Positions 1-64,000 of a stretch of DNA of 64,000 nt are shown here, in pieces. Every line of letters begins with the position of its first letter. Positions within the stretch are counted from its first letter, which is position 1. Made by a program: the position numbers and the translations under genes. The notes beneath the pieces were generated by a model. The model did not search any database and was not told where the DNA came from. It saw nothing but the letters and a program-made list of their open reading frames with translations. Source of the stretch: Sipunculus nudus (lineage: Eukaryota; Annelida; Sipuncula; Golfingiida; Sipunculidae); assembly GCA_026874595.1 (NCBI GenBank), contig CM049306.1:85588142-85652141 (forward strand), written 5' to 3'.

Positions 1-32
1 TACACTGTTAAAAGTTGCACGTAAAATAACGG
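1..32 (+). repeat. left terminal inverted repeat
   Basis: Starts TACACTGTTAAAA and runs through CGTAAAATAACGG. It pairs with 5656-5687 on the opposite strand with two mismatch or indel positions. Confidence 0.7.
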
Positions 33-39
33 TGCTTTG

Positions 40-365
40 CACTGGCAGCAAAGTTGACAGTGCAATGCACCGTTATTTTACGTGCAAAGAAATAACGCAG
101 TGCGTTAAATAACGTCGCATTGCACCGTAATTTTACAGCGCTTTGGGACGTAAATAAACGGTGCTTAGCCACGGGAAATAACGGGCATCTGTTATTTTAC
201 GGGACAATATGCCGTTATTTTAGTGCTAAGAGACGTGAATAAACAGTAATTTAAACTGGAATCAGGGCATTGCACCGTTATTTCACGGTGCTTTGATATG
301 TAGAATAACAAAACATTACTTTATAATAAATAACAGTGCTTTGCACTTGGAGCTATACACTGTTA
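40..365. repeat. subterminal repeat block (GTTATTTTACG / CGTAAAATAACG motifs)
   Basis: The short motif GTTATTTTACG, its inverse and variants occur many times in both orientations, mixed with GTGCTTTGCA and TGCAATGCACCG. The block ends with another TACACTGTTA. Dense subterminal motif clusters are usually transposase-binding regions in CACTA-type elements. That role here is inference. Confidence 0.6.
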
Positions 366-2186
366 CAGGTTTCCATAATCTTTCTCAAAACGTTTCTGTC
401 TTGTCACTCCGGAGAACCCTTTATTTGTATCTGTGTACTTCAGGTTTCCCATAACATGTTTTTTAGATTTTACCAGTAAAAATATTACGAACGAAGTCAG
501 ACCTTATGATGATAGAGTTGTAACTTTCTGTTTGACAGTCAAGTGTCCCGAAAATCAAATCAGGATATCCACAGAGGGAAATGCATCTTGGCTAATTTGG
601 GAAATGGCATTAAAAAAGCATGCTCACACATAATATCACACCACTTCTTTATTGTATGAAATATTCAACAGATCATCAACATGTACAGCACGTGTACTTA
701 ATGTATATAGTTATTCAGATTATACTGATCTTCCAAAAGGCATCATTAGGAAGCAAACATATTTAAACATTTTGACCACACTGCATGGCAGTTAAATCGT
801 CTCCAACTAAACATATAAAATTTGGCAATTAGTGCAATATTATTATGATTACTATTATGAATGCTGTGTGTTATCTCATAAAGGTTGCTGAACTTTTTAA
901 CAATGGGGCCCAAATCTATTTATAATGTATCTTTGAAAAATTGATGAAAGTGCATCAATAAATTTATAGTGTTGTAAATTAATGGTATCTTTAAAGTAAA
1001 AGATGGTCAGAACACAAGTCAAACAATTGAAATGGATTTAACTTGTATGTCATCAAATCTTTCTACAGTAAAGGCATCTACTTTGTGTGAAGCTTCTGAT
1101 AATGAATTCCAAAATAAAGGTCCTTGGTAAATAAATGATCTTTGCATCAATCAAATTCGAACTGGAGGGAGTTGAAGAGAATGCCTACACTGTAACAAGG
1201 GTGCAAATGTAAACGTTTTTCCATAAAAATAATAAGATAAAACTCGATTTAATTAAGGTACTTAAACACAAGAATATTAAAAGTGAAATAGTCGTTAACT
1301 GATATTTCCTATATTGTTGATATATTATAGAGGAAAATGCAGCATTAAAACATTAAATCTGACCAACCAGCTCTATTGACAGTGGGAGGGCAGTTAGAGG
1401 TGCATTCAATTACCCCAAAATCAAGAAACCTGAAGGTCTTTTTAGTCCCTTGGGATACTCCAGGGTAAATATCCAAAATGACGCACAGCAAGCCTCCAGT
1501 GGAAGTAGAAATAACTTGCATGAGTTGACAGTTTCTGGCCATCAACCATATGTTACAGTGATGTTACAGTCCCCATCTTGAACATTCACAGGTGTTTGAG
1601 ATCTCATTCCCTGCATACAAAATAATAAACAGAAAAGAGAGATTGTAAATGTAAGAAACATGAGAGAAATATGCAAGAATATAGTTCAGTGCAAATTATC
1701 CCTTTAATTTTTATATTTTTTTAAGACTTTTTTTCAAAGTCTGACGCTCTATCAATTTACATTACAGAAAATAAACTTTTGTTCTTTCTTCACAAAATTT
1801 AAACAATAACTACAAAAATAGTTTTCTTATGGTCAATGGGAACCTTTAGAAGTGAAAATAATTATACATTATTATATTAAATATATCTTTGCATTTACAT
1901 TACAGACGATAACTGGCCAAGATTTTGTTCTATCTCCACAAAAAATTAACAATTTCAACATTTTTCTTTATATATGTATTTACTTAAAAAAAGGTTAAAA
2001 TTATCTTTAATAATTGCTGAATATATTTACACATATATAATAGTTTTGAAAGAATTACCTCTCCTCCATCTGCAATCCCATATTATCCTTGCATTCTCCA
2101 AACAGTGAAGGCAGTATCCTGTATATAGGAGCTTTGCTTCTGCAAATACAAATACACAGACAATGCATGCACACACAAACACACAC

Positions 2187-2198
2187 ATATATATATAC

Positions 2199-2241
<43 letters not shown>
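2187..2241. repeat. AC/AT microsatellite
   Basis: A CA-rich stretch grades into (AT)n. The weak ORF over it on the minus strand is a repeat artefact. Confidence 0.9.
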
Positions 2242-3097
2242 GTGATACGAATCAGTTTTAAAATCATACTCAATGACTGAAAGTTGATCAATTAATAATC
2301 ATTTTTTTTCATTTTATGTGCCATATTATTAACATAAAATCTGTTGTATAGATACCTTAATATTGACAGAGTAAATTAAGCCTAGCATGTACATCACACT
2401 GAAAGGTCAAGACTATACTTGTTAATACTTATTCACTGCATAAGGATAACATTAATACTGTTTCCTGTTAAGAGCCCATCTTTCTAAAATCTATGAGAGA
2501 GTTTGAATATTTCATTGGAATAAAGAGTTCTTTTGAATGTGCATACCTGATCGTATATGAAAGGTTATGGGAAAAAAATACATGATTTGATGATTTAATT
2601 TTGAAATGTCCTTTGCCAGAATGATTCCTACAGACAATAGACCTGACAATGTATTTTTAAAGGCACAAATGAAAGTATGTGTATTATGAAGTAATTAACA
2701 GTAAGGCTATGGGCCTGGATTTTATTTATTGTAACTGTAAATAATTATATTATGAATATTTGATAACCAGAATATCTTCAATGTTTTATAGGGAGTAAAC
2801 ATGTTCCAAACTGCATGAAATTAAAAAAAATAGCCAATAATCAGCAGGTTTGACAAATGACACTGTAAGGTTAGAGATGGTCAGGTTAGCGTGGCTCAGC
2901 TCCATCAAGCAGCAAGCCAAAAAGTTTATTAGAATAAAAATGAATGGAGACAATGAGAAACAGGCAGGCGAATTTAGGTCAGCATCACTGCTAATGTTCA
3001 ATATGTAAGATACTTGTTTCACAGATTATTAAACTCATCAGCTTATTCAAATTGCCATGGACTTTACAAAAGAAAATATGATCAAATTCAAACTTAC

Positions 3098-3256
3098 CTT
3101 GGTGTACCTTTTCTGCAATGTTCTCTGCTAGGAATTTACCCTGCAACTGCTTGCCAGTGTAGTTGTGCACCTTGCACATCTTGCAGTTTGGTAAGGCGTG
3201 GAACATTTACGTCATCTTTCCTCTAATCATTGATGCATGTATGGCTCTCTGAACAC
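3098..3256 (-). other. putative internal exon with start of a small Cys-rich ORF
   Basis: Acceptor TTGTGCAG ends at 3257 and donor GTAAGT starts at 3097. The ORF starting at 3206 reads MFHALPNCKMCKVHNYTGK… and leaves the exon in phase 1, which fits the next exon (2139-2059) without a stop. This is the best coding candidate in the element, but it is short and has no recognised homologue. Confidence 0.35.
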
Positions 3257-3885
3257 CTGCACAAGTAGAACAAATGCTAGGAGTATATAAAAACAGAACT
3301 GATAAACATGTAACCAACGAAAGACAATCTCAGCACCAGGCATATTAATAATATTTACAAAGTAAGTGCAGGTATATAAATTAATAAACAAAAGTGCTAT
3401 ATTGCATATAAAAATGGTAAATATTGGGTCAACAAAAATTTTTACTCAGTGTATAAACAGAAAGGTGCAAAAACAGCATCACATGTGTACAAGGATTTAT
3501 AAATAGGAAGCAATATATGCAGTACAGCCTTTATATTACAAAATGATGTAACATTTGTAATTGCATTTACATATACTAGGTATTATAATATAACAAGGGC
3601 TACAGGCATAATGCAAACCTGCGTAATCTTTCCGGGTTCCCTGATGATAAACTTGACTATTATTTGAAAAAGTTATTATTTTTTAAGGTGTGAGAAGTAC
3701 ATGTATAAAGCAAGTACTACCAATTTTGAATCTTAGTACAAGTATAAATGCGCTCAGTCTGATGCATACTGATGGATGAGATGTGGTATACCCTATTACA
3801 AAGGCCTATATGTGAGTGAGGGGGTGTCAAAAACCCCATCCAACCCACATTATGAATGGAAATTGCAACCCTGTACATCAGAGTT

Positions 3886-3899
3886 GGGGGGGGGGGGGG
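3886..3899. repeat. poly-G tract (14 G)
   Basis: Uninterrupted run of G on the plus strand. Confidence 0.9.
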
Positions 3900-3967
3900 C
3901 TCTGGCAAATTTTCAGTTGAGCAAACCTGGACAGATGGTTTCACTAGGCCTTGCTAGAACAATTTGT

Positions 3968-3988
3968 GGGGGGGGGGGGGGGGGGGGG
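3968..3988. repeat. poly-G tract (21 G)
   Basis: Uninterrupted run of G on the plus strand, 70 bp from the previous run. Confidence 0.9.
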
Positions 3989-4057
3989 TTCAATGAGCTA
4001 TGTTTTCCAACAAAAGTTCAATAACAACTTTAGTACTGGTATCATTGAACGACAGTG

Positions 4058-4099
4058 ACAGAGGTAGCTCAAATGACTTACAGTCAGCTGAGCTAAAAA
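4058..4099 (-). repeat. fragment of family B Helentron-like 5' terminus
   Basis: The plus strand reads GCTCAAATGACTTACAGTCA followed by GCTGAGCTAAAAA, the same terminus seen complete at 48326, 52680, 60306 and 62833. It sits inside the 1-5687 element. Confidence 0.6.
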
Positions 4100-4132
4100 G
4101 GCAGTATATTATTATGTGATGTTTAAACTTAC

Positions 4133-4225
4133 ATAATTCCTATTCTTAAGAAATAGGAAAGTTGCCATGATGGTATCCAAATCTTCTTTGAATTTGCCAC
4201 ACTGATGGAAATGCTTGACCATTTT
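4133..4225 (-). other. putative 93-bp exon
   Basis: Acceptor TTTTCAG precedes AAAATGGTC, and donor GTAAGT follows AATTAT. The 31-codon frame (KMVKHFHQCGKFKEDL…) is open across the exon. An ATG with A at -3 and G at +4 is its second codon. Confidence 0.4.
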
Positions 4226-4600
4226 CTGAAAACATAAACAGTATTTGGCTGTGCCTTAGCAGCCTTAATTTTCAGGCTCTCTCTCCCTCTCTCTCTCTCT
4301 CAAAAAGACGCTAAAATGTTAGCACTTTGGCTAGCATGGAATTTTTTTTTTTCTTTTAAAACATGTTAAGAAATTTAGGAAATTGTCTCAAAGCTGTTAA
4401 TTATTTGTTTGGTCTGTGTTTACTCTCTGTTTAAGCATCTGTTAAAAATATTTAAAAAAATAAAGGGACTTTGATATCTTAATTTCTCTGGTTGACATGT
4501 ATGTGGGAAAACCTTATTCAAGGCCTCATTTAAAATCTAGTAAATAAATAATTCAGAACTGTATTCAGTGGTGCCTTTACCAATATTTCACCTTTAAGGG

Positions 4601-4601
4601 A

Positions 4602-4656
<55 letters not shown>
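4601..4656. repeat. (AT)n microsatellite
   Basis: Nearly perfect AT repeat. A 13-G run follows at 4729-4741. Confidence 0.95.
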
Positions 4657-4659
<3 letters not shown>

Positions 4660-5216
4660 AGATGTATATTTATACCATTCATACATGATATACACCCAGA
4701 CATGGCCAGGTGTGTGTGTTTGTGGGTCGGGGGGGGGGGGGTTGCTTCCTTTTTCCTAATTGGCAATTCCCTGAAACTAAAAAAACTTAATCATTAATGA
4801 TAAACATTGGCATCGATGCAGGGAATGGGGGTTATATATCCACCCCCACTTTTTTAACAAGGGGGATTGGTCAATGTAATCATCCCCAACACTGATATTG
4901 AGCAAGTAACAATTACTTTTATATACTGGACATGTAATATATTAATAATTAGAAAACTTGACTTTGTTTTCATTTTTGAGTTAAATGAAATATAACTATA
5001 AGGTTATCTAATAATCTTAACATGGTTTAGAGATGACATTTAATGGAAACATAAAACCTGCACTTAATTCATATATAATATCAACATCACACAAATGTCA
5101 CATTATTAAAAGGTGTATATATATATATAATATATATATACACATATACTAGTATACATAATATATATTTCCAACTCAATCACTCTTCTACCCCTGCCAG
5201 TGACAGTCGCCCCTCG

Positions 5217-5241
5217 CCCCCCCCCCCCCCCCCCCCCCCCC
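5217..5241. repeat. poly-C tract (25 C)
   Basis: Longest homopolymer of the left element. It lies in the putative first intron of the minus-strand transcript. Confidence 0.9.
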
Positions 5242-5655
5242 ACCCCACCTGAGGGAACACATGAACGAGACTGGCCTTGTACCACTACACCATTACCAAC
5301 GTACACTATTACACAGTATTAGAATAACAACTAACACAGTAAACAGATTAATGCCTACATATTAAAGAAGAACATTTTACCAATGAAATGCTGGATAACT
5401 TCTGTGACTTTCAGCAGCCAGCAGACGGACAAAAATGGCTTCTCTTCCCGCCGTGGAGTCAAAAGATCCAGGATGTTGACGTCATGAGTGGCCCCGCTGA
5501 TCACATGACGCGCGGTTTATTTCATCTGTACCGTCGGCTTTACACACGTGTCACACCATTTTCACAGACGCTCAGCATTTAACGTTGCATTTGCGCGTTA
5601 TTCAACGCACAAGAGCGTCTACATTGCAAAGCGGCGTAAATTTACAGTCTTATAC

Positions 5656-5687
5656 GCCGTTATTTTACGGCAATTTTTAACAGTGTA
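5656..5687 (-). repeat. right terminal inverted repeat
   Basis: Read on the minus strand it begins TACACTGTTAAAAATTGC and continues CGTAAAATAACGG, matching positions 1-32. Confidence 0.7.
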
Positions 5688-7501
5688 TAACATCCAGACT
5701 CGTGCCGGTTTAATCATGATTTTGATAGATCTATTCCCATTTCATGATTTTATTTTTATTAATAGATCTCTACATGGCCTTATAAAGCATTTTGAACATT
5801 TTTACAGGGATACAATATTTATTTCGGAAACTGATGTAAATAAATATCATATAGATATAATTATAAAAGTATTATAACGCTTTAAATAGCTACATGTATT
5901 ATAAAATAGGGAAACCGTTTGTCTGAGCACGTAAATGATCATGGCTCTGTATGACATATAGATTCATTTGAATCATGATTGTGTAAATGAAAAAGTATAA
6001 CAGAAAATATATTTCAAAAATATGGTTTCAATATATCTTTCTACATTGTCAAATGGACAGTCTGCTTTATGAAAAAAATATAATTCATCAACACGATATA
6101 GGACTCACTTTGTAAAAGTGGCATGGGTCAAACATCGCAGAGGAACCATTTTGACTGTTGAAGTAAACATTTTTATAACTTTAAAACTTACTTTTATATC
6201 CATTATATTGTGATACTTTTTTTTCGGTTTCCTCGATATTTGCCGAATAACAATATTATCTCCCATGTGAAATGGAAAATGTTGCGTAAATGTGATTGTG
6301 TGTATACACACAGACAGAGAATGGCCATGGAACAATTTGATCCAATAACATGGCCATCCCATTATATCATTTGTCTTGGACAAGGGAAACTGGGAAAACA
6401 CTGTATATTTTTGCTCTATAACCATAAACTTCGAGAAAAAATATTACGCTCACGCTCATTCAACGTCGTCAAAGAACATAATTTTGTTAAGTTTACAAAA
6501 TATGGAAACAAAACTTTTAAAACCCTCTTTTTATATAAGAATATTGACCACCAGGAAAACCATATTTACTTCATTTTATTTGGTTTCATCCATCATTTAG
6601 CACAAGGTTTTGCCCCCGGGCAAGAGCCCCATATGCTGTTTAGATAAGACGATCTGACATTTAAATTTTTACAGACCAGTTAAACTCTTTTGCAATGGAA
6701 CTATCTCGTGCGTTCATTGGAAACTGGCCCCTGACACAACCTGAACCCTTGGTAATAACGACCGTTCTAGAAATCAATATTCCTCATATTCAACTCAGAG
6801 TATACTGTTTGGAATTTATCTACAGTTGTGTCTACATTATAATAGTCGTGTAGTATACCTAGATGAATGGAAAACTAGTGTTCAGAGCGGCTTATATGTT
6901 TTTTTTCTTCGATGCTGACCGGTGGTATATGCTGTGTTCAAGATGGCTAGGTATATTAAGTAAGTTACTCCTCGGGTACACCCCATGGGAAATAATTATT
7001 ATGACTGCCAAGAATCATATATATATGTTTAACCACCGGGGGCACCCAGAGGGCGTAGAGGGCGTAGGATAAATACATATTGTCCAATATATTCTGAACT
7101 CGACTCGATCAGGGTGTATGGATTTTACGATAAATTTTCTGCATTACTTATGAGGTTAAATGTAAATATATACATGTATTGTAAGATTAGATGGTAAATT
7201 TGAAGAAGAAACAATGATGTAACGTGATATTATCGGCACGGTTTACAGTAAAATGAAATGTATTCGTGAAGGTTAGGCATCGGACTTCTGGTCTAAGTCT
7301 CGGTTACTCCCAAGAAGTATGCTTAGAGAGATGATTAGATCTGACAGTTAAACAAAACATCTTCTGGGAAAAAAACGACGGCTACCACAACGTTTTGCTA
7401 CATATAAAATTCAAAGAGTAAAAACCTGCTTTATAATTATGTTTACAATGAACATGATCAGCGATTTTGGGTGGCGGGGTGGCGGAGTTGCTGGATAGGT
7501 G

Positions 7502-7560
<59 letters not shown>

Positions 7561-8229
7561 CCTTTTTAACAGGCCTTAAGCACAGAAATGAAAAAAAAAA
7601 TTCAGAATGGTCACCGATTATACATGGTCAGCCATGACACAACATTTCGATGTATATAATCTGTCACAATTTTTTACATGCACTTTGAATAATATACGTG
7701 AGATACGGTACGAATTGTAGGCCTATGTATTACTTTACGACTGTAAAAATCGCGTATCGTGCTGAATCCTGTCACATTTCCTAACGTAGTCAAAGATTTT
7801 TTAACCATTTTACGATAGTCGTAAAAACTCGCAGGAAATAAAGTATGTGGTTATAACAAACGACGACCCTTCACACGTGGCGATTGTTACAAGAACTCCG
7901 ATATCCTATCCGGTATGTGTCCGCAACTGTATGCAAGTTTGTCTATGATTGCCTGCGGTTATATCTGCAGTTGTCCAACGACTATAATTGCCGTTTGGTT
8001 AACAACTGTCTGCTTTTTTCAACGATTTCAAAGGATATGCCAAGACTATATTATGCCGTCTCAAGTTTTGTATATTTTTTAATTAATATATGATTGCCTT
8101 CGACACACGCATCTTGTAAATTGCTTTCATACCCTACGGTATTCTGCTACATCCCATATAGTGAAAACTGCAAGACGTTGAAAGAAGTCTTCCCGTGCGG
8201 ATCAGAATTTCATTAACGATGCAACAGGT
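5688..8229. other. anonymous AT-rich stretch
   Basis: No exon or known repeat was recognised. Short ORFs here (for example 6210-6647) show low-complexity composition and no conserved motif. It contains an (AT)n microsatellite at 7508-7558. Confidence 0.5.
7508..7558. repeat. (AT)n microsatellite
   Basis: About 25 uninterrupted AT units. Confidence 0.95.
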
Positions 8230-8299
8230 TTAATGCTCGTTTTAGATGAGGTTAAAGATATTTCCACGGATTGTTTACAGGGATTGGTTATTTTCCAAG

Positions 8300-8570
8300 T
8301 CTTGTTATAGATAAAGTGAATGGTAATTTTCTGTTGCCTTTTCTAACAAAAGTGAATGGTTATTTTCCATTGAGTCTTCCATTAATTGCTTGTTCTAGAT
8401 TATGAGTATGGCTTTTCTACTGTTCATTGCAGATAAATTAGATGGTTAGTTCCCACAACTTGTTCAAATTAAATGAATGTTGTTTTCTACATCTTATACC
8501 GAGTAAAGTGAAAAGTAATTTCCACAGGATTGTTTTTGGTAAAGTGAATGGTTATCCTCCTCTATGTGTT
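8300..8570 (+). repeat. diverged tandem repeat, roughly 35-50 bp period
   Basis: The phrase AAAGTGAATGGTTATTTTCC recurs in altered form near 8313, 8348, 8400, 8434, 8470, 8503 and 8538. Each is followed by a T/C-rich half. It looks like an old minisatellite. Confidence 0.55.
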
Positions 8571-8604
8571 CTAGGTAACGTGGTTATTGTCATTGCCAGT
8601 TACC

Positions 8605-11600
8605 TTCTGTGGTTTAATAGATCACGGGGATAGAGGGCCGGAGGGTATCATTACGTGGTCATCACATGGGGATCAACTGGCTTTCTATCCCTCTAAAGTT
8701 TGACAAGAAATACCGTTAACATGGACGCCGGGGGCACATGATTGATTCTCAGCCAATCAGTGACGTCTCTCAGAATAACACACAGTCAGTCTTTTTGTCA
8801 GCATGCCATCCAGGCACTTCATCGCAAGGATGAGAGAATCAGTCTTAGTCAAGATCTGCAATGACAGCATCTTTGGCACTTCGTCCATATAATCATGAAT
8901 AAAACATCGTTTTAACATAGATATGCTTAATAATAACGAATATTATGTAACAGGAACGAATGATGCTATATTGAAAGACCTGATATGTATGCTATATATA
9001 GAGATATCAATTAGCGTCTGTTCTCGAAAAACATTTTCTGCATGTAACCAGGCACGTGTAGCAAACGGCAACAGCAGCGGCATCGATCGATTTCTCCCAC
9101 TTGTTTCTCCGGCCGGGCAGCGTATTGTGACGGAATAACGCAATCGATAACCAACATATATGGGCAAAAGAGGAGAAAAATTAACATGGCAAGCGGGCCT
9201 GTAGCCCCCGGCCAATCCTACCATTATCCAAACTCCCCTACCAAACAATACTGCTAACAAGGTATACTTTTTTTGCTGTTTGCTGCAGATGCGGTTCTCC
9301 CGCAAATGGATTCCTTTAAGGGTGGTTAACTTGTGGCGTCACTGCGTCACTGCCCATAGCAAAAGCAGATCTTATTAATGGAGTGATGACTTATTTGGTG
9401 TCCGTATTTTCTGTATATAAGGTAGAAGGTATTTATAGTGCCTGCACTATATACAGAACATTAAATATTAAATATTGCCGGGAGTATCGGAGGAGTCATT
9501 GAAACCAGACAGAATTGTTTGAGAAACAGAAGCAAGGCTTTGGACATTCTCTTTTAGATTAATCTTTCTCTTGATCATATTTCTTTTTCGTTTATTCATA
9601 TATCAATATTTCATTTATAAGATTTCAGTATGTTGTTTAGTGCCTCATTCAATTATATTCCAATGCAGTCTTAAATGATTTCAGTTAGAAAAAAATCTCG
9701 ACTGGATTTTCTTTGTTCTAGCTAAATATATATATGTGTCTTTTAGCGTTACTTCGGTAATAAAAACAAATATTATATCTGGATTGGTGAAATCCAGTTA
9801 GCATAATTATTTGCAGTCATACTCTAACTATAATAGCATATACCGATGGCGCTTTGCCTTAGGTGTTCCTGCTGTTTTAAAACCCGCACCCATCGTTGGT
9901 CAATGGGCGTCTAAATATCAAACTTTTTGTCATCGTTTCTACAGCTTAATTTTATGCCAAAAATATAAACGCTGAAGTTTGTTTAAATACTAGCGCCATT
10001 TAGACATGTTTTTTTACAGGAAATTGAGCCCTTCTCTCATTGGTTACCACCCGTGTTTTGATTTTATGATTCCGCCCCTGTGCTTTAATGTTTTCTACTT
10101 CCTGTTTTCACTGCCTGATTGACAGACTAAGAGGTAAATGCTTTAATTGGGTTCCATGAGAGTGGAATGTTTTATGCCCATCACGGGCTGTCAATATTGT
10201 GAAGTAACTATCAGCTTCACAAAAACCGATAGCGCAAGATAACAGCACTTTACCGGGCTCCTTATTAAACAAACCTGCAGCAGCACAATAGATTAAAACG
10301 TGACATAAGAATATTAATGAATGGAAAACAAATGATTTTGCCTCAGGATAATGATATTGTGGCTGAGCTCTTCACAAAAATATGGCCTCATTGTTATGGT
10401 AGCTTTATTTTTATACACAATGTTTACTCTTCCTTCAAATGATGTTTATAATGGCGGAGTGAAGGTCATAGTAGCGGAGTTGGAAAAATGAAACACACTG
10501 ATGAACTCTCTATTTAGGGACAGTCGCACTGGTACTTGGCTGTGACCGACTAATGTTTTGCGTATTTCAGCCGCGGCGGAAACCCCTTATGAAAGGCTTC
10601 AAGTCTAGTCATAAATAAAAGTCTAGAGAAACAGCCTCTCAGTCATATTACATTCCGTTGGAATAAATGGTGCAATATGCTAGAAGAAACACAATCTCTC
10701 AGTAATAATGTACTATTTATAGAAATAAGAAATACAATATATGGTGGCAAACCAGTTTTGTTCGGAAAAGAACGGGTATATTTCATGTGTGGACTGCAAA
10801 TTATAACAAATTATATTATGTTTATGTCTGGTGATGTAATCAGTATTCTTAATGATCACGAACTGTGAAACATTAAAGACTCAAAAGATTTTATCGTATT
10901 ATAATATATGAAATAATCATATTAAAGGGAATTTCATCTAATATTATTCCTCTACCCGTATGTTAGTAGCTCTCAAACCGGAAATTCTTAATGATCACGA
11001 TCTCGGCAAACCACTGATCACCAAATGTGTCTTCACTGACACGATGAGGATACTTTTGCTGTATTTTCTACATTGTTTATCAGCACCATCTGGTGTCAAT
11101 ACTTGAAACGATTGTTCGTTTCAATTATTTTTACTTCGTCGGGTGGTGATTTGTTTTTGCTGGCGTGCCTTTGTTTGTCTTCTAGCAACTTTATCTATGA
11201 AGTTTTGAATGGGTTTCGATGGAATATCGGGTCAGGGCAACACCACAGAAACATATTGATAATCCTGTGAGGTAATCTAGATTGTTATAATATGTTTTTG
11301 TTTCAAGGATTCTTCAGCAGATACAATAGTTTGTTTCATGATTTCATGGAGTAGTATAAGGGGAAATCCAGGGTAAATATTTTCATGCTTTTTGTCAAAC
11401 AATATACTGCATTCTTTTTTAAACTGGGTATTTATCAGTAGGAGAATTTGTAAAAGGTTGTGATGAATGAAGAATGATGAATTAGCAATAACAACAATGT
11501 ATGTATGTAGGACATACCGGAATAATACGCTGAAAGAGGCACTTGTTCGGTTATATTCGTCCGATGAAATATACCGTTACTAACATGGCCGAAGAAAATG

Positions 11601-13754
11601 TGGAGTAAAATTTTCCTTTACAGTTTCTCCGTGATACACCACATGGCGAGTAAAAATTTGCTTCAATACCCAACTAACCAGGTTTTCTCTTTGAGTAGGA
11701 AATGTAATTATTCATCGACTTCCTTCAATTTGGCCGCGTATGAGCTCTATTAAGCTGTTATTTGATAAGTCTTTCTCTTAGGCTAATTAATGAGAGACAT
11801 GGTGATCAATCATAGCTGACAAGGGCAGGATCCAGGACTTCAATTAAATTAGAGAGCATGCAGGTGACCAGTGCATTATTTAGTCACAAAGAGAGCGAAC
11901 ATGAGAAGTTCATTACTCCGGGTATCTTCTATCTACTACTAAATAAAACTCTCGTTGTCTGTGTGTCTGTTCTCTCGAACAAGCAGAATGTTGGCATCAG
12001 CATAACTCTCATGCGCTCTATTACATAATGCATACCGGTTTGTGCTTTCAAACAAAAGTAAATTCTGGGCAGTAAGATAGGCCCCAGGCGGCACATATTA
12101 TCGTTCTGCGCGTCGGCTTTTGTGACTTTCATTTAACCATGGCATGAACAGCGAAAATGTTCCTTCCTCTAAAACAGTGATCCAGCGGAGCACCCTTTAT
12201 CTAGTTAATATTGCAGACGTGAGATGATACCTCCCTGTGGTAAGGACAGAAGTAGTCAGGGGTTTGGTAACTGGCTTCGGATTCATGAATACTTTCTTTG
12301 CTCATTTGAACGGGTTTTTAGGTGGACCCTAAGACAAAAACTGTGTCATTCTCCACGTGTCACTGAACAGTTGAATGAACAACCTCAGGCCATCAGACGT
12401 TCATCATCATTAACTTCAAAAATATATTAAAACTCGCCCTTTTCGATAAACCTTAAAATCTATCACACAGTGACTTTACTTGTAAACTTTATTAATTTAG
12501 CTTTTGGACTTTTGATAATAATCCATCAGAATTTATAGTTTGATATGTAAAGATTACAAGCCAATGACTTATACAGCCATAATACATGTATATTATCGCA
12601 GGTATCACACTTTGTAGACATTTTCCGAGAAACCTACAACCAAAAAGGGAATATATTAAAAAAATTGAAAGGAATTTAATAGGACTACGTCAGGTGTCAT
12701 TGGTATATTATAATCAAGGCAAGGGCTGAAATCTGTTATGTTAAGACATTCTGCCCTGCATTCTTAAATGTTACTTATTAAAAAAAATCCTACTGGAAGA
12801 AAAAAGAGTTTGATGGGCGTGGAGCAATACTGACTCTATTAGAGTCTGCCACTGTAGAAGAAACAACACCAGGACATGACGGATTCGTCGATACATTTTA
12901 TAGGTATTTGGACAGTCCGTCGGCTTTTTCAAGGCGAGGGATTACTCAAAGGGGTTGTATTACAGTAACTAGCTTCTTCCTGCGTCCCCATGATGGCCCT
13001 TCACGTCTGGGAACACATTTATAGTCACAGTGTTTACGGGAGAACTGTCAGCCGTCTCTCAAGCGGCGGGTCTGGTTCCTGGTCCATTTACTGGTCCCGG
13101 AGATAGCGTTTATGTCACCGTCTTCTCTTCTCCTTCTTTTTGCTGAACTATTTGCTAAACGAGATCGAAGCTTCTTTCAAGGCCTTTTGGTGGCCCTAGG
13201 GTGTGGGCGGCGTTTTTATTAACGTGCAGAAAGCAGTAAGCAATATAGTTAGGGTATGGATGGGCGCTCCGGGGTGTATATCCGATAACTTTAGAAAACA
13301 CTTTCCAAATTACTTACTCAACAGAGGTTTTTCTTTCTTCAGAAGGAAAAACACATTTGACATTTACACTTAGATGTTTAATATATCTCTTAAATAAAAT
13401 GATAACTGTTTTATGTTAAATACCGCTGAATCATCATACGTTTTTGAGACACTTATAAACATATAAATGAGCGGTGACGCCGGTTAGAACGAATGCCAAG
13501 GGGGAAATATTTGAGCAGTTGAAAGAAACAATACAATCGACCAAACAGAATTTAGACCATTCAACATCACAGAAAGATATTGTACCAACTGCAGTGTGTA
13601 CTTTTTAACATAAATTATGCTTATGGTACAAAATAAGCAGGAAAAAAGTGACAGTAGGTAAGAGCAAACCAGCGTTATAAATATACTTCTATTTATGAAG
13701 CTCATGCAATGTCCACATGAATTATATAATTTTTGGTATTTTATATCATTCCAG
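8605..13754. other. upstream region of the caveolin exons, no exon recognised
   Basis: The N-terminal caveolin exon (expected to encode an acidic tail ending near an NRDP-like motif) was searched for by eye and not found. Short ORFs such as 10677-10868 and 11073-11270 have no recognisable domain. No tRNA-like or transposon structure was identified. Confidence 0.45.
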
Positions 13755-13832
13755 GTGGCGTTCTCTGACATTTTCGGTGAGCCAGATACCGGGAACTTCA
13801 GCTTTGGTAAAGTGTGGATCCTCGGCTTCAAG
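13755..13832 (+). CDS. caveolin, exon with signature motif (partial gene)
   Basis: Caveolins are oligomeric membrane-embedded proteins that shape caveolae at the plasma membrane (family knowledge). This 78-bp exon is bounded by ATTCCAG and GTGGGT and encodes 26 codons in phase 0: VAFSDIFGEPDTGNF… then SFGKVWILGFK. FSDIFGEP matches the caveolin signature FEDVIAEP, and GKVWILGFK matches the start of the scaffolding segment (DGIWKASF in vertebrate caveolin-1). It joins in phase with 17512, giving VWILGFKVFTNTRMWVYR across the junction. The exon(s) for the N-terminal tail are missing from what I can see, so this is the start of the recognisable part only. A minus-strand ORF across the same bases is a shadow. 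Confidence 0.9.
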
Positions 13833-15298
13833 GTGGGTGTACCTGTTGGAAAAGGGTCATATGAGCTTGCTCTTTCGAAAGGTCCTTGAATCAGGGTGCT
13901 GCACTGTAGACACTAAAAGATCTTTACTCTCTCGTCTGAGAAGTGGATGCACTGTAGAAACAGACAGGTTCTTACTCCGTCGCATGGTTTGAAGATTGTG
14001 TCCACTAAATGTTTAACATACAGCCTCTCTTGCATCTCAAAAGTATAGTTTATTTTGCTTCTTTTGGTTCAAAATTTTAATTTTCTGTTCAGTATGTGCT
14101 TCTTTTTTGCTTCAACATCTGTCAAACTAGACCTGTGAAAACAAAGAGGAACCTGCTAACTCTTTATACCGTCAGGATCATACATAACTATTTCGTTCAC
14201 CGGACCAACGTCCCCCTTCTTATTTTACGTATTCTTTTTATGTTTCAGCTGTTCAATTTGGTACCTTCAGGTCGCCATGAGAAATGCTGCTATAGGCATT
14301 CCTGACTCGGAGTCCGCCTATTTTTTCTTGTCCTGCATTTTAAACCTTTGATCTGCTTCCGGAAGCGTTCTTATTGGTTTAAATCCCTCTCAACTATAAA
14401 TGTCAGTAATGTTTTTGAACTTCTGTGTAAGGAATTTTATTCTTTCTTGAGCATATATTTTAACATTAAACTCCGTTCCAACCGTTGTCTGTAAAATTAG
14501 CCCTGGTTCCCATCATACATTGTGTAGTGGACCTTTTTCTAAAAAAAAAGAACCTTCATACTCATTTATCAAGTGTTTAACCAATACGTTCATACATAAT
14601 ATTTAAATGGTCTCTGATATCACATGTTAGAAAAACATACGAATTCAGGACCGCATCTTAATATAGCACCAAAAAGTTTTCCGTTAGTAAATATAGCTCC
14701 CACTAATAGGAGGTACAATGACCTCATTAAACCAACTTATATCATGAAGTTTTTCAATTTTTTGTGAATTATATTGTTTTTTATGATCTGTTTTTTGCCT
14801 ACCACTTACATAGTGCTTGATCTAAGCTATGGGGTGCCAGTAATAATTGTAACCTTTTCACCGAGTTGTGTATCTCTTCACCTTTCCTTTGAGGCCATTT
14901 AGTTACCGAGACCTGTACTTCATGGAAGTGATATTTGCCTAGAGCGGGAAGGTTCCTCACGGAACTGACTACATAAAAATCAATAACTGTGATAAGCGAA
15001 CTCGTAACCTTGGTAACAATATACTATTCCCAGTTCCCACAGTATTTACTAAGGCGTAATTAATTAATAAGGCTTCCATTAAAAATGCAAGGAATCTGGA
15101 GAGTTATCCCCTGATTGCATGTTGAACATTAATTCTGACCTGGAGTGCTTGCTCAACGATGCTTGATCATCAATTACACTAGTACTTCGAGGGCTGTGGT
15201 GGTCCACTGTGTTTGCTGCAACCAGTATGGCTCAGGACAGATGGGGAATAGCCAGTAGTGAAGCGATAGATGGAAGTCGTGAGGTTGAGAGCGTTGTT

Positions 15299-16234
15299 GT
15301 GTAATCTTTAGAATGCATGTTGAAGTGTAATCTTTAGAATGCATGTTGAAGTGTAATCTTTAGAATGCATGTTGAAGTGTAATCTTTAGAATGCATGTTG
15401 AAATGTAATCTTTAGAGTGCATGTTGAAATGTAATCTTTAGAATACATGTTGAAGTGTAATCTTTAGAATACATGTTGAAATGTAACCTTTAGAATGCAT
15501 GTTGAAATGTAACCTTTAGAATGCATGTTGAAATGTAATCTTTAGAATGCATGCTGAAGTGTAATCTTTAGAATGCATGTTGAAGTGTAATCTTTAGAAT
15601 GCATGTTGAAGTGTAATCTTTAGAATGCATGTTGAAGTGTAATCTTTAGAATGCATGTTGAAGTGTAATCATTAGAATACATGTTGAAATGTAATCTTTA
15701 GTATGCAAGTTGAAGTGTAATCTTTAGAATGCATGTTGAAGTGTAATCTTTAGAATGCATGTTGAAGTGTAATCTTTAGAATGCATGTTGAAGTGTAATC
15801 TTTAGAATGCATGTTGAAGTGTAATCTTTAGAATGCATGTTGAAGTGTAATCTTTAGAATGCATGTTGAAGTGTAATCTTTAGAATGCATGTTGAAGTGT
15901 AATCATTAGAATACATGTTGAAACGTAATCTTTTGTATGCAAGTTGAAGTGTAATCTTTAGAATGCATGTTGAAGTGTAATCTTTAGAATGCATGTTGAA
16001 GTGTAATCTTTAGAATGCATGTTGAAGTGTAATCTTTAGAATGCATGTTGAAATGTAATCTTTAGAATGCATGTTGAAATGTAATCTTTAGAATGCATGT
16101 TGAAATGTAATCTTTAGAATGCATGTTGAAGTGTAATCTTTAGAATGCATGTTGAAGTGTAATCTTTAGAATGCATGTTGAAGTGTAATCTTTAGAATGC
16201 ATGTTGAAGTGTAATCTTTAGAATGCATGTTGAA
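15299..16234 (+). repeat. 26-bp minisatellite, 36 copies
   Basis: The unit is GTGTAATCTTTAGAATGCAT plus GTTGAA. 936 bases divide exactly into 36 units. Most copies are identical or differ at G/A in GTGTAAT. A variant pair (AATCATTAGAATACATG followed by a unit with GTATGCAAG) occurs at 15663 and again at 15897, 234 bases or 9 units apart, which indicates a higher-order duplication. Confidence 0.97.
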
Positions 16235-16625
16235 GTGTGATGTTAAAGTGCATCATGACGTGTGATAGTAGGCCCTACTTATGTTCAAACTGCGTGTTGA
16301 AGTAAAGTGTGATGTTCAAACTGGTTGTTGACGTGTGATGTAACTGATGTTGATATTGCATGCTGATTTGTGTGATTGCCATAGTGCGTTTTTATATGTA
16401 ATGTTCAGAATGTAAGTTAAAACACACATGCATAAAGGAGGGTGATTATTATAGAATGTATATTCATGCGTGATGTTCAGAGTGCATGCTGAATTGTTAG
16501 GTTCACAGTACAAGTTTATCTGTTATGATCAGAGTGCGTGCACTTGCCCACTTGGATATTGACGTACATGTACAAGGTTAAGAATGCATGCTGAGGAGTG
16601 GTGTTCCAAGTGCATGTTAAGAATG
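16235..16625 (+). repeat. decayed edge of the minisatellite
   Basis: Fragments such as GTGTGATGTT, GTGCATGTTGAA-like and AATGCATGCTGA continue at irregular spacing for about 390 bases after the last good unit, as expected of an older array edge. Confidence 0.6.
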
Positions 16626-17511
16626 ATGTAATTCACATGTATATGAAAAGATTAATATTTTTAAGACAAAACGTCTTCTGACGAACAAAATAAAACTGTT
16701 TACGTCATTTGACCCATTCATGTTTCGTTAAAGGACCCAGAAGGCCAAAAAGATGATTCAAGATTCGAACTAAAGGTTGTGTCCTTCCAATTTGTCTAAT
16801 ATTAAACAAAAATATGGAAATCAGTCTTCCCAGACTCAGTAGGTATCACGTTGTCTGCCCTATCCAATCTTCATAAATCCAGTTTTTATGTGGTGACTAA
16901 GCGGTCAACGAAACCTTTTGTATGTACCTGTATTTGTTTTAGGGAGAAGGCAAAAATCATTCCTGGAACAAAATGTTGGTAATGGTCCCAGCCACGTTAT
17001 GAAACCATTTCCCCCAGACAGATTAGACAGTCTCAGCTCAGTTTAAAAAATAATCGGGCTGGTATTCATGCTAAGGTTCTGTGATTATTATTCCTAAAAC
17101 TCGCAAATAGACTTACTCGGAACATGGCATATGTATTCCTAATAGTACCAGATAGTATTACTGGGAGCATTCCTAGAAGTCCCAAGTGGTATTATTTGGA
17201 ATTAGTCAAATTTACCCTTCAAGGAATCAAACAGAAAATGGTATTCCCAGAAAGGTTATATTTTCCATTGCTTTCCAGACATGTTGATAGAATTACTCGG
17301 AACTTGCTATATGTTTTCCTTGACGTGCCAGATAGTTTTACTGTAAACATGTCCCAGGTATCTCATGAGGAAATGGTAGTATTAATAACTTTCCAGAGGT
17401 ACCATTCATGGAAGCCTGGCACAGATGACATTCTTGGAAAGGTTAACTTTTCCGTGCTAACTTGGCTCAGTGTTGAAATATTGACAGAAATAGTTTTTTT
17501 TGTCTTTGCAG

Positions 17512-17775
17512 GTGTTCACCAACACACGCATGTGGGTGTACAGGATCCTCTCTCTGCTCTTCGCGTTGCCTCTGTCCTTCTGTTTCGGGGTCCATTTTGC
17601 ATGTCTGTCCTTCTGCAACATTTGGGTGTGGATTCCGTGCCTGAAGACCTACACTATCGAGCTTTACTGCGTGCGTAAGGTATGGGAGCTTAGTCTCAAT
17701 ACCTGCGTGGCACCTTGTTTCCAGGCAATGGGGCGCTGCTTCTCTGGCATTAGAGTGGCGCTTTTGCGGGATTAG
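17512..17775 (+). CDS. caveolin, last exon (hairpin and C-terminus)
   Basis: The acceptor TTTGCAG is followed by GTGTTCACC, and the exon ends at TAG, 87 codons later. It encodes the end of the scaffolding domain (VFTNTRMWVYR), a hydrophobic intramembrane hairpin (ILSLLFALPLSFCFGVHFAC…) and the C-terminal part IWVWIPC…IELYCVRKVWEL…PCFQAMGRCFSGIRVALLRD. Alignment with the caveolin-1 pattern is clear: IWAVVPC, IEIQC, VCDPLFEAVGKIFSNVRI. Cysteines equivalent to the palmitoylated Cys133 and Cys143 are present. The third is shifted by one position (TCVAP instead of TVCDP), and extra cysteines occur in the hairpin and tail. With 13755-13832 this gives 113 residues, so about 40-65 N-terminal residues are unaccounted for compared with typical caveolins (150-178 aa). 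A 184-aa ORF at 17124-17678 overlaps in another frame and is not real. Confidence 0.93.
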   Translation: MFTNTRMWVYRILSLLFALPLSFCFGVHFACLSFCNIWVWIPCLKTYTIELYCVRKVWELSLNTCVAPCFQAMGRCFSGIRVALLRD

Positions 17776-18230
17776 TTCATCCCATGTGAATCTCGCGAAG
17801 GAATGTGGCAGACAGCATGCCTTCTACCAACATGGCGTCCCTGTCGGCTTAGTTATACGCACCGTTACATTCGGCCCTCAGGAGGGTAAAAAGTAGCACG
17901 TAGTTTGGTAAAAAGCGATGGTAGTTCTCAGTTTCAAGGTCGAGCATAAGTCACCGAGGCTTTTATACCGTAGCGGAAATAGTTGGAAACGATGAGGGTT
18001 GAGTTATATTATTCTTTTCTCTTTTTTTTTCATTTTATTAGCCTTGAAGCTGTGTGAAACTTTGCCACACTATGATTAACGCTACCGGTGGATGCTTTTT
18101 GCCAATTGACTTTGTATTTATCAATTTCAGTCTACAAAATGTGTACTTTTAGGGGTTATTTACATCTCTAAAAAGGCCTGTAGCTACTTTTACATTTATT
18201 TTTCATTCTATATTTGCGATATGAGGCTAA

Positions 18231-18236
18231 AATAAA
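18231..18236 (+). terminator. candidate polyadenylation signal for caveolin
   Basis: AATAAA, 456 bases after the caveolin stop codon. It is the first canonical hexamer I noticed on this strand; usage is unproven. Confidence 0.3.
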
Positions 18237-18299
18237 ATTCTAATTTGTCTATGTATTTTATAAAGGAAACATCCAAAGAGCACAATACTACAGGTGTCA

Positions 18300-18302
<3 letters not shown>

Positions 18303-18361
<59 letters not shown>
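18303..18361. repeat. (AT)n microsatellite
   Basis: About 29 AT units. Confidence 0.95.
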
Positions 18362-18366
<5 letters not shown>

Positions 18367-20368
18367 CATATTTGTGAGCTTTCTGTTATTTTTGTCAAAA
18401 ACTATTTGGAAGACATTTCAATATCTGAGTGGTCCGTTTATATATATTATTGTTGATGAACCATAGTTAACCATCAGGTGCGCTAGATAACGTGGGAGAC
18501 TTTCGTCAGATTTTTGTGAAACTTTTTCGAAATGAAAATCGTTTATACGTATTGTAATGGTATAAAAGGTGTTTTAATCTGCTCTTTTTACGCATGTGTT
18601 TATGCATACATTTATATATTCATACAGCTTTTACAAAAAAATATACTGAAATATATACAGTCGTTTATATATGCGAACTATATTTCAGAAAGACACTGCC
18701 CAAAGCATGGTCACAATGGTAAATTGTATGTATACTGTTTTCATACTCATTGTTGTTATTTAAATATTGTCGTTGTTTAAAAAATATATGTTAAAAATGC
18801 ATTACTGTTATTGCCAACATTCATACCTTTTTGCAGTATGTAACATTTTACCAGCCAAAAAAACCCTGACATGGTCAGTATAAATGAGTATTTTACAGAT
18901 TATTATGCATAAGACATCATTAGTTTCCAAGGGTGTTGTGTTTCACAAATGTTCTATTTTTACATGTACAGACATGACGACACGTCGTAAAAGAGTGTTT
19001 TGTCAAAAAAAAAATCAAATTTTAAGCAATTTATTCTTAACATGCCACTTGGAAATTTTTTACATCTAGCCGTCTTCCATTCTAGAGACAAATCGACCAG
19101 CTACACTGTTATTTCAGTCGTAGAAAGAAAAACACTACATAGATTGTATAACTTTAACTTAGGTATCGTTTGTACACGCGTGTTTGTTCGCTGATGTTGA
19201 TCCAAATCCAAACTTGCACTCTGACGAAGCTGTACAGACACACATGGTTGTTATCTGTAGCATTGTTTGTTTTCATACTCTGTTTACCATTTTAACCATG
19301 GAGTTCGAAAATGTACAAGTTTCTGATCTTAAGGCAGCATATTCAACTGGCAGAACAACAATTACCGTTACATCTCGTTTGGAGAATTAATCTTAAATCA
19401 TGTTCAGCTCAATAGCTTTAGTGAAGTTACAAGGTATTTAGACTCAAACTGCAATTAAATCTTATGAACCGGGGTTAAGCATGAATGCAGTTTTCCATGC
19501 CCAGTAAAAATACTGTTGACACGATGATTTAGAAATATAGTTGTAATATCGGATAGGAGATAAAGGGCTTAACATAATGCCAAATGATGGTACAATGCCA
19601 AATGATGGATCTTTATGGGATGTGCCTAGACGATCATCACCAAGGCCGGCTTATTTCCGGTCTTATTTCCAGGATAGCGTACGCATGCGTGTAGGGCTTA
19701 CGTCTAGATGTTAGCATTGGTTAGCCTTTATATCTAATGTGAACCTTTCATACTATTTTCCACTCTAACATTTTAATGAGGGACTCGCGATCCCCACACA
19801 CGAGTGTGTTCTAGAACAGAGGTGCTGACGTCACAGATTTTTATTACAATATAACTTTTTCTAAATTACATAAGAGATTAGTCGTGTTATACTCAGTGGT
19901 TTTCCGGTGTTATTTATATATATACTGGAAATAATTGCCTACGCTATATATATATGTGTGTGTGTATATTTGTATGTGTAAATATACTGAGAATAAATGT
20001 CTAGACTTTATCACCCTTGTGGTTATCAATAGTGTTTGGAGATGCAAGGGTTTCTGGGTCTCTAACTTAATAAGTATAAAAAATTACCGCACCTGTGGGT
20101 GTTTGTATATCCTGATGCAAACGGCTTACAATGCCAACATATCAATCAATCACATTATGTAGATAACATATAAACTGTTGCTTAATTTTCTGCTAACCCT
20201 GTAGCCTTCGTCAGAGTGAATGAGACAATGTTGAAATTAGTAAACAAACTGCGGTTTGCAGGAGGTAGGGATTAAGTGCTGAGGGCCTGGTATTGAGACA
20301 GAAAGCCAAGTCCTTGTTTAATCCTTTTATGTGTGTTCGTAGGGTATAAATGTGCCTTTGCTTGGATG

Positions 20369-20955
20369 TTAATCTGTCTTTGCTGGAGAGAAAATGCCTT
20401 TAAGGATGGTGCATGTTAAATCTTGGAGAAAATGGTGTGATTGGTTAAAATATGCGGCCACAGGGAAGCCAGGGGTGTTGTCGCGGATGTGTTTTTGTGG
20501 TTGTTCATTCTGAGCCTGAATTTTGGTATACCAGTTCCTCATTCCCCTTCCCATTAGGGCATTTTATACAAGCAATAAAAAATGACGTTTGCCGAGGATG
20601 GTGCATGTTAAATCTTGGAGAAAATGGTGTGGTTGGTTAAAATATGCGGCCACAGGGAAGCCAGGGGTGTTGTCGCGGATGTGTTTTTGTGGTTGTTCAT
20701 TCTGAGCCTGAATTTTGGTATACCAGTTCCTCATTCCCCTTCCCATTAGGGCATTTTATACAAGCAATAAAAAATGACGTTTGCCGAATTGCAAGAAAAA
20801 GGGCCTGGAGTTGAAATGTGGGTTGGGTGTTTAAAATATCGCAAATTTGACAGCGGCGGTCACCGTATTTGACATTCCCTGACCGGCCGTTATGGTTGTG
20901 TAATTTCGAATGCACAAGCATTCGTTTCAGGTTAGGAATTATCTGTAGGCGGCAG
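20369..20955 (-). pseudogene. Penelope-like / GIY-YIG retroelement remnant
   Basis: On the minus strand one frame gives PNLKRMLVHSKL…CQICDIL, resembling the 'NLK.LLV.SKL … C..C' stretch between reverse transcriptase and GIY-YIG nuclease in Penelope-like elements. After frame changes come ANVIFYCLYK, FRLRMNNHKNT and PVAAYFNQPHHFLQDLTCTIL, matching the nuclease C-terminal pattern (…RMNNHK…PV..HFN..GHS..DL..TVL). Stops and at least two frame shifts break the reading frame, and the last part lies in the 192-bp tandem duplication. Only this C-terminal piece is present; no reverse transcriptase core was seen. Family assignment is by remembered consensus and could also fit a related GIY-YIG-bearing element. 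Confidence 0.6.
20403..20786. repeat. 192-bp tandem duplication (2 copies)
   Basis: Copies 20403-20594 and 20595-20786 are almost identical; the one difference I noted is GTGTGATTGG versus GTGTGGTTGG. 192 is a multiple of three, so the same minus-strand reading frame appears twice. Confidence 0.95.
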
Positions 20956-20962
20956 GGGAAGA

Positions 20963-20980
20963 GGGGGGGGGGGGGGGGGG
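20963..20980. repeat. poly-G tract (18 G)
   Basis: Uninterrupted G run on the plus strand. Confidence 0.9.
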
Positions 20981-22739
20981 AAGCGGCTAGAGAAAAGAGT
21001 ATGTGTAGCGGGGTTGGAATTAAAGTTATTTCATCATTTCTGTATGTTTTTATTGATAGGGACGATGGCCGGGGGAAATTCATTGATCATAGGGATGCTG
21101 AATTTATGTCTTTTTCTTTGTAGTTGAGGAGGTACATTTAATTTACAAACTTATTTATTAATCCCTGCATACTGAACGAAGCAGTAAAGATTAAGAAACA
21201 AGCTGCTTGAATCAAAACAGATACTGAAATGGGCTGAACACTCACCCGTGAATGGCAGGCCAATGTTTCACATAATTACAATGATTTTAAATCGATGTTT
21301 ACAGGCGGAAAACGTTTTTCCTCGTGGCATATACTGAAAAACACGTTAATCTTGTTGAAACCCCAAGTGACGTATCCAATTCAGCGGGATTCCTCGTCCG
21401 ACCCCATCCGTTAATTTTTTTTATCGGATGAATCGCTATATGATCCAACAAAAAATGTTGTCGGATGCAGGGTCGGATAAGTACCGCAACCGCATAAAAG
21501 GAATCGGTCCTTCATAATGTCATATGTTCCACTCTGTCCGCAACCACAACCGTACTGCGGCCACAACCGCGTGAAAGGAATCGTAGCTTTATACACTTTA
21601 TCCGGCGAGCCCCCTATAGTTTTGCGTACGTACTACGCAGGAATAGTAAGTGGTCGAAATGAACTTTGTCATGGTTTCTTTAGGGAAAAAATGGTATATT
21701 TTCCCCGTGTGGCAAGGACAGAAAGAACAATTTCGTAAATTCGTTATTAAGCGTTATTTCGTTTTGTATTTTTCATTTTTTTTAGGTCGAAAAGCTGGGG
21801 GTTTGGGTTCACCCCCTGCGCCCCCTAAATCTGCCCCTGGCTGGGAGGACTTGGAAGTATGACACGAGAAAACCAGTAAACTTGTGTTTAAAATCACTGT
21901 GTATGTGTGTGCGAAAGATGATATGTGTGTGGTTGTGTGCCCGCGATTATCTGCACAAAGTGTTTAAATAGTAAATATATCCTATTCATACTTGATCTAA
22001 ATATTAATATAACCACATATGGTCATTTTATCATCATATACCATAAAATAACAGCTGTATTTATTAACAGTCGCCCAATCATAAAATAACTAAAATCAAA
22101 GTTAACTAGAGCGCAATTGAGGGTTTGAACTTTATATCAGCCATATCACAGAGCTTGAACAAACAGGGACCGGCAATGTACGACCTTGGAAATAAGGTCA
22201 GGGTAAACAATAAATATCAAGGGCAAATCTGCCACCTGTCACTAATATTTTGTCCAAAGGTCAATTAAAATTAAATCCTTCAATTTTTGAGATCCAGTGC
22301 AAACACGGGCAGAGGTGAGCGATGATGGAGAATCGTTTATGGAATGTAGAGCCCAAGGGATTTTTTTAAGTCAAGGTAAAAACTTAATATCAGACGCAAA
22401 CCTATCACCTATATCTGTGACTGAGCCCAAAGATCAGTTTTCACATATAAACCATTTTAGAGAACACGGCCAGAAGAAAGAAAGTAAATGGTAATCGATG
22501 ATGTGCAGGGGGAAAGTCCATCCACAAAAACGTTAACCCAAATATTGATATAGAAAAAAACTCTTCAACCCCAATAAGCCTCCCTGCCACCATCGGATGC
22601 TTAATATTATTTTTAATTATTATTAAAGATATCAAAAGGTAGAGTTGCTATGCCCTGTTTAACTACATCTGAATATAAGCTACGTTTACTTAAGCGCGGC
22701 ATTCACGTGGGGAACCCATTAAACTAGACGACTGAGCAA
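20981..22739. other. anonymous intergenic DNA
   Basis: No exon, RNA gene or complete transposon recognised. The GTCGGAT-rich and CAACCGC-rich stretch near 21370-21600 has loose internal repetition only. Confidence 0.45.
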
Positions 22740-24560
22740 TGACGAAGATAAAGAAAATGAGCCATAGATTGTGAAGATAGGAACAATATTGACAAAATTA
22801 GGAGGAAAACAAGACTGGATGTGTTTTGATGACCTTGACCTTGAACTTTGACCTATTTATTTTTATACACATACGGCTCTCAGACATTCCAGAAAGTAAT
22901 TTCTTCGAAACTGCGGCCGATATAATGCTATATGTAATGTGAAGAAACGAGCAAGAAAGCGAAATTGAGGACAAGTGACAGACAGACAGACATACAAAGT
23001 GACACAAAATGGAGGCCAGCTGACTAAACATGTCATGACGAAGACGAAGGGGAAGAAAATGAGCCATAGTTTGTGAAAATAGGACCAATATTGACAAAAT
23101 TATGAGGAAAATCTTGATATGTTTTGATGACCTTGGCTTTGAACTTTGACCTATTTAAATAATACATATACGGCTCCAAGAAATCGTTCAGATATACGAT
23201 ATGTGAACGTTACAAAGTGATTCCTGCTAAACTGTGACCTGCAGTTGTTGTAGTGTTTCAAGTGCGGCGCCACCTAGTAGTCATATTTCAAAAATGAAAA
23301 AAATATATTCGTGTTAGATATATCAGTTTCAAAACAATTCCTGCATATTTGTAGCGTTTAAGGTTATCATTAATGATATCTGTGCGCGCGATATTGCGAG
23401 ACTTGTAATACAATCTTGTAATACTTACTGAATACTACCTAACGCAAAAAAGTGGACCTCTCTAGCTTTAAATCTGACAAAGTTAGAAAATTATATCTTT
23501 TATTTTCGAATATCATTTCCCTAAAAAAGTGTAACCATGGTTACATTAGGGTTGAGACACCTACACATCAGAAAGAAAGGCATTAGGATAACGAAGAAAA
23601 TGAGCTATTGTTGAAGTGGCTACGACCACTGGGGACAAGGATTTGAAGAAAAAAAGTATTTTAAGACCTTTTAATGACCTTGACCGTTGATCTATATTGA
23701 AAAAATCAATTTGCTTCTAGGACTTCTGGTTTTCTCTCAGCTGTGTAGGTTTGAAAGCAATCGCTGCAAAACTGTGCCCTGTAGAGTGGACATAGACGGA
23801 CAAACAGACAGACAGATAGACAGACAGACTAGACAACCATAGTTTGAACGCGTACCGGATGTTGGAATATAGAAGACCGACAAAAAGACAGAAAGACAGG
23901 GGAACAAGTAGAAGTAATTTGAATGAGCATTGTTCTGGAAGAGCATAAACAATAACACTATTATGTATTTATGCTGATATTGAAAAGGCGCGGACGAACG
24001 GACAGACAGACAGAACATATTTCCTGGTTTTATTTTAACTGTATGACTTACAGAAGCATGGCTTGAACAATGTGGAGTCAAGAATTACACTATGTCCGAA
24101 CAAAGAACAAGTAGGCAGGAGAAGTTGACAACAACAGACGAACAGACAGACATACTGGCAGACTGACACAATCTGGATGACAGGTGATCAGACCTCATAA
24201 TGGGAAATGCATAGACTAATAAAATGAACTAGAATTTGTGTAGATAGGACATTTTTTGACGAAGTCATGAGCAAAAAAATATTTTTGGGTTTTCGGTAAC
24301 CTTCACCCTGGACTTATCTCAATTTAAAAACGAAAGGTATGTTTGTCTATCAACTGTATAATTTTCAAAGCGATTGCTTGAGAATTGTGGCAAACAAAGT
24401 GAAATCTCGTAATATCTCGTTTGAGGAGAAACGGTAGGAGATTTTGCGAGATTTGGGTATGAAGTCGAGTTGAGCAGATCCAAATGCTGTCAATCAACTG
24501 TGTAAGTTTGAAAGCGATAGCTGAAAATTTGGGCCTGTAGAGTGGGAACAGACAGACAAT
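22738..24560. repeat. diverged interspersed repeats with ATGACCTTGACCTT blocks and CAGA/GACA tracts
   Basis: A unit beginning GACGAAGA…GAAAATGAGCCATAG and continuing GACAAAATTA.GAGGAAAA and TTTTGATGACCTTG…TTGAACTTTGACC is present at 22741-22880 and 23037-23175, with looser copies near 23600 and 24220. Between them lie CAGACAGA-type tracts (22980-22993, 23805-23826, 24002-24014). This is an old relative of the AGGTCA-bearing repeats further right. Confidence 0.6.
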
Positions 24561-24579
24561 TAAACAGACAAACAGGCAT

Positions 24580-24680
24580 CATCAGCTGACCAACATGCTT
24601 GCCGAAATCGAAAATTTCCGGCAAACAACAAACAGACATACGCAACTGACATACATGCTTGCCGAAATCGCAGATATCGT
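24580..24680. repeat. short direct repeat (CATGCTTGCCGAAATCG)
   Basis: The phrase AACATGCTTGCCGAAATCG occurs at about 24593 and, as TACATGCTTGCCGAAATCG, at about 24652, separated by about 60 bases. Minus-strand ORFs over it are repeat artefacts. Confidence 0.6.
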
Positions 24681-24699
24681 TCGCCTGCAGTCGCGTTCG

Positions 24700-25677
24700 T
24701 TTGCGTGCTAATAGAAACGTAGTTCAGGAGACCAAGAACTGGCAGAAGCAAACATGTATATGTATGATATATATATATAGAGTATATCTGCTTGAACAAA
24801 GTCCACTTTGTCTGGAGGCAGCAGCTTTACAAATGTCAATAGAATCTTAGTAATATAGATGAAAGTGCCCCGGGCTCTGCCGGAATAAATCATGTATACA
24901 ATTTAATTCGACAGATTAGAATTAGATAAATTTGCAAAATATGCCATTGGATGACCCTAAAAGGTTGAACATAATTATATGGGACACACTGCAAGGTTCA
25001 CAAAACTACATATCTCGTGCAATACAAGAGTTACTAGATTGTATGATGTTGTTATAATTCATCCGTAATACCCCGAGACAGTTTTCTATATAGAGGCATG
25101 ATGGTTACGGCGAGGTATATGAAACAGTAGCCGAGGGTTTTATTTAGGTATTCATGGGGTAGAAGCATTTTCTTCTTTTCATGAAAATAAACATCCCGAG
25201 GAAGCTACTGAAGCTTGCCCATAGCCGTCTATTTATCAATGGCTCGATGTAAATTCTTTATATATCACGCCGGAACTGGTGCCGTCATAAATAGGTTTAT
25301 CTGAGTGTTGACACCAAATCAGAGTCAAAGGCACTTACGTTAGACGCATCTGACACTGGATCTGATGAAGTAGTTATTTCCAGCACTTTTTACCACAGTG
25401 AACGTTATTATCTTGTCTAAAGACAGCTCTCATAGGCCGCATACCTCCACCAATATAAAGCCATGCGGCTATTCACCCATTTATGTGATTTCTGGCTTAC
25501 TGTGCTGACACATTAATGATTTGTAGGTAATTTTGTGTTATGAAAGGTTCTTATAATGCCTCTGTAACGGATGTAAGAGCTTGTTTATCTACAAGCTGTT
25601 AGTAAACACAGTACATGCGCCGATATTGACAAAGTAAAACCAGTTGCATAATGCAAGATGCATAACCCTGTATTCAT

Positions 25678-25715
<38 letters not shown>

Positions 25716-26560
25716 CTGAGGTCGATATCTAATACCTGGTCATCCTCCGGCACTGTCTTGTCCTAAGTGCAACTAGCTGGACCATATTTACTGACATTTA
25801 TTCAGACGTTTTGGCCTGTCCCTGTTAAAAATATCAATTGCCAACATGAAACAGTCAATCATTTAAAGGAATTTGACCTCATATCTCAAGTCTCATATTT
25901 CACTATAGTCAGTCATAAAATCAACATTAGTTTTACCAATATAGATCATACAGACTGTAGATTACAAAGTGAATTTGAAGTTTTGTCTTGAAGTAATTAT
26001 ATATGGAATTACAAGAAGGCAACTGCGGTAATTTAATTTCGTGCTGTTACATTCCGTGTTTTGCTGCATGATGTATCGAGTGGTAGATTGATTATGAAGT
26101 TTAAAGGAAAATGTGGTAGCAATTACGAGAAACAAAACAACAGGTACAAGCTACAAAAATTTTTGGTTTAGAGATTAAACTTTCAACCTTCACATATGAA
26201 TCTGAAGGGGGAAATAGGTACACATTTATATTTTAACTCTACATTCAAATTGTTACGATGGGAACTACATTCAAGTTTACGGATGGCTAGATATCAGGAA
26301 CCGAGCTCAAAGGGGCATATTCCGATAACTGCATGACGTCTATTAACTAAAGATAATCAGTTGAACCTTTTATAAAAATAGACGAGAAAACGCTGATTCC
26401 ACAACACCCTGACTGCTTCATTTGTTAATATCCACTTGTTTCTAACATGTGGGGGTCCCGCCAAAATAATTCAAACACATTAAACAAGGACATCTGGCGG
26501 CAAGTTAGAAGAACCAGAGTTATGCAAGGGACGTTTAGCAGCTAGTGACCTCGATGTTCG
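24700..26560. other. anonymous intergenic DNA with (GA)n
   Basis: No exon recognised. A (GA)n microsatellite lies at 25687-25714. Confidence 0.5.
25687..25714. repeat. (GA)n microsatellite
   Basis: 14 GA units. Confidence 0.9.
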
Positions 26561-26579
26561 CCTTATACCAGAAAATCCT

Positions 26580-26950
26580 GTACCGTGTATCTGTTTCAGC
26601 GATACCTGTGCCTTCGTTGAACCTCCCAAAATGCAAATTTAGGGCATTTTTATGCCTGCCTCTCCTCTGCTTCCCTAATGGAACCAACACGACCACTGTG
26701 CCTCCGTTCTGTAACCACGGCAATGATTGTGCCTCCCGTCTGCCTCCTTTAAGCCACCTATGAGCAACCCACCTCCTCGGCAACCTTTATGCGACTGTTT
26801 TGAACATGTTCTAAAATTCACGGCGACCATGGCGAAGTCTGAAACTCCTGTGTACCACCTTTGAAAGACCTAGGCAACCATTCTGCCTTCTCTGAGCCTC
26901 CTATGACGACCTGGTAAATTCTGTTGTCGCACATAGGAGGCACAAAGGTC
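26580..26950. repeat. degenerate short-period repeat (GCCTCC / CGGCAACC)
   Basis: GTGCCTCC, CCTCCTATGA and GGCAACCATT-like phrases recur at irregular 30-50 bp intervals. Overlapping ORFs on both strands in this stretch look like products of the repeat, not genes. Confidence 0.5.
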
Positions 26951-26967
26951 ACCATTCTGTATAAAGG

Positions 26968-27246
26968 GCCCTTTTGGGCAAAAAAAAAAAGGTATGGTTC
27001 TCAGGCACCGCCCGCGTCAATTTTAACTTATTTGATTTTCATCTTTCCAGAAGATAAAATAATTTGATCATATTTCTTTTGATATGTTGTGATTTTGCCT
27101 GTTTAGCAAAAAATCTGATATAATCATGCTTTTTCTTGATCATATATTTTTATCGAAACATACAAAAAAGAGTAAAAAGAAAAATCGCCCGCCCCCATCG
27201 ATTTCTGATAAAAAGTGTCTGAGAACCACACTTTTTTTTGCCTAGT
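26968..27246. mobile_element. miniature inverted-repeat element, copy 1
   Basis: Left end GGGCAAAAAAAAAAAGGTAT then GGTTCTCAGGCAC; right end, inverted, AGGCAAAAAAAAGTGTGG then TTCTCAGACAC. The roughly 30-bp inverted ends enclose about 210 bp of AT-rich DNA (TTATTTGATTTTCATCTTTC, GTTTAGCAAAAA, TTTATCGAAACATAC). A second, older copy is at 43718-43978. Confidence 0.65.
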
Positions 27247-27596
27247 GGATCACAGCTTATATGAAACCATATGAAGAATATATAAAAAATCTCTGTCCAA
27301 TCCTATGCAGATATGGAAAAGTTAACATACAACAACAAGAGTAAAACAACTTTTATTGTAAACAGGTACCCTACAATCAACAATACTGTCATGGAAATGT
27401 AGCCATCACCATATAAAATTTGCATGTAACAGGTGGCGCGACACCTTTGTTTCATAAAACAGTTTCTACAATGCACTGGGATGGACATCAAGTATAAATA
27501 TCAATACAGAACACCATTATTTACCGGTCATGTATTCATAACTACCTTATTCTGAACCTGTCACGCTTATACTAAATACCTGTCCTTTCTCAGGTA

Positions 27597-28018
27597 TACA
27601 CTCTAAGAAGTAAGGGTTCCAAGGGGTTCTTTGGGGAACCAAGTAGTTCCAGGTGGAACCGTAGGGTTTTTATATGCGCTAAACCGGTTCTTTGCAAAAG
27701 ATAGCGTTCTTCACAATAAAAGTAAGTTCCACAGCCGCGTGAAGGGTATCCCACGACGGCGTTGTATGACCTTTTGCACACGATACGCGATACCCGTGTT
27801 TTCTTTTCCGCAAGAAACTGTATATTTATTCTTGCTTTTTTCCACAGTTACTCTCCATTTGACAGACAGCGTCCCTCATTAAAGTGTTTTAATATCCAAG
27901 TGGAATGACAATCAGTTGAGCGCATACCTCCGCCAAGAAAAAGCAATCCTACAAGAGCCGCCCCTTTACCTTGATCTACAGTCAATTTTAATGGGTCCTA
28001 TCCTGTTTCGGTTAATTA

Positions 28019-28072
<54 letters not shown>

Positions 28073-28389
28073 AGAATATGCATAACCTTTCGAAATTCCT
28101 GTTGGAACATATAAGTCAAGGAACCCAATTAAGGTCTGTTAAACCATTCCTGCTTAATTAAAAAGGACCTTAATAATGGTTCTGCAAAGAACCATACAAG
28201 GTTCCATACGGAACCTGTTTCGGTTCCTCAGGGAACCCTAAACGTATTTACAGAACCGCACCGGTTCCCCCTAGAACCCCCTTGGAGGGCTCCAGAAGGA
28301 TCCTACATTCAGGGTTCCTCAGGGAACCAATGTGGGTTCCAAATACGCGAAAAGCCAAAGAACCAACTCCAATATTTTCTACGAGTGTA
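27597..28389. mobile_element. 793-bp inverted-repeat element with GGTTC subterminal repeats
   Basis: Left end TACACTCTAAGAAGTAAGGG and right end, inverted, TACACTCGTAGAAAATA. Both sides are full of GGTTCC/GGAACC motifs (GGGTTCCAAGGGGTTCTTTG, GGTTCCTCAGGGAACC). TA flanks both ends, giving a possible 2-bp duplication. The design resembles small CACTA-like elements. There is no transposase. An (AT)n microsatellite sits inside. Confidence 0.65.
28020..28070. repeat. (AT)n microsatellite
   Basis: About 25 AT units inside the inverted-repeat element. Confidence 0.95.
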
Positions 28390-28782
28390 TAGTGTCACAT
28401 TTTTTTATAACCGATCCCCTCTCTCTAAGCCTCTCTCCCTCTCATAATATATACATTTTAACACATACATAAAAATATGATTTAATGAATACCCCCTTTA
28501 TACCTTGTACCTCGCATTTCAAAGGTAAGGTCCCATTGTTTCTAATCCCTCCAGGTCTCATACTACATACTTTTAAGATAATACCTAACAAAATATAACT
28601 TTCTTCTCCCCTTATACCCTGTACCAAGAATTTATTAGGTAGAATTTTTTAATTCTCTTTGTCTCACACTGTATAATTCTAGCATATAACTTTCAAGATA
28701 AACATTCAGTAATACTTTGTTCTTTCCAGTTTGTCTCAACTTGTACCTACCGGTAGTCTATCTTCAGATAGGTCACAGTTTG

Positions 28783-28848
<66 letters not shown>

Positions 28849-29416
28849 ATAATAATGAACATGTATTATTGTGTTTGTTAACATATTCGATCTGAGCACA
28901 GCAGACACCCACCCAACACAGATAAACAACTCTAATTATTGATATATTCATTATGACTGCTGAACTGTATCCAACCACATGCAGATTCATGGTAGCTCAT
29001 TTAAAGATATTTCTTGATTATGGCAGACCTTTTCCATATGATGGCTACTTATAAATATGATTTTTTTTTTTCAATCAGGCTCATGATCCTGTAGGATTTC
29101 ACTTGCTAAAAGTTAAAACCATTGGCCAACTTGCATAAGTATTTTGTTTATACCATTAAATCACCAGCAACAAAATTTTACTTATGCTTTCAGGAAACTT
29201 TCCTGCTCAGTTCACCGCTGAACAAGACACAATAATTCCTGTCTAGGAGAATAGTGAGTCACTGGTGCCACAAAAATGTTTAAATAAGATAAATATACAA
29301 TACACATTTCAGAATCACTGGTATAGGCAAACATATTTTGTTATTCATAAAATACAATGAGAGGTTTCTATGACATTAAAAATACTGCCGGCCATCAGAC
29401 ATTAGCTATAAAAGAA
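28390..29416. other. anonymous intergenic DNA with long (TC)n
   Basis: No exon recognised; the only clear structure is the (TC)n array at 28787-28844. Confidence 0.5.
28787..28844. repeat. (TC)n microsatellite
   Basis: 29 TC units. Confidence 0.95.
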
Positions 29417-30618
29417 CTAGAAAACCGGCATTCGACAAGCAACTCTATTGACAAGCGACACTGAATGTTCCTGACATGACATGACTCCTAATTTGTGGCA
29501 TCAGAGATGCCAATTAAACTCCTCATATATTTGCAATTTCCACCAAAAAGAGATCTACAGACAGATATGAGATTAAATTGATTGTAGATGAAACTACTCC
29601 TGCGAAAAAGGCAATATATTCCAGACTACGAAGACGAAAAGGAAGGTGGCACCACCTGTCTCGTCTATGATTGATCTACACTATGTGAAACCATGAAATT
29701 CTGTGGACATGTTAAATTTCAGGCTGATACATTAAACCAGTCCTGAGATAAATGCATGAACGTATTCTACAATTGCAGGTGGTGTAACTAGTCTCGCGAA
29801 TGAGACTAGTTGCACCAAGACGGATAAAAATGTAATTATTTTGGTCGAGACACCAAACTACCACTGAGAAAAGGTGCATCAATGTATTCTACAAAAACAG
29901 AACAGCATTTGGCGCCACCTGCCTGGTCTACAACAAAGCCACATTAGACAGATAAACACGCAATATTTCAGGCTGATACATCCATCTACTCTTGAGATAT
30001 GAGCAATTTTGATCTAAAGCAAATGGACGGACGGATGCCATGGAAACAATTGCATATAGCGCCACCAGTCTTGAGATAAAGGTATCTAAGATTTATGGAC
30101 ATACACAATTTCAGGTCAATATGGAAAACCACTCCTGACTACGAAAACGGGAGGGTAGGTGGTGCCACTTGTCTAGTCTAAGGGAATACTCTCCAAGATG
30201 GATACACATGCCAAATTTCAGACCAATACATTTAACCGTTCCTGAGATATGAGTGATTTTCACCCAAAACAAGCGCATGGGTGGATGTCACGCAAATACA
30301 ATTACAGATGTGCCACCAGTCTTGAGTATGAGATGGAGGTAACAAAGGTCTGTAAACATGCACAATTTCAGCCTATTCCATTGAATCACTCCTGACATAT
30401 GGGCTGTTACCTCTAATCCACCCAGATTCATACTGCATGAAAAGGATTGCAGGTGGCTTTGTTAGGCACCAGGTCACATGTGACCCAATAATTATGCTGG
30501 GTTTCAGAAAAATCAGTCCAACAAGAGGTCTCAGAGGAGTTCTCCAGAAACGAACGCAGTTGTGGAACCCACGTGAAAACATAGTAATCCGCAAAACTCT
30601 GTTTTGGCAGATAAAATT
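29417..30618 (-). mobile_element. old family A Helentron-like element
   Basis: Left end CTAGAAAACCGGCATTCGAC then AAGCAACT is a diverged form of the family A end at 57837. The right end CTCTGTTTTGGCAGATAAAA is a diverged form of CTGTTTTGGCGGATACAA. The interior carries repeated GGTGG.GCCACC sites, GTTCCTGAGATATGAG-like blocks and the same pre-terminal stretch as the young copies (TCACATGTGACC, GGAGTTCTCC). Preceding base A fits the other copies. Confidence 0.7.
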
Positions 30619-33048
30619 ATTAAATTTAAAGAAATTATAATAAAATCTCATGCAGCAAACTAATAACTGCAGAATTCTGAACTAGCTTGCATCATTTTGA
30701 TTCAAGCCATTTAACCAATGGTGCCACCTGGTGAAGTAAATGTGAACTACCGTTAGTAGTGACATTGTTAATTGTAAAGAATGTATTGTGTATCTGGTGA
30801 AGCAATTTAAACACTGAACATGTTTAACATGTTAAACATCAAACAGCTCAACAAAGCATTAGCTGGAGTTTTTTTCCCATGATGAAAAACAACTGGAATA
30901 ATAATTAGTCTCCATAGTTAATTAATTCATAAATATCCGAATATACTTAATGATAAAACCTTATATGATTAAATTTATCTTTGACACATTTTTTTAAATT
31001 AAGGGAGAAAAACAAAATATAAAAAGATTCATATAAAAAAATCAAGTTCAAATAAAATATAACAATATTTATAAATTATGCTGATATAACATTTCAAGCT
31101 GCCACACCTACATTTCTTCTTATATACATATTTGTTATATTTTTAATATAGAGGAATGTTACCACACTTGGGACCTTTCTATACCTCTGACAGGCGGTAT
31201 AAAGTTTTTTATCACTGTTGTGGGTTGGTTACACGGTGGGTGGTTAGTTTCTCTGTTAGCAAACTTTACTCAAAAAGTAATGAACAAATTTTGATGAATT
31301 TTGTAGAGGACTAACACCAATGGGACAATCCAACATACATGATCTATATTCTAAAAAGTTGTCAACCACTGCCTGATCACAGTGATTTGATCATACAAGC
31401 TGAGTTAAAACGTCATTCACTGGTACTTAGGAAGGGATGCCCTTTTTAAGTTGAACAGATCTGATCTTTGGTACAATCCTTGAGTTGGTGAACCAAGACC
31501 TACCTTTCTATGGGCTTGAATTTGTATATTGTGCATACATAGACCATAATTCAGCCTGACCAGGATCCTTGTAATATTTTGAATCTGGTGATCCAGAATG
31601 TTGGCAGAGGTATACATGTGGTCTTTGACTACTTTCTAGTATGTTTTTACCCTTGCCTTGCCTGCATGGTGAACCATATACTATACTCCCCTCAACCAAC
31701 TGTGTCCACCTGTATTTTGGAAATAATTTTCTAAAAAGTTAAAATTTTTACAATAATTTCCAAAAAGGCTACATTTGAAAGTGACAACCTAATATGGCAA
31801 TAAAAAGTTTACATTAAACCTCCTATTAATGTTTCACAAACCTTTGGACTCTTTACAATGACCTGATATATCAGATGTCTACTTGCACAAGTAGTGATCT
31901 TTGTTTTAGCTTGTATATTTTAGAGTGTTTACATGATATCATCCAATCAGCAGCTGTCAACTGAGGCTGTTTTGCATGTGACCAATGACCTAATCAGCCA
32001 TAAGTTGGGCTAAAATGTTGTAAAATGTTGACTGGATCTCATATTTTGTTTCTTAAATAAGATGTAAGGTAAGTATATATTTAATTTGTTGACAATTAGT
32101 TTCTTTAATCCCCTACTCTACATTATAATTGTTTTCCTTCAATGGAACCAATAAAAATTTTTTATAACATAAAACAGCTGGACATGAGGGGATAAAACAG
32201 ACTATAATAGTAAAGTATTTATATGTTTACTTGTATTTTTCCTTAGTATGATAAAAAGCATGTAAAAGATATTACTATAGTACTAACCATATCAATATAT
32301 CAAACTGATACACTGAAATCACCAGCAAAGTGAATTGTTCAAAGGCCTCCTTTTTCATTAACCCTGTGTAAAGCAAGGATTATTGTTTTCATTAAAATCT
32401 TTGTATGTATGCAAGTCCCCCAGTACATAAATTCATGAAAGTGGTAGTTAGTCGATTACAGACACATTTTCATTGAAAGTAAATTCCCAGGACATTTATA
32501 TATATAGAAGTTTACATTCCTGGGGTACCCTTTTTACAGTGCATTGTTTGCATTCCAACACTTTACTTTTTTTTGTTTTAACTTTGAAGAATGTAACAAG
32601 TTCTGATTAAATGACAGCCTTCTAGATGACTGCATTTCAGAAAATGATGGCTTGAAATATTGCAAATTTTCTCACTATAATTACTATAATTTTGACTCAC
32701 CAGCAAACAACTTAACAATGCCTGGCTAGAAAATCAATCCCCTCTTGCATAATATTGAAATATTCATAACCACCTGTTTTAGTTTTTTCTTCAACTGATT
32801 AGACAGAGACTGGTTTGAAATAACTGCATCCCAAAATGTATCAAATAAACCTTAAGTTTTTTGTCTGGAAAGATATCTGACACAAAACTCACCTGGAATA
32901 CTTAGTAGTCATGTTTAAAAATTGGTTTGTAAAAAAAATATCACTTTAACTTAACAAACTTGCTTGAATATGCAAGTACACTTTGTTTTCCTTGCCCACA
33001 GACAAGATTGCTATAATCATAGGTGTAGATAGCAAAAAGTGTTTGTAA
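30619..33048. other. 3' flank of the EEP gene, no gene seen
   Basis: AT-rich, no exon recognised. ORFs near 31417-31699 have no conserved motif. Part of the right side may be the 3' UTR of the minus-strand gene, but no convincing polyadenylation hexamer was found. Confidence 0.45.
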
Positions 33049-33747
33049 TTATTTAAAATCTAAGTGAGCATAAAGAAGAAGATGATCTGATGGAAAGAAT
33101 TCCTCAGGTATAATTTCATAGATATCCCTGAGAGTGTCTTGAAATATATGTTTACATATCTGTATATAAACCACCATGCATAGAAAAGTGAATATCAATA
33201 ACAACATGGGAGGCATCTGTAGCCAGGGAAATATTCTAAAGATGACAGAATACTTCGACCTGGACAGCCGGCCCTGGACGCTAGTCCTGTATAGATTAGG
33301 GTTTAACAGACAGCAGTTGTTTCCCATAAATTGTGTAATAAGTTGTCGCTGCCGTTTATTTATTGTATGTAAAACTGATAATGAGGCAAAAACAAGCTGA
33401 ACAAACAGGCCAAGGATAATTATCAAACTAATTTGATAAAGACGATACAGAACGGTTCCGCATTCCTCACATTCTGGAAGCATGCATACATTTTCATTTC
33501 CTCCAGCTATACAAACACCACAGCGACAGGAAGCATGTGGACCACAGTCATGTATACAAGGGCGGCCGTATTCTCCATTTTTTGTATCCTTGGCTGTTTG
33601 TATCACATCACGGAACCTTTTCCATAGTATATGGTAGTAAAAATTGTTCTTGTATTTTTGCCCAGTTCCAGTGACACCGGCTGATGTGACATTGAAGGAT
33701 TTACCAACTAGTATCCTGTCAGGTCTGCTTTCAAAACCAGGTTCTGG
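33049..33747 (-). CDS. EEP-superfamily membrane protein, last exon
   Basis: Acceptor TTGCAG ends at 33748 and the exon runs 232 codons to the stop at 33049. It begins PEPGFESRPDRILV, continuing the EEP fold (the PDR motif corresponds to the R.DYI-type motif). An NVT glycosylation sequon follows. Then comes an eight-cysteine module (C-x3-C-x5-C-x-C-x2-C-x8-C-x4-C-x2-C, containing CGPHASCRCGVCIAGG), a hydrophobic helix (ISLIIILGLFVQLVFASLSV), a basic loop of about 55 residues with a CC pair, and a second helix (MPPMLLLIFTFLCMVVYIQI). The C-terminus is …EEFFPSDHLLLYAHLDFK. SDH is the usual last catalytic motif of the superfamily, so the two helices and Cys module lie inside the catalytic domain. 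The basic loop suggests a cytosolic hairpin, with the nuclease-like domain outside or in the lumen. Substrate unknown: the fold covers DNases, phosphatases and phospholipases. Confidence 0.9.
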   Translation of the reverse strand, partial: PEPGFESRPDRILVGKSFNVTSAGVTGTGQKYKNNFYYHILWKRFRDVIQTAKDTKNGEYGRPCIHDCGPHASCRCGVCIAGGNENVCMLPECEECGTVLYRLYQISLIIILGLFVQLVFASLSVLHTINKRQRQLITQFMGNNCCLLNPNLYRTSVQGRLSRSKYSVIFRIFPWLQMPPMLLLIFTFLCMVVYIQICKHIFQDTLRDIYEIIPEEFFPSDHLLLYAHLDFK

Positions 33748-35560
33748 CTGCAAGGAAAACACAGTGAAACCATTAACACAAGCTCATACACAAATCCATA
33801 GGAAAATAGTAAATGGTAAAATGTTAGAAGAAATATTAACAATATCAGATATCTCTAAATGGTAGCACTGCATGGTTAAATGCTGATCATGCTTCACTGG
33901 ACATATAAAGATAATATCAAGAGCTAAGTATCAAATATTCACAGTTCATTGTCTCTGAAGCTACTAAAATATGTTCCACTGTGAGGTGTCCATTGAAATC
34001 TGGCAATTTTTTCACTAACTGACAGATTAATTCCAAAAGGTATGTTGCAATAAAGGAATGGGGCAGAGGACTATTTAAGTATAATGAAATTAAAGCAAAA
34101 CCTTGCAAAATATTTAAGTAATGCAATAAAATCAAAATCTGAACTGAGTAAACAGTCTATTTTTTACAACATATCAACTCTATTTAGAAAGGTCAAGGTC
34201 ATGAGTCACATGCTCAAACAACTACACTATAAAGCTGCTGATTGCTTGTTTAGTGTCATTAATATTGTAAAATATGTAACTATCAAAGGAAGGTTGACAA
34301 CCAATGACAGACACCATGTCACTTGGCTACAAGTGTCAGAAGTTTTGTTATGATGTTTTAAAACTCATATTAGGCTTTTTGTCCCTCTTCAGGTATAGTG
34401 TCACGGTGTGTAATAATATTTAAGTTTATGACGAAAATCTCCAAATTTCAATTGGTGCCTACTGACGGAAAAGACTTTAATGAGTTTGAACATGCTTTTA
34501 TACAACCACTAATAAATCACATGTTCCTACAGATCTACACTGCATTTGATATATGTCTAGATTACAAAAAAAAATTAAACATCATGATCCTAAGTATACA
34601 TATGAGTCCTGAAGAGATGTGAAAAAATATAAGACAAAATTTAGAGTAATAAAAACCATAACACTAGCACAATAAAGTAGGACGAAAATGTACAGACTAC
34701 CAAACCTGCTTATTGAATTTAATGTTTTCTAACTGGAAATTAGTTAAGTGGAAGGTATCTGGTACAAAGGAACAAAATCAAACAACCAAACATAAAATTA
34801 CAACTTGGCAAATGCAGATGGTCAAGTTTAAGTTTAACAACACAACAGTGACACCTGGTGATCTGATTTCAAACTAATTACAGTGGTAACAAAGTCAAGG
34901 CTTGAATAATTAAATCTTATGTTTTTTCATAAGCAATTCAGTAGTGATTGAAAATATTGCCCTTTTTGTTTGATATAATTCGAAAAATGGATGAACCAAG
35001 AGAGATTTGCTGAACCATGACAAAAATATTACAAATGCCAATTCCATGTGATTTAATTTACTTACTAACTTAATAATGACCCACTTTTGTCAAGAATGCT
35101 ATACTATCCTAAAACAAGAGCAGAGCAAATGATGCATAATACGCCCATCGCATATCTTGTGACCTCTGACCTTAATAAATATGCATGAATTTTGCTGAGA
35201 ATGTAATTCAGGTGAGACACCGTTTTGGTTAATATTCATAATGAGATTCATGAAAATCCATAAGATTTTTGGGAAGTCATAACAGTGCAAGCCAAGTCTG
35301 GTGACCTCTGACCTCATAAAATATGCATGGATTTTACAGGAAATTGACTGTATGTCAGATATTATACTGAATAACATTTCTATTGAGTTTTATCTAAATC
35401 CATCATATTCCTGGTAAGTTATCAAGGTGACACCACAAAGTAGCCTAGTAAAAACTTACCTTATGTAATATCCGTGGATTTTGCCCATATTGGATTTTTT
35501 TTTTTTTTTTTTTTTTTGTCGGAGGTAACCGCCTCCATTTTTTAATGCTATCTTAACTAA

Positions 35561-36757
35561 CTAGACATTTCTTGGCACCGCTGGTGCCATAGTATCGCCA
35601 GACAAATGAGGTTTTGTGGTATTTTGTTGATATAATGTGATGTATTTGTATTTGAGCAATGAATGTGAGAAACATTTGTACAAAATATAGGAATATTTTG
35701 GATTGGGAAGGACAATTGATCAAAGGGTTTTTGACTTATAATGCTCACAGTGCTGTCAAGTGGCCCTTTTTAAGATATTCATGATTTTATGTTTTTCACC
35801 AAATATGGGAATATTCAAGGTCAAGGTCACTCTCATAGTCACGGTCATGACCCCAAATCAATAAACTGCATAAATTTAAAAAAAAATAATTTAAATTAAA
35901 TTAAATTTTAAAATTAAATTTAAAATTAAATATACCTCATTCCATAAACCATATCTATATACATGCATAACATGAAAGAAATCTGTCCATTACTGTTTGA
36001 CTTATAATGCTCACAGTAAATACTGTCAAGTGGCAATGATGGGGTATTCAAAGGCGCAAAAAACAAGAAAAGGACAACAGGTGGCGCCACCTATCTTCTG
36101 CAAAAGACAAAACTATCCAAGATCTTCCGTCAACTTGATTTTTGGACCAATCCATGCATCCCTTTTTAAGATATTCATGATTTTATGTGATTTTCACCAT
36201 ATATGGTAATATTCAAGGTCAAAGCCACTCAAAGGAAAGGTCATGACCCCAATTTTAATATACATCCTCCCATAACCCATACCTATGTACATGCATAATA
36301 TTATAGAAATCTGTCAATCAGTTTTAGACTTGTGATGCTAAAAGTACTGTCAAGTGGCAATGATGGGGGTATTAAACGGCACAAAAACAAGAAAAGGATA
36401 CTAGGTTGCACCACCAGTTTCCGGTACATGACATCACTATCCAAGATCTTTGTCCAACTTGATTTTTGGATAAATCCATGAAAGATTTCTTGAGATATTT
36501 AAGAATTTGTGTGATTTTCCCCAAAAATGGATCTATTCAAGGTCAAGGTCACTCTCCTAGTTGAGGTCATGACCCCATTTTAAATAGGCTTCGTCCTCTC
36601 ACCTATATCTATAAATGTGTCAAGTTTGAAAAAGATCCTTGAAATATTTTTTTAGTTATTGTGTCCAAAAGAAATCTCTGCGGCGGAGGCGGTGGCGGCG
36701 GCGGCGGCGCAACCGTGCCTAAACCATAGTATCTCCAGACTATGTCTGGCGATACAA
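35561..36757 (-). mobile_element. family C Helentron-like element, complete copy
   Basis: The plus strand begins CTAGACATTTCTTGGCACCG, with hairpin TGGCACC/GGTGCCA, followed by AGTATCGCCAGAC. The right end is GTCTGGCGATACAA, so GTATCGCCAGAC and GTCTGGCGATAC form a subterminal inverted repeat. Read on the minus strand this is 5' TTGTATCGCC … hairpin … CTAG 3', as in Helitron2/Helentron relatives. The interior holds repeats with CAAGGTCAAGGTCACTC and a (CGG)n-like stretch near 36678-36712. There is no Rep/helicase gene. Confidence 0.75.
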
Positions 36758-36995
36758 TAATATGTACATCTGCAGATTTCCATTCCGGTTTCAGACTGTG
36801 ACAGGGCAGCATCACACGCTTCCTCTCATTTGATATCCTGGCGATAACCAGCCCGGTGACTACTGCACCTGCGGGCCCTGGGTTGTTAATCATACAACCG
36901 AGGACCCCCGAAAGCCGCACGACATTCCCATTAAGCCTGCAGAGCGCTCACCCTGGGTGGGGGCCGACCGGGAAAAACCTCACCGCCTCAGCTGT

Positions 36996-37048
36996 GGTTC
37001 AAACTCACGATCTCCCGGCTTTGAGTTGTGCACTCTACCCCTGAGCCA
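36996..37048 (-). promoter_or_regulatory. RNA polymerase III internal promoter (A and B boxes) of the SINE
   Basis: TGGCTCAGGGG at 37048-37038 and GTTTGAACC at 37004-36996, in the order and roughly the spacing of a tRNA gene. The head does not fold as a clean tRNA, so it is treated as a SINE head. Confidence 0.7.
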
Positions 37049-37273
37049 CAGAAGCCGGTTGCCCATATTGGAATTCAGGCGAGATAATCTATTGGTCAGT
37101 AGTTATTGTGAGTTTTTGTGAAAATTAACTGAAGCCCTGGTAAGTTATCGCGGTGACACTAAAAGTTAACAGACAGATGGACAGAACGATGGATGGACTG
37201 TGGGTATACCATAATATATCCCATCATAGGCAGGAGCATAAAAAAGTTGAAGTTCACTGATGGGGCCCCTTAC

Positions 37274-37485
37274 CATATTGCTGAATGTGAAGCCAGGTTC
37301 TGACTCTGTATGTGATGATGTCCAGGCATCCTGCAGGACCATGGAAGGACTTATCCTGGGTAAGGACTCTGATTTACAAGTACTCTTCTCATCTTGTTTG
37401 TCCTTCATAAGCAGGTCAGCAGGCCATCTGTAGTCCTTGTACAGATTCATGTCACCAATAACTACAGTGTTCTGTAGTCTGTTCT
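37274..37485 (-). CDS. EEP-superfamily membrane protein, exon with GDMN motif
   Basis: Acceptor GTTATAG precedes 37485 and donor GTAAGG follows 37274. It joins in phase 1 to the previous exon (…QYLQ|E) and in phase 0 to the next. Residues read ENRLQNTVVIGDMNLYKDY…, and GDMN is the catalytic GD.N motif of the EEP fold. Further on VLQDAWTSSH and GFTFSNM match the 'L.DAW … G.TF…' pattern that precedes the PDR motif. The ORF continues past the donor into intron and a repeat-like tail, which is why the donor at 37273 is preferred. Confidence 0.92.
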
Positions 37486-38700
37486 CTATAACAAACAGAG
37501 AGAAACTGTGTCTTGCTACATTCAACAACAATTTATTCCTCAAAACAATTCATTTTAGCTTCAGCAACAGTGAATATGACTTAAATTTCCATTTCAAATC
37601 TCCTGACCCAGCGGTTATACACTGCAGTCATCCTAGACATTTTTTCATGTAACTGCTTCTTTGTATGGCAAGGTTCTCTCGGACAGAACACCCGGTTATG
37701 TGCAGAGCAAAGAATTGAAATCAGACCACTGAAAGCATGGTATAGTAATGTGCATCCAGCCCAAATTTTGAACATGTGACATCCACTCTTGCTGATTTGA
37801 TTACACCGGGAAACAAGCTCTCATTGACTGATATTTGGCCTAGGTCAGAATGGGTGTTATCAGAACATTGAGAGATGGTGTCACTTCTTTTAAAATTTGA
37901 GCTGGATACAAAATGTAACAAGCAAATTTGTAAAATTAATGTCCCCCCACTTTGGGATCTTGTTGTCTTTCATGCTTGATAATTAACCAAAATTATGACA
38001 TGTGGGGAAAACAGATCCACTATGACATGTGGAGAGATCTGCAGGTGAACATAAAAACTAAAACACATTGAGAAATTGGACCAAAATTTAAAAAAATTTG
38101 TTTTTGAGCCAGAGAGAAATGATTTTCAGATAGACACTCCAAAAACGATCCCCACTAAGGTATGGATGAGAGCAATCACTAGCCCAAATTTGAATGAAAT
38201 CGGATAATATTTAGGAAAGTTATCCCACGGAAAGAACCTGAGGGACGGACAGACAGACAGATTGAAATCCAAGAAGAATTTAAAATCGCCTAGACAAGAT
38301 TGCAATTGTGATTTTGCCTAGGCAAGATTGCAGTTGTGATCTCAGCTAGACAGATTTTAAACTCACCTTTATATATATCTCTCTCTTAACTCAAGTCTTA
38401 AATTTATATATAATTTAAGTCTTAAAATGCGAAAGCCAAGATGAGATATATTAAACAGCTTAAGCATATATAAATAGTTCAGCTTACAGTTTATGTTAGG
38501 GTTGTAACTGAATAATTTAGTAGTCATTGGGTTTCCTCAATACGACTATACAGCATTCAAAGTTCATCGGTAACTGTATCCATGGATGTTGTGTATGGAT
38601 ATGTTTTTATATACTGGCAGATTGATCCAGCCCGAGTGTACAAAGCTTTTAATACTTTATTTTGAACCTGAAAATGGAAAGTACATATATATCAACTAAC

Positions 38701-38913
38701 CTTGTAGGTATTGGAGGAGATCAGCTGCATTGTTACATTGTTGCTGTTTGTCGTATGAGAAGTGAACGACTGCTACATTAACCACAGTTCCTTTGTCATG
38801 TAGTACTATCCGGGCGTGTAACACCGCTCGTCTGTTAGTATCAGGGCCACGGTTGTACGACAGACTCTGTATGTCTGATTTGATGATGGGATACTTGCTT
38901 AGAAGTCCAATGC
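38701..38913 (-). CDS. EEP-superfamily membrane protein, exon with SKYPI and VHFS motifs
   Basis: Acceptor TTTTCAG before 38913, donor GTTAGT after 38701, entering and leaving in phase 1. The 70 codons give IGLLSKYPIIKSDIQSLSYN… and GTVVNVAVVHFSYDKQQQ…. The first part is the 'G.GLLSKYPI' strand typical of EEP proteins. The VVHF segment carries the conserved active-site histidine of the fold. Confidence 0.92.
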
Positions 38914-41040
38914 CTGAAAAGCACAGATCAAATCAACATACTACTCTGCTAATATATTACAATTAGTGAAGAAGAAGGTCCCAGCTCAAGTGAGTAACTC
39001 AAGTGAGTAGCCCTTGAGTGATTTAGGCATTAGAGCTGAAGTTGTTAATTTGATCCCTGCTAAGTCCTTGGATGCCAAATGGTGAAATCACAATAATAAA
39101 CTCAGTGATTTAGAAAGACCTTTTTACAAGAGGCTATGAGTTATGATGACCAGACTATTCAAAGTCCCCCTCAAATAAAACTTTAACTCTTGAAGGCTTA
39201 CAAATTACATAATAAAAATTAATTCTTAATACATGCTTATTTTCATTTTCATCCAATAGGTGTCACCTGCTGGCCCTGGGTATCTCTAATAAAAATAAAA
39301 AATAACTAGACATTTCTTGGCACCGCAGGTGCCAGAGTATCCCCAGACAGAGTACGCCCCCCCCCCCTTTAAGAATAGGCCCCCATTTTTAGCAGCATAT
39401 ACTGACACTTGGCAAGCAATTATTGTTTCTTCCATCTATCAATCCACAATCTTTTTGAAGATGTTGGTCCTGTGACCTTGACCTTTTGGCACATCACAAG
39501 GCTAAATCAATAAAAGCAGGAATTATCATCCAGACACTAATTTTTTGGACAGATGGCTCCTGTGACCTTCACCTTTGACCTTGTAACCTCAAAATTGATA
39601 GGGGTCCTCCTCTATTGGCAGATGAACTATATGTGCAAGATGAAAGGTCTGAGATGAAATGTTTGGCTGAAAATGCATCCACAATCTTTTTAAAGATGTG
39701 TCCTGTGACCTTGACCTCATGACCCCAAATCAATTGGAGTCGTCCTTTTTCAATGGGACATATATAAGTCAAGTTTGAAATAAAGACATCAATAAAAGCA
39801 GGAATTATCATCCAGAATCTAATTTTTTGACAAATAGCTCCTGTAGCCTTGACCTTGTGACCCCAAAATTGATATGGATCATCCACTATTGGCAGGTGAG
39901 CTATATATTCAAGATGGAAGACCTGGGATGAAAGTTTGGCTTAAAATGCATCCACAGTATCTTTTAAGATGCAAGTCCAGTGGCCTTGACCTTTGACCTC
40001 ATGACCCTAGAACCTATAGGGTTCTTACTTTAGTGGTGGGCCATACATAAGTCACGTTTGAAATCCATACTGCTATCGACACTGGAGATATCATAAGAGG
40101 TGTGTGATTTTCACCAAATATGGAGACATTAAAGGTCAAGGCCACTCTCATGGTAAAGGTCATGACCCAAATGTAAATAGACCTCATCCCATAACCCATC
40201 TCTCTACATGTGCATAATATGAAAGAAATCTGTCCATTAGTTTTTGACTTATAATGCTTACAGTAAAGTCAAGTGGCAATTATGGGGGTATTAAAAGGCG
40301 TAAAAACAAGAAAAGGATAACAGGTGGCGCCACCAGTTTCCGGTATATCACAAGGCTATCCAAGATCTTCGGTCACCTTGATTTTTAAACCAGTCCATGC
40401 AAGCTTACTTGAGATATTTAAGAATTTGTGTTATTTTCAGCAAAAATGGGACCTATTCAAGGTCAAGGTCACTCTCCTAGCATAGGTCATGACCCAATTT
40501 TAAATAGGCTTCGTCCCCTTACCTATATCTAGACAAATGTAAAGTTTGAAAAAGATCAGTGAAATATTTTTTGAGTTATCCCACTCACAAGGTTTTTCTG
40601 CATTAAGTTATATAACAGTTTATTAGTGTTATGATATTGTACAATGCTACTGGAGCAGAATACAAGCCCAGCAAGCTAGCATGTATTGACATGTACTGAC
40701 TGCTTTCATTTCTATGTAATTATTACAGTGTCATTTTGATTATGCATGCAGCAGCTGGTACTCATCATTAACAAATAGCTTAAAAAAGAAACTACAAATA
40801 AGCCAGGAAAAATTGATCAGATTTGTATTGAATAAGGAATAGAAGATCACATATTAGTTTTGATGATTTTTTTTTAAATGCAAAGGTTGGATGTGGATAA
40901 TTGGGTCACTCAACTGAAATAAAATCACATGTACAACACTGTTCATGGGCATGTACCATTGAATCTCTGAGATCAGTTTGATCATGTAAAATTATCACAT
41001 ACATATACAACATGATCATCACAACATGCATTTAAATTAC
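38914..41040 (-). other. EEP gene intron
   Basis: Contains the second family C copy; 40611-41040 shows nothing recognisable. Confidence 0.7.
39306..40610 (-). mobile_element. family C Helentron-like element, second copy, right end lost
   Basis: Starts CTAGACATTTCTTGGCACCG like 35561 and includes the same hairpin. It continues through GTGACCTTGACC repeats and ends with the block TTTTAAATAGGCTTCGTCC shared with 36570-36600. The (CGG) stretch and final GGCGATACAA are missing. It lies in an EEP gene intron. Confidence 0.7.
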
Positions 41041-41103
41041 CTGGATTTGGTGAAGCAGTTAGTGAGACTTTCTTTTTCATAGGTATACTGTGGTATCCTC
41101 TGC
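41041..41103 (-). CDS. EEP-superfamily membrane protein, small 63-bp exon
   Basis: Acceptor CAACAG before 41103 and donor GTAATT after 41041. Phase 1 on both sides restores GRGYHSIPMKKKVSLTASPN and PG across the junctions, leading directly into IGLLSKYP of the next exon. Its size and phase fit leave little doubt, although it has no motif of its own. Confidence 0.85.
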
Positions 41104-43098
41104 CTGTTGACATACCGTAAAAAAATACCCATGCTAGTTTTAAGAAAGCAGTTAAATTATACCTAATGTGATATATTCAGGCTAGGGTTGGCCGGTAAAT
41201 GCCAGGGTGGTAAATGCAACTGGTAATTCCGGGGAAATGCCAGCATGCCGGGCATGGACAATACCCCCTCTGGCAAATAAGTGGCAATTAAATGGCAAAT
41301 ATAAAATAAATGCCTCATTTTCTGTTTGATTATGGTCACAAAGATCTACATACTATAAAGACCCACAATATCAAAAGAATTGCTAAATACAGATAAAATG
41401 GGATTTACCTGCAACAGCAGACCTAGAGGACAACAACAGTGCATTGCAAAATTAATAATAAGTACTGTTACAGTGTGTGATAAAAGTTTTGAATTAAGTT
41501 TAGCAGAAATCACAAATGGAGGATCAATATATTTCCCAAGGGCTCATGTTAATTTAAATGAATATATATTAAACTGTGCCCGAAGTTTTATAGTTTAATT
41601 TATCTGTATCTATATTGCTTCTTGAAGGTTTCTCTCTTACTGCTTAGAAATAATCCTCATGGGAAGGCGGTGTGTATGAATTAATACTTTGACTCAGTCA
41701 TTATAGGCTGTTAGTGCTTCTTCAAACTGATCATGTATTTCAGTGATAACAATTACTTCTTGTAGCTTGTTCTAGCCTATACTAGTTTATGGAATAGCAG
41801 AATGTTTAAAGGTTTCAGTGTCGGTATAAGTACTTCAAGTTAATTATTGCCTTTGAGTATAGAGTCTTTGTTGGTATTTTTAATAAAGTATAAAGATATT
41901 CACCAGACATAGCTGCTAGATCATAAATAATTTTGATAAGAAGACTACAAATCATGTGTTTCTTCTCCTATTGGTAGGGGTTTTCCACTCCAATTCTTGT
42001 CACCATTTAGTAACACTATTGCATTAGCAATATTCATTGCAAACAAATCAGGCAATTATCATGATTATATTGGGTCTGATTATTGCTGTGTCCCTAAACA
42101 GCAGCAGATTTATGCCTGGAAGAGAACTTCTGTGCTTCTGTTTATCTATGACCATCATCAAAGACCAGATAGGTCTAGGTAGTTTGGTTGGCTGGTGTCT
42201 GGCTGAAACCAGTGCTGTCCAGTGCAATTAGGACCACTGGTCATCACTTACATAACAGCTGGCCCGACAGGCATAGACCGGTAGTTTGAGATTGTGGGAG
42301 ATCTTAACTGAGTTGCTTTGAGCGAAATAATCGTCTGAGCACTCGTAATCACGTCATCTGAGGCATTATAATGTAATTTATATGATCAACCTGGTGTAAT
42401 TCTTAACTGTTTACGCTGTTGATAACTGCTTGACATCATGAAATAAGAACATTTCGAAATGCCGGGGAGGCGAGTTTCCAACTTTGCTTCCCGGATTATC
42501 TTATAGGGGAAATGTCGTAAAGATTGATTATGTCGGCCGTGGGCGAACTTTCTAAACTTCATTTAATAAATAAATATATATTTTTTTTCATATTAATTTA
42601 TAAATGATTAAAATGCATCTTAATGTGAGATTATATAGGCTAAACAACATCGGTCGAGCACTGGACGCTCGCTTGCCACTTTATTCCGACCACAAGAACA
42701 TCGATCTCTTCAGTTTATGTGCAGCCCCTTCTTGTGTGTGGACCTACCCTGAGGCGATGCATTCTTGACATCAGTGGTGTTACCATTCAATCAGTGTCAC
42801 AGTATTTGTATCATGTAATCCCGCATATTTGGTTTTATCAGAGATTCCTACCTGAGGATTCCAGCAATTCTTTCATATAACTACGTTCGTTTAAGGGTCG
42901 CATTATTTAAACTTTTAGGGGACGCATGTGAAAATATTGCGTCCACATGGGCGCGCTTGCCTAGAAACAAAGGGACATGGCCAAAAATATTATGCCGCAC
43001 TCTAGGAGCAACACTGGAAGACAGTTCAAAATGTCCTATGCCAAAGGCTGCAAGAGCTATTTCAACCATGAGCACAATATTAAGAAATTGTTAGATAC
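41104..43098 (-). other. EEP gene intron, no gene inside
   Basis: No exon seen. A short stretch at 41190-41295 repeats TAAATGCCA/GGCATGG-like phrases. ORFs at 41997-42231 and 42881-43075 have no conserved motif. Confidence 0.6.
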
Positions 43099-43279
43099 CT
43101 TCCATATCCCATCCTTTCAGGTAGGTATGTTTCCTGGGGGTGACCTCATTTATTGGATGGTATATCTTCCAAGGGTATTCTCCAAGCAGTTCGTGTAAAC
43201 CATCAAGCTGACTGGCTGAGCCATCCAGGTGACTTCTAACCTCTTGAAAGCCAATAATATCAGGATTTACTTCTTTTAT
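43099..43279 (-). CDS. EEP-superfamily membrane protein, exon with QE motif (5'-most exon found)
   Basis: Acceptor TTTCAG before 43279, donor GTATCT after 43099. It encodes IKEVNPDIIGFQEVRSHLDG…HELLGEYPWKIYHP…YLKGWDMEG. PDIIGFQEV holds the metal-binding glutamate of the EEP active site. Exon(s) encoding the start, probably with a signal peptide and a TYN-like first strand, must lie further upstream on the minus strand. I could not recognise them between 43280 and 64000, so they may be hidden among the repeats or lie outside the window. Confidence 0.9.
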
Positions 43280-43717
43280 CTGAAAGATTTGTGAATATGA
43301 TATTTAATTTAATGGATTAAATTTCATACAGATTTATGTATAACGCAGGTGTTACATCGTAAAAATAAAACAAAAAGCTCATGGTTTAAGGCACTCAGCA
43401 AAATTTGACAAATAACTTGAGGTTATAACACATAAACATTAAGTCACAGTGATCTCATTTGGGTGTCAAAGGAAATTTGTTCACAACCTGCGTGTATGTA
43501 AAGTGTGAACTAGCAATATTTAATGATTAGAATGCATGCACTCAAAAGATTAGAATTGTGATCTAATGAGGTACTTAATCCTGTGTCTTTACCTCATAAC
43601 TTAAACTATATAGGTCACAGAGACCTAATTTTGAATTTCTAGCTGAGGAAGTAACAGAAGAATATCCGGGTCCTGATGGGGACAATTTATGGCTTGTAAA
43701 TTATGGTTAAGGTTTTC

Positions 43718-43978
43718 AAAAAAAAAAGGTATAAGGCCAATAAAAAATAAAAGAAATGGTTCTCAGGCACTGCCTGCTCAAATTTAACCCACAGCATAAA
43801 AAACTTTTATTTGATTTTCATCTTTCAAGAAGAGATAAAATGATACAATTTTGATAAGATTTCCTTTGTTATGTAGTGCTTTTACCTGTTTAGCAAAAAG
43901 AACTATGTTATTTGCATGCTTTTAGCTGATCAAATGACATTTTTATCGAAACATACAAAAAAAGGTAAAAAATAAACA
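43718..43978. mobile_element. miniature inverted-repeat element, copy 2 (degraded)
   Basis: Shares GGTTCTCAGGCAC, TTTTATTTGATTTTCATCTT, CCTGTTTAGCAAAAA and TTTTTATCGAAACATACAAA in the same order as 26968-27246. The right inverted end is missing and the left end carries an extra insertion after AAAAAAAAGGTAT. Confidence 0.7.
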
Positions 43979-44169
43979 AGGCCTACAGGCCTAATGCAAA
44001 CCTGTGCAATGAGATTTCTCCAGGCATAATGCTTCAATGCTGGACCATTACTTTTCAAGAACATGTGTAACATGTATATGAACAATGCAAGTACTAAACA
44101 CTTAGAACAAGAAACAATTAAACAAACATCATTGCTGAAATTCTAGCATGGGTGCACACAACACAAAAA

Positions 44170-44750
44170 CTAGAATACAGGTAGTCAACAAGCAACTGCT
44201 TGTATCCGCCAAAATCAGAGTGGGACGGGTGAAGTGAGGCATGGATTGAGTGGCATGGGGAGATAGAGTGAGATGTGTTGCAAAATAGCCTGATGTATGC
44301 AGCAGAAATGTGTATGTCAGTTGTGTCACCTACCACAAAATCCAGAAAGCTGTCCAAGATGTATAAACATGCAAAATTTTAGGCAGACAAGTCAAACCAC
44401 TACTGAGATATAAGTGATTTTAGCCAATGGCAGACAAACAGACGGAAGCTGTGCAAAAATGGAGGCAGGTGGCGCCACCAATTTGGTGTATGATTAAAAG
44501 CTATGTGAGATCTATACACATGCAAAATTTCAGGGGGATATGTCAAATTAGTCCTGAAATATAAGCCTGAATGTCTGCAGGGTATACATAAATGTAGGTG
44601 GCGCCACCTGCAACAACATCGAGAAAGCTATCCAAGATGTATAAACATGCAAAATTTTAGGCAGATAAGTCAAACCACTACTGAGATATGAGTGATTTAC
44701 GCTCATGGCAGACAAACATACCGACGCTGTTCAAAAATGGTGGCAGGTAG
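44170..44750 (-). mobile_element. family A Helentron-like element, truncated
   Basis: Begins CTAGAATACAGGTAGTCAAC with the hairpin-like GTAGTC..CAAGC.ACT and GTATCCGCC. Tandem blocks with GGTGGCGCCACC follow at 44469 and 44598. It breaks off at about 44750 into another repeat. Confidence 0.8.
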
Positions 44751-45640
44751 CATTCATGAATACATTTTTAAAGTATATGCACTGGTATTCATATACTTTC
44801 ATTTTTACCTGAATTCCCCTATATGCAAGAAATTTTATAATGAAGTACATATTCATATTCGTATTTAAATACAATTGCAAAGAATTCCCACCATGTCTGG
44901 CATTTATTCAGTTTTCACCAAACAATGATGTTGAGAATCCAGAATATACAAAATTCACACATTAAATTAATGATCATAAGTACCTGGTTTTATGGCTTTT
45001 ATTTATATTAAAAAAATAAATGTAATATATTCATTTTGGACTAATTTCACATCAATGTACACACTAGACACAGTAGGAATCTAGATTAATATTATCAACT
45101 GCATCTTTGTCTGTCATTAATTTCCTTCATATGATCCCTAATGAATAATATGATTTACTTTTTTATCATTTAATTGAACTGAAAAATACCATAGGTGCCT
45201 GCATGGTGTTATTTGGAATACGTGACATTCTATCCATCGATACAAGATTCTTATATCATCAGTAACTGCAAGTTAATTTCCTGTTATTATAAACTGACAA
45301 ATTCCTTTTCTATGTTTCTTTAATTTGTTATTAAAAACCAATAAAAATTTATTTATTTAATGTTTATTGTTATGTTGTTGGTTAAAACTACCAGATGAGT
45401 TGGGTTGGACACCTGGATCAACTGTGGCTGGCCATAGGCTGCCTGGCTGCCCCAGTGTATACCACGCCTCAAGCATGCATAATTTGCCTTAAAGTTCGAC
45501 AAGGTCAACATACAGGTGACTCAAGAGGGGCTGGAGAGAGCAAAAGTCTGACATGGTCTCAAAAAAAATTAATAAAAGCTACAATTTTTGGCCAATTTCT
45601 TTCAGCTTTCTAAACTAAAAAGCTGAAATCCTTATGTGTG
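44751..45640. repeat. interspersed repeat shared with 55660-56270 and 56660-57545
   Basis: Runs of shared sequence in the same order include TTCATTTTTACCTGAATTCCC, TTTTCACCAAACAATGATG, CACTAGACACAG.AGGA and TGAGTTGGGTTGGACACCTG. Three copies differ by internal gaps. On the minus strand a stretch reads AAYGQPQLIQVSNPTHLVV in more than one copy, which is not enough to call a gene. Confidence 0.8.
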
Positions 45641-46431
45641 CATGATATGAAAATTATATCAACAGTGCTCACAGGAAACAAACGTGCCATGGTCATAGTT
45701 GGGCAAAATTTAAGGTACTAATTTTATATTTATACTAAAAACTTATAAAATTTGAAAAATTCAGAACTAATTTTAGGTATTCAATTGAATCTTGATTAAA
45801 CAATGTTACATCCCTGACAAAAAATCTATAGCTTCAGCAATCCCCTTGTTAAGGGAGTAAATATATTTCTTGATTTTTTTACAAAGTGCATTATGTTTGG
45901 GCCCATAACTTAAAACAATTACGCAATACTGACATCATTTCTGGCATGTGCATAGAGAATGTATAGAAAAATATGTATGTTATATATGATTAAAGTCAGA
46001 TCAGTTGTTTTGATATTAGGCAGTCTTGAAGTGTAACAATGGGTTTTCAATGGAAAAATGAATTTTTTTCATTAATATCCCGAAGGTATTAAGTCCTAGT
46101 GACCAAATTCTTGGCATGGTAGGGGATTTTGGAGACATCTAATTGTATGCCAAATTTAAGGAACTGAGAGCTGAAGCTTGGGAGCAGAGCTCTTGCAAAC
46201 TGCATAACACTAGCTTGATGTAAACAATATGTTACATGGTGCTTGAAAACTTGAATAAAATCTACAGTTTTTGATCAAATGGAATCAAATTTTTGTTGTT
46301 AACAGACAAAATGCTAACAAAAACATGCTGTGAAAATCAAATCCACATTACTTACAGGAAAAAAACGTGCCATGGTCAAAGTTGGGCAAAATTTAAGGTA
46401 CCAATTTTTTATTTTTGTTAATATTTTTAAA
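45641..46431. repeat. repeat shared with 57587-57836, 59269-59760 and 60390-60969
   Basis: Contains AACGTGCCATGGTCA.AGTTGGG, GGGCCCATAACTTAAAACAA and CTTGGCATGGTAGGGGATTT in each copy. This segment supplies the empty site for the family A insertion at 57837. Confidence 0.85.
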
Positions 46432-46479
46432 CAAGGGACCTATGGGTCACTGTGCTCAGCTGACGTTAACCTTGAAGGT

Positions 46480-46735
46480 AAAAATTTAAATAATATCAAA
46501 TGGAGATAAAGTGTAAGAGGAAGAGGTAATAAAGGCCATGGTTGGTTTATATGATTGGTTTGTATTGATGAGCAAGAAATTGTTGCAAATAATATTTTGT
46601 GACCTGACCATGTGTTTCCTAATGTTGAAACTGAAGCATGTGAGCAGTTTGTGAACAAATGATCTGTACAATTACCATGATCATTAGTTGGCTTTTCGAT
46701 TAACTGTTGACATTTCAGTAGTTTACACATTTGTT
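46480..46735 (-). pseudogene. possible LINE endonuclease fragment inside the family B element
   Basis: The minus-strand frame reads FEQMCKLLKCQQLIEKPTND then HGNCTDHLFTN and GHKILFATI. It resembles the 'L.QLI..PTR….. IDHIFTN … SDH.LIYA' region of LINE APE-type endonucleases. It is short, the SDH serine/aspartate pair is not intact, and no other LINE domain is near. The same fragment recurs at 61010-61262. Confidence 0.3.
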
Positions 46736-47414
46736 CAATCGAATCTTTCTTTGTATAATATATATTATTAAATATATGTTTTTTTTTTATGAAATGTATA
46801 CAGTTGAAATATAACTAATTAATAACATAAAACATGGCAAACAAAGCCTGATCTCAAATTCTGCTGATGCAGGAAAATAATGAACAAATGTTTGTAATAA
46901 ATCCTCATTTTTCTTATCACATCAATTTTTTTAAAAATTTAAGTTTATATTTCTATACATTTTCAATATAACATATATATCTGGATATAAAAGTTGATTC
47001 ATAATTCTCAATTGCATCATCATAAATCCAATTTTGTCAGATAACACCACATCATGCATACAAATGTTTATTAATTTTTTACCACAAAACTATATCTTTT
47101 ATGTCTGCAAAACAATAAATATCTAAAAAAAAATACTTGATTTAGATTTCTCAATTTTATTTTTAATTGTGTCTTAATTTATCCATAATGTGCTTCATAT
47201 TTTATAATAATTTAAGCATACTGATGGGTTCCATCATGATTGGTAAAATCATTTAAAAGAAAAATGATTTCTTTAAAAATGCTACATTACACAACATTGC
47301 ATCTTCTGGATTACACCTTGAATTACTTTTTCTAGGAAAGTTTTTGCATATCAGAGTGGAAACAGCATTACAATTAAGGAGATACAGTGAACACTTGGTG
47401 GGTTGGGTTTGCAT

Positions 47415-47425
47415 GGGGGGGGGGG
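47415..47425. repeat. poly-G tract (11 G)
   Basis: Its counterpart in the duplicated segment has 18 G (61929-61946). Confidence 0.9.
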
Positions 47426-48229
47426 TGATTGGGGTGGTGATATGAGAATAACTGTACACCTGTCACAGCAGGGGATCTCCCCCAGTGACTGTAACAAATC
47501 AGAAACCCTGGCATAGCTGACTTCCAGTGACCTGGAGTGGGACCCTGCATCTGTAATCTGTAATCAAAGCAAATGACTACAATAGAGCCTCAAGATAAAA
47601 ATCAATAACTAGCTTAATTTTCAAGCTTTTACTTCCAAATTTCAGATTTAAACAAATAAAATATTTATGTTTACATGGTGTGAAAATTAAATCAATGGTA
47701 CTTACAGGAAAAAAACGTGCCATGGTCAAAGTTGGGCAAAATTTAAGGTACTGATTTTATTTAATGCTAATTACTTAAAAAATTTACAAAATTCAGATCT
47801 AATTTTGGGTAAACAATTGAATCTTAATTAAACATAGTTATATACTTGGGAAAATAGACTCTAGTTTCAAATTTTTCATGTTAAGTGAGTAAATATTTTT
47901 CCTGATTTTTTACAAAGTCCATTATGTTTGGGCCCATAACTTAAAGATTTTATACTTAACAGACTTAATTTCTGGCATGTACATAGAAACAATATAGAAG
48001 AATATTTATGGTAAATATGAGGAAAAACAGATGAGTGGTTTTGATATTAGGCAGTCCTGAAGTGTGAAAATAGGATTTTAATAAAAAATTGAGGTTTTTC
48101 CTTAATTTCTCAAAGGAACGAAGTTGCAAAGATCCAGTTTTCGGCTTGGTAGGAGATCTTGGGGACATCTAACATTATGCTGAATTTTGGATTCCTAGGT
48201 CTTACGGTTTCAAAACGTGCCACATCTAC

Positions 48230-48275
48230 GGACGGACGGACGGACGGACGGACGGACAGACGGACGGACGACGGA
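48230..48275 (+). repeat. (GGAC)n tract
   Basis: ACGGACGGACGGAC repeats with one GACAGAC interruption, just inside the family B right end. Shorter versions occur at 60220-60250 and 62752-62777. Confidence 0.9.
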
Positions 48276-48326
48276 CAATGGACCATGACTATAGCTCAGA
48301 TGACTTATAGTCAGCTGAGCTAAAAA

Positions 48327-51321
48327 TTATAAGATTTTTATCTAATTTTGGGTATACAATTTAATTTTGATTAATTGAAGTTATATTACTGGAAAAAAAG
48401 TCCATAGCTTTAACATGTTTTGTGTTAAGTGATCAAATATCTTTCCTGATTTTTTACAAAATGCATTATGTTTTGGCCCATAACTTTTCTAAATTATTTA
48501 ATACAGACATAGTTTCTGGCATGTACATAGGAACTATATAGGAGACGACGCATGATGGACGATGCAGCAACATTGCATAAGCTCACAGGTTCTCTAAAAA
48601 TCTGATAATTTTTTAGATGACAAATCTTTTGCCAAAAAATTGGTGATGCTAGCTCCTGCCCTTTTTGAGATAGCTATGACGCACGACGGATGACGGACAA
48701 CGCCACACCATTGCATAAGCTCACAGATTTGCTAAAAATGCAAACCAAAATTTTTCAAACAGCTGAAAGATATAGATCCAATAATCTGGGAATTCTGCGT
48801 CTAGACATTTTGTCTAGATGTCTAGACGCTGTGTCTAGACATCTAGACACATTGTCTAGACACCCGCCAGAGCCAGGTCAGTTGCCATGGTGATGTCTGG
48901 ACTCCACCTGGTTGTACTGAGTGACCTCTTGACTTGGATGCTGAAACTCAGCATGTTGTCAAATCTGTTTTCAAACACAGAAAGCCTTTTTCAATTGGCT
49001 ACAATGCTTTTTTTAAGCTGTATTTACCCAATCTATTCTTATAAAACTGGCAGAACCCTACCATAGAATAATTCTTGTAAAGTTTAAACCAATCAGCTTA
49101 ACAGTTTCATCATAAATCAGTGTATAAACTAGAAGAGATTAAAATTACATTTTCGCATGTAAAAAACAGATCAATGTAGGTGGCACCACAAATACCTCAA
49201 TTTCAGATATGACATATGTGACAAACATTGGTATAAAATTTGGTGATTATAGCTTAAGCCGCTTTTGAGATTTAAATTTTAGTTTGCTTTTTTGGACAGA
49301 TGACTAAGATCAACCTCCTGTAACTCAGCCAAAAATCCCTGAACTGAAACCTTTCGAACAAACTTGAAAGAGATTGTTCCAGGGATCATTTCTGTGAAAT
49401 ATTAGACAATTTGGCTGGACAGTTTCGGAGAAGAAGATTTTTAAAGCCTTTTTAGCTTTTTCCCTATAAAATCTAAGAAAATGCAGTTAGAAAGAAAATA
49501 AACAAAATCCGATAGAGTTTTTCATATGACTGATTATTTGTAAAAAATTTGGTGATGCTAGCTCCTGCCATTTTTGAGATAGCTATGGTTAACGTACAGA
49601 CGATGCATGACATACAACGCATGACGGATGACGACGCACCATCCCATAAGCTCACAGGTTCGCTAAAAATTACACATCAACACTGGTTTCTAAAAAAGTG
49701 CCTAAGAGTCATCTCTTTTTTTTGGCCTTATGTTTCCAGTATAGATTAATTCTAAGCCAGGTTCAGATATATTATATTTCATAGTAAACTAAGAAATGCA
49801 ACTAACCATATATGCTCGTGGAAAAGGTCTATTTAAATAATGAACACAATATTGCTTCTACTACGCTCTTTACACAGCTCTTTTCCCTATAGGCCTCCTT
49901 CCTAAGACTGCCGCTGCCTCGGGAGCATATGCTTCTTCAGAAAGTTTTTATACCAGAGCTGAAGGGAGCCATGATGAGGAAACATTCCTGGTATCTTTAA
50001 TCTATGGGTTTAGAGGAACGCTTAACAAGGAAATAAGACAAGTAGATCTGATTATACAAAGGCACATTAGCCTGACATATTTGTGAAAATGTACACTGTA
50101 TGTTAACATCAGAAGTCCCTGTTTTGAATTTCTTGGCTTCTTGCAACCAAATGGGCAGATACTGATGACAAAACTTGAATATTAAATGCAGTGTACCACT
50201 GTACCTTGGACATTTACCCACCAGTACATTATCAGGGTATGCAAATTTACTCTGGTGTGATTACATGATTACATGAATATATTTACATATCTGCTATCGC
50301 CCCACTAGAAGTTGCATTGATAACATCTACTGACACACACAACATAAAATATATGATGTATGAACATTTAGACTATACAATTTTATACAATAAATCTGTG
50401 ACTACAAAGAGTATTTCCTCTGTGGTGTGCTTGATCTCCTATTATCGCCCAAAGGAGCGCCATGTCCGGGAGCGAGTTCTTCTCACAGTTCATTTCTGAT
50501 AAACCATCTATTTATGGCCGCATCCCGAGTTAAAAAAAAGTCGAGATTTTCGATTTTGAGTTTGTTTTTAAGGCCGCGGCGATTAAAACAGGATTTACGG
50601 TAATGCATACACTGAACGGCCTGCATAAATGCCTGTTGTAACATTCAGTATGAGTTATATTCAGTATGTTTACAGATCACAAAAGAAGGTTTTGGGTCAA
50701 AGATAGTTTCCCAAATGTTTCCTGAACCAAATTTTTGGTGCAGAATTAAACAGTCACCCTTAAAGCAAGATAAATTAAATAAATAAATTAAATGTTATTG
50801 AAAGATATATACCGGTTTAATGCAAAAAAATATGGATTTAATGGTTAAAATTTCTGGTCCAGAGGGTGCAAGAATGATCTTCCCAGAAATAGGTGGGTAA
50901 AAACAGAGTTACAGAGTAAGAGACTAATCAGTTACAGAGAATTTGGGATTATGAACTTAAGATTTCGACTGACCACTCAGCTTGTAAAAGTTTGCTACTG
51001 GGCCTCTTTGTGAAAAAGCAAGAAATAATAAAGTCAAGTTGCAAATTGGTCTAAAATATATGTAACAGTACTGTCTTATCAAAGATATGGAGAAATACCA
51101 GCTTTTGTGGTCCAAAGGTAGAGGACAGGAAACCCCAACCATTGTTAGCACTCTGTAGTCTTAACTGGAAGGTTGTGCTCCAGTGGAGCAGCTCCACACT
51201 TGAGTATCACTCACAAACAAGTGCATCTTTGGGGGATACCTCAGTGTTATGACCACAGCCAGAACCTGAAGGAAAGGTACATACCACTGACACCAGGTCT
51301 GGGTGACACCAGGATACAAAA
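48327..51321. other. mixed repeats, no gene seen
   Basis: Includes repeats ending CATAAGCTCACAGGTTC.CTAAAAA (48575-48600, 48710-48740, 49635-49670), preceded by ACGCATGACGGA-like stretches and TTGGTGATGCTAGCTCCTGCC. Also includes the TCTAGA cluster. The minus-strand ORF at 49997-50221 has no recognised motif and no clear splice context. Confidence 0.5.
48800..48860. repeat. cluster of six TCTAGA palindromes in 61 bp
   Basis: TCTAGA starts at 48800, 48813, 48821, 48834, 48842 and 48855. Spacings alternate 13, 8, 13, 8, 13, forming GTCTAGACA-type units. Confidence 0.9.
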
Positions 51322-52680
51322 CTAGGGACCCATGGGTCTCGACGCTCACCTGCATTTGTCTATAAGGATATATGTTTATGAGGTTTTTCAAAATATTGGT
51401 CCTGTGATCAGTTTGAAGCCAACCTGTCTACCCAAACAGGAGTTATCATCCATAAACTAATTTGTGAATGGATGGGCCCTGTGACCTTAACCTTTGACCT
51501 TGTGACCTCAAAATCAAAAGGAAACATACCCTATTGGCAGTTGCACCACATGTTGATGATGGAAGGATTGAGATGAAAAGTTTGGCTTAAAATTAATCCA
51601 CAATCTTTCTAAAGCAGTGGCTCCTGTGACCTTGACCTTAGATCTCATGACCCCAGAATCAACAGTTCTTACTTTAGTGGTGGGCCATATATAAGTCAAG
51701 CTTGAAACCAATATTTCAAACCAACTGGTGTTATCATCTGGAAACTAATATGTGGATTGTTGGCCCCATGTCCTTGACCTTTGACCTTGTGACCCCAAAA
51801 TCCATAAGTTACTTCCACTATTGGCAGGTGAGCAACATCTAGAAGATAGACGGTTTGGGACAGAAAGTTTGGCTAAAAATACATCAACAATCTTTTTGAA
51901 AAAGTGGGTCCTGTGACCTTGACCTTTGGCCTTATGACCCAAAAATCAAAAGGGTCATATATAAGTCACAACTGAAACCAATATGTCAATCCGAACTGGA
52001 GTTATCATCCAGAAATAAATATGTGGACAGATGGGCCCCTGTGACGATGACCTTTGACCATGTGACCCCCAAATCAATCAGGCTCTTCCCCTATTGGCAG
52101 CTCAGCTATATGTGCAAGATGAAAGGTTTGGGATGAAATGTTTGGTTTAAAATGCATCGACAATCTTACTAAATAAGTGGGTACTGTGACCTTGACCTTT
52201 GACCTCATGACCCGAAAACTGAACAGAATCTTCCCCTATTAGCAGGTAAGCAATATCTTGAAGATGGAAGGTTTTGGATGAAAAGCTTGGCTTCAAATGC
52301 ATATGTATTATTTAAAAAAAAAATGAGTCCTGTGACCTCGATCTTTGACCGTTGGACCCCAAAATGGACACAGTTCTTACTTTAGTGGTGAGTCATATAT
52401 AAGTTAAGATTGAAACCAATATGTCAAACTAAACTGGAGTTACCATCTAGAAACTAATTTGGGGGTACTTTCAAGCCCCATAGCTTGGAGGATATGGGTC
52501 ATAGTGACCTAATTTCAGGTTTCCAAGGAGATTTTTTATTGACCTCCTTGGATGTTCACTTTGAAGTTTCTAGGACCAGCAGTTACGATTTGTGCCCTGC
52601 TAACAGTGGCCAGACGGCCAGACGACGAACAAAGCGCCATCCCTATACCTCAGTTGACTTACAGTCAGCTGAGCTAAAAA
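51322..52680 (-). mobile_element. family B Helentron-like element, complete copy with AGGTCA array
   Basis: The left end is CTAGGGACCCATGGGTCTCG then ACGCTCACCTG, preceded by A, with perfect hairpin GACCCATGGGTC just inside CTAG. The right end is CTCAGTTGACTTACAGTCA then GCTGAGCTAAAAA. Seven tandem blocks of roughly 145 bp lie between, each with a GTGACCTTGACCTTTGACC segment. Confidence 0.8.
51475..52370 (-). repeat. about 145-bp tandem array, 7 copies, with AGGTCA direct repeats
   Basis: The segment TGTGACCTTGACCTTTGACC (or near variants) recurs near 51479, 51624, 51768, 51911, 52039, 52185 and 52330. On the minus strand it reads AGGTCAAAGGTCAAGGTCA, a DR1-type pair plus TCAAGGTCA. Confidence 0.85.
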
Positions 52681-53539
52681 TAGAAAGCAAGTGCTACTGC
52701 CCTGTCATACAGTCCCACTTAAACTAAAAATCAAACTATACAGAAGTACACACTAAGATTTATAACTGGATAAGACAGCAATAAATGGAGATGGTCACCT
52801 TAATAAAAATAATCTGTGAAAATAGAACATGGAAAAGCCCTTTTTTGTTCTCTTTGTGGCATCTAATGAACATTCTGTATCCATATGTAGCCATGATTTT
52901 ACACAGAATGTCCAGTAGTGCAAGCTTGTTAAACTGAAGGTTACCTAAACTGTTCCCCTTCAATCATTCCCTCCTTGTAGTAGTGTCTCCTTCTTAAATG
53001 AAAGCATCATAGGATACAGGTACCAGTTTAAGTGTCACATATTGTTTAAATCTCAAAGCTTATAATTGCTTTGAAAGCCTAAATATACACAGACTGTTTG
53101 GCAACTAAAGAGGAATTACATATCAAAACATGAGTCAATGGGATGGTAGGCCTCCCTTTATTGAGTTAAGGTACTCTAAATGGCTGACAGTAACAGTTAC
53201 ACCTATTACTGCCTTTATCCACTATGGCTTGGATTCAACCCTGAACATGGGTACAATGAAATGGACAGAATTCATACAAATTTACAAGAATGGCACCATC
53301 AAGTGAGCAAGTGATGTGTACTAAAGGGAATGCCCTGTCTTTGCCTTTTGAGGCTTAACTATTGTAAATTCTGAGGGATTTTTATTCCTGTCAAAGGCTG
53401 TCATCTGATGTGTGAGGTTAAACATTACTTATCAGTAATTAGTTATAATACTCTGTTCTAGTGATAGGTCTTAATCTTGATGCATATTTGACATAAGGCA
53501 TTCTGAGAAGCATATCCAATATCTTATATCCAATATTAA
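52681..53539. other. anonymous DNA, no gene seen
   Basis: No splice-bounded frame or repeat family recognised. The ORF at 52760-52963 on the minus strand has no motif. Confidence 0.5.
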
Positions 53540-53850
53540 CTAGGGGTAGTCAACAAGCAACTAGGTGTATCCACCAAAATTAGAGTTGTACGGGTGTAGT
53601 GAGGCATGGATTGAGTGGTAAAGGGAAATAGAGTGAGATGTGTTTCATATTAGCATGGATGTCTGCCAGGTAAACATGATTGTAGGTGGAGCCAACTGTC
53701 ATATAAACAAGAAATTTTATCCCAGATGTATATGCCACCTGTCATATAAACAAGAAACCTATCCAAGATGTATACACATGCAAAATTTTAGGTGGATAAG
53801 TCCAACCACTGCAGATATGAGTGATTTTTACCTGAGGCAGACGACAGGGT
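53540..53850 (-). mobile_element. family A Helentron-like fragment
   Basis: Begins CTAGGGGTAGTCAACAAGCA then ACTAGGTGTATCC, a diverged family A end preceded by A. It continues for about 300 bp of family A interior. Confidence 0.7.
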
Positions 53851-53885
53851 TGGAGTAAAATACAGTATGCCAAATACAAATACAA

Positions 53886-55058
53886 CTAGAATACGGGTAG
53901 TCGCCAAGCGACTACGTGTATCCGCCTAAATCAGAGTGGAACGGGTGAAGTGAGGCATGGATTGAGTGGCAAGGGGAAATAGAGTGTTGCATATTAGCAT
54001 GGATGTCTGCAGCCAAATTGTGTATGTAGGGTGCCCCCCACCACAAAATCCAGAAAGCCGTCCAAGTTGTATACATATGCAAAATTTAAGGCAGATAAGT
54101 CAAACCACAACATGTATATGAGTGATTTTAGCCCGTGGCAGACAAACAGATGGACGCTGAGCAAAAATGGTTGCAGGTGACGCCACCAGTTTTGCGTATG
54201 ATAAAGAGCTATGAGAGTACTATACACATGCAAACTTTGGCCCAATCGGACAAACGGTTCCCAAGATATGAGCTTGGATGTCTGCTGCATAAACTAGAAT
54301 GCAGGTGGCGCCACCTGTCATAAAATCAAGAGAGCTGTCGGGGATGTATAAACCTGCAAAATTTTAGGCAGATATGTCAAACCACTGCCGAGATATGAGT
54401 GATTTTATCCCATGGCAGACAAACAGACAGGAACTGTGCAAAAATGGCTGCAGGTGGCGCCACCAGTTTTGCGTATGATGAAGAGCTATGTGAGATCTAT
54501 ACACATGCAAAATTTTGGCCCAATCGGTCAAACGGTTCCCGAGATATGAGCTTGGATGTCTGCAGCGTAAACGTGAATGTAGGTGACGCCACCTGTCATA
54601 AAATCAGAAAAGCTATCCAGGATGTTTACGCATGCCGAATTTCAGGTGAATTAGTCTAGTCACTGCAGAGGTATGAGTGATTTTAACCCAAGGCAGACGA
54701 ACAGATGGACACTGTGCAAACATGGTTGCAGGTGGCGCCACCATTTTTGGTGTATGTTATTAAGCTCTCCAAGGGCTACATTTGTGCAAAAAAAATTTCC
54801 TGATCGGTCAAATGGTTCCCGAGATATGTGGGTTTATGTTTGGAAACAGACGCACAAACGGACGCAGAGCGCAGAGGAAAGGTCAGAGGTCAAAACAAAA
54901 TCGGGTGCAGCAGTTCACATGTGACCTGAACATAATCCCGGGTTTCGAAAAATTCCGCCCAGCGGTTACGGAGGAGTTCTCCGGACACCTACGCCGCGGC
55001 GGCGGCGGCGTGCAGCTGAAAACATAGTATCTGCAAAACTCTGTTTTGGCGGATACAA
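53886..55058 (-). mobile_element. family A Helentron-like element, complete copy
   Basis: Left end CTAGAATACGGGTAGTCGCC then AAGCGACTACGTGTATCCGCC; right end CTGTTTTGGCGGATACAA. The interior has GGTGGCGCCACC palindromes about every 140 bp and a (CGG)n stretch at about 55000-55012. The flanks are AAATACAAATACAA-type repeats. Confidence 0.85.
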
Positions 55059-55258
55059 ATATAAATACAGGTGGGTGAAGTTAAAAACAAATACAAATAC
55101 AAATACAGAACATCAAATACAAATACAACTATATAATGTAGGTTATACAGATTATTTATTAATTCTAGCACCATCAATATCCATAATGTCTACTCGTACC
55201 GATACTGCTTGTGTACTTTTAGAGATCAGAGTCCTTCTATATTCTTCAAATTAAAAAA

Positions 55259-57480
55259 CAAGGGACCTATGGGTCACGACGCTCAGCTGTTATATATGAT
55301 AAAAAAATATTATTTAGAAATGAGGTACATGCTGGTTTTGTGTGGTAATAAATATAAGCTGTATTATGAGTTGTTGTTGTTTAGCTTATGTATGATTTTG
55401 ATAGTTCCTTTGGAGACAGGGAAGAGCATTGATTTCATTTATTTTATTAACAAATGGAGTACTATTATCACACAGATTTTGACTTGGCCAAATAACTTAT
55501 AAGCAGAACATATAATATGAGTTTAACTATTTATTAAAAAAAATTACAAATATTGTCTCAAATATAATTTTTATTAAAAATAATAAGAGAATCATATGAT
55601 TTTGTAAAATGAAATATAACTGAAATGATTATTAAAATAATATTAAAGAATATATTCATGAATGCATTCATGAATACATTTTGAAAGTATTTGCACGAGT
55701 ATTCATATCCTTTCATTTTTACCTGAATTCCCATTCTTTATGCAAGAAATTTTATTCATTTTGGACTAATTTCACATCAATGTACACACTAGACACAGTA
55801 GGATTCTAGATTAATATTATCAACTGCATCTTTGTCTGTCATTAATTTCCTTCATATGATCCCTAATGATTAGTAATGAATAATATGATTTACTTCTTTA
55901 TCATTAAAATTGAACTGAAAAATGCCATAGGTGACTGCATGGTGTTATTTGGAATACATGACATTCTACCCATCCATACAAGATTCTTATATCATCAGTA
56001 ACTGCAAGTTAATTTCCTGTTATTATAAACCAACAAATTCCTTTTCTATTTTTCTTTAATTTGTTATTAAAAACCAATAAAAATTTATTAATTTATTGTT
56101 TATTGTTATGTTGTTGGTTAAAACTACTAGATGAGTTGGGTTGGACACCTGGATCAACTGTGGCTGGCCATAAGCTGCCTGGATTCCATGTATGCCTCGC
56201 CTCAAGCATGCATAATACAGGTGATTCAAGAGGGGCTGGAGAGAGCCAAAGTCTGACAGGGTCTCATAAACAAGGGACCTATGGGTCACGACGCTCAGCT
56301 GTTATATATGATAAAAAAATATTATTTTGAAATGAGGCACATGCTGGTTTTGTGTGGTAATAAATATAAGCTGTATTATGAGTTGTTGTTGTTTAGCTTA
56401 TGTATGATTTTGATAGTACCTTTGGAGACAGGGAAGAGGATTGATTTCATTTATTTTATTAACAAATGGAGTACTATTGTCACACAGATTTTGACTTGGC
56501 CATATAACTTATAAGCAGAACATATAATATAAGAGTTTAACTATTTATTAAAAAAAATACAAATATTGTTCCAAATATAATTTTTATTAAAAATAATAAG
56601 AGAATCATATGATTTTTTAAAATGAAATATAACTGATATGATTATTAAAATACTATTAAAGAATATATTCATGAATGCATTCATGAATACATTTTGAAAG
56701 TATTTGCACGAGTATTCATATATTTTCATTTTTACCTGAATTCCCATTCTTTATGCAAGAAATTTTATAATGGAGTACAAAATCATATTCGTATTTAAAT
56801 ACAATTACAAAGTATTTGCACCATGTCTGGAATTTATTCAGTTTTCACCAAACAATGATGTTGAGAATCCAGAATATACAAAATTCACACATTTAAATAA
56901 TGATCATAAGTACCTGGTTTTATGGCTTTTATTTATATTAAAAAATACACTGTAAAAAATTCATTTTGGACTAATTTCACATCAATGTACACACTAGACA
57001 CAGCAGGAATCTAGATTAATATTATGAACTGCATCTTTGTCTAATTTCCTTCATATGATCCTTAATGATTAGTAATGAATAATATGATTCACTTCTTTAT
57101 CATTAAAATTGAACTGAAAAATGCCATAGGTGACTGCATGGTGTTATTTGGAATATATGACATTCTACCCATCCATACAAGATTCTTATATCATCAGTAA
57201 CTGCAAGTTAATTTCCTGTTATTATAAACTAAAAAATTCCTTTTCTATTTTTCTTTAATTTGTTATTAAAAACCAATAAAAGTTTATTAATTTATTGTTG
57301 TTCTTGGTTAAAACTACTAGATGAGTTGGGTTGGACACCTGGATCAACTGTGGCTTGCCATAAGCTGCCTGGATTCCATGTATGCCTCGCCTCAAGCGTG
57401 CATAATTTGATGAAAGGTCAACAAGGTCAACATACAGGTGACTCAAGAGGGGCTGGAGAGAGCCAAAGTCTGACAGGGTC
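55259..57480. repeat. about 1-kb direct duplication
   Basis: 55259-56270 and 56271-57480 run in parallel from CAAGGGACCTATGGGTCACG through TTGACTTGGCCA.ATAACTT to GAGAGCCAAAGTCTGACAGG. The second copy includes about 200 bases (56770-56960) absent from the first. Confidence 0.85.
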
Positions 57481-57836
57481 TCATAAAAAACATTAATAAA
57501 AGCTACAATTTTTGGCCAATTTCTTTCAGCTTTCTAAACTAAAAAGCTGAAATGCTTATGTGTGCATGATATGAAAATTATATCAACAGTGCTCATGGGA
57601 AACAAACGTGCCATGGTCACAGTTGGGCAAAATTTAAGGTACTAATTTTATATTTATACTAAATAAAATTTGAAAAATTCAGAACTAATTTTGGGTATTC
57701 AATTGAATCTTGATTAAATAATGTTACATCCCTGACAAAAAAATCTCTAGCTTCAGCAATGCTCTTGTTAAGGGAGTAAATATATTTCTTGATTTTTTAC
57801 AAAGTGCATTATGTTTGGGCCCATAACTTAAAACAA

Positions 57837-59268
57837 CTAGAATACGGGTAGTCGACAAGCGACTACTTGTATCCGCCTAAATCAGAGTGGAACGGGTGAA
57901 GTGTTGCATATCAGCATGGATGTCTGCAGCCAAATTGTGTATGTAGGTTGCGCTACCTACCAAAAAATCCAGAAAGCCGTCCAAGTTGTATACATATGCA
58001 AAATTTAAGGCAGATAAGTCAAACCACTATATTGTATATGAGTGATTTTTGCCCTTGGCAGACAAACAGATGGACGCTGTGCAAAAAAGGGTTGCAGGTG
58101 GCGCCACCAGTTAAGCGTATGATAAGAGCTTTGTGAGAACTATACACATGCAAAATTTTGGCCCAATTGGTCAAACAGTTCCCTAGATATGAGCTTGGAT
58201 GTCTGCAGTGTAAACTTGATTGTAGGTGGCGCCACCTGTCATAAAATCAGAAAAGCTATCCAGGATGTATAAGCATGCAGAATTTCAGGTGAATTAGTCA
58301 AACCACTGCAGAGATATGAGTGATTTTAACCCAAGGCAGACGAACAGATGGACACTGTGCAAACATGGTTGCAGGTGGCGCCACCATTTTTTGTGTATGT
58401 TATAAAGCTCTCCAAGGGCTACATTTGTGCAAAAAAATTTTCCTGATCAATCAAACGGTTCCTGAGATATGAGCTTGGATGTCTGCAGCGTAAACATGAA
58501 TGTAGGTGGCGCCACCTGTCATAAAATCAGAAAAGCTATCCAGGATGTATACGCATGCCAAATTTCAGGTGAATTAGTCAAGTCACTGCAGAGATATGAG
58601 TGATTTTAACCCAAGGCAGACAAACAGATGGACACTGTACAAACATGGTTGCAGGTAGCGGCACCATTTTTGGTGTATGTTATAAAGCTCTCCAAGGGCT
58701 ACATTTGTGCAAAAGAATTTTCCTGATCGGTCAAACGGTTCCCGAGATATGAGCTTGGATGTCTGCAGCGTCAACGTGAATGTAGGTGGCGCCACCTGTC
58801 ATAAAATCAGAAAAGCTATCCAGGATGTATACGCATGCCAAATTTCAGGTGAATTAGTCAAGTCACTGCAGAGATATGAGTGATTTTAACCCAAGGCAGA
58901 CGAACAGATGGACACTGTGCAAACATGGTTGCAGGTGGCGCCACCATTTTTGGTGTATGTTATAAAGCTCTCCGAGGGCTACATTTGTGCAAAAGAATTT
59001 TCCTGATCGGTCAAACGGTTCCCGAGATATGTGGGTTTATGTGTGGAAACAGACGCACAAACGGACGCAGAGCGCAGAGGAAAGGTCAGAGGTCAAAACA
59101 AAATCGGGGCGCAGCAGTTCACATGTGACCCGAACATAATCCCGGGTTTCGGAAAATTCCGCCCAGCGGTTACGGAGGAGTTCTCCGGACACCTACGCGG
59201 CGGCGGCGGCGGCGGCGGCGACCAGCTGAAAACATAGTATCCGCAAAACTCTGTTTTGGCGGATACAA
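57837..59268 (-). mobile_element. family A Helentron-like element, youngest-looking complete copy
   Basis: The left end is CTAGAATACGGGTAGTCGAC then AAGCGACTAC, with a perfect hairpin GTAGTCG/CGACTAC and ACAAG loop. Next comes GTATCCGCC. The right end is GGCGGATACAA. Related unoccupied sites at 45916 and 60650 read AAAACAATTACGCAATACTG, and here the element splits AAAACAA from TTACACAATACTG. Three 280-bp units start at 58221, 58501 and 58781. Confidence 0.9.
58221..59000 (-). repeat. 280-bp tandem array with GGTGGCGCCACC palindromes
   Basis: TGTAGGTGGCGCCACCTGTC starts at 58221, 58501 and 58781, exactly 280 apart. A second palindrome per unit follows GGTTGCA about 150 bases later, one of them mutated (GGTAGCGGCACC). 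Confidence 0.95.
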
Positions 59269-60300
59269 TTACACAATACTGACATCATTCTGGCATGTGC
59301 ATAGAGAATGAAAAATATGTATATTATTTATGATTAAAGTCAGATCAGTGGTTTTGATATTAGGCAGTCTTGAAGTGTAACAATGGGTTTTTAATGGAAA
59401 AATGAAGTTTTTCATTAATATCTCGAATGTCCTAGTGACCAAATTCTTGGCATGGTAGGGCATTTTGGAGACATCTAACTGTATGCCGAATTTAAGGAAC
59501 TTAGAGCTGAAGCTGGGGAGCTGAGCTCTTGCAAACTGCATAACACTAGCTTGATGTAAAAAATATGTTACATGGTGCTTAAAAACTTGATTAAAATCTA
59601 CAGTTTTTGATCAACTGGTTTCAAATTTTTGGTGTTTACAGTTGAAATGCTAACAAAAACATGCTGTGAAAATTAAATCCACAGTACTTACAGGAAAAAA
59701 ACGTGCCATGGTCAAAGTTGGGCAAAATTTAAGGTACTAATTTTTTATTTTTATTAATATTTTAAAAAATTTTAAAGATTTTCATCTAATTTTGGGTATA
59801 CAATTTAATTTTGATTAATTAAAGTTATATTACTGGAAAAAAGGTCCATAGCATTAACATTTTTTGTGTTAAGTGATCAAATATCTTTTCTGATTTTTTA
59901 CAAAATGCATTATGTTTGGGCCCATAACTTTTTGAAATTAAATAATACAGACATAATTTCTGGCATGTACATAGGAACTATATAGAGGAATATTTATGGT
60001 AAATATGAGGTAAAACAGATGAGTGGTTTTGATATTAGATAGTCCTGAAGTGTGAAAATAGGTTTTTAATAAAAAATTGAGGTTTTTCCTTAATTTCTCA
60101 AAGGAACAAAGTTGCAAACACCCAGTTTTCGGCTTGGTAGGAGATCTTGGGGACATCTAACATTATGCCGAATTTTGGATTCCTAGGTCTTACGGTTTCA
60201 AAACGTGCCACATCTACGGACGGACGGACGGACGGACAGACGGACGGACGACGGACAATGGACCACGACTATAGCTCAGATGACTTATAGTCAGCTGAGC
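59269..60300. repeat. continuation of repeats interrupted at 57837, then family B right part
   Basis: 59269-59640 continues the sequence broken by the family A insertion. 59680-60306 matches 47690-48326 in order, ending in the (GGAC)n tract and family B terminus. Confidence 0.85.
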
Positions 60301-60306
60301 TAAAAA

Positions 60307-60969
60307 CATTAATAAAAGCTACAATTTTTGGCCAATTTCTTTCAGCTTTCTATGCTGAAATCCTTATGTGTGCATGATATGAAAATTATATCAACAGTGC
60401 TCACGGGAAACAAACGTGCCATGGTCACAGTTGGGCAAAATTTAAGGTACTAATTTTATATTTATACTAATAACTTATAAAATTTGAAAAATTAAGAACT
60501 AATTTTGGGTATTCAATTGAATCTTGATTAAATAATGTTACATCCCTGACAAAAAAATCTCTAGCTTCAGCAATGCCCTTGTTAAGGGAGTAAATATATT
60601 TCTTGATTTTTTTACAAAGTGTATTATGTTTCGGCCCATAACTTAAAACAATTACGCAATACTGACATCATTCTGGCATGTGCATAGAGATTGAAAAATA
60701 TGTATATTATTTATGATTAAAGTCAGATCAGTGGTTTTGATATTTGGCAGTCTTGAAGTTAACAATGGGTTTTTAATGGAAAAATGAAGTTTTTCATTAA
60801 TATCTCGAAGGTATTAAGTCCTAGTGACCAAATTCTTGGCATGGTAGGGGATTTTGGAGACATCTAACTGTATGCCGAATTTAAGGAACTTAGAGCTGAA
60901 GCTGGGGAGCTGAGCTCTTGCAAACTGCATAACACTAGCTTGATGTAAACAATATGTTTCATGGTGCTT
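60307..60969. repeat. third copy of the 45580-46240 repeat
   Basis: Starts AAAAGCTACAATTTTTGGCC and runs in parallel with 45575-46250 through AACGTGCC, GGCCCATAACTT and CTTGGCATGGTAGGGGATTT. It lacks the family A insertion. Confidence 0.85.
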
Positions 60970-62833
60970 GAGTCACTGTGCTCAGCTGATGTTAACCTTG
61001 AAGGTAAAAATCTAAAATAATATCAAATGGAGATAAAGTGTAAGAGGAAGAGGTAATAAAGGCCATGGTTGGTTTATATGATTGGTTTGTATTGATGAGC
61101 AAGAAATCGTTGCAAATAATATTTTGTGACCTGACCATGTATTCCTAATGTTGAAACTGAAGCATGTGAGCAGTTTGTGAACAAATGATCTGTACAATTA
61201 CCATGATCATTAGTTGGCTTTTCGATTAACTGTTGACTTTTCAGTAGTTTACACATTTGTTCAATCGAATCTTTTTTTTTGTATAATATATATTATTAAA
61301 TATATGTTTTTTTTATGAAATGTATACAGTTGAAATATAACTAATTAACAACATAAAACATGGTAAACAAAGCCTATCTCAAATTCTGCTGATGCAGGAA
61401 AATAATGAACAAATGTTTGTAATAAATCCTCATTTTTTATCACATTAATTTTTTTTAAATTTTAGTTTATATTTCTATACATTTTCAATATAACATATAT
61501 ATCTGAATATAAAAGTTGATTCATAATTCTCAATTGCATCATCATAAATCCAATCTTGTCAGATAAGACCATATCATGCATACAAATGTTTATTTATTTT
61601 TTACCACAAAAATATATCTTTTAAATCTGCAAAACAATAAATATCTAAAAAAATACTTGATTTAGACTTCTCAATTTTTAATTGTGTCTTTATTTATCCA
61701 TAATGTGCTTCATATTTTATCATAATTTAAGCACACTGATGGGTTCCATTATGATTGGTAAAATCATTTAAAAGAAAAATGATTCTTTAAAAATGGTACA
61801 TTACACAACATTGCATCTTCTGGATTACACCTTGAATTACTTTTTCAAGGAAAGTTTTTGCATATCAGAGTGGAAACAGCATTACAATTAAGGAGATACA
61901 GTGAACACTTGGTGGGTTGGGTTTGCATGGGGGGGGGGGGGGGGGGTGATTGGGGTGGTGATATGAGAATAACTGTACACCTGTCACAGCAGGGGATCTC
62001 CCCCAGTGACTGTAACAAATCAGAAATCCTGGCATTACTGACTTCCAGTGACCTGGAGTGGGACCCTGCATCTGTAATCTGTAATCAAAGCAAATGACTA
62101 CAATAGAGCCTCAAGATAAAAATCAATAACTAGCTTAATTTTCAAGCTTTTACTTCCAAATTTCAGATTTAAACAAATAAAATATTTATGTTTACATGGT
62201 GTGAAAATTAAATCAATGGTACTTACAGAAAAAAAACATGCCATGGTCAAAGTTGGGCAAAATTTAAGGTACTGATTTTATTTTTATGCTAATTAATTAA
62301 AAAATTTACAAAATTCAGATCTAATTTTGGGTAAACAATTGAATCTTAATTAAACATAGTTATATACTTGGGAAAATAGACTCTAGTTTCAAAATTTTTC
62401 ATGTTAAGTGAGTAAATATTTTTCCTGATTTTTTACAAAGTCCATTATGTTTGGGCCCATAACTTAAAGAATTTATACTTAACAGACTTAATTTCTGGCA
62501 TGTACATAGGAACTATATAGAAGAATATTTATGGTAAATATGAGGAAAAACAGATGAGTGGTTTTGATATAAGGCAGTCCTGAAGTGTGAAAATAGGATT
62601 TTAATAAAAAATTGAGGTTTTTCCTTAATTTCTCAAAGGAACGAAGTCGCAAAGACCCAGTTTTCGGCTTGGTAGGAGATCTTTGGGACATCTAACATTA
62701 TGCTGAATTTTGGATTCCTAGGTCTTACGGTTTCAAAACGTGCCACATCTACGGACGGACGGACAGACGGACGGACTACGGACAATGGACCACGACTATA
62801 GCTCAGATGACTTACAGTCAGCTGAGCTAAAAA
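60970..62833 (-). mobile_element. family B-related segment, duplicate of 46448-48326
   Basis: Runs in parallel with 46448-48326 from GTCACTGTGCTCAGCTGA to the terminus GCTGAGCTAAAAA, with few differences. The extreme left end (CAAGGGACCTATGG) is absent, so this copy is 5'- or 3'-truncated depending on the element's direction, or arose by recombination. The poly-G tract is longer here (18 versus 11). Confidence 0.8.
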
Positions 62834-64000
62834 CATTCCTGTAGCAACATAATAACATAAATAGGCTGTTACATGAATTTTTGATTGGGTCTATAACATC
62901 ATTATTTGATGGAGAAGTGGCAGGACTTAATATGCCATGTGTTGCAACACGCATTTCCCATATGTCTGTTAAAATTCTTAATTACTCAGACTTTTCGAAA
63001 TCTTGAAAGAATCATGGATTAACTGAAGTGATTTCTCATTTATCTTATCACTTCTTAATATATTGGTTAGGTAATCATTCTTGGCGATGTCAAAGTTAAC
63101 AAAGACAACTAAATTAAAGGTGTATTCTACGATTTGTGATTCGCCGGGTGACTCATATCCATGAGCCGCATTTTATACAATCAGTGGTTGGCTCATGTCA
63201 GCCATGTTATCATCCAGACTGTAAAACAATTCATTCAAAGGGGCTGACAAGTGAACAACTCAAAGAAATTACGAGTTTATCATTTTGAGCATTGAATGAC
63301 CATATCAACCTTAAAACAGGTGCATAATAAACATCTTTGATTGCCTTTGATCTAAAGCCTAACCCTGTCCCTGGTTCTGCAGGAGGTCATGACCCATGAC
63401 AGTTCATGTGTGTAACACCTGCCAAATAGGTTAACATCCTCGGTCCCGGGCCAATGAGAGAATGATATGGCCAAATATCAGGATGACTATTACACTTCAG
63501 CTTAAGCTCAGCAAAATGGAAACTACCAAAGTACTGTCACAATTTGGTTTCAAATTACAAACTTCGAGTTAAATGGAGTGAAAACTGTCTTATGTTTTGT
63601 TTCCAAAGCTTCCTGTTTATATAATGAACAGTGGTGAGAAGCTTACTAGTAAAAGCAGATCATAACTGCAGTACAAACTATTTGTCCTGCCTCGGCCGTT
63701 TGGGTGTCTGTTAGCTGGGGTGATTGTAACTGTTGGGCTGTTGTCCTGAATAGGGGGGTGTCCACCCTGGAGGGGTTCTTAAAAGAGTCAAAACATTTGG
63801 TCATATCGAACACTGTCAGTTACGTGGGATGTCTGCAGACTGGGGTTTCACTATATTTATAAAATGAATAAATGACTGTGGAAAGCCTTAAGCAAAATAA
63901 AACATTGGCCGGAATGTCGAATCACTCACGCACCTATACAGCGCCGACTATGCCATGTCACACAACAAGGGATGCTTTCTAACATATAACTGCCTATAAT
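62834..64000. other. right end of window, no gene seen
   Basis: Looks like lower-copy sequence. No exon with EEP or other recognisable motif was found on either strand. Near 63700-63850 there is a G/T-rich stretch (GGGGGGTGTCCACCCTGGAG) without clear periodicity. Confidence 0.45.

Follow-up and report, generated by a model that had tools for sequence, protein, structure and literature searches.

A predicted membrane hairpin and an eight-cysteine module inserted before the catalytic Asp-His pair of an EEP-superfamily protein from Sipunculus nudus

The locus under study raises the question whether a catalytic domain of the endonuclease/exonuclease/phosphatase (EEP) type can be interrupted by a membrane hairpin, and which kind of enzyme would result. 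All coordinates are positions in the window, i.e. the entire stretch of 64,000 nt of Sipunculus nudus DNA that was analysed. The gene was read on the minus strand as four exons with three junctions, AG/GT splice sites and fitting phases; the original prediction had counted five exons and four junctions, which exact re-translation of the DNA corrected. The spliced product has 434 amino acids plus stop (1305 nt) and is the 3' part of a protein, the 5' end of which is missing. Exon A (43099..43279, minus strand; IKEVNPDIIGFQEV...WDMEG) starts in phase 0 and contributes the first base of the codon split by the following intron, with the acceptor TTTCAG/ATA and the donor GAAG/GTATCT (slashes mark exon borders). 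Exon B (38701..38913, minus strand; IGLLSKYPI...VVHF...LQ; acceptor TTTTCAG/GC, donor ACAAG/GTTAGT) carries the catalytic histidine H111, and exon C (37274..37485, minus strand; ENRLQNTVVIGDMN...FTFSNM; acceptor TTTGTTATAG/AG, donor ATATG/GTAAGG) carries D143 and N145. Exon D (33049..33747, minus strand; acceptor CCTTGCAG/CCA) consists of 232 codons and the stop codon TAA at 33051-33049 and holds the PDR motif, the insert and the SDH motif as a single unbroken exon.

Regular expressions and a profile search revealed neither the first EEP beta-strand with its Asn in the 20.7 kb upstream nor a signal peptide in the upstream sequence of the window. The best profile score for the first strand was 7.8, compared to 9.2 in a control sequence, and this strand may be located outside the window. 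The region upstream of 43279 is rich in repeats.

By its match to the Pfam profile PF03372 (51.7 bits, E 1.3e-13, curated cut-off 24.5) the protein is a member of the EEP superfamily. The motifs PDIIGFQEV, LLSKYPI, VVHF, GDMN, SRPDRILV and PSDH were recovered on the minus strand between 43279 and 33049 in the order that had been proposed from the first inspection, and they place the residues E13, H111, D143, N145, D212, D423 and H424 along the chain. E13 (codon 43243-43241, minus strand, exon A) corresponds to the metal-ligand glutamate and H111 (codon 38764-38762, minus strand) to the catalytic histidine. D212 is the aspartate of the PDR motif (33718..33720, minus strand) and aligns with the D-x-I aspartate of two bacterial homologues, and the PSDH motif (33082..33093, minus strand) provides the final catalytic pair D423/H424, its tail being in register with PF03372. 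E13, D143, N145 and D212 were invariant in the alignment with the two bacterial homologues, as was the SDH in the tail. H111 was not invariant in this three-row alignment and was placed by the VVHF motif and by alignment to a profile of 11 bacterial homologues. A retrotransposon endonuclease was considered; the multi-exon structure argues against it, as does the fact that no other Pfam family scored above its cut-off.

The spacing between D212 and S422 amounts to 209 residues. The long gap between PDR and SDH was thus correctly recognized in the original prediction, although its estimate of about 205 residues was too low. In 11 of 11 bacterial homologues the D-to-SDH spacing was 20-24 residues (ten counted by script and one, with 20, separately); as the length of this link is a usual trait of EEP proteins and not a formal criterion of PF03372, the membership stands. 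No stop-to-stop frame in the window is longer than the one containing exon D, at 244 codons; none of 60 resamples drawn from a second-order Markov model of the window attained this length (maximum 215). Stops account for 550 of 8920 triplets in the gene's own introns, and at this frequency the probability is about 1.7e-6 for 209 open codons and about 4e-7 for 233 open codons. The alternative frames of exon D contain 9 and 16 stops. An artefact of splicing or frame was rejected because a single open exon, improbable by chance, runs from PDR across the insert to SDH.

The position of the insert was derived from the break in the PF03372 profile, which gives approximate limits at residues 232-413 (33115..33660, minus strand). 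The PF03372 alignment ended at column 215, just ahead of the insert. With the insert set aside, the score was 58.8 bits and the profile was complete (225/225); removal of both insert and tail gave 53.7 bits. All five substituted tails resulted in 53.2-53.8 bits and lost the end of the match, which then stopped at column 214-215. Scored against the profile of 11 bacterial homologues, the true tail exceeded 997 of 1000 shuffled tails, the other three being equal or better (maximum 39.9). The gain in this profile was small (38.6 bits versus 37.6 bits without tail, +1.0), and the true tail fell outside the best local domain. These comparisons support an SDH motif that aligns in register with the EEP profile after removal of the insert, weakly so with the bacterial profile, and they make a chance string an unlikely origin of the motif.

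The Cys module of the insert has eight cysteines, C266-C298, which are spaced C3C5C1C2C8C4C2C (33460..33558, minus strand). The module matched no Pfam family at E<=10 and, among PDB sequences, only Microneme protein 3 (E 1.3), which is not credible; an EGF or other known Cys-rich domain was rejected on these grounds. By eye, the module presumably resembles integrin-type EGF repeats. Two hydrophobic segments follow, residues 305-328 (33370..33441, minus strand) and 374-400 (33154..33234, minus strand). Hydrophobicity was evaluated in the best 19-residue windows on the octanol and Kyte-Doolittle scales. The octanol sums were -12.3 for the first and -15.6 for the second segment, with Kyte-Doolittle values of 2.67 and 2.34, and the best octanol window outside the insert region reached +3.5. 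The segments are joined by a basic loop, residues 329-373 (33235..33369, minus strand), which contains eight K/R, no D/E and a Cys-Cys pair at residues 347-348. Module, hydrophobic segments and basic loop were all part of the first description of the locus and are confirmed by the re-translated protein. When exon D alone was folded, the model was of low confidence (mean pLDDT 52.4, pTM 0.29); in it, segment 1 was helical and segment 2 was helical from residue 382 on.

The flanks of the hydrophobic segments have a net negative charge, with one K/R and four D/E in residues 282-304 and two K/R and five D/E in residues 401-421; segment 2 has K401 at its outer end. A motif scan predicted a sole N-glycosylation sequon in the 434 amino acids, NVT at N221 (33685..33693, minus strand). 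The distribution of charges speaks for an ecto- or lumenal position of the putative catalytic side. As signal peptide and first strand were not found, the basis for a placement outside the cytosol consists of this distribution, the cysteine content and a single sequon.

On balance, the protein is probably a membrane-held EEP phosphodiesterase with ecto- or lumenal orientation, in which the hairpin before SDH keeps the active site against the membrane. The Cys module and the two-helix membrane hairpin would break the catalytic domain just before SDH. The loop with its charge of +8 would stay cytosolic, which would place the Cys module and both EEP halves outside the cell or in the lumen. The second helix would return the chain, so that the SDH strand could close the sheet. 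As the EEP active site has the SDH turn at its mouth, this mouth would be kept against the bilayer by the hairpin, a role that the membrane-binding beta-hairpin plays in the same slot of bacterial sphingomyelinase C. With the mouth in this position, the enzyme would likely cleave phosphodiesters located on the membrane surface or close to it, e.g. in lipid head groups, GPI anchors or membrane glycans, and the slot shared with sphingomyelinase C makes such a substrate appear more probable than free nucleic acid. From sequence alone there is no preference for lipids, as nucleases of the ExoIII type top the profile ranking against solved structures. The membrane-hairpin reading of the original prediction is thus supported in part, by the order of the insert, the register of SDH and the charge pattern of an ecto- or lumenal protein. 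That the active site is complete only behind the hairpin follows from the sequence of elements along the chain, whereas docking of SDH in the active site, topology, enzyme activity and substrate are predictions.

Bacterial sphingomyelinase C shares with the Sipunculus protein the EEP fold and a membrane-engaging element shortly before the catalytic His, and PDB profile matches included sphingomyelinase C chains with E 2.2e-6 and 1.2e-5. Excerpts of the study on the Bacillus cereus enzyme describe that mutation of W284/F285 at the apex of the beta-hairpin lowers binding to sphingomyelin liposomes and that H296 is a central metal ligand (PMC9710629), which positions the membrane contact 11-12 residues ahead of the catalytic His. 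For the beta-hemolysin chain 3k55 the alignment extended through SDH, immediately preceded by four additional residues; chains 3i5v and 3i41 aligned only to residues 276 and 279. In place of the short aromatic beta-hairpin of sphingomyelinase C, which is absent, the slot of the Sipunculus protein is filled by about 180 residues comprising the Cys module and the two hydrophobic segments of transmembrane length. The combination of an EEP-type domain and two membrane helices on one chain is also described for neutral sphingomyelinase 1 (SMPD2) and yeast Isc1 in excerpts of PMC10682184. According to the same excerpts, D238 and H272 of SMPD2 are 34 residues apart, both helices are C-terminal and the D-K switch is formed by D111-K116. 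In contrast, D212 and H424 of the Sipunculus protein are 212 residues apart with the helices between them, if D238 is assumed to be equivalent to D212; segments 305-328 and 374-400 precede SDH (422-424), unlike the C-terminal helices of SMPD2 and Isc1. No chain named neutral sphingomyelinase was present among the 54 PDB sequences matched by the profile.

To our knowledge, membrane-spanning segments rarely interrupt catalytic domains. It is conceivable, though we hold it to be somewhat doubtful, that the gene represents an undescribed class of animal enzymes with a bilayer-split EEP domain, the active site of which forms only upon membrane insertion and faces the membrane. The chain would exit after the PDR strand, form an extracellular disulfide module, cross the membrane twice and return with the catalytic Asp-His. 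Confirmation would reveal a natural design with membrane insertion as a precondition of catalysis, at the position that the membrane-binding hairpin occupies in bacterial sphingomyelinases. It leads to the testable idea that the EEP fold has a membrane-facing slot in the loop that precedes SDH, and it would provide a functional hypothesis for this animal gene, the insert of which lacks credible matches in Pfam and PDB. Relatives with the insert were not found in collections of viruses, bacteria/archaea and plasmids. For viral contigs, one stretch was matched by exon D, seven by the EEP part and 89 by alignment A1, none of which was confirmed; plasmids matched neither the EEP part nor exon D. 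The EEP part matched 137 stretches of genome contigs, two of which were confirmed, both bacterial. Given that the collections comprise viruses, bacteria, archaea and plasmids, the absence of relatives is no evidence of a rare architecture. An EEP domain interrupted by membrane helices did not appear in titles and abstract starts among the matches listed, a weak result for a slash-form name that is unsearchable.

An unlikely alternative is a membrane-anchored ecto-nuclease of identical architecture and topology, acting on extracellular or endosomal DNA or RNA in nutrition or defence, with the hairpin merely as anchor. Exodeoxyribonuclease III (E 1.7e-7) heads the PDB profile matches, among which are also APE1, TDP2 and nocturnin, and the D-R-I triplet is, as we take it, reminiscent of DNase I. 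An anchor beside the active-site turn would, however, impede long nucleic acids. The extracellular nuclease ExeM of Shewanella likewise has a membrane-attached EEP domain with its catalytic side outside the cytoplasm; as characterized in excerpts of PMC6085458, its single C-terminal transmembrane helix lies behind the domain, not within it, and D822 and H823 precede the helix. A mollusc EEP protein with signal sequence and cysteine framework, PVC-28 of the snail Raphitoma purpurea (596 aa), was compared by description only and was scored by its authors as lacking a transmembrane domain, according to excerpts of PMC11359391.

We consider it rather improbable that the protein is a lumenal phosphodiesterase of lipid anchors or glycans, functionally akin to the EEP group of PGAP2IP/Cwh43 and GlcNAc-PDase. 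The PGAP2IP C-terminal nuclease-like family (PF23226) is the sole other EEP family named by Pfam. Its match of 14.5-16.3 bits misses the curated cut-off of 27 and spans 74 residues only. Excerpts of PMC10704324 and PMC7125958 assign to this group enzymes that take phosphorylcholine off GlcNAc and tie Cwh43/PGAP2IP to GPI lipid remodelling; these descriptions do not mention an insert before SDH, nor helices or a Cys module between motifs.

A reverse topology, in which a cytosolic EEP domain and a zinc-binding Cys module are combined with a lumenal basic loop, is very doubtful. Many animal EEP enzymes are intracellular, and eight cysteines are able to bind zinc. This orientation contradicts the positive-inside rule, given the eight K/R of the loop without acidic residue and its net negative flanks, and the NVT sequon is on the EEP side.

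Splice sites were rated by a crude score. The sites of exon A were weak (acceptor -1.58, donor 0.83), and the remaining sites of the gene scored 2.70 to 6.68. A decayed or 5'-truncated gene copy without functional protein, as these weak sites and the first strand missing from the upstream 20.7 kb could indicate, is highly improbable in view of four open exons whose phases fit and whose junctions follow the AG/GT rule, the presence of the later catalytic residues, the rarity of 233 open codons at the intron stop frequency, and upstream introns that may simply be long in a repeat-rich region. Despite its weak splice sites, exon A contributes part of the Pfam match. Splice-like sites inside exon D (best donor 3.57, best acceptor 5.62) were within the range of real sites; together with the weak sites of exon A, they make other isoforms possible.

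The minus-strand gene at 43279..33049 is real and unusual, and its product is a variation on an established enzyme fold, the endonuclease/exonuclease/phosphatase (EEP) fold. All-frame reading of the region and a check of the boundaries gave four coding exons on the minus strand: A (43279..43099), B (38913..38701), C (37485..37274) and D (33747..33049), which ends in TAA. All junctions are of the AG/GT type and their phases agree: A|B and B|C interrupt a codon after its first base, whereas C|D falls between codons. Scripted re-translation of the joined exons (1305 nt) yielded exactly 434 residues and a stop, so the five exons and four junctions of the original prediction become four and three; the motifs it named were all present in the spliced reading, in the order stated. 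According to a crude splice-site score, the sites of exon A were weak (acceptor -1.58, donor 0.83) and the remaining ones stronger (2.70 to 6.68). Because splice-like sites inside exon D scored within the range of the gene's real sites, an isoform without the hairpin may exist. Of all stop-to-stop frames in the window, the one containing exon D is the longest (244 codons), a length reached in none of 60 Markov resamples of the window (maximum 215); for 209 open codons, the stop frequency of the gene's own introns gave P ~1.7e-6.

The 434 residues matched Pfam PF03372 with an E-value of 1.3e-13 (51.7 bits; cut-off 24.5), and the catalytic residues E13, H111, D143/N145, D212, D423 and H424 are in place in the re-translated protein. 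NCBIfam gave no match at E<=1, and a single-sequence search of the PDB returned nothing credible (one match, E 0.62). A three-sequence profile, built from the insert-less protein and two bacterial homologues, retrieved 54 different PDB sequences (E<=0.1), with exodeoxyribonuclease III first and sphingomyelinase C, nocturnin, TDP2 and APE1 among them. Since the profile has bacterial rows, these matches confirm the EEP superfamily only and no subfamily placement.

The PDR motif with D212 and the motif SDH (S422-D423-H424) are separated by an insert of approximately residues 232-413. The distance from D212 to S422 was 209 residues in the re-translated protein and is independent of splicing, as both motifs lie within exon D. 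For comparison, a script found 20-24 residues between D-x-I and SDH in 10 of 11 bacterial homologues; the other, L010, carries D-Q-L instead, was missed by the script and has a spacing of 20. Two of these homologues came from genome contigs and served as queries for the nine from plasmid records, where two were taken out of 10 matches listed for one search and seven out of 30 for the other. Without the insert, the PF03372 score was 58.8 and the match reached the last profile column (225/225). When the SDH-bearing tail was also removed, the score was 53.7 and the match ended at column 214; all five substitute tails (three shuffled tails and two insert slices, one slightly inexact) gave 53.2-53.8, ending at column 214-215. 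The tail effect was small with the profile of the 11 bacterial homologues, whose best local domain stops before the tail: 38.6 for the true tail versus 37.6 without it and a shuffle mean of 37.3, with 3 of 1000 shuffled tails equalling or exceeding the true one (best 39.9). Judged from these profile alignments, SDH is in register with the EEP profile once the insert is removed, although only weakly so with the bacterial profile.

The insert contains a module of eight Cys (266, 270, 276, 278, 281, 290, 295 and 298), which matched nothing in Pfam at E<=10 and gave no credible match to a PDB chain. Two hydrophobic segments follow, residues 305-328 (19-residue octanol sum -12.3; Kyte-Doolittle maximum 2.67) and residues 374-400 (-15.6 and 2.34); on the same scales, the best window outside this region reached +3.5 and 0.95. 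The loop joining them holds 8 K/R and no acidic residues, residues 282-304 hold 1 K/R and 4 D/E, and residues 401-421 hold 2 K/R and 5 D/E. Positively charged segments generally remain on the cytosolic side of membranes (the positive-inside rule), and because of this rule and the charge pattern the loop is predicted to be cytosolic and both EEP parts outside or lumenal. The sole N-glycosylation sequon, N221, is on the EEP side. In an AlphaFold2 model of exon D alone (pLDDT 52.4, pTM 0.29), two long helices spanned exon D residues 94-145 and 180-212 (protein 296-347 and 382-414), and the helix cores averaged 68-80 and 76-77 over ten residues at a time; the model supports the predicted helices and does not bear on SDH docking. 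A Cys-Cys pair at residues 347-348 (33310-33315) lies in the loop and might be palmitoylated, provided that the loop faces the cytosol.

The last two strands of the EEP fold are joined by the turn that carries SDH, which is located at the mouth of the active site. The PDB alignments from the profile search show the motif order, and the insert takes the place of a few residues ahead of this turn. In the same search, the beta-hemolysin chain 3k55, a hairpin-deleted form, was aligned through SDH with four extra residues directly before it, whereas the alignments of chains 3i5v and 3i41 ended at residues 276 and 279; these alignments fit a hairpin in the slot before SDH. Bacterial sphingomyelinase C has an aromatic membrane-binding beta-hairpin in this slot; the B. 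cereus enzyme binds sphingomyelin liposomes less well when W284 and F285 at the hairpin apex are mutated, and its H296 acts as a central metal ligand, which places membrane contact 11-12 residues ahead of the catalytic His (PMC9710629). The slot is thus common to both proteins, and the S. nudus protein looks to have filled it with a Cys module and an apparently real membrane hairpin, whereas the bacterial enzyme carries the aromatic beta-hairpin. A membrane-facing mechanism is plausible: the hairpin would keep the mouth of the active site at the bilayer surface, and the substrate would be a membrane-surface phosphodiester, such as a lipid, a GPI anchor or a phosphorylcholine-type glycan. The PGAP2IP nuclease-like domain of Pfam, whose cluster includes GlcNAc-phosphodiesterases, Cwh43 and PGAP2IP (PMC10704324, PMC7125958), gave a sub-threshold match (16.3 bits; cut-off 27), and it is only this match that suggests the latter two substrates.

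The main rival explanation is a membrane-bound nuclease, for which ExeM, an EEP nuclease shown to be membrane-associated, sets a precedent, but its membrane helix is described as C-terminal (PMC6085458). Human SMPD2 has two C-terminal helices, with D238 and H272 34 apart (PMC10682184), whereas the hydrophobic segments of the S. nudus protein precede SDH. The two bacterial homologues from genome contigs, L001 (1701-2708) and L002 (1674-2594), start by eye with hydrophobic segments before the EEP domain, and membrane attachment, N-terminal in these two, therefore appears to recur among EEP proteins. The only mollusc lead in the papers examined is PVC-28, an EEP protein of the snail Raphitoma purpurea; it is 596 residues long and has a signal sequence, and its authors scored it as lacking a transmembrane domain (PMC11359391). 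Among the matches listed from open-access papers, where the slash spelling of the family name is unsearchable, none described an EEP domain interrupted by a membrane hairpin. A passage of PMC11788884 concerned OCRL and was rejected as unrelated.

Exon A begins at column 26 of PF03372, and the spliced reading lacks the first EEP strand and its Asn. Motif searches did not find this strand in the 20.7 kb upstream, and a profile built from the N-terminal portions of the 11 bacterial homologues reached at best 7.8 bits there versus 9.2 in control sequence. Repeats crowd the upstream sequence. On this 5' side of the gene, the large duplicated blocks 46443-48326 and 60969-62833 share 95.4% identity over 1896 aligned bases; they lie among other repeat blocks in the 44-63 kb interval and may hide the missing first exons.

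Elsewhere, the window contains a minisatellite at 15299-16238 (36.2 copies of a 26-base unit with 95% matches), a 192-base unit that occurs twice in tandem at 20403-20787 (99% matches), probably a recent duplication, and tandem arrays with units of 278 and 280 bases at 54045-54749 and 57908-59031. Exons C and D are separated by an intron with a tRNA-like stretch (36802-37060, minus strand) that looks like a tRNA-derived SINE; the stretch includes GTGGCTCAGGGGTAGAG at 37049-37033, which has no second copy in the window at up to 3 mismatches, followed by eye by GAGTTTGAACC. ARAGORN found no tRNA genes in the window. Diverged repeats, about 69-84% alike, are common to the introns of the EEP gene and its upstream region (35923-36659, 39506-40579 and 51434-52460) and by eye contain many stretches of the AAGGTCAAGGTCA and TGACCTTGACC types.
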